Shown: positions 1 to 32,925 of the stretch, piece by piece
How the letters are laid out: each line of letters starts with the position of its first letter
How positions within the stretch are numbered: position 1 is the first letter of the stretch
Made by a program: the position numbers and the translations under genes
Assembly: GCA_905181995.1 (NCBI GenBank)
Contig: CAJIZO010000125.1
Span: 1-32,925, forward strand
DNA length: 32,925 bases
Source: Flavobacteriaceae bacterium TMED48
GTDB lineage: Bacteria; Pseudomonadota; Gammaproteobacteria; Pseudomonadales; Porticoccaceae
Direction of reading: 5' to 3'
The notes under the pieces: generated by a model
What the model saw: only the letters and a program-made list of their open reading frames with translations
Databases searched by the model: none
What the model was told of the DNA's origin: nothing

Positions 1-230
1 GCAACAAATACTAAAAAAAAGGATTCTTTTTTTATCATAATCTCTCCCTACAAAATGAGTTTAATTTAGCGTCCCATAATCTCAGAATAAATAGAAATCG
101 CAACCCTTAACTTCATGAAGACATTCAATAAAGTTAAAGATTATTTGTTGTCTCTTGGAATAGGGTTGGTGATAGGTGAGGTTGTTCGATTGAGTCTCTA
201 ATGTGAACTCTAAAACTACACCCCCTTCGA

Positions 231-2060
231 TTACTCGACCGTAACCGATTTCGCAAGATTTCTCGGTTGATCGACATCGGTGCCCTTTAGCAGGGCGACA
301 TGGTAGGACAATAACTGCAACGGCAAAGTGTAGATAATCGCCTCGAGACTCTTCGGCACCGACGGCATATCGATCACCGTAATACCCGGCTCGCTGGTAA
401 ACCCGGCGTCGCAGTCGGCAAATACGAACAACTGCCCACCGCGAGCGCGCACCTCGTGGAGATTGGATTTTAATTTTTCCAGTAACTCATTGTTCGGCGC
501 AACGGTGACCACCGGCATGTCCTCATCGACCAGAGCCAAGGGCCCGTGCTTCAATTCACCCGAGGGGTAAGCCTCGGCATGAATATAAGATATTTCTTTG
601 AGTTTCAGTGCGCCCTCCAGCGCGATCGGATACTGCTCACCACGACCTAAAAACAGTGCGTGGTTCTTGTTCGCAAACGATTCAGACACCTCTTCAATCG
701 CGCTGTTGAGCGCCAGCACCTGATGACAGAGGTCGTGGAGTCTGTGGAGATTTTGTACCCACTCGGCCTCGACCGCCGCGGTTAGACCGCAGTGCTTGGC
801 CAACGCTAACGCCAACAACTGTAAAGCTACCAATTGGGTAGTAAACGCCTTGGTCGAGGCAACGCCGATTTCTGGGCCGGCCATGGTCATCAGCGAAATG
901 TCGGACTCGCGAACCAGCGAGCTATTGGCGACGTTACAAATCGCCAAAAACCCCAAGTAACCGCTCTCTTTGGCCTTGCGCAGCGCCGCAAGGGTATCGG
1001 CGGTCTCGCCCGACTGCGAGATCGAAACGAACAGAGTGCCCGCTGGTACCGCCACCGCACGGTAGCGGTACTCACTGGCCACCTCGACCTGACAGGGTAT
1101 GCCGGCAAGTTCCTCAAGCCAATATTTAGCCACTAGCCCCGAGTGATAACTGGTACCACAAGCGACAATGTGCAGCGCCTTAGTCGACGCGAACAAGGTC
1201 TCTGCGCGGTGGCCAAAAATGGCTTCGCGAATGTGATCGTCGGCAATGCGTCCCGCAAAGGTGTCGCCAAGCACGCGCGGTTGTTCAAATATTTCCTTTT
1301 GCATAAAGTGCCGATAGCGACCCTTTTCGGCAATCTGATCGGTCTCTTCCAACTGCTGTAACGGGCGGTCTACCAACTGATTGCTGGGGTTGTATATGGA
1401 ATAACCGTCGGCGCTCAACTCGACCAAATCGCCCTCTTGCAAAAAGATAAATCGGTCGGTTACCTGACGCAACGCCATCTGATCTGAGGCGATAAAGTGT
1501 TCGTCGATGCCAACACCAATCACCAGCGGGCTGCCACTTCTAGCGCCAATCAGGGTGCCGGGACGATCTGTATGCACCACAGCCAGCGCGTAAGCGCCAT
1601 CCAAACGGGTGAGCGCCACGGCGACTGCAGCACGCAGATTGGGTTTTTTTTTAAGGCAGCTATGGATTAAGTGAGCGATCACTTCGCTGTCGGTTGCGGA
1701 GCTGAAATGATAATTTTGGTCGCGCAATTCAGCGCGCAGTGCATCGTGGTTCTCGATAATACCGTTGTGCACGATAGCCACACCGCCCGAGGTGTGCGGG
1801 TGTGAATTTGCGGTACTCGGCTCGCCGTGGGTGGCCCAGCGGGTGTGCGCGATGCCGGTATGACCGGCGACGGGCTCTAGCGCCGCAAGCGCTTCTAAAT
1901 CTGCCACCTTACCCTTGGCTTTTCGGGTCTCTAAGTGGTTGTGACGGTCGATCATCGAAATACCTGCCGAGTCGTAGCCACGGTACTCGAGGCGGCGCAG
2001 TCCTTCTATCAAGATTTTATAGACGTTCCTTTCAGCGGCGACACCGACGATTCCACACAT
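231..2060 (-). CDS. glmS: glutamine--fructose-6-phosphate aminotransferase (isomerizing)
   Basis: MCGIVGVAA N-terminal Cys amidotransferase start, SIS-domain motifs (CGTSYHSGL, SQSGETADT), C-terminal PRNLAKSVTVE; 609 aa. Confidence 0.98.
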   Translation of the reverse strand: MCGIVGVAAERNVYKILIEGLRRLEYRGYDSAGISMIDRHNHLETRKAKGKVADLEALAALEPVAGHTGIAHTRWATHGEPSTANSHPHTSGGVAIVHNGIIENHDALRAELRDQNYHFSSATDSEVIAHLIHSCLKKKPNLRAAVAVALTRLDGAYALAVVHTDRPGTLIGARSGSPLVIGVGIDEHFIASDQMALRQVTDRFIFLQEGDLVELSADGYSIYNPSNQLVDRPLQQLEETDQIAEKGRYRHFMQKEIFEQPRVLGDTFAGRIADDHIREAIFGHRAETLFASTKALHIVACGTSYHSGLVAKYWLEELAGIPCQVEVASEYRYRAVAVPAGTLFVSISQSGETADTLAALRKAKESGYLGFLAICNVANSSLVRESDISLMTMAGPEIGVASTKAFTTQLVALQLLALALAKHCGLTAAVEAEWVQNLHRLHDLCHQVLALNSAIEEVSESFANKNHALFLGRGEQYPIALEGALKLKEISYIHAEAYPSGELKHGPLALVDEDMPVVTVAPNNELLEKLKSNLHEVRARGGQLFVFADCDAGFTSEPGITVIDMPSVPKSLEAIIYTLPLQLLSYHVALLKGTDVDQPRNLAKSVTVE

Positions 2061-2063
2061 ACT

Positions 2064-3434
2064 TTAATCTTCCTTTTTTATCGGCCTTTGCCAGCCGGCA
2101 ATATTGCGCTGCTTGGCACGGCCCACTGCAAGCTCGGCATCGTTGACATTTTTGGTCAGGGTGGTCCCAGCGGCGACAAAACCACCATCGCCAATTTCGA
2201 CCGGCGCAATCAAGGTGCTGTTGGAACCGATAAAAGCCTCGTTGCCGATCTGCGTTAGGTGTTTATTGACGCCATCATAATTGCAAGTAATGGTGCCGGC
2301 GCCTACGTTTACATGATCCCCTAGCTCGGCATCGCCAATATAACTCAGATGATTGATCTTGCTACCTTCGCCGAGGTGGGCCTTTTTGGTTTCGACGAAA
2401 TTACCCACCTTGGCATGTTTACCCAGCACCGTTCCCGGTCTAAGTCGTGCGAATGGGCCAACGCTACAGCACTCGCCCAGCACCGCCGACTCGATGATTG
2501 AATTGGCTTTAATTTCCACGCCATCGGCGATCGTGCTATCGCTTATTGTACAGTTTGCGCCAATGGTAACGCCGGAACCGATCGTCACACTGCCGCTAAA
2601 CACACAGTTAATATCGATATAATTGTCCACTCCGGCGACCAGTTCACCGCGCTGGTCAAAGCGCGCGGGGTCCGCAAGTGTGGTGCCGGCGAGCATCAAC
2701 GTGCGTGCCAACTGACCTTGATAAGCGCGCTCTAGCTCGGCCAATTGTACCCGGTTATTGACCCCTTGAACCTCGTTGGCAGAGGTCGGTTGGATGCTTT
2801 CAACGCGGCAGTCATGGGCTCGCGCTATAGCGATTAGATCGGTTAGATAGTATTCGCCCTGGGCATTGTTATTATTAATTTGTGGTAGCCACGCCTTTAA
2901 TTGATCGGCCCCAAGCGCCATAACACCGGTATTGATCTCGTTGATATTAAGCTGCTCTGCAGTGGCATCGCGATGCTCGACGATCGATTCGATCGCGCCC
3001 TCAACGCCGCGCACAATGCGCCCGTAACCACTGGCGTTATCCGTCTGTAAAGTCAGCAGCGCGATCTGTTGCGGAGCCACCGCGTCGAGCATGCGGGCAA
3101 TGGTGGTGGCGTTAATCAACGGCACATCGGCGTATAGAATTAGCGCAACCGCTCCGGAGCGCAAGTGCGGTAACGCCATCTGTACGGCATGCGCGGTGCC
3201 CAGTTGCTCACCCTGACGGGCAAATAGGTGCTCACCATCGGCGAAAGACTGCTCAACCTGGGTTGCGCCGTGGCCGGTGACGACAATACTGCGGCCATCC
3301 GGCACCGTTCCAGCGGCGACCAATACGTGTTCCAACATGGGCCGCCCACCGAGCGGATGCAACACTTTAGGCAGGTCGGATTGCATTCGCGAACCCTTGC
3401 CGGCGGCGAGAATAACAACATCGGTATGCTTCAT
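2064..3434 (-). CDS. glmU: bifunctional UDP-N-acetylglucosamine pyrophosphorylase / glucosamine-1-phosphate N-acetyltransferase
   Basis: LAAGKGSRMQSDLPKVLHPLGGRPM nucleotidyltransferase motif plus left-handed beta-helix C-terminus; the ORF opens at 3470 but the internal Met at 3434 (MKHTDVVILAAGKG) is the likelier start. Confidence 0.96.
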   Translation of the reverse strand: MKHTDVVILAAGKGSRMQSDLPKVLHPLGGRPMLEHVLVAAGTVPDGRSIVVTGHGATQVEQSFADGEHLFARQGEQLGTAHAVQMALPHLRSGAVALILYADVPLINATTIARMLDAVAPQQIALLTLQTDNASGYGRIVRGVEGAIESIVEHRDATAEQLNINEINTGVMALGADQLKAWLPQINNNNAQGEYYLTDLIAIARAHDCRVESIQPTSANEVQGVNNRVQLAELERAYQGQLARTLMLAGTTLADPARFDQRGELVAGVDNYIDINCVFSGSVTIGSGVTIGANCTISDSTIADGVEIKANSIIESAVLGECCSVGPFARLRPGTVLGKHAKVGNFVETKKAHLGEGSKINHLSYIGDAELGDHVNVGAGTITCNYDGVNKHLTQIGNEAFIGSNSTLIAPVEIGDGGFVAAGTTLTKNVNDAELAVGRAKQRNIAGWQRPIKKED

Positions 3435-3562
3435 AAGCAGGTCTCTAAAACTCCATAGATGATCGCGCAATAACCCTGATACTAGCGTTTAAAGGTACTG
3501 CCTTATCGACTGCGACACAAGCTCTACGGCAGGGTCGTCTAGGTTGAAAAATATTGGCGCAT

Positions 3563-3585
3563 AAAAAAGGGCGGCATAGCCACCC
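3563..3585 (-). terminator. rho-independent terminator of the atp operon
   Basis: Minus strand GGGTGGC-TAT-GCCGCCC followed by TTTTTT, located just downstream of the atpC stop. Confidence 0.8.
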
Positions 3586-3602
3586 TTTCCTCGCACCGGC
3601 AA

Positions 3603-4028
3603 TCAACTACCCAGTTTTTTACGCAGCGTTTGCACGGTGCGCAACTGCGCCGACGCCTCGGCGAGCATGGTCGCGGCCTTAGAGTAGTCAATTTCACCGG
3701 ATAAATTGGCAATCGCCTGCTCGGCAGATTTGACCGCCTCTGCCGCTGCCGCCTCGTCGATATCTGCGGCGCGTACCGCAGAATCTGCCAAGATTGAGAT
3801 ACTGTTGGGTTGTACCTCTATATAACCGCCGGAGAGGTAATATATTTCCTCCTCACCGCTATCCCTGATCAGGCGCACCGGCCCCGGGTTGAGATCACTC
3901 AACAACGCCGTATGCCCTGGAGTAATCCCCATCTCACCGAGAGACCCCGTCGCTACCACCATGCCGACAGAACCAGAAAACAGCGATTCGTCTGCACTAA
4001 CAATGTCACAATGTACGGATGTGGTCAT
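3603..4028 (-). CDS. atpC: F1Fo ATP synthase subunit epsilon
   Basis: VHCDIVSADESLFSG...GEMGITPGHTALLSDLNPGPV; position in operon. Confidence 0.96.
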   Translation of the reverse strand: MTTSVHCDIVSADESLFSGSVGMVVATGSLGEMGITPGHTALLSDLNPGPVRLIRDSGEEEIYYLSGGYIEVQPNSISILADSAVRAADIDEAAAAEAVKSAEQAIANLSGEIDYSKAATMLAEASAQLRTVQTLRKKLGS

Positions 4029-4054
4029 TCAACTGCGCCTCTATGAGCTTCAAT

Positions 4055-5482
<1,428 letters not shown>

Positions 5483-5492
5483 TTATTGGGCG

Positions 5493-6353
5493 CTATACGG
5501 CCGCCGCACCACTGACTATTTCCGACAACTCTTGGGTAATGGCCGCTTGGCGCGCCTTGTTATACAGAAGTTGCAACTCATCGATCAATTCACCTGCGTT
5601 CTCGGTGGCGTTTTTCATCGCCAACATTCGCGCTGCCTGCTCGCAGGCCTTATTTTCAACCACGCCCTGATAAACCTGCGATTCAATGTAACGAACCAAC
5701 ATACCATCTAATAAGGCCACCGCATCCGGCTCGTAAATGTAATCCCAATGATGACTCAAGGTGTCGTCGGCGCTCGGGGCTAGCGGCAATAGTTGCTGCA
5801 CAGTCGGTGTCTGAGTCATGGTATTGACGAACTCGTTGCTCACCAAGTACAACTTATCGATGCGCCCTTGGTCATAGGCATCCAACATCACCTTGACGCC
5901 GCCAATCAAATCTTCGGATGCCGGTTCGTCACCGACGTCCTTAATGCTGGCAACCACATTGCCGCCGACGCTGGCAAAAAAGCTCGCTGCCTTATTGCCG
6001 ATCACACAGATATCGACTTCGACGTTGTCTTCAGACCAGCCATGCATGGACTTGATCGCCGCCTTAAACAAGTTGATGTTCAAGCCGCCACAAAGTCCAC
6101 GATCGGTGGAAACCAAGATGTAGCCGACCCGCGCCACATCGCGTTGCTGCAAGTACGGGTGGCGATACTCTGACACCGAGTTCGCAACATGACCCACTAC
6201 ATCACGAATGCGCTGAGCGTAGGGTTTCCCCAGCGACATGCGCTCTTGCGCCCGGCGCATCTTGCTAGCCGCCACCATCTCCATTGCGCTGGTAATCTTT
6301 TGGGTACTACCAATACTCGCAATTTTGGTTTTAACTTCTTTTCCGACTGCCAT
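5493..6353 (-). CDS. atpG: F1Fo ATP synthase subunit gamma
   Basis: [38 protein letters not shown]. Confidence 0.98.
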
Positions 6354-6378
6354 GATCTATGTCCGTGTCCGCGATGGG

Positions 6379-7923
6379 CTACCAGGTTTGGGTAGCGACA
6401 AATTTATCGAGGGCCGCTTTAAAACCGGCTGCAATATCGTCGTTATAGGCGCCCGACTGGTTGATTTGATCCATTAAATCTGCATGCTCGGCTTTCATGT
6501 AGGACAGCAGTGCTGCCTCAAAATCACCAATTTTGTTGACCTCGATCGGCTCTAAATACCCTTGGTCGGCAGCAAATACCATCACGCCCATCTCGGCGAT
6601 CGACTGCGGTGAATACTGCTTCTGCTTCATCAGTTCAGTCACCCGTTCACCGTGATCCAACTGAGCCTTGGTGGCCTCATCGAGATCCGACGCAAACTGG
6701 GAAAATGCCGCCAACTCGCGATACTGCGCCAGCGCTGTTCGAATTCCACCAGACAGTTTCTTGATGATTTTGGTCTGCGCTGCGCCGCCCACACGAGATA
6801 CCGAGATACCAGCATTCATCGCAGGCCTGATCCCGGCATTGAACATATCTGCCTCGAGGAAGATCTGCCCATCGGTAATCGAAATAACGTTGGTTGGCAC
6901 AAAGGCTGATACATCACCTGCCTGGGTTTCAATAACTGGCAGTGCCGTGAGTGAACCCGTTTGACCTTTAACTTCGCCGCCGGTGAACTTTTCGACATAA
7001 TCTGCGTTAACTCGCGCAGCGCGTTCGAGCAATCGCGAGTGGAGATAAAATACATCGCCAGGGTAGGCCTCGCGTCCCGGCGGCCGTTTCAGCAACAACG
7101 AAATTTGCCGGTAAGCCCAGGCCTGCTTGGTCAGATCATCGTAAATAATCAGCGCGTCTTGACCACGATCGCGGTAGTACTCGCCCATGGTACAACCAGC
7201 AAACGGTGCCAGATACTGCATTGCAGCGGGATCGGATGCGGTCGCCGCAACGACCACCGTGTGCTCCATCGCGCCGTGTTCTTCTAACTTGCGCACCACT
7301 GCAGCGACCGAGGCGGCTTTTTGGCCGATCGCAACATAGATGCACTTGATGCCAGAGCCCTTCTGGTTGATGATCGCATCAACCGCAATCGCGGTCTTAC
7401 CAATTTGCCGATCGCCAATAATCAATTCACGTTGACCGCGACCAATCGGCACCATGGCATCGATCGCCTTGAGGCCAATCTGTACCGGTTGATCAACCGA
7501 TTGCCGCTCAATAACACCCGGAGCAACCTTTTCCAGCGCGTCGGTAAGCGCCGCATTGATCGGGCCCTTGCCATCGATTGGGTTACCCAAGGCATCAACG
7601 ACACGCCCCTCGAGTTCTGGGCCCACCGGCACTTCGAGTACGCGCCCGGTACAGCGAGCCTTTTGGCCCTCGGCTAGGGTCTGGTAATCACCCAACACCA
7701 CCGCACCGACCGAATCGCGCTCAAGATTGAGCGCCATTCCAAAGATACCGCCATCGAACTCGATCATTTCGCCATACATCACGTCGGCTAGACCGTGGAT
7801 ACGAATAATGCCGTCCGATACGGAAACGATTGTGCCCTCATTTTGGGCTTCCGATGAAACATCCAAGTTGTCGATACGACTTTTGATGATTTCACTGATT
7901 TCTGATGGATTCAGTTGCTGCAT
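6379..7923 (-). CDS. atpA: F1Fo ATP synthase subunit alpha
   Basis: [54 protein letters not shown]; 514 aa. Confidence 0.98.
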
Positions 7924-7940
7924 GCTTGGACCTCAATCCT

Positions 7941-8477
7941 TTACGAATTTAATGATTCTGCAAGTTTGGTCAAACGACCGCGAATGGACCCGTCAATAAC
8001 CGTGTCCCCGGCGCGTATTACCGCACCCCCGATCAGGCTCTTATCCAAACGAACCTGCATATTAATGTTGCGCTCGAGTTTTTTGCCGAGCGCTTCACTG
8101 AGTTGGCGCTGTTGTTCGGCGTCCAGCTCTTGTGCTGAGACTACCTCCACGTCGATGGCCTTTTCGTGATTGGCCTTCATACTTTCAAACTGCTGGGCAA
8201 TTTGCGGAAGTAGTTGTATGCGTCTATTTTCTGAGAGGATGACCACAAAGTTCTGTAGTTCCGCCCCCAGCGTGTCGCCGCATAGATCAACCACCGCTGC
8301 GGATTGTTCGGCGCCGGTGGTACTGGGCGAACTCAGCAATCCAACGACCGGCGGTTGCACCACCACCGTAGCGGCGGTGCGCAAGCTATCCGACCACTCC
8401 TGCAAGTGATCTGCCGCGACGGCGTGTTCGAATGCTGCGCGCGCGTAGGGCCGCGCCAGTGTGCTCAGCTCTGCCAT
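7941..8477 (-). CDS. atpH: F1Fo ATP synthase subunit delta
   Basis: ARPYARAAFEHA N-terminus, DKSLIGGAVIRAGDTVIDGSIRGRL C-terminus. Confidence 0.96.
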   Translation of the reverse strand: MAELSTLARPYARAAFEHAVAADHLQEWSDSLRTAATVVVQPPVVGLLSSPSTTGAEQSAAVVDLCGDTLGAELQNFVVILSENRRIQLLPQIAQQFESMKANHEKAIDVEVVSAQELDAEQQRQLSEALGKKLERNINMQVRLDKSLIGGAVIRAGDTVIDGSIRGRLTKLAESLNS

Positions 8478-8489
8478 AACCGACCCCGC

Positions 8490-8960
8490 CTACAACTGGG
8501 CCGCGAGCTGTTCGACCAGCGCACGATTTGCAGCATCGTCGACCGACGCCTCGAGGACCCGCTCAGCGCCTGCCAGCGCTAAACCAGCAACTGCACCACG
8601 CAGCTCTTCCCGAGCCCGGTTGAGCTCTTGGTCAATCTCCGCTGCAGCCGCCACTTTTAGACGGTCGCCCTCGGCAATCGCCTGTTGCTTGGCTTCTTCA
8701 ACGATCTGACCAGCGCGTTTATTGGCCTGATCGATAATTCCAGCGGCCTCTTGCTTGGCGACCTGCATTTGATCAGACGCTTGACTCTGCGCGCTTTCTA
8801 AATCGCGCATAGCTCGCTCAGCAGCATCCAAACCGTCGGCAATTTTTTGCTGCCGCTCATCCATGGCTTCGATGATGACCGGCCAGACATACTTCATGCA
8901 AAACCACACAAAGAATGCAAAGGTGACCATCTGTCCAAACAGCGTTAAATTAATATTCAC
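8490..8960 (-). CDS. atpF: F1Fo ATP synthase subunit b
   Basis: N-terminal TM helix [26 protein letters not shown], then a long Ala/Glu-rich helix. Confidence 0.96.
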
Positions 8961-9002
8961 GCCTCTACCTCGTCATTAGGGTGCATTAAAAGGTGGTGAC
9001 CG

Positions 9003-9257
<255 letters not shown>

Positions 9258-9279
9258 TTAGTAGTTAAAAGTTAAATAA

Positions 9280-10311
<1,032 letters not shown>

Positions 10312-10344
10312 TCAACTCTAACCGATACGTCGGTTTACGCTTTG

Positions 10345-10758
10345 CTACTGGCTCCGATGAAACAACTTGGCCACCAATACGAGATACAACGGCACCATAA
10401 CAATAAACGTTATAAATACCACCAAAAAATTCACACTAAAGGGCAATTTTGCCGCCGCTACAACCAATGTAGCGGTGAGCATCAACTTTCCCGCCTGACC
10501 CAAATAAAACCCTCGTACAACGCGCCTTACTTGCCGTGCTCCCGTGTGCCTGTACGCCATGTGTGCAAACCAAGCGTGCGGTATCAGGTGGATCAGACCG
10601 CCAACCCATACCGAACTAGCAATCTCTACTCCGAATGGCGTCACGGCCGCGGTCATTAACAACAGAACCGCCAATTGCCTGCTGGCGACTGAGTGGACTG
10701 CTGGCTTAGCAATCGTCGACATACTGCCCTCCGACTCCGACCCCGTGGTAACGCTCAT
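10345..10758 (-). CDS. atpI: F0F1 ATP synthase assembly protein I
   Basis: Small multi-TM protein directly upstream of atpB (SSVWVGGLIHLIPHAWFA); start could also be Met at 10722. Confidence 0.85.
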   Translation of the reverse strand: MSVTTGSESEGSMSTIAKPAVHSVASRQLAVLLLMTAAVTPFGVEIASSVWVGGLIHLIPHAWFAHMAYRHTGARQVRRVVRGFYLGQAGKLMLTATLVVAAAKLPFSVNFLVVFITFIVMVPLYLVLVAKLFHRSQ

Positions 10759-10970
10759 TCACACTCGGCGGTCAGCGAGGCCGGTCATTATAGGGATACT
10801 GGTGCCCACTTACAACGTGCAACCATGCGATTTATATTCAAGATTAGCCGCTGTGATACAGCAGTTAGAGTGTCAGCCAACTCGGACATAAGTCGATTAG
10901 CAATGCCGTCGCTACCCGACAAACTCGATCGACGCTCGCTTGTCAAAACGCGGCTAGCGGTAGTGGCGGT

Positions 10971-12902
10971 TTAGGGCGTATACCAAATGGCTGAGGTATA
11001 GGCTCTGTCCTGAACGATTCTAGGGACTTGATCGGGCATTTTGACTTTAAATTTTAACTCGTCGTAAGCCGTCCACCGAGGCGTCGGAATCTCCAGCACC
11101 CGGACATAGTAAAAAGCCCTGAGCGTCGGATCGAAATCGGGATCAGTCCAGACTTGGTTGAAGTGCGAAGAGCCAATGCTGTTGGTATAAGACGCAGTTG
11201 TCAGATCCACCGTGCTGGCCACGGGTTGGTTAGGCGTACGATCGTCGGAGAGGGCAATGTTGTATATTTTTTCGTGAGTCGCTCCGGCACCATCCAACCA
11301 ACCTTTGATGACCTGAATCCGATCGAGGTTTGCCCCTAGCGGGTCTTTGACCGCCGACAACAAAAATGTCGGCGATTTGCCACTCGGCGCAGTGCTTAAA
11401 TCACCGCCCATCGGTACCCCTTTTCGGTAGCCGATGACCGCCAGGTCAGGTGCCATTGCGTCGCTCACATTAAAATTCCAACCGCCAAAAAAGTGCACGC
11501 TAATTCGAGGGCCCGACGTGGCATAGACCTCGCGGCGCTTGAGCGCGGCAAATATCTCTTCTCGGGTGTTTTCTTTGGCCCAAACGGCGGCCAATCCCGA
11601 GGCGCCAAACCGAAAGCCCTCCTGCAATACGCCAAACATTTGGTTGGCATAGCGACCCGGCTGGGGCAAGGACTCACCAAACTTGCCAAAAAAGTTGTCC
11701 TCATCGGTGGTTGCCAGCCCGGTATGCGAATCGGTGCTGCCGATCATACCGAACTTAAACGGATTGACGCCGAGCGCAGATTCATGCCGAAGGCCCTCGC
11801 GCAAGGCCGGGCGAATATAATCGTATTGGAAGTCTTCAGGCGTGCTGACCTTGGTAAATGCGAGGTTGCCTTGGTCCCACGACTCGAAATCGGCAAACGG
11901 ATCATCCGGCGATACGATTGGGTGGGTCTCCGAATCACCTTTGAGCTGGGTCACTTCCACCACTGGCTCCCATTTGGCACGCTGCGTCGCGTAATGGGCG
12001 TTCATAGGCGCACCATTTAAACGCACCGGAGCAAACATTTTCCCGCCACTGCCGTTGCTATTGTGCGGAATAGCCATCACCGAGCCACCAGTTTTTTGCT
12101 GGTATTTCTCTAAGTGATCCCACAACAGCTCCGGATCGTCGCCGTCTTGCGCGGAAAAAGGAATCTGTTGAACAGCCTTGTCTGCAGCGTCTTTAAAAAG
12201 CACCACGCGGTGCAATTGATCGCCCGCTGGAGCGGATGTCCACTCGTGAGCGATAAACGCGGTAAAATATCCTGGCAGATTGTGCTTGTCGCTTTCCTCG
12301 GCAATATCGCGCCAAATAGAACGGCGCACGTCCGGCGTATTCAAATACTTGGGATCCGGCGAGCTGGCCATCGATCCAGCCCATTCGATACCGACGTCGA
12401 TAATCCGGCCCTCGCGCATCATTTTTGCCCAGCGCTGCCCGACCTGCCAGTCTTTGAGTAGCGGGTCATTAACTTCCAACCGCGGGAATATTCCCATCTG
12501 CGATGCGTGATCGGCAATCGCCAAAAAATCCAGTGGCCGCCTGAGTTGGGCTTTCATACCATTGTCGGCGGTAACAACCTTGCCCTGGGCAAATCGATAG
12601 GCAATCTCGCGCGTCAAGCGCGTCCCTCTCAGATAGGCGTCGACCGACAGGTTAGTATGAAGATGGGTATCGCCCCATAGGAGTCGCATCGATGTATTTT
12701 CAACTGGCGGCGAATACACGACGTTGGCGAGGTCTTCGTCGGACAATTTTGACACCACAGTGTCCATCGACACGGTGGGCTCATAGATCGGTCGGAAGCT
12801 ATCAGCGCTGGTTTCCTGGGAAAGAATAAACCCAGAATAACTGGTGCAGGTCATCGCCAGCACTACAGCGTTTACGGTCTTTGAAAAATCACTAAATGGC
12901 AT
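10971..12902 (-). CDS. DUF3604 domain-containing protein (putative PHP-like metal hydrolase, secreted)
   Basis: LLWGDTHLHTNLSVDAYLRGTRLT, IAHEWTS, IGSTDSHTGLATTDEDNFFGK. ORF opens at 12962, but Met at 12902 has a good RBS (AAGGGAG) and begins a signal-peptide-like stretch (MPFSDFSKTVNAVVLAMTCTSYSGFILS). Confidence 0.85.
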   Translation of the reverse strand: MPFSDFSKTVNAVVLAMTCTSYSGFILSQETSADSFRPIYEPTVSMDTVVSKLSDEDLANVVYSPPVENTSMRLLWGDTHLHTNLSVDAYLRGTRLTREIAYRFAQGKVVTADNGMKAQLRRPLDFLAIADHASQMGIFPRLEVNDPLLKDWQVGQRWAKMMREGRIIDVGIEWAGSMASSPDPKYLNTPDVRRSIWRDIAEESDKHNLPGYFTAFIAHEWTSAPAGDQLHRVVLFKDAADKAVQQIPFSAQDGDDPELLWDHLEKYQQKTGGSVMAIPHNSNGSGGKMFAPVRLNGAPMNAHYATQRAKWEPVVEVTQLKGDSETHPIVSPDDPFADFESWDQGNLAFTKVSTPEDFQYDYIRPALREGLRHESALGVNPFKFGMIGSTDSHTGLATTDEDNFFGKFGESLPQPGRYANQMFGVLQEGFRFGASGLAAVWAKENTREEIFAALKRREVYATSGPRISVHFFGGWNFNVSDAMAPDLAVIGYRKGVPMGGDLSTAPSGKSPTFLLSAVKDPLGANLDRIQVIKGWLDGAGATHEKIYNIALSDDRTPNQPVASTVDLTTASYTNSIGSSHFNQVWTDPDFDPTLRAFYYVRVLEIPTPRWTAYDELKFKVKMPDQVPRIVQDRAYTSAIWYTP

Positions 12903-13143
12903 ACCGAACGACTCCCTTATTTTTATAACGCATCTAGGTAATCCGATTCTCTCTCTCGGCACCGCGGACTATTTGCCGCGCTTAAAAAGGTCGCCACCAT
13001 GAAACCCGGTGCTTTGCTGTGCGCCATCGTGCATCGATCGATGTAAACCAGTTTTCTATTAGCGCACGTTAATCCAATCATCGCGCGACTACTACCTGAC
13101 ACTTCGTGTAAGTCGTTTTAACTATGTTTGCGCGCCTTGTCAG

Positions 13144-14346
13144 CTATTCATACAAGCCGACAATCGAGATACTGCAGACGTTGCGATTGGGAAAGCCACC
13201 CAAATTGTGGGTTAATCCCAAGGTTGGATCGTCCAATTGGCGCTCCCCTGTACGGCCGTGCAGCTGCTGGTATATCTCGTACACCATGCGCAGCCCTGTA
13301 GCTCCAAGGGGATGGCCAAAACACTTTAGTCCACCGTCGACGTTGCACGGCAATGCGCCGTCCCGATCATACACCCCAGCGGTGATATCCTGACAAGCCT
13401 GACCCGGCGCCGACAAACCCAAATCCTCCATAGTCACCAGCTCGGTGATCGAAAAGCAGTCGTGCACTTCGACCATGTCCAGTTGCCGCTTCGGGTCGGT
13501 GATTCCTGCCTCGCTGTAAGCGCGCTTAGATGCTAGCTCTGCGGTCATAGCATGACTGCCATCCCACTCGTCGTAGAACATCTCCGCACCATTGCTAACC
13601 GCTAGTTGGAGCGCCTTAATACTCACTAAATTGGCCGCTCGGCCGATTTTTTTGGCCATTTCAGGTGTTGTCACAATGGCGCAAGCAGCGCCATCGCTAA
13701 CACCGCAGCAATCGAATAAGCCCAATGGATAAGAGATCATCGGCGCGTTGAGTACTTTTTCCTTGGTGATACGGTTTTTCAAATGGGCTTTTGGATTCAA
13801 GGCCCCATTCTCATGGCTTTTCCACGACACGTGCGCCATTGCCTCGCGCAATTGGTCCATGGGTATATTGTGTTTGTGGGCGTAGGCACTCGCCAGTTGC
13901 GCGAACGACCCCGGTGCCGAAACCCCCGGAAACCACAGATCTTCAAAGGTCCCCATGGTTCTCGCCGGCAAGCCGCCAAAGCCAGTATCCTTGAGCTTTT
14001 CGACGCCCATAGCGAGAGCAATATCGCAGGCCCCAGAGGCCACCGCATAAGCTGCGCCACGCAATGCCTCGGTACCGGTGGCGCAGAGGTTTTCGACCCG
14101 GGTCACCGGAACGTTCGGCAGGCGCAACGACTGGGATAGGGAGATGGAGGATTTACCCAAACTTTGCTCTTGATAACACAGCCCCAGCCACGCCGCCTCG
14201 ATCTGGGCTTTTTCTATCCCTGCATCTGCTAGGCACTCGTCGAACGCCTCGAGCATCAGATGCTCCGCGCCGCAGTCCCAGCGCTCGCCAAATCGGCTGC
14301 ATCCCATGCCAATAATAGCGACCTTGTCCTTGATTCCACTTGCCAT
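13144..14346 (-). CDS. thiolase / SCP2-type acetyl-CoA acetyltransferase family protein
   Basis: VENLCATGTEALRGAAYAV (nucleophile Cys), EVHDCFSITEL, KCFGHPLGATG (His); 400 aa. Confidence 0.9.
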   Translation of the reverse strand: MASGIKDKVAIIGMGCSRFGERWDCGAEHLMLEAFDECLADAGIEKAQIEAAWLGLCYQEQSLGKSSISLSQSLRLPNVPVTRVENLCATGTEALRGAAYAVASGACDIALAMGVEKLKDTGFGGLPARTMGTFEDLWFPGVSAPGSFAQLASAYAHKHNIPMDQLREAMAHVSWKSHENGALNPKAHLKNRITKEKVLNAPMISYPLGLFDCCGVSDGAACAIVTTPEMAKKIGRAANLVSIKALQLAVSNGAEMFYDEWDGSHAMTAELASKRAYSEAGITDPKRQLDMVEVHDCFSITELVTMEDLGLSAPGQACQDITAGVYDRDGALPCNVDGGLKCFGHPLGATGLRMVYEIYQQLHGRTGERQLDDPTLGLTHNLGGFPNRNVCSISIVGLYE

Positions 14347-14368
14347 AATGCTTGCCTACCTTGTTGGA

Positions 14369-15814
14369 TTATTCTGCGGCTGGTGCCGCTTTCCAGAAAT
14401 ATCGATGATAGCCCCGCAAGGGGTCGAAATCTTTGATTCGAAAGACCATCTGCAGCTTACTACCAATGCTCAATTCACCAGGGTCGAAGTCGGTAAACTC
14501 CATCATCAAGGTACTTTGACGATCAAATCTAACGCTTCCGTACATTAACGGTGGGTTCAACGACAACGCCAACCAATCCTCGGTGAAGGATTTCACCTGG
14601 CCGGCCTTGTTGGCGAACATCTCGTCATCCTGGGTATCTTGCTTGCCGCAATTGGGATTCACGCAAAGCGCAGTTTTCGGGAATTGCGCGACGCCGCAAT
14701 CGCGGCAGAGACCACCAACAAAACCAGTAATGGCTCGACGACCTCGATAAAAAGCAGCCTGGGAGGTGCGGTTATCGCGTTCTGCACGCATACCCCAATC
14801 GATATCCACGAGCCCGGCGAACGACAGGTAACGCAGGTAGTTAGTGTCGTCGACACCCGCCGCAATCGCCGCAGCAACGCCGTGACTTTCGCGAGCGCGA
14901 TGGACAATGTCAGTGGTTTGGAATAACAACGCATCGCAACCCTGGCCAAAGCCGACGAGCAGAATATGCTGGTCGGGTTCAGCCGCCTGGAGCGCATCGA
15001 CCAACAACAACAGCGCATCGGCGCTACCGGCGTGGCCAATCGGCGCTTTAAGGCCTTCGTGAAGCGCCATTTTATCGATACTACACCGGGCGGCAATCTG
15101 CGCCGCTGGCCGTCCATCGACGCCGGCAATCAGCAGGCGATCGATCTGTTCGGGTAACATGTGAAGCTTGGTCAATAGGGCCGCGACGGTCTCTGGAATG
15201 ATTTCCATCAAACCACAATCGCGGATCCAGCGCTCCTCCAGTGCGTAGTTATAATCGGACTGGGCAGTGCGATAGTGGTCGACCATATCTCGGGAAATAG
15301 AGTGCGATCCGATAAATCGCGCCAACTGTTGATCTTCGCCGGTGGTCAAGGCAGCCGCGGCATCGCCAACGGTGAATTCTTCGACGCTGCCGGCTCGGGT
15401 CAAACATTTTTCGGCACCCACCACCATGCATTCCGCACCGCCGTGTTGCAGCCCAAGTAATAACGCACTGGTTGCGGCCCTTTGAGAGCCACTGATATCT
15501 GCGGTTTGCAGATCCTCGGCAAGATTGAGCGCCTCGCCGACAACGGTGGCATTCTGGCGATCCGCAAACGGCAAGCTAGTGGACGCCAATAACAGCCGGT
15601 CGGGCGAGCGGTTGTCACCGCCACCAAGACAGACACGGGCCGCGGCTACCGCCATGGTAATAACATCTTCATCGTGCGAGCAAATGGCCCGCGAACCCTT
15701 ACCAAGCCCTTTTAAACCCGGTTTGGCCCAGGCATGAGCCGTTGCTATGGCGCTGCGCAACAATCGCCGCCTGGGTGCGTAGGCACCCACCGAAGTAATC
15801 CCTCTATTGGTCAC
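14369..15814 (-). CDS. HMG-CoA-synthase-like (thiolase superfamily) domain fused to C-terminal DUF35 zinc-ribbon/OB-fold domain
   Basis: N-terminal ITSVGAYAPRRRL and LLASTSLPFADRQNATVVGEALNL resemble HMGCS/KASIII; C-terminal CRDCGVAQFPKTALCVNPNCG zinc ribbon followed by OB-fold (VKSFTEDWLAL...YGSVRFD). Confidence 0.83.
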   Translation of the reverse strand: MTNRGITSVGAYAPRRRLLRSAIATAHAWAKPGLKGLGKGSRAICSHDEDVITMAVAAARVCLGGGDNRSPDRLLLASTSLPFADRQNATVVGEALNLAEDLQTADISGSQRAATSALLLGLQHGGAECMVVGAEKCLTRAGSVEEFTVGDAAAALTTGEDQQLARFIGSHSISRDMVDHYRTAQSDYNYALEERWIRDCGLMEIIPETVAALLTKLHMLPEQIDRLLIAGVDGRPAAQIAARCSIDKMALHEGLKAPIGHAGSADALLLLVDALQAAEPDQHILLVGFGQGCDALLFQTTDIVHRARESHGVAAAIAAGVDDTNYLRYLSFAGLVDIDWGMRAERDNRTSQAAFYRGRRAITGFVGGLCRDCGVAQFPKTALCVNPNCGKQDTQDDEMFANKAGQVKSFTEDWLALSLNPPLMYGSVRFDRQSTLMMEFTDFDPGELSIGSKLQMVFRIKDFDPLRGYHRYFWKAAPAAE

Positions 15815-15898
15815 ACTGATTCCCTTTCATAGTTGTCTGCCGTTTGCCGGACGCTACGCCGCAGGTTTTGCACGGCGCGCTCAAATTAAATCAACTAG

Positions 15899-16651
15899 CT
15901 ACAGTTTGGATGATTCGCCGCCGTCTATAACCATCACCGACCCGGTAACAAAATCCGACTGAGCGGACGCAAGGTAACAGGTCAAAGCACCTATTTCTGA
16001 GCTTTCCGCCATTCGCCGCGCTGGAATCTTACCTACTCGGCGCTTGAGTATTTCTGGCGATTCCATGACTTTGGACTGGGCGTCAGTTTTAAACGCGCCA
16101 GGGGCAATCGCATTCACCTGTACACCAAATTTGGCCCACTCTGCGGCCAGTGCTTTGGTGAATTGCAACACTGCGCCCTTACTCGAAGAATAGGCCGCGA
16201 GACTGGCCTTGCCGAGAATACCCGAGGTCGAGGCCACGTTTATTATTTTTCCCGAACCCTGGGCAACCATATGCTCGCCTGCGGCACGACAAAGAATCGC
16301 TGGGGCGGTGACATTGACCGCGAAAACCCGCTGCCACTCATCAAAATCTTGTTGTAAAAAAGGAGTCGCCGGCGCAATACCTGCATTATTAACCACTATA
16401 TCGATGCTTCCAAACAGCTCCCGCGCCTGCTCTGGCAGAGCGGCCACAGCCGCAGCGTCGAGCATATCGCACTGGCTGACCGCTATGCGCTCAGGATCTT
16501 GTGACTGCAGGTCGTTCAAGTCATCGATTGAGCGCGCCACGGCAAGTACTTTAACTCCCTGTCCAGCGAGGGCCAAGGCCATCTGATAGCCGAGCCCGCG
16601 GCTTGCGCCGGTGACGATTGCGACCTTGCCGGCAAGTTGAAAATCCATCAA
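15899..16651 (-). CDS. SDR family NAD(P)-dependent oxidoreductase
   Basis: VTGASRGLGYQMALAL, VNNAGIAPATP, YSSSKGAVLQFTKALA; ATGA-type overlap with upstream acyl-CoA dehydrogenase. Confidence 0.93.
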   Translation of the reverse strand: MMDFQLAGKVAIVTGASRGLGYQMALALAGQGVKVLAVARSIDDLNDLQSQDPERIAVSQCDMLDAAAVAALPEQARELFGSIDIVVNNAGIAPATPFLQQDFDEWQRVFAVNVTAPAILCRAAGEHMVAQGSGKIINVASTSGILGKASLAAYSSSKGAVLQFTKALAAEWAKFGVQVNAIAPGAFKTDAQSKVMESPEILKRRVGKIPARRMAESSEIGALTCYLASAQSDFVTGSVMVIDGGESSKL

Positions 16652-17778
16652 GCTTTCTCCAAAACCAACTGCTTGGCGATGCCAAGGCGCAGCACCTCGG
16701 ACGATCCTTCATAAATTCGCATCGGTCGTGCCTGACGATAAAGTCGCTCGATCTTCGATTGATGCTCTAGGCCATAACGGCCCATCATCTGAACGCAGCG
16801 ATCGACAACGCGCGAGGCCATCTCACTGGCGGCCAACTTTGCCATGGATGAGTGGTGCAAGGTCGACGACGGATCGGCGCAGGCCATCGAAGCGGCGCGA
16901 TAGGTGATCAACCGCGCCATCTCTATTTCGGTCCAACTGTCGGCTAACATTTGCGCAACCGGGCCTAGCCGTGCCAGCGGGCGCCCAAACTGGACCCGCG
17001 TGCTGGTGTGGCGAACCGCTTCGTCGAGCGCAGCTTGCGCTAGACCCACCGCGGCCCCTGCCACCGACACTCGGAACACGCCGAGCGTAGCGAGCGCATT
17101 TTGCAAGCCGTCACCAGCGACTCCCAAGCGAGCGCTATGGGGCAGTTGTACATTGTCGAAATAAACGTCGCCAAGCACGTGGGGCGCAATCAGTTCGGTG
17201 GTTTGCTTGGTCGACACACCATCGCTGTCCGCCGGCACTAACACCGTGGAGAACCCGCTATCCTCCTTGGCGAAAACAATATAATAAGCGGCGGCACCGG
17301 CGTTCGAAATATACGCTTTGGAACCATTTAAAACCAAACCGTCTGCGGTTTCTTTGACCTCGGTGGAGACCGATTTTAAATCTGACCCAGAATTGTCTTC
17401 GGTCAACGCCAGCGCACCCAGCGCTTCGGTCGCAGCCACTTTGGGTAGCCACTGTTCACGCTGTTGCTGGGAGCCGGCGACAGTAATGGCGTAACTGCCG
17501 ATGCCCTGCAGGGCAAACAGTGAATCGAGATGGGACGAGGTCGCCATCATCGCTTCACGCACGACACAAATGGCCAAAGGATCGATGGTTTCATAAGTGC
17601 CACCATATTCAGCAGCAACCATTAGCCGACTCAGACCGCTGGCCTTGAGCGCTTCGAGGACCCCTTGGTGTACCACGTTCGAGGCGTCGGCTTCGACCGC
17701 CATTGGCTCGATTTCTCGCGCTAACTCGAGCGCCCGCGCTTGGATAGTTAAATATTTTTCATCTAAATTGAAGTTCAT
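16648..17778 (-). CDS. acyl-CoA dehydrogenase family protein
   Basis: ALALTEDNSGSDLKSVSTEV, KAYISNAGAA, VQFGRPLARLGPVAQMLAD, YEGSSEVLRLGIAKQLV. Confidence 0.93.
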   Translation of the reverse strand: MNFNLDEKYLTIQARALELAREIEPMAVEADASNVVHQGVLEALKASGLSRLMVAAEYGGTYETIDPLAICVVREAMMATSSHLDSLFALQGIGSYAITVAGSQQQREQWLPKVAATEALGALALTEDNSGSDLKSVSTEVKETADGLVLNGSKAYISNAGAAAYYIVFAKEDSGFSTVLVPADSDGVSTKQTTELIAPHVLGDVYFDNVQLPHSARLGVAGDGLQNALATLGVFRVSVAGAAVGLAQAALDEAVRHTSTRVQFGRPLARLGPVAQMLADSWTEIEMARLITYRAASMACADPSSTLHHSSMAKLAASEMASRVVDRCVQMMGRYGLEHQSKIERLYRQARPMRIYEGSSEVLRLGIAKQLVLEKA

Positions 17779-17871
17779 AATTTGCTCGCAGTATTAAACG
17801 TCCTGTGCCCACACAGATAGATCGTTGCATGACGATGATAGCTAGCCCCTGGTCACAGAGGCCACCCCCAG

Positions 17872-18651
17872 TTAATCTTCGGGCTTGATTGCGCGACCGT
17901 CGAACTGTGCTTTACGCTTTTGCATAAAAGCGCTAGCTCCCTCGATCATATCGTTGGATCCAATGGCCTGCACCAACATGCCCAAACCGCTCAAGTAGGC
18001 GTCACGGGATTGATTCCACCATTGATTCGAGCTGATTTTGGCAATCTCCAAATAACGAGGACTCATCACCAGCAATTCATCTGCCCAACGGGTCACTTCG
18101 GCTTCGAGTTGATCGTTGTCGACCACCGCATTGATCCAGCCCATACCCAGTGCATCTCGAGCTTTGTAACGGCGACACATAAAAGCGACCTCTTTAGCGC
18201 GCTTTTCGCCAATCGTCAGGCTTAAAAAATTGGTTCCGCCAAGTACCGGCGCACTACCGATGCGCACACCAGTCTGCCCGAAAGTCGCGCTCTCAACGGC
18301 AATAGCCAAATCGCATGCAACCACCAATTCATTGCCGCCACCAGCTGCTGCGCCATTAACCGCGGCAATCACCGGTCGAGGACTCGTTCTAATCGCTTCA
18401 TAAACATCCAGCGACCCATAAAACATACTGCGCAGAGCGTTGGCATCCGGGTCTTGTAAATTAGCCAGATAGCCCCCCGCACAAAATGCGCGACCGGTGC
18501 CGGTAATCACAATAACACCGCTGTCGGCTGCACCACGCACCGCGGCAATCAACTCGCGCGCCATTTCCGCATCGTAAGAATTCATGCGTTCAGGACGGTT
18601 CAAGCGAATCCACGTGACCTCGCCCTTGGTCTCTACAACTACATCCGCCAT
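17872..18651 (-). CDS. enoyl-CoA hydratase/isomerase (crotonase) family protein, BadI/MenB-like
   Basis: VITGTGRAFCAGGYLANLQ, AAVNGAAAGGGNELVVACDLAIAVESATFGQTGVRIG; GEKRAKEVAFMCRRYKARDALGMGWINAVV resembles the MenB/BadI C-terminal half. Confidence 0.85.
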   Translation of the reverse strand: MADVVVETKGEVTWIRLNRPERMNSYDAEMARELIAAVRGAADSGVIVITGTGRAFCAGGYLANLQDPDANALRSMFYGSLDVYEAIRTSPRPVIAAVNGAAAGGGNELVVACDLAIAVESATFGQTGVRIGSAPVLGGTNFLSLTIGEKRAKEVAFMCRRYKARDALGMGWINAVVDNDQLEAEVTRWADELLVMSPRYLEIAKISSNQWWNQSRDAYLSGLGMLVQAIGSNDMIEGASAFMQKRKAQFDGRAIKPED

Positions 18652-18748
18652 CTCATATTTCCTTCATCTATTTATCGCATTCTGAGTTACCGGCAGGGTT
18701 TTGAGTCCACCCTGCCAGGGTACTAATGGTTTGGATTGTGCTGAACTT

Positions 18749-18763
18749 TTGAATTAAATTCAA
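18749..18763. promoter_or_regulatory. operator-like inverted repeat (perfect 7-1-7)
   Basis: TTGAATT-A-AATTCAA in the divergent intergenic region, about 98 bp upstream of the crotonase start. Confidence 0.6.
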
Positions 18764-18950
18764 GCATTCCTGCCAAAGAATATTGTCCCGAGGCGCCGGC
18801 CACCAAAGCGACAGTGTCCAAAGATGTGCTTAAGCCGACCGATGCAAGCATTATTGGGCAAATAAAATAAATACCTTAAGCCACTGTCAATACGCAATCC
18901 CCGGCGCGCACGTCAGCGCGTCGAAAAGTCATTTTTTTTAGCTCAGGGAC

Positions 18951-18979
18951 TTGACAACCAAGCCCAACCCTTTTAAATT
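18951..18979 (+). promoter_or_regulatory. sigma70-like promoter for the PPOX-family gene
   Basis: TTGACA (18951-18956), 17-nt spacer, TAAATT (18974-18979). Confidence 0.5.
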
Positions 18980-18993
18980 TGAATTAAGTTCAA
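18979..18993. promoter_or_regulatory. operator-like inverted repeat (7-1-7, one mismatch), extended by outer TTTTAAA...TTTAAAA arms
   Basis: TTGAATT-A-AGTTCAA; nearly identical to the 18749-18763 site and overlapping the predicted -10/+1 region. Confidence 0.6.
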
Positions 18994-19104
18994 TTTTAAA
19001 AAAATTGTCGGCGTTTTAACTCGCAAATACAAATACTATTTGCCTCCATTCAGACATCCCCCTAGGGTTGTCATACTTTTAATAGAGCATAGCGGAGCAA
19101 CAGC

Positions 19105-19701
19105 ATGTCAGAAGAAACCCCCAAGAAACCCAATTTCGATCCCATCAAGCTTGAGCAAGTGAATGTCAACAAAGACTATCCGATGGAGCCAGAAGAATTT
19201 GACATCCTCTACAAGCACAATTGTTACTGCCATATGGCCCACGTATCGCAGTATGGTTACCCAATTGTCACGCCGATGTTTTACGTGGTGTTAGAAGATG
19301 GCCACGTCTATATCAGTAGCGTGCAAAAGTACCGAAAGAAAATTGATCACCTGATCGCCAACCCCAAGATCTCAGTCAGCATCAGCAACGACGGATCAAA
19401 CGCCAAGCGCCAGAAGTCGATTCAAATTATTGGTAAGGCTGAAGTATCTTTTGAACAAGAGCTAATGACCAAGGTTCACTGGGCGATTATCGACAAGTAC
19501 TGGTTTGACCTCAAGGGCAACGATGAGTTGCGCGCCGCAGCCTTTAAGGGTGTCCACACACCCAATCGCGCCATCATCAAGGTCCTCCCAAACAAAAACT
19601 CTCCCACGTCTTGGGACTTTGGCAAGATGGTTCAAATGTACGAGAAAGGCGTCTGGTTCAACGAATCTTACGAGATGTCAAAACCATACGACGTTCGATA
19701 G
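19105..19701 (+). CDS. pyridoxamine 5'-phosphate oxidase (PPOX)/FDOR-class split-barrel protein, possible F420- or flavin-dependent
   Basis: CYCHMAHVSQYGYPIVTPMFYVVLEDGHVYISSVQKYRKKIDHLIANPKISVSI is the split-barrel flavin/F420-binding pattern; 198 aa. Confidence 0.8.
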   Translation: MSEETPKKPNFDPIKLEQVNVNKDYPMEPEEFDILYKHNCYCHMAHVSQYGYPIVTPMFYVVLEDGHVYISSVQKYRKKIDHLIANPKISVSISNDGSNAKRQKSIQIIGKAEVSFEQELMTKVHWAIIDKYWFDLKGNDELRAAAFKGVHTPNRAIIKVLPNKNSPTSWDFGKMVQMYEKGVWFNESYEMSKPYDVR

Positions 19702-19723
19702 TAACGTTTAACAAATCAAATCT

Positions 19724-19749
19724 GGCAGGCTTTGGCCTGCCTTTTTTTT
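19724..19749 (+). terminator. rho-independent terminator downstream of the PPOX gene
   Basis: GGCAGGC-TTTG-GCCTGCC followed by eight T; immediately precedes the next gene's RBS. Confidence 0.85.
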
Positions 19750-19764
19750 CACGAGGAGGTAATT

Positions 19765-21423
19765 ATGGGACAGTGGGACGACAAATTCATCAAGGCCGAA
19801 AAGAAACTCGAATCTTGGAACATGCAAGAATATGCCAAACAAGACAGAGTTTTATCGAGCATCATCGAAGACAAGGCAAGACAGTATCCCAACCATGTTG
19901 TCTTTCAGTTCAGAGACGTGCCTATTACCTTTGAGCAACTCAACCACAACATCAACAAGGCCGCCAATGGTTTCGCGGCAATGGGTGTCAAGCACGGCGA
20001 CAAGGTCGCGCTCATGCTGCCCAATTGCGAAGAATTTTTATACGCTTGGTTTGGGCTGAATAAAATTGGCGCCGTCGAAGTGCCGATTAATGTGGCCCTA
20101 AAAGGCACCGGTTTGATTCATCAAATTGTGCAATCTGACAGCGTTGTACTGGTTGCAGACACCGTGTTCCTAGATCGACTAGGACCCGTTTCAGATGATC
20201 TGTCGAGCGTTAACCACACAGTTTTTTACAACACCACCGACGAGCAGAGCCTGCCGACGTGGAAAGGCATTGAGTGCAGCTTCTTTGCAGAATTAATGGA
20301 TCACTCGTCAGACTCGCCCAACGTCATCGTAAACTCCAGCGACATGGCATCCATCCTTTTCACCTCAGGAACCACGGGTGTCTCAAAAGGCGTCATGATC
20401 AGCCATTACTACTGGTATGACATCTGGTCTCAGTCGGTCAAGTACTCACAGTACACCGAGGACGATGTCCTCTACACCGGCCTGCCCTTTTTCCACGGCA
20501 ACGCGCAGGGGATTACCATTGGACCGGCGATACTAGCCGACGCTAAAGCGGTCATTGTGGAGCGTTTTTCTGCCAGTAGCCTGTGGGAGGACTGCCGACG
20601 ATGGGAGTGTACCGAGGCCAACTACATCGGCGGCATTATTCCGATTCTGATGAAGGCTGCAGAGCGCGCCGACGACGGCGACAACCCCCTTCGACTAATG
20701 GTCGGTGCGGCTGCACCAGTCAACATTTGGCACGATTTTGAAAAGCGCTTTAACACCAAATTGCTGGAAGTCTACGGCATGACTGAATGTTACTGCTGTC
20801 TGGCCAACCCAATCGACAACGTCCGTCCAGGCTCTTGCGGCAAGGCCATAACTGGCTGGGATGTACAGATTATCGACGAGAACAACAACCAAGCGGCTCC
20901 GATGGAATTGGGTGAATTTGTTGCCCGCCCACAAACTATGGGCGTCGGTACCAATGGCTATTACAAAATGCCCGAAAAGAGTCTCGAGCTGTTCGAAAAT
21001 ATGTGGATCAATACCGGCGACCTAGGGCGCATGGATGAAGACGGTTACTTCTATTTTGTCGACCGCAAAAAGCAGGCCCTGCGCCGCCGCGGAGAGAACA
21101 TATCCTCGTTCGAGGTCGAGGCGGTTATCAGTTCGCACCCATCGGTGCTTGAATCCTGCGTTGTTGGTGTGCCATCGGATGTTGGTGAAGAGGACGTCAA
21201 GGCGGTCGTTATCATGCAAGACGGCCAGCAGGTCAGCGAAGCCGAATTGATCGAGTGGTGTGAGCCGCGCATGGCGTATTTTGCCATTCCGCGTTACATC
21301 GCCTTCCGCGACAGTCTCCCCAAAACGCCGAGTGAGCGGGTTGAAAAATACAAGCTCAAGGTTGAAGGTGTTACCGAAGACTGCTGGGATCGCGAAGATT
21401 CGGGAATCGTACTCAAGCGATAA
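19765..21423 (+). CDS. class I adenylate-forming acyl-CoA ligase (CaiC-like AMP-dependent synthetase)
   Basis: SILFTSGTTGVSKGVMISH, EVYGMTEC, INTGDLGRMDEDGYFYFVDRKKQALRRRGENIS; AGGAGGT RBS before ATG at 19765 (ORF opens 19732). Confidence 0.93.
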   Translation: MGQWDDKFIKAEKKLESWNMQEYAKQDRVLSSIIEDKARQYPNHVVFQFRDVPITFEQLNHNINKAANGFAAMGVKHGDKVALMLPNCEEFLYAWFGLNKIGAVEVPINVALKGTGLIHQIVQSDSVVLVADTVFLDRLGPVSDDLSSVNHTVFYNTTDEQSLPTWKGIECSFFAELMDHSSDSPNVIVNSSDMASILFTSGTTGVSKGVMISHYYWYDIWSQSVKYSQYTEDDVLYTGLPFFHGNAQGITIGPAILADAKAVIVERFSASSLWEDCRRWECTEANYIGGIIPILMKAAERADDGDNPLRLMVGAAAPVNIWHDFEKRFNTKLLEVYGMTECYCCLANPIDNVRPGSCGKAITGWDVQIIDENNNQAAPMELGEFVARPQTMGVGTNGYYKMPEKSLELFENMWINTGDLGRMDEDGYFYFVDRKKQALRRRGENISSFEVEAVISSHPSVLESCVVGVPSDVGEEDVKAVVIMQDGQQVSEAELIEWCEPRMAYFAIPRYIAFRDSLPKTPSERVEKYKLKVEGVTEDCWDREDSGIVLKR

Positions 21424-21432
21424 CCCGTCGAG

Positions 21433-21461
21433 TCGGGCGCGGTGCTTGGCACCGCGCCCGA
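21433..21461 (+). terminator. 13-bp perfect stem-loop after the ligase stop (no T-tract)
   Basis: TCGGGCGCGGTGC-TTG-GCACCGCGCCCGA ten nt after the stop codon. Confidence 0.45.
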
Positions 21462-21660
21462 TCGTCTCGGCGAGCAAAAGCCCCGGGGCAGCCATGGATC
21501 GAAGCGTTCTTGGAGCGTTTGAACACAGCCCAGGTTTGCTGACGCCAGCGGCGATTGACATAACACATGACCATATAATGAATAGCGCCCGCTTATCGCT
21601 CAAGACGGGTTGCCGATAACCGGCCTTATATTTAACTATGCAACAGCAAAGGAAATTAGT

Positions 21661-22575
21661 ATGTCTCAGATGCTCGAGGGAAAATCCATTATCGTCACCG
21701 GTGCAGGCCGTGGTATCGGCCGCGCAATAGCGATTATGCTGGCCGATGCTGGAGCCAACGTGGTGGTCAATGATCTCGGCGTCAGTGCGCAGGGAGAAGG
21801 TGCCGACTCGAGTCCAGCGGCACAGGTAGTCGATGAAATCACTGCCGCCGGTGGCAACGCCATCGCCAACTATAGCAGTGTCGCCGAGAGCGAGGCTGCT
21901 GAGGGCATTGTACAATCTTGCATCGATACCTTTGGTAGCGTCGATGGCGTGGTCAACAATGCCGGAATTTTAAGAGACTCCATTTTTCACAAAATGTCCG
22001 AGGATCAATTTGATCTGGTGATCAAAGTACACCTCAAGGGCTCTTTCAACATGAGCCGCGCCTGCGCGCCGCATTTTCGCACACAACAAAGCGGCAACTT
22101 TGTACACATGACTTCGACTTCAGCGTTGATCGGTAATCTTGCTCAGGCAAACTATATGGCCGCTAAATTGGGCGTAGTTGGGCTGTCCAAAAGTATCGCT
22201 CTGGACATGTCGCGCTACAACGTGCGCTCCAATTGCATTTCGCCCTTTGCCTGGAGTCGATTGATAGGCACCCTGCCTTCAGACACTGAAGAGCAGCAAG
22301 CGCGCTTGGAAAAAGTCAAGCAAATGACGCCAGAAAAAATCGCCCCCTTAGCGACCGCCCTGTTTAGCGACGCGGCGGCCGATGTGTCCGGGCAGGTATT
22401 TGCGGTGCGCAATAACGAAATATTTTTGATGAGCCAACCGCGGCCGGTGCGCTCGGTGCACACCGCGGAAGGCTGGACTCCAGAGACCGTCAGCGCGCAA
22501 GTCTTCGACGCCTTTAAAGCGTCGATGTATGACCTCGACGTTACCGCCGATGTATTCACCTGGGACCCGGTGTAA
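21661..22575 (+). CDS. SDR family oxidoreductase (3-hydroxyacyl-CoA dehydrogenase / MFE-2-like)
   Basis: MLEGKSIIVTGAGRGIGRAIA, VVVNDLG, VVNNAGILRDSIFHKM, NYMAAKLGVVGLSKSIA; Met at 21661 (ORF opens 21610). Confidence 0.92.
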   Translation: MSQMLEGKSIIVTGAGRGIGRAIAIMLADAGANVVVNDLGVSAQGEGADSSPAAQVVDEITAAGGNAIANYSSVAESEAAEGIVQSCIDTFGSVDGVVNNAGILRDSIFHKMSEDQFDLVIKVHLKGSFNMSRACAPHFRTQQSGNFVHMTSTSALIGNLAQANYMAAKLGVVGLSKSIALDMSRYNVRSNCISPFAWSRLIGTLPSDTEEQQARLEKVKQMTPEKIAPLATALFSDAAADVSGQVFAVRNNEIFLMSQPRPVRSVHTAEGWTPETVSAQVFDAFKASMYDLDVTADVFTWDPV

Positions 22576-22600
22576 GCCGTGCTGAAATGGGGGCTCTGCA

Positions 22601-23464
22601 ATGGGACTTGATTATCAAACGATTCTCAACTGGCGGTTCGACGACGTCGAACAAACCTATACAGAAAAGGACAGCATACTCTACGCCTTGGGGCTCGGGC
22701 TGGGCAACAACCCCACCGATCCAGAGCAGATAAAGTACCTGTACGAAAAGCAATTGCAGAGCTTTCCGACCATGGCTGTGACGCTGGGCTATCCCGGCGC
22801 GTGGCTAGCCAACCCGAAAACCGGCATCGACATAGTCAAAGTACTCCACGGCGAACAGCATCTGGAAATTCACCGTGATCTTCCCCCTCACGGCACCGTG
22901 GTTGGGCAGACCAAAGTACTCGACATCCTCGACAAAGGGGCCGATAAAGGCGCCTTGATCTTCACCCAGCGGCAACTCTTCGACAAGGCCTCCGGAGATT
23001 TGCTAAACACCCAAAAAGCGGTGGTCTTCGCGCGCGGCAACGGCGGCTTTGAACGCCCGCCGCAAACCGCTCCGGCAGCGCCTCCCAGCATTCCTGAACG
23101 CGCCGCCGACAGCCACCAAGATATTCAAATAGCACCCAATGCGGCCTTGCTGTACCGTCTCAGCGGCGACTATAACCCGCTGCATGCAGACCCAAAAATT
23201 GCCGCAAAAGCCGGCTTTCAAAGCCCTATTTTGCATGGCTTAGCAACGTTCGGCATCGCCGCAAGAGCGGTTTTAGACGCCTGTGCCACGCATCCAGGTT
23301 CACGCCTTACGCGCTTCAATGTGCGTTTTTCAGCGCCCGTTTACCCCGGTGAAACGCTGCGCACAGAGATCTGGCGAAGCGGTGAAGACATGATATTTCG
23401 CTGCAAAGTCGTCGAGCGCGACCAGACCGTTCTAAACAATGGCGCAGCGCGAATAGCCCGATGA
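22601..23464 (+). CDS. MaoC/FAS1-like double hot-dog enoyl-CoA hydratase 2
   Basis: YALGLGLGNNPTDPEQIKYLYE N-terminus and LSGDYNPLHADPKIAAKAGFQSPILHGLATFG hydratase-2 motif. Confidence 0.92.
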   Translation: MGLDYQTILNWRFDDVEQTYTEKDSILYALGLGLGNNPTDPEQIKYLYEKQLQSFPTMAVTLGYPGAWLANPKTGIDIVKVLHGEQHLEIHRDLPPHGTVVGQTKVLDILDKGADKGALIFTQRQLFDKASGDLLNTQKAVVFARGNGGFERPPQTAPAAPPSIPERAADSHQDIQIAPNAALLYRLSGDYNPLHADPKIAAKAGFQSPILHGLATFGIAARAVLDACATHPGSRLTRFNVRFSAPVYPGETLRTEIWRSGEDMIFRCKVVERDQTVLNNGAARIAR

Positions 23465-23556
23465 CCGCGCCCTCGACAGCATTATTTAACGCCCTTTCGA
23501 GCACCGGCCCACAGCCCGGCGCAATCGGCCGATTCGGCGAAGTGGGTCGGCGATGA
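23461..23556 (+). CDS. candidate 31-codon small ORF coupled by ATGA overlaps at both ends
   Basis: ATG ACC GCG ... CGG CGA TGA, uninterrupted; ATG overlaps the hydratase stop and TGA overlaps the amidohydrolase ATG. Confidence 0.25.
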   Translation: MTAPSTALFNALSSTGPQPGAIGRFGEVGRR

Positions 23557-24566
23557 ATACTCAGCAACAACGTGAGGCGTGGTTAGCTCAGACCTCCGAG
23601 CCGATCCTCGAGCCGGAGTTGCAGATCTGCGACGCCCACCACCACCTCTGGGAGTACCCGGATAATCGCTACTTGATGGACGAGGCACTGGCTGATTTTA
23701 GCGCCGGGCACCGCGTGGTGAAAACCGTTTATGTCGAGTGTATGCAGCACTATTGGACCGGCGGGGCGGTTGAATTGCGCGCGGTTGGCGAGACCGAACA
23801 CATCGATGCATTGTCCCGCTCGACCCAGCAGGCGGGTGAGCCATGTGGCGTCGCGGCGGGGATTGTCGGCTTTGCCGACCTACGGCTTGGCGAAGATGTC
23901 TTGCCGTCACTAAAAATGCACTGCGAAAGCAGCTCAAGATTTCGCGGTATTCGCTACACTACCGCCTGCCACAGCAGCGACAAAATTCGTAACTCACATA
24001 CCAATCCACCGCCGCAGTTGCTGGCTGATCGAAAATTTCTCGACGGCTTTGCAGCGCTCGAATCACTCAATTTGAGCTTTGATGCGTGGCTTTACCACAC
24101 CCAGCTGGACGAGCTAGTGACGCTGGCAAAGACCTTTCCAAAGATTAAAATCATCCTCAACCATGTCGGTGGTCCACTGGGGCTTGGGCCCTATCGGGGT
24201 TGCAGAACCGAAGTCTTCGAAGCCTGGCGCACCAGCCTTACTGCCATTGCAAACTGCGACAATGTGTTCGTTAAGCTCGGCGGGCTAAATATGTCGATCG
24301 CCGGGTTCGACTGGCAAAAACAACCAGCACCGCCGACGTCGATAGATCTTGCAGAGGCTATAACACCGTATTTTAATACCTGCATCGAATTATTTGGTGC
24401 ACAGCGCTGTATGCTCGAGAGTAACTTTCCAGTAGATCGCGTGGCAGGATCTTACGCCGTACTGTGGAATGCGTACAAACGCGCAACGGCGAAACACACG
24501 GATGCTGAGCGGGCATCTCTTTTTTATCAAACGGCGGTTGATGTTTACCGCTTGGACAACCTTTAA
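23553..24566 (+). CDS. amidohydrolase family protein (TIM-barrel, COG3618-like)
   Basis: QICDAHHHLWEYPDNRYL, KIKIILNHVGGPLGLGPY, CMLESNFPVDR; 337 aa. Confidence 0.88.
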   Translation: MNTQQQREAWLAQTSEPILEPELQICDAHHHLWEYPDNRYLMDEALADFSAGHRVVKTVYVECMQHYWTGGAVELRAVGETEHIDALSRSTQQAGEPCGVAAGIVGFADLRLGEDVLPSLKMHCESSSRFRGIRYTTACHSSDKIRNSHTNPPPQLLADRKFLDGFAALESLNLSFDAWLYHTQLDELVTLAKTFPKIKIILNHVGGPLGLGPYRGCRTEVFEAWRTSLTAIANCDNVFVKLGGLNMSIAGFDWQKQPAPPTSIDLAEAITPYFNTCIELFGAQRCMLESNFPVDRVAGSYAVLWNAYKRATAKHTDAERASLFYQTAVDVYRLDNL

Positions 24567-24576
24567 GGCGAACACT

Positions 24577-25254
24577 ATGTCTGACAACAAACCTGTAATA
24601 GCAATTTTAGGCGGTACCGGCGATCTGGGTACCGGTTTGGCCCGCTGCTGGGCCGAGGCCGGATACCCGGTAATCATCGGCTCACGGACCGCAGAAAAAG
24701 CCGAGACGGCGGTTGCCGCTATGCAAAGCATGCTGGCGGAGCGCGGTATAGCCGAGATGAATCTGCGCGCGGCTGAAAACCTCGCGGCTGCCGAAAGCGC
24801 CGATATAGTCGCGATCACCGTGCCTTTCAGTCACCACCAAAGCACTTTGGAACAGGTTGCACCTGCCTTGCAAGACAAAATTTTGATCGATGTCACCGTA
24901 CCGTTGGTACCACCCAAAGTAGCCCGTGTGCAACTTCCAGAGGGCGGCTCTGCCGGACAGCGAGCGCAAGAGTTGCTCGGCGACGGCGTCCGAGTGGTCT
25001 CGGCATTTCAAAATGTTGCCGCCCACCACCTGCAAAAAGGCACCAATGCCGGTTGCGACGTGCTGGTTAGCGGCAACAATCGCGACGCGCGTGCGCAGGT
25101 CATCACTTTGGTCGAGGCCTGCGACATGCGCGGCTATCACGCGGGTTCAATCGCCAATGCCGCAGCCGCGGAAGCCTTGACATCGGTGCTGATTTTTATC
25201 AACAAACAGTACAAGTGTCACGCCGGCATAGCGCTTACTGGACTGGGTGAATAG
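24577..25254 (+). CDS. npdG: NADPH:F420 oxidoreductase-like (NADPH-dependent F420 reductase)
   Basis: IAILGGTGDLGTGLARCWAEAGYPVIIGSRTAEKA Rossmann motif, VVSAFQNVAAHHL; directly upstream of cofE. Met at 24577 (ORF opens 24469). Confidence 0.87.
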   Translation: MSDNKPVIAILGGTGDLGTGLARCWAEAGYPVIIGSRTAEKAETAVAAMQSMLAERGIAEMNLRAAENLAAAESADIVAITVPFSHHQSTLEQVAPALQDKILIDVTVPLVPPKVARVQLPEGGSAGQRAQELLGDGVRVVSAFQNVAAHHLQKGTNAGCDVLVSGNNRDARAQVITLVEACDMRGYHAGSIANAAAAEALTSVLIFINKQYKCHAGIALTGLGE

Positions 25255-25289
25255 TCGCTTGATGTCAGACTTAAAGAGGTAATCGAGCT

Positions 25290-26066
25290 TTGACTCGATC
25301 GACCACAGAAATGCGTTTAATCGCGCTGCCGGAGTTTCCTTTGGTGGAACCCGGCGACGATCTCGCCGCGCTGATTCAGGCGTCACTGGCGCGCGGGTCG
25401 CTGTTCCTCGAGGATGGCGATTTGTTGGTGATTGCGCAAAAAGTGGTGTCGAAAGCCGAAGACCGCTACGTCTACCTCAATCGAGTTGAGGTCGGTGACC
25501 GCGCGGAACAACTCGCGCTTGAGGTCGATAAAGATCCGCGTTTAGTGCAGGTCATACTCGATCAATCGAATGTTGTGGTCGCTCATCGCCAGGGCGTTTT
25601 GATCGTTGAGCATCAGCTCGGGTATGTTCATGCCAACGCCGGAATAGATCAGTCCAACATCACCAGCGACGAGAAAAATCCGCGCGTCTTGCTGCTTCCG
25701 GAAAACCCTGACGCAAGCGCCGACCAACTAGTTCGCAAACTAAAAACTAGCCCAGATCAACAGTTATCTGTCATCATCAACGACAGCGCCGGGCGCGCTT
25801 GGCGAAATGGATCAGCGGGTTTCGCCATAGGCACCAGTGGCTTGGTGGCGTTGGAAGATATGATTGGGGATCGCGACTTATTTGGCCGCGAGATGCAAGT
25901 TACCGAAGTTGCGATTGCCGACGAACTAGCAGCGGCAGCGTCCTTTTTGATGGGTCAGGCAGGGGAGTCGGCACCAGTGGTTCTAGTAAAAGGTGCCAAT
26001 TTAACACCCTCATCCGAGGGCTCCGGTGCGTTAATTCGCGCGCGCGACCGAGATCTATTTCGTTAG
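25290..26066 (+). CDS. cofE: coenzyme F420-0:L-glutamate ligase (standalone CofE domain)
   Basis: LPEFPLVEPGDDLAALI, DGDLLVIAQKVVSKAEDR, VIINDSAGRAWRNGSAGFAIGTSGL; TTG start with upstream AAAGAGGT. Confidence 0.92.
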   Translation: MTRSTTEMRLIALPEFPLVEPGDDLAALIQASLARGSLFLEDGDLLVIAQKVVSKAEDRYVYLNRVEVGDRAEQLALEVDKDPRLVQVILDQSNVVVAHRQGVLIVEHQLGYVHANAGIDQSNITSDEKNPRVLLLPENPDASADQLVRKLKTSPDQQLSVIINDSAGRAWRNGSAGFAIGTSGLVALEDMIGDRDLFGREMQVTEVAIADELAAAASFLMGQAGESAPVVLVKGANLTPSSEGSGALIRARDRDLFR

Positions 26067-26076
26067 GGGGAGTGAA

Positions 26077-27072
26077 GTGGTCGAATTTAACAGTGATCGA
26101 CATATCCTCGCCCTATCGGGAGGGGTCGGAGGCTCTAAGCTGGCGCTTGGGTTAAGCCATTGCTTGACCCCACAACAGCTAACGGTGGTGGTTAACACCG
26201 CCGATGATTTCGAACATCTCGGCCTGCATATCAGTCCCGACCTAGACACCTTGATGTACACGCTAAGCGGTCTAAACGATACCTCCCGCGGCTGGGGCCT
26301 AGCAGATGAATCGTGGGCTGCGCTGGATGCACTGGCGCGACTCGGAGAACCGACGTGGTTTCAACTTGGCGATCGCGACCTAGCGACCCACCTGGCAAGA
26401 AGCCATCAGCTGAAGAGCGGCTCAACGCTCTCGGCAGTGACCGCCAAACTCTGCGCCAGCCTCGGCATCGCGCACCCTATTCTACCGATGACCGACGACA
26501 CCGTCAGAAGCTTTATCGACACCGCCAGTGGCATGCTATCTTTTCAAGAGTATTTCGTCGCCCAGCGGTGCGCGCCGGAAACCCGCGGGATTCAACTGCA
26601 GGGAATTGAATCCGCTCGCCCACAAATAGGTTTTCAACAACTGTTACGCTCGCCCGACTTAGGGGCTATTGTTATAGGCCCATCCAACCCCTTTGTCAGC
26701 ATCGACCCCATTATCAAGCTTGCCGGCATCGCTCAGCAGATGCGCACAAGTGTTGCGCCGGTAGTCGCCGTATCGCCCATTATCGATGGCGATGCGGTCA
26801 AGGGACCCGCCGCAAAGATGATGGCAGAATTGGGCATGCCGGTGACTGCTGCGTCGGTGGCGGCCTATTACGGCGACCTGCTCGACGGCTTTGTTATCGA
26901 CCAAAAAGATGCCGCACATGCACAGCCCCTGCGCGACACTGGGCTGGCGGTGCTGGTGGTGCCGACCATGATGCAGACTCTGGAGGATCGCCGCACACTG
27001 GCACGCCAGGTGGTGGACTTTAGCCTGTCGCTATCGAAGCGCTTCGACGGCGCCAAAGCGGGTGCCATCTGA
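26077..27072 (+). CDS. cofD: 2-phospho-L-lactate transferase family (CofD/FbiA)
   Basis: ILALSGGVGGSKLALGL, VVVNTADDFEHLGLHISPDLDTLMYTL, VIGPSNPFVSIDPI; GTG start. Confidence 0.95.
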   Translation: MVEFNSDRHILALSGGVGGSKLALGLSHCLTPQQLTVVVNTADDFEHLGLHISPDLDTLMYTLSGLNDTSRGWGLADESWAALDALARLGEPTWFQLGDRDLATHLARSHQLKSGSTLSAVTAKLCASLGIAHPILPMTDDTVRSFIDTASGMLSFQEYFVAQRCAPETRGIQLQGIESARPQIGFQQLLRSPDLGAIVIGPSNPFVSIDPIIKLAGIAQQMRTSVAPVVAVSPIIDGDAVKGPAAKMMAELGMPVTAASVAAYYGDLLDGFVIDQKDAAHAQPLRDTGLAVLVVPTMMQTLEDRRTLARQVVDFSLSLSKRFDGAKAGAI

Positions 27073-27794
27073 TGTGGGCGCTGCTTCCGATCAAAACGCT
27101 GGCTGCCGCAAAACAGCGGCTGTCGCATCTGCTCAATGCATCCGAGCGCCAAGGGCTGTTTACTGCCATGCTCCACGATGTCCTCGCGGTGCTGTCTCGC
27201 CAATCGGAAGTCGAGGGTATCATTTTGGTCTCCGACGATCCCGTGGTTGCCAATCTGGCGCGCCGATACAGGTGCGAATGGATGCCCGAGAAGCCACTAG
27301 ATGCGCAAGGTTTAAACGCGGTAGTGCAAGCGGCGGTGTCGGCGCTCGCGCAGCGCGATATTGACAATATTATGGTTGTCCACGGCGACCTGCCACTGTT
27401 GTCCAACGAGGCGCTCAGTCTATTGATAGCCCGCCATCGACGCACTGGCAACAAGAGATTGACCCTGGCCCCAGATCGGCATCGCCAGGGCAGCAACTGT
27501 CTGCTGGCAACACCGGCTTCAGCGTTCAAATTTCACTATGGTGCAGACAGTTGCAACCAGCACTTGCAACAGGCGGCGAAGAGCGAATTCGACGCAAAAG
27601 TGGTTCTAAATACTGCTACTGGCTGCGACATTGACTACCCAGAGGATCTGGTTTACCTACTCGAGCACGCGCATGGGCAGGTTGCACAAAACACCATTAG
27701 TTACCTCAATGAACAAGGGATTGCCGCGCGCCTAGATGCAGGCGTAAGCAACCTAACACCACTGCAAGGCCGCCAATATGAACGGGTTAGTTAA
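27072..27794 (+). CDS. cofC: phospholactate/phosphoenolpyruvate/phosphoglycerate guanylyltransferase (CofC/FbiD)
   Basis: WALLPIKTLAAAKQRLSHLL, VSDDPVVANLA, VVHGDLPLLSNEAL, DRHRQGSNCLLATP; 1-nt overlap with cofD. Confidence 0.93.
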   Translation: MWALLPIKTLAAAKQRLSHLLNASERQGLFTAMLHDVLAVLSRQSEVEGIILVSDDPVVANLARRYRCEWMPEKPLDAQGLNAVVQAAVSALAQRDIDNIMVVHGDLPLLSNEALSLLIARHRRTGNKRLTLAPDRHRQGSNCLLATPASAFKFHYGADSCNQHLQQAAKSEFDAKVVLNTATGCDIDYPEDLVYLLEHAHGQVAQNTISYLNEQGIAARLDAGVSNLTPLQGRQYERVS

Positions 27795-30306
27795 TACATC
27801 TACAGTCGCCGCCGATAGCATTGCCAACCTAATGGCCAGTGATCAGTTGCCCAGTGAACGCCAATCGCTGGCGTTAGCGGATTGTGACGATACCGCGCAA
27901 CTGATGGGACTCGCCACCGAGATTCGCGATCGGGGCTTTAGAAATGTGGTCACCTACTCTCGAAAAGTGTTTATACCACTGACGCACCTGTGTCGAGATG
28001 TCTGCCACTACTGTACCTTTGCGCGCACACCAAAGAAAATTACGACGCCCTACATGGCGATCGACGACGTTATCGAGGTCGTCAGCAAAGCGCAGGCGAT
28101 GGGCTGTAAAGAAGCGCTGTTCACGCTCGGAGAGAAACCTGAACTGCGCTATAAAGCGGCGCGAGAAGCGCTGGTGGAGCTCGGTTGTAAAACCACGCTC
28201 GAATACGTGGCTATGGTCGCTGAACGGGTCTTCAAAGAGACCGGAGTTTTGCCGCACATCAATGCCGGTTGCATGGATGCGGAAGAACTGGCAATGCTAA
28301 GACCAGTATCGGCATCGATGGGGATTATGCTCGAATCTTCTTCCCGGCGACTGTGCCAAAAAGGCATGCCCCACTTCGGCTCGCCGGACAAAGACCCGGA
28401 ACTGCGATTGCAGACCATGCGCTTAGCCGGAGAAGCCAGCGTGCCCTTTACCAGCGGCATCCTCATAGGCATAGGTGAAACCCGCCAGGAGCGTATCGAG
28501 TCGCTGTTGGCGCTGCGCGCTGTGCACCAGCAATACGGCAATATTCAAGAGATCATAATACAAAATTTCCGCGCCAAAGAGGGCACCAAGATGGCCCAGG
28601 CGCCGGAGCCAGACCTCGACGATTTACTCTGGACGATCGCCGTGGCGCGGTTGATATTTGGTGCCGAGATGAGTATCCAAGCGCCGCCAAATCTGTCGCC
28701 CGGCGTGCTGCCCTTATTGGTTGCAGCCGGCATCAACGATTGGGGAGGGGTGTCGCCGGTGACACCGGACTACGTCAATCCCGAAGCGCCTTGGCCACAC
28801 GTCGAAAGACTTGCACGCGAGACCGCGGCCGCCGGAAAACTATTGCAGCAACGACTAACTATCTACCCGGCCTATGCGCGCAAAGTCGGCCGCTGGCTGG
28901 ATCCCGCGCTGCGCACCAGTGTTTTACAAATGATTGATGCCGAGGGCTTTCCGCGCACCGATGATTGGATATCCGGACAGAGCGAAGAAGTACCCCAGGC
29001 GTTGCTTGAGCCCTGCACCGAAAATATATCTGGCCATACCATCGATGCCAACTTGACCGATATCGTTGCCCGTGCGGGCCGCGGTGAAGAGCTCTCTGAA
29101 GACGATATTGTGCGACTATTTCAAGCCCGCGGTGCAGAATTTTCTTACGTTTGCCAGCAGGCGGATGCGCTGCGCGAAAAAGTCAACGGCAATACCGTCG
29201 CCTACGTGGTAACGCGCAACATCAATTACACCAACGTGTGCTACTTTAAATGCCAGTTCTGCGCATTCTCCAAAGGCAAGTTAAGCGAAAATTTGCGCGG
29301 TAAGCCCTATGACTTAACGGCTGAAGAGATTACCCGCAGAGCCGCCGAAGCCTGGCAGCGAGGGGCCACCGAGGTATGCCTGCAGGGGGGTATCCACCCT
29401 AGTTATACCGGGCAAAAATATCTCGATGTACTAGCGGCAATAAAACGCGGTGCACCCGATATCCATATTCACGCGTTCTCACCGCTCGAGGTGTGGCAAG
29501 GCGCTGCGACCCTGGGTATCAGCGTCGAGGAATTCCTCGGACAATTGAAGGAAGCCGGTCTAAGCAGCCTTCCGGGTACCGCTGCCGAAGTGCTCGATGA
29601 CGAGGTCAGAGCGCTACTGTGTCCAGATAAAATTAACACGGCGCAATGGCTAAAAGTGATTGAGACGGCGCATAAATTGGGCTTGCGTACGACCGCGACA
29701 ATTATGTTTGGCCACGTTGATGGCCTGCAGCACTGGGCGCGACATCTGCGTCGCGTTCGCGAGGTACAAACCCGCACCGGCGGTTTTACCGAGTTCGTGC
29801 CGCTTCCGTTTGTTCCGGTAGAGGCGCCCATGTATCTAAAAGGACGCAGCCGCAAAGGCCCGACTTTCAGAGAATCTATTCTGATGCACGCGGTGGCAAG
29901 ATTGGTATTTAATCAACAGGTCGACAATATCCAAACATCCTGGGTCAAACTTGGCGAAATGGGTACCAGTGCCTGCCTGCAATCAGGGGCAAATGACTTG
30001 GGAGGTACGCTGATGAATGAAACCATCACCCGCGCCGCTGGTGCGACCCATGGTCAGGAAAAAAGACCGCAAACGCTGGAAAATATTATTCAACGCGCAG
30101 GGCGCTCATCGCGTCAGCGCACCACGCTCTATCAGGACGCACCATCGACGCGGACGGTGGATTCATACAATGCCATCAAGCTAGTCGAGATCGTCAACTC
30201 CAAAGTCGTCAAACAACCGCGACACAAAGCAGATCGCGCGCCATTGGTGAAAATGCAGATTGACAAACACAGCGCGCAACCGGAAACTCAAACGTTGGTA
30301 AAATAG
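27778..30306 (+). CDS. fbiC: FO synthase, fused CofG/CofH two-domain radical SAM (FbiC)
   Basis: Two radical-SAM cysteine motifs: CRDVCHYCTFA and CYFKCQFCAFSKGK; 842 aa; overlaps cofC by 17 nt. Confidence 0.96.
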   Translation: MNGLVNTSTVAADSIANLMASDQLPSERQSLALADCDDTAQLMGLATEIRDRGFRNVVTYSRKVFIPLTHLCRDVCHYCTFARTPKKITTPYMAIDDVIEVVSKAQAMGCKEALFTLGEKPELRYKAAREALVELGCKTTLEYVAMVAERVFKETGVLPHINAGCMDAEELAMLRPVSASMGIMLESSSRRLCQKGMPHFGSPDKDPELRLQTMRLAGEASVPFTSGILIGIGETRQERIESLLALRAVHQQYGNIQEIIIQNFRAKEGTKMAQAPEPDLDDLLWTIAVARLIFGAEMSIQAPPNLSPGVLPLLVAAGINDWGGVSPVTPDYVNPEAPWPHVERLARETAAAGKLLQQRLTIYPAYARKVGRWLDPALRTSVLQMIDAEGFPRTDDWISGQSEEVPQALLEPCTENISGHTIDANLTDIVARAGRGEELSEDDIVRLFQARGAEFSYVCQQADALREKVNGNTVAYVVTRNINYTNVCYFKCQFCAFSKGKLSENLRGKPYDLTAEEITRRAAEAWQRGATEVCLQGGIHPSYTGQKYLDVLAAIKRGAPDIHIHAFSPLEVWQGAATLGISVEEFLGQLKEAGLSSLPGTAAEVLDDEVRALLCPDKINTAQWLKVIETAHKLGLRTTATIMFGHVDGLQHWARHLRRVREVQTRTGGFTEFVPLPFVPVEAPMYLKGRSRKGPTFRESILMHAVARLVFNQQVDNIQTSWVKLGEMGTSACLQSGANDLGGTLMNETITRAAGATHGQEKRPQTLENIIQRAGRSSRQRTTLYQDAPSTRTVDSYNAIKLVEIVNSKVVKQPRHKADRAPLVKMQIDKHSAQPETQTLVK

Positions 30307-30375
30307 CCGTCAGTCGGCGCTGATGGCTTACTGGCAAAGAATAAATAAACTGAAAAATAAAAAGGGGTAAAAAAG

Positions 30376-30936
30376 ATGAAGGATTATCGAGCGTTACATC
30401 AACTGGTTGTGGTGGCTGTAATAGCCATGGTAGCAGCTGGCTGCAGTCCTTCCAACGACGGGGCAGTGCAAGCACCGAAGGAAGATCTGCAAGCCGACAA
30501 AGACGCCATAACCGAACTCTACAGCCGCTGGAAAACAGCCGTCGAGGATGGCGATCGTGCAAGCTACGTGAACGTACTCGACGAACAGGTAACGATGATA
30601 CCCCCGGGAGCTACTGACATCGCTGGGCGGGACGCGTACGCCGAATTCTTAATCCCCGTTTTTCAACACGCCGAATATCGGGTTGAGAGCTTGGGCGAGA
30701 TACAGATAGACCTGCTCGGAGACTACGCCTTGGCGCGCTATGACTATATCATTTACGTCAGCATGGCAGAGGGGGTCGGCAAGATCACCGACAATGACGC
30801 CGCGCTCGACCAATTGGTCAACAAAGTAAAATACCTGGACGTGTTGAAACGTCAGGATAGCGGTGAATGGAAAGTCTACAAGCATATGTGGAACGAAGCC
30901 CCAGAAGACCCTCCCGAAGCGCAGAGTGAGCGGTGA
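30376..30936 (+). CDS. SnoaL/DUF4440-like lipoprotein
   Basis: Signal peptide with lipobox VAAGC, then DAITELYSRWKTAVEDGDRASYVNVLDEQVTMIPPG NTF2-like pattern. Confidence 0.75.
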   Translation: MKDYRALHQLVVVAVIAMVAAGCSPSNDGAVQAPKEDLQADKDAITELYSRWKTAVEDGDRASYVNVLDEQVTMIPPGATDIAGRDAYAEFLIPVFQHAEYRVESLGEIQIDLLGDYALARYDYIIYVSMAEGVGKITDNDAALDQLVNKVKYLDVLKRQDSGEWKVYKHMWNEAPEDPPEAQSER

Positions 30937-30937
30937 T

Positions 30938-32803
30938 ATGAGCGTGAAACGGATTACTTTGGCAACTATTCTGACCGCTTTAAGCGGCTTGTGCTGGCCT
31001 GCCGTGGATGCTGGAAAAAGCCCGACTGAGGCGACTGATATCGGCGCAACCCTTTATCAGCAGCGTTGTGCCGGCTGCCATGATGGCCCGGTTGCGCGCG
31101 CGCCGCACAAAATCGTCTTCCCGATGCTCGGCCCAGAGTACATTCTTGATGCCCTAAATAATGGCATCATGCAAGCTCAGGCGAGCGGCCTCTCCGAACA
31201 GCAAAAGATCGCCCTAGCCGAGCATCTTGGCGACCGCGCACTGACCTCCCAAGACGCTGCAGCGACCCTTTACTGCGCCAATGAAAAGCCGGCAGTAGTG
31301 GCAAATGGTTCGTCAAATACGGTTTTAAGTTGGGGTATGGGGCCGACCAATAGCCGCGCGATCGATGCCAAAACAGCGCGTTTAAAGGCAGCCGATGTGA
31401 ACAACTTAAAGCTAAAGTGGGCGTTCGCTTATCCCGGCGCAACGCGCGCTAGATCACAGCCGATTGTCAGTCGTGGTGAGGTATTTGTCGGCAGCCAAAA
31501 CGGCACTGTATTCGCGCTCGACCTCGCCAGTGGCTGCGCCCACTGGACATTTTCTGCCGACAGTGAAGTTCGCCACGCACTCTCGCTCAGCCACGCTAGT
31601 GAAGACGCGCCAGAACGTTTGTACTTTGGCGACTTCGATGGCGCGGTCTATGCCATAGATCGTTCCAGCGGCAAACTGGTATGGAAGAGCGCGGTCAACG
31701 ACCACCCAGATACCACCATTACCGGCAGTCCTAAATTGCACGGAGACACGCTCTACGTGCCCCTGTCGTCGCGAGAATGGGCATCTGCCGCCAATCCGGC
31801 TTATCCATGCTGTACGTTTCGTGGCGGTGTGGTAGCGCTCAATATCGCCGATGGCAGTCGTCGATGGGTCGCCTACAGCGTCGATAAAGCACAGCCGACC
31901 GGCAGCAAGAATACCCTTGGGGTCAACTTGATGGCGCCATCGGGCGCGCCGGTTTGGAACAGCCCCACAATCGATGTCGAGCGCAATCGGCTTTACATAG
32001 GTACCGGAGAAAACTACTCCTCTCCCGCTTCAGCAACCAGCGATGCAGTAATGGCTATCGATTTAGACGACGGTAAAATACTCTGGACGCACCAAGCGCT
32101 CGCTAATGACGCGTGGAATATGGCGTGCTTTGTCGGCGGTTTGCGCGGTAATTGCCCGACGGAAAATGGCCCTGATCTGGATATTGGTGCTTCGGTGATC
32201 TTGCACCGTGGATCATCGGGGCGAGATGTTTTGCTGGTAGGGCAGAAGTCGGGGCATGTGTTTGCCCTCGATCCGGACCAAGAGGGAAAATTGTTGTGGA
32301 AAACGAAAATCGGCAATGGCGGTTTCGTCGGCGGCGTCCACTGGGGGATGACGGCGATGGCGGACAGTTTGTACGCGTCGATTGCGGACAGTGACTTTGG
32401 TCTCGATGAGGTTTGGAAAGGCACTCCCGGACTGTATTCGGTGGACATCGCTAGTGGCGACGTCAATTGGTACACCGCGGCGCAAGATCGCTGCCCCAAA
32501 GACAGTCGACCTGCCTGCGACCAGGGGCTGTCTGCGGCCATCACGTCAATCCCAGGCGTAGTATTTGCCGGTGCGTTCGATGGCTTCCTTCGCGCTTATC
32601 GACAATCCGATGGCAACATCTTGTGGGAGTATCCGACAAATCAATCGTTTACCAGCGTATCCGGGGCACCGGCCCATGGTGGCGCGATTGAGTCCGATGG
32701 TCCGGTAGTGGTCGACGGCACGCTGCTGGTGAATTCGGGTTATTCGTTTGGCTCGCGGATGCCGGGCAACGTGTTACTGGCGTTCACGGTAGACGGAAAA
32801 TAA
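30938..32803 (+). CDS. cytochrome c / PQQ-binding beta-propeller dehydrogenase (polyvinyl-alcohol-dehydrogenase-like)
   Basis: N-terminal signal peptide and CAGCH heme motif, then PQQ-type propeller repeats (VFVGSQNGTVFALDLASG, VYAIDRSSGKLVW, MAIDLDDGKILWTHQ) and adjacent-cysteine motif YPCCTFRGG; Met at 30938 (ORF opens 30863). Confidence 0.85.
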   Translation: MSVKRITLATILTALSGLCWPAVDAGKSPTEATDIGATLYQQRCAGCHDGPVARAPHKIVFPMLGPEYILDALNNGIMQAQASGLSEQQKIALAEHLGDRALTSQDAAATLYCANEKPAVVANGSSNTVLSWGMGPTNSRAIDAKTARLKAADVNNLKLKWAFAYPGATRARSQPIVSRGEVFVGSQNGTVFALDLASGCAHWTFSADSEVRHALSLSHASEDAPERLYFGDFDGAVYAIDRSSGKLVWKSAVNDHPDTTITGSPKLHGDTLYVPLSSREWASAANPAYPCCTFRGGVVALNIADGSRRWVAYSVDKAQPTGSKNTLGVNLMAPSGAPVWNSPTIDVERNRLYIGTGENYSSPASATSDAVMAIDLDDGKILWTHQALANDAWNMACFVGGLRGNCPTENGPDLDIGASVILHRGSSGRDVLLVGQKSGHVFALDPDQEGKLLWKTKIGNGGFVGGVHWGMTAMADSLYASIADSDFGLDEVWKGTPGLYSVDIASGDVNWYTAAQDRCPKDSRPACDQGLSAAITSIPGVVFAGAFDGFLRAYRQSDGNILWEYPTNQSFTSVSGAPAHGGAIESDGPVVVDGTLLVNSGYSFGSRMPGNVLLAFTVDGK

Positions 32804-32863
32804 CGCGATTATCAAGGTGGGTGATCCACCGCAAAGTTGACTACTTGTTAAAGGAATAGCGAC

Positions 32864-32925
32864 ATGGCCTCTAAGAATGGCAAAACCAACGCGCCGATGA
32901 GCAAGGCAGATATGCTAGCCAGCTA
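32864..32925 (+). CDS. 5' end of a truncated CDS running off the window
   Basis: AAAGGA RBS-like sequence then ATG GCC TCT AAG AAT GGC AAA..., open to the window end (MASKNGKTNAPMSKADMLAS). Confidence 0.5.
   Translation, partial: MASKNGKTNAPMSKADMLAS

Follow-up and report, generated by a model that had tools for sequence, protein, structure and literature searches.

The HMGCS-like/DUF35 fusion protein encoded in the window, the whole 32,925-nucleotide stretch of DNA analyzed here, is probably one half of a beta-ketothiolase encoded by two genes, the half without catalytic activity (a probability of about 0.8), and would be equivalent to PhlA and PhlB combined. Its gene belongs to a cluster for acyl-CoA catabolism, and a set of genes for F420 biosynthesis lies next to this cluster (Table 1). 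The catalytic triad of HMGCS has been lost, the loss is conserved throughout the family, and the domain that lost it is under purifying selection; the gene adjoins that of a thiolase with intact catalytic motifs, and the wider gene context is catabolic. The family looks large, widespread, and uncharacterized in the open literature searched, where no study of the fused family and no characterized member was found. Its members appear in databases as 'OB-fold domain-containing protein' or '3-oxoacyl-ACP synthase III C-terminal domain-containing protein'. The source assembly comprises 2.06 Mb in 218 contigs, and the named genomes closest to it are metagenome assemblies of Porticoccaceae and 'Cellvibrionales'.

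Table 1. Coordinates of the fusion gene, its domains and key codons, and neighboring genes in the window.
Feature	Position	Strand	Basis and remarks
HMGCS-like/DUF35 fusion protein, 481 aa, GTG start, without HMGCS catalytic triad	14369..15814	-	ORF, Pfam, NCBIfam, alignments
HMGCS-like (KAS-III-type thiolase-fold) domain, aa 1-335 (about)	14810..15814	-	Profile matches, AlphaFold2 and Foldseek
DUF35 domain (zinc ribbon and OB fold), aa about 350-481	14372..14767	-	Pfam, profile matches
Thr79 codon, at HMGCS catalytic Glu	15578..15580	-	Alignments; Thr in 53/58 members
Gln111 codon (CAA), at HMGCS catalytic Cys	15482..15484	-	Alignments; Cys in 0/58 members
Ala230 codon, at HMGCS catalytic His	15125..15127	-	Alignments; His aligned in 2/58
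Zinc-ribbon cysteines C370, C373, C384, C389 (CX2C-X10-CX4C)	14648..14707	-	Each Cys kept in at least 37/43 members
Partner SCP2-type thiolase, 400 aa; Cys88 (ENLCATG), His295 (HDCF), His345 (GHPLGATG)	13144..14346	-	NCBIfam PRK06157, above cut-off
Full-length DUF3604 protein	10971-12962		E 1.9e-229; downstream of thiolase, position kept in closest relative
SDR dehydrogenase	15899..16651	-	Pfam/NCBIfam
Acyl-CoA dehydrogenase	16648..17778	-	Pfam/NCBIfam; kept beside fusion/thiolase pair within genus
Enoyl-CoA hydratase/isomerase family	17872..18651	-	Below cut-off for BadI and MenB, the closest NCBIfam models
PPOX-fold protein	19105-19701	+	Below cut-off for F420-dependent TIGR03618 (weak match); next to ligase, conserved within genus
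AMP-forming acyl-CoA ligase, divergent side	19732..21423	+	Pfam/NCBIfam, relatives
SDR dehydrogenase, PRK07791-like	21610..22575	+	Pfam/NCBIfam; beside pair in other genera
MaoC-type hydratase 2	22601..23464	+	Pfam; beside pair in other genera

Domain architecture and fold

The earlier note on this DNA had read the gene as an HMGCS-like/DUF35 fusion, and the open reading frame, the Pfam and NCBIfam models, and the profile matches bear this out. Three Pfam models matched the protein: ACP_syn_III_C, zf-ChsH2 (25.3 bits, above the cut-off of 23.2), and OB_ChsH2_C (23.4 bits, E 6e-5, below the cut-off of 27.1). The DUF35 part carries the four-cysteine zinc ribbon of that family, and a profile built from the family matched the archaeal DUF35 protein 6esq_E (1e-13) across both the zinc ribbon and the OB parts, as well as PhlB (1.3e-10) through its DUF35 part. 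When the single fusion protein was compared with the PDB by phmmer, the matches were PhlA (1.6e-24), a second PhlA (1.5e-18), archaeal HMGCS (2.1e-17), and archaeal DUF35 (0.035); the family profile matched the two PhlA entries at 1.1e-56 and 3.7e-56, archaeal HMGCS at 3e-50, and Staphylococcus aureus HMGCS at 2e-21. Judged by sequence, both halves of the protein, HMGCS/KAS-III-like and DUF35, are real.

A full-length AlphaFold2 model computed from a seven-row alignment was poor (pLDDT 43.5), and the HMGCS-like domain modeled alone was of moderate confidence (pLDDT 65, pTM 0.72). Top Foldseek matches of the domain model were PhlA (1.9e-16) and archaeal HMGCS (5.9e-15), with TM-scores of 0.68-0.71 by query length, and the fold of the dead domain is KAS-III/HMGCS-like, unlike that of the ketosynthase of polyketide loading modules. 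The model runs from a strand at residues 103-106 through a loop into a helix at 113-123, which places Gln111 at the nucleophile site of the thiolase fold.

Loss of the catalytic triad

Catalytic positions were mapped by phmmer alignment to PhlA (5m3k) and archaeal HMGCS (6esq), by MAFFT, and by profile alignment to S. aureus HMGCS (1tvz). With both the archaeal and the staphylococcal references, Thr79, Gln111, and Ala230 of the fusion protein align with the catalytic Glu, Cys, and His of HMGCS, so the three replacements proposed in the earlier note are upheld by all three methods, as is the CAA codon that it gave for Gln111 (read from 15484 to 15482). The protein thus has none of the catalytic residues of an active HMG-CoA synthase, and the NCBIfam HMGCS models score below their curated cut-offs, PRK04262 at 147 bits (E 6e-43) against 244 and TIGR00748 at 103 bits against 353. 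The possibility that another Cys occupies the active site had also been raised; the HMGCS-like domain has no Cys that the whole family shares, and therefore no substitute nucleophile is evident.

Relatives were gathered from the same genus, family, order, class, and phylum and from annotated plasmids, and included Rhodococcus and Mycobacterium; the comparison covered 58 full-length members, which belong to Pseudomonadota and Actinomycetota. Position 79 is Thr in 53 of these and otherwise Asn, Gly, Ala, or Ser, and position 230 is mostly Pro, Ala, or Asp, with His absent from 56. Since Cys at position 111 or Glu at position 79 occurs in none of the 58, replacement of the triad is not a product of chance or sequencing error. 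A quick maximum-likelihood tree, with MucA and archaeal HMGCS on long branches, shows the family as a single clade (SH-aLRT 100) separate from PhlA, MucA, and archaeal HMGCS. One sub-clade (L085, L093, L100, and L101) has Arg at position 111; three of its members (L093, L100, and L101) are without the zinc-ribbon cysteines, yet still adjoin a thiolase, and two (L085 and L093) are those with a His aligned at position 230.

Position 111 and the decarboxylase reading

The earlier note had likened Gln111 to the KSQ substitution and suggested a decarboxylase. KSQ domains are ketosynthases of polyketide loading modules in which Cys is changed to Gln and which carry out decarboxylation only (PMC12843615), and by this analogy Gln111 would enable the HMGCS-like pocket to decarboxylate an acyl-CoA. 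Gln is indeed the commonest residue at the Cys position (30 of 58) and is present in every sampled member of the window's genus, and in loading-module ketosynthases the same change does yield decarboxylase activity (PMC12843615). Nevertheless, the survey of position 111 across homologs, which had been named beforehand as a check, found no conserved Gln but nine residue types: besides Gln, there are Ser (7), Arg (7), Leu (5), Thr (3), Met (2), Ala (2), and, in the remainder, Pro or Gly. The residue changed at least 16 times on the tree (all rows) among otherwise equivalent loci, and its column ranks 207th of 326 in conservation, whereas the neighboring Arg112 is near-invariant and ranks 22nd. 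Drift of this kind would be unexpected in a catalytic residue, and the KSQ analogy therefore fails even though Gln is the most frequent state. The HMGCS His is lost as well, the fold is of the KAS-III/HMGCS type, there are no polyketide synthase neighbors and no loading module with AT and ACP, and no enzyme of the cluster obviously produces a carboxylated CoA ester. The same loss is common to the PhlA and MucA subunits of thiolase complexes, which the earlier note did not consider and which by alignment have C/G/Q and C/E/Q, respectively, at the Glu/Cys/His positions. The decarboxylase reading is accordingly very improbable.

Constraint on the HMGCS-like domain

The HMGCS-like domain is still under purifying selection, with dN/dS about 0.1. 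Against a 96% identical relative, values were 0.105 for this domain, 0.04 for DUF35, and 0.03 for the thiolase. A decaying gene without a role would account for the faster divergence of the HMGCS-like domain compared with the thiolase (mean distance 0.58 vs 0.41), but all family members have open frames, the zinc cysteines and many other residues are kept, and pairing with a thiolase is conserved across two phyla. Given the dN/dS value and this conservation, a pseudogene was rejected, and the likelihood of decay is close to nil.

Residues D48-E49-D50, R112, E193, and R195 are strongly conserved in the HMGCS-like domain and nearly invariant, and they could hide another activity, perhaps one that acts on the thiolase's substrate by hydrolysis or proton transfer. 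Such newly gained catalysis is unlikely: no nucleophile is conserved, and D48-E49-D50 and R195 are common to archaeal HMGCS and PhlA, for which reason they are probably structural.

Partner thiolase

The three components of a PhlABC-type complex (thiolase, HMGCS-like, and DUF35) are encoded together here, and the thiolase keeps its active Cys88. A thiolase adjoins the fusion gene at 55 of 58 loci, on the same strand and mostly tens of bases apart or overlapping; of the other three, L059 lies at a contig end, and L080 and L083 show no thiolase within the short flank covered. The thiolase Cys, the HDCF His, and the GHP His are kept in all 40 partners compared, one of which (L003) is cut at a contig end. 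Where a genome carries two fusion paralogs (e.g., G017, G019, G024, G028, G030, and G034), each fusion gene comes with a thiolase of its own. Pairwise distances for the HMGCS-like domain and for the thiolase are closely correlated (r=0.90; Mantel, 0 of 2000), as common descent alone could produce. The genome of the window also has two further stand-alone DUF35 genes (L086 on G000:C211 and L087 on G000:C43), each with an SCP2-type thiolase homolog nearby.

Among solved structures, the partner thiolase is closest to the archaeal thiolase 6esq_A (1.1e-54), followed by BbsB (2.9e-41) and PhlC (about 1e-18 to 4e-18). This order bears on the alternative that the pair is a CoA-independent acyltransferase of the PhlABC type with a biosynthetic role, a reading consistent with the fact that, among solved structures, PhlA stands closest to the HMGCS-like domain and shows residue loss of the same kind. 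The thiolase, however, stands nearer to the archaeal acetoacetyl-CoA thiolase and to BbsB than to PhlC, the fused family is separated from PhlA as a fully supported clade, and the neighboring genes encode acyl-CoA ligases, dehydrogenases, hydratases, and CoA-transferases, with no polyketide genes among them. A biosynthetic acyltransferase is thus improbable, to much the same degree as newly gained catalysis.

Gene neighborhood

The genes for the enoyl-CoA hydratase, acyl-CoA dehydrogenase, SDR, fusion protein, and thiolase form an apparent minus-strand operon, and the divergent plus-strand genes encode the PPOX-type protein, the AMP-forming ligase, an SDR, a MaoC-type hydratase, an amidohydrolase, and proteins of F420 biosynthesis. 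Orthologs elsewhere have CoA-transferases, dehydrogenases, MaoC hydratases, SDRs, and also acyl-CoA ligases as neighbors, and in Actinomycetota ring-hydroxylating dioxygenases are adjacent as well.

A full F420-biosynthesis set (CofE-type ligase, CofD, CofC, and FbiC/CofGH) together with an F420_oxidored (Fno-like) gene occupies positions 24469-30306 of this Porticoccaceae gammaproteobacterial DNA, beside the acyl-CoA cluster. Of 58 related genomes, 14 have both the fusion gene and CofD (26077-27072), three the fusion gene alone, 10 CofD alone, and 31 neither, a co-occurrence above expectation (Fisher p 7.5e-5, uncorrected for phylogeny or completeness). Within the genus the corresponding counts are 6, 1, 0, and 7 (p 0.005, likewise uncorrected for phylogeny and completeness). 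This co-occurrence may point to an F420-dependent pathway.

Proposed role and implications

As the non-catalytic half of a beta-ketothiolase, the fusion protein would join the neighboring thiolase and help to shape its CoA/acyl pocket while performing no chemistry itself. The dead HMGCS-like domain would be the counterpart of PhlA or of the archaeal HMGCS subunit, and the fused DUF35 domain that of PhlB, acting as a clamp between an HMGCS-type dimer and a thiolase dimer. Through Cys88, His295, and His345, the adjacent thiolase would perform the chemistry and split a beta-ketoacyl-CoA by thiolysis, as the last step of a beta-oxidation-like sequence of ligase, acyl-CoA dehydrogenase, hydratase, SDR, and thiolase; the cluster encodes enzymes for every step of such a sequence. 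The dead domain would be retained for folding and assembly and probably for closing the CoA/acyl pocket. Of the earlier proposals, that of a CoA-binding scaffold fits the evidence; CoA binding itself is inferred, as are complex formation, the direction of the reaction, and the substrate.

A broader and more tentative reading, which is rather doubtful at present, is that the fused dead-HMGCS/DUF35 protein and its thiolase represent a widespread class of catabolic beta-ketothiolases in which the relic pocket gives half of the CoA/acyl site and sets the substrate range, and which in Porticoccaceae might serve the F420-dependent degradation of an alicyclic or terpenoid-like acid.

The archaeal mevalonate complex and PhlABC both combine a thiolase with HMGCS-type and DUF35 subunits, a structural principle that would extend to many degradative clusters of Pseudomonadota and Actinomycetota. 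Proteins of the fused family should not be annotated as HMG-CoA synthases or ketosynthases, and the pairing suggests that many neighboring 'acetyl-CoA acetyltransferases' might seem inactive when expressed alone.

Comparison with known systems

The benzoylsuccinyl-CoA thiolase BbsAB (7pxp) likewise combines a thiolase with DUF35 in a catabolic beta-oxidation operon, and its BbsB subunit is matched by the partner thiolase. Unlike the fusion protein, BbsA is not known to have an HMGCS-like domain in addition to its DUF35 domain. The steroid aldolases Ltp2/ChsH2 and Sal/Shy also pair a thiolase-fold enzyme with a DUF35 domain on another protein (PMC12329534), but Ltp2 and Sal are retro-aldolases with YDHF or YDCY motifs, and in Sal a Gly replaces the nucleophilic Cys (PMC12329534). 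A retro-aldolase of this type was rejected for the partner thiolase, which has Cys88 and HDCF intact and neither YDHF nor YDCY.

In the MucABC acyltransferase (Streptococcus, 9vbo/9vbt), MucA aligns as an HMGCS-like subunit without the triad, although it is very distant (on a long branch) and the system serves tetramate biosynthesis (PMC10161427). The archaeal complex (6esq) has the same three components, with matches to 6esq_A (thiolase), 6esq_I (HMGCS), and 6esq_E (DUF35), and there the HMGCS, thiolase, and DUF35 protein share a CoA site (PMC6392133, PMC12329534). Its HMGCS, however, retains Glu82, Cys114, and the His and makes HMG-CoA, whereas the window protein is without all three residues and has its parts fused.

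PhlABC (Pseudomonas protegens 5m3k/5mg5; Chromobacterium sphagni 9skh) offers the same combination of a triad-less HMGCS-like subunit, a DUF35 protein, and a thiolase with active Cys88. PhlA is without the key Cys and Glu, catalysis relies on PhlC residues only, and a functional complex requires both PhlA and PhlB (PMC6392133, PMC12955522); in PhlABC, as in the archaeal complex, DUF35 links the HMGCS-type and thiolase parts (PMC12329534). PhlABC differs in having separate genes for PhlA and PhlB, in being CoA-independent, and in producing diacetylphloroglucinol, while the pair described here has the HMGCS-like and DUF35 parts fused, a thiolase closer to archaeal and SCP2 thiolases, and a catabolic context. 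The logic of the fused family is the same as that of PhlABC.
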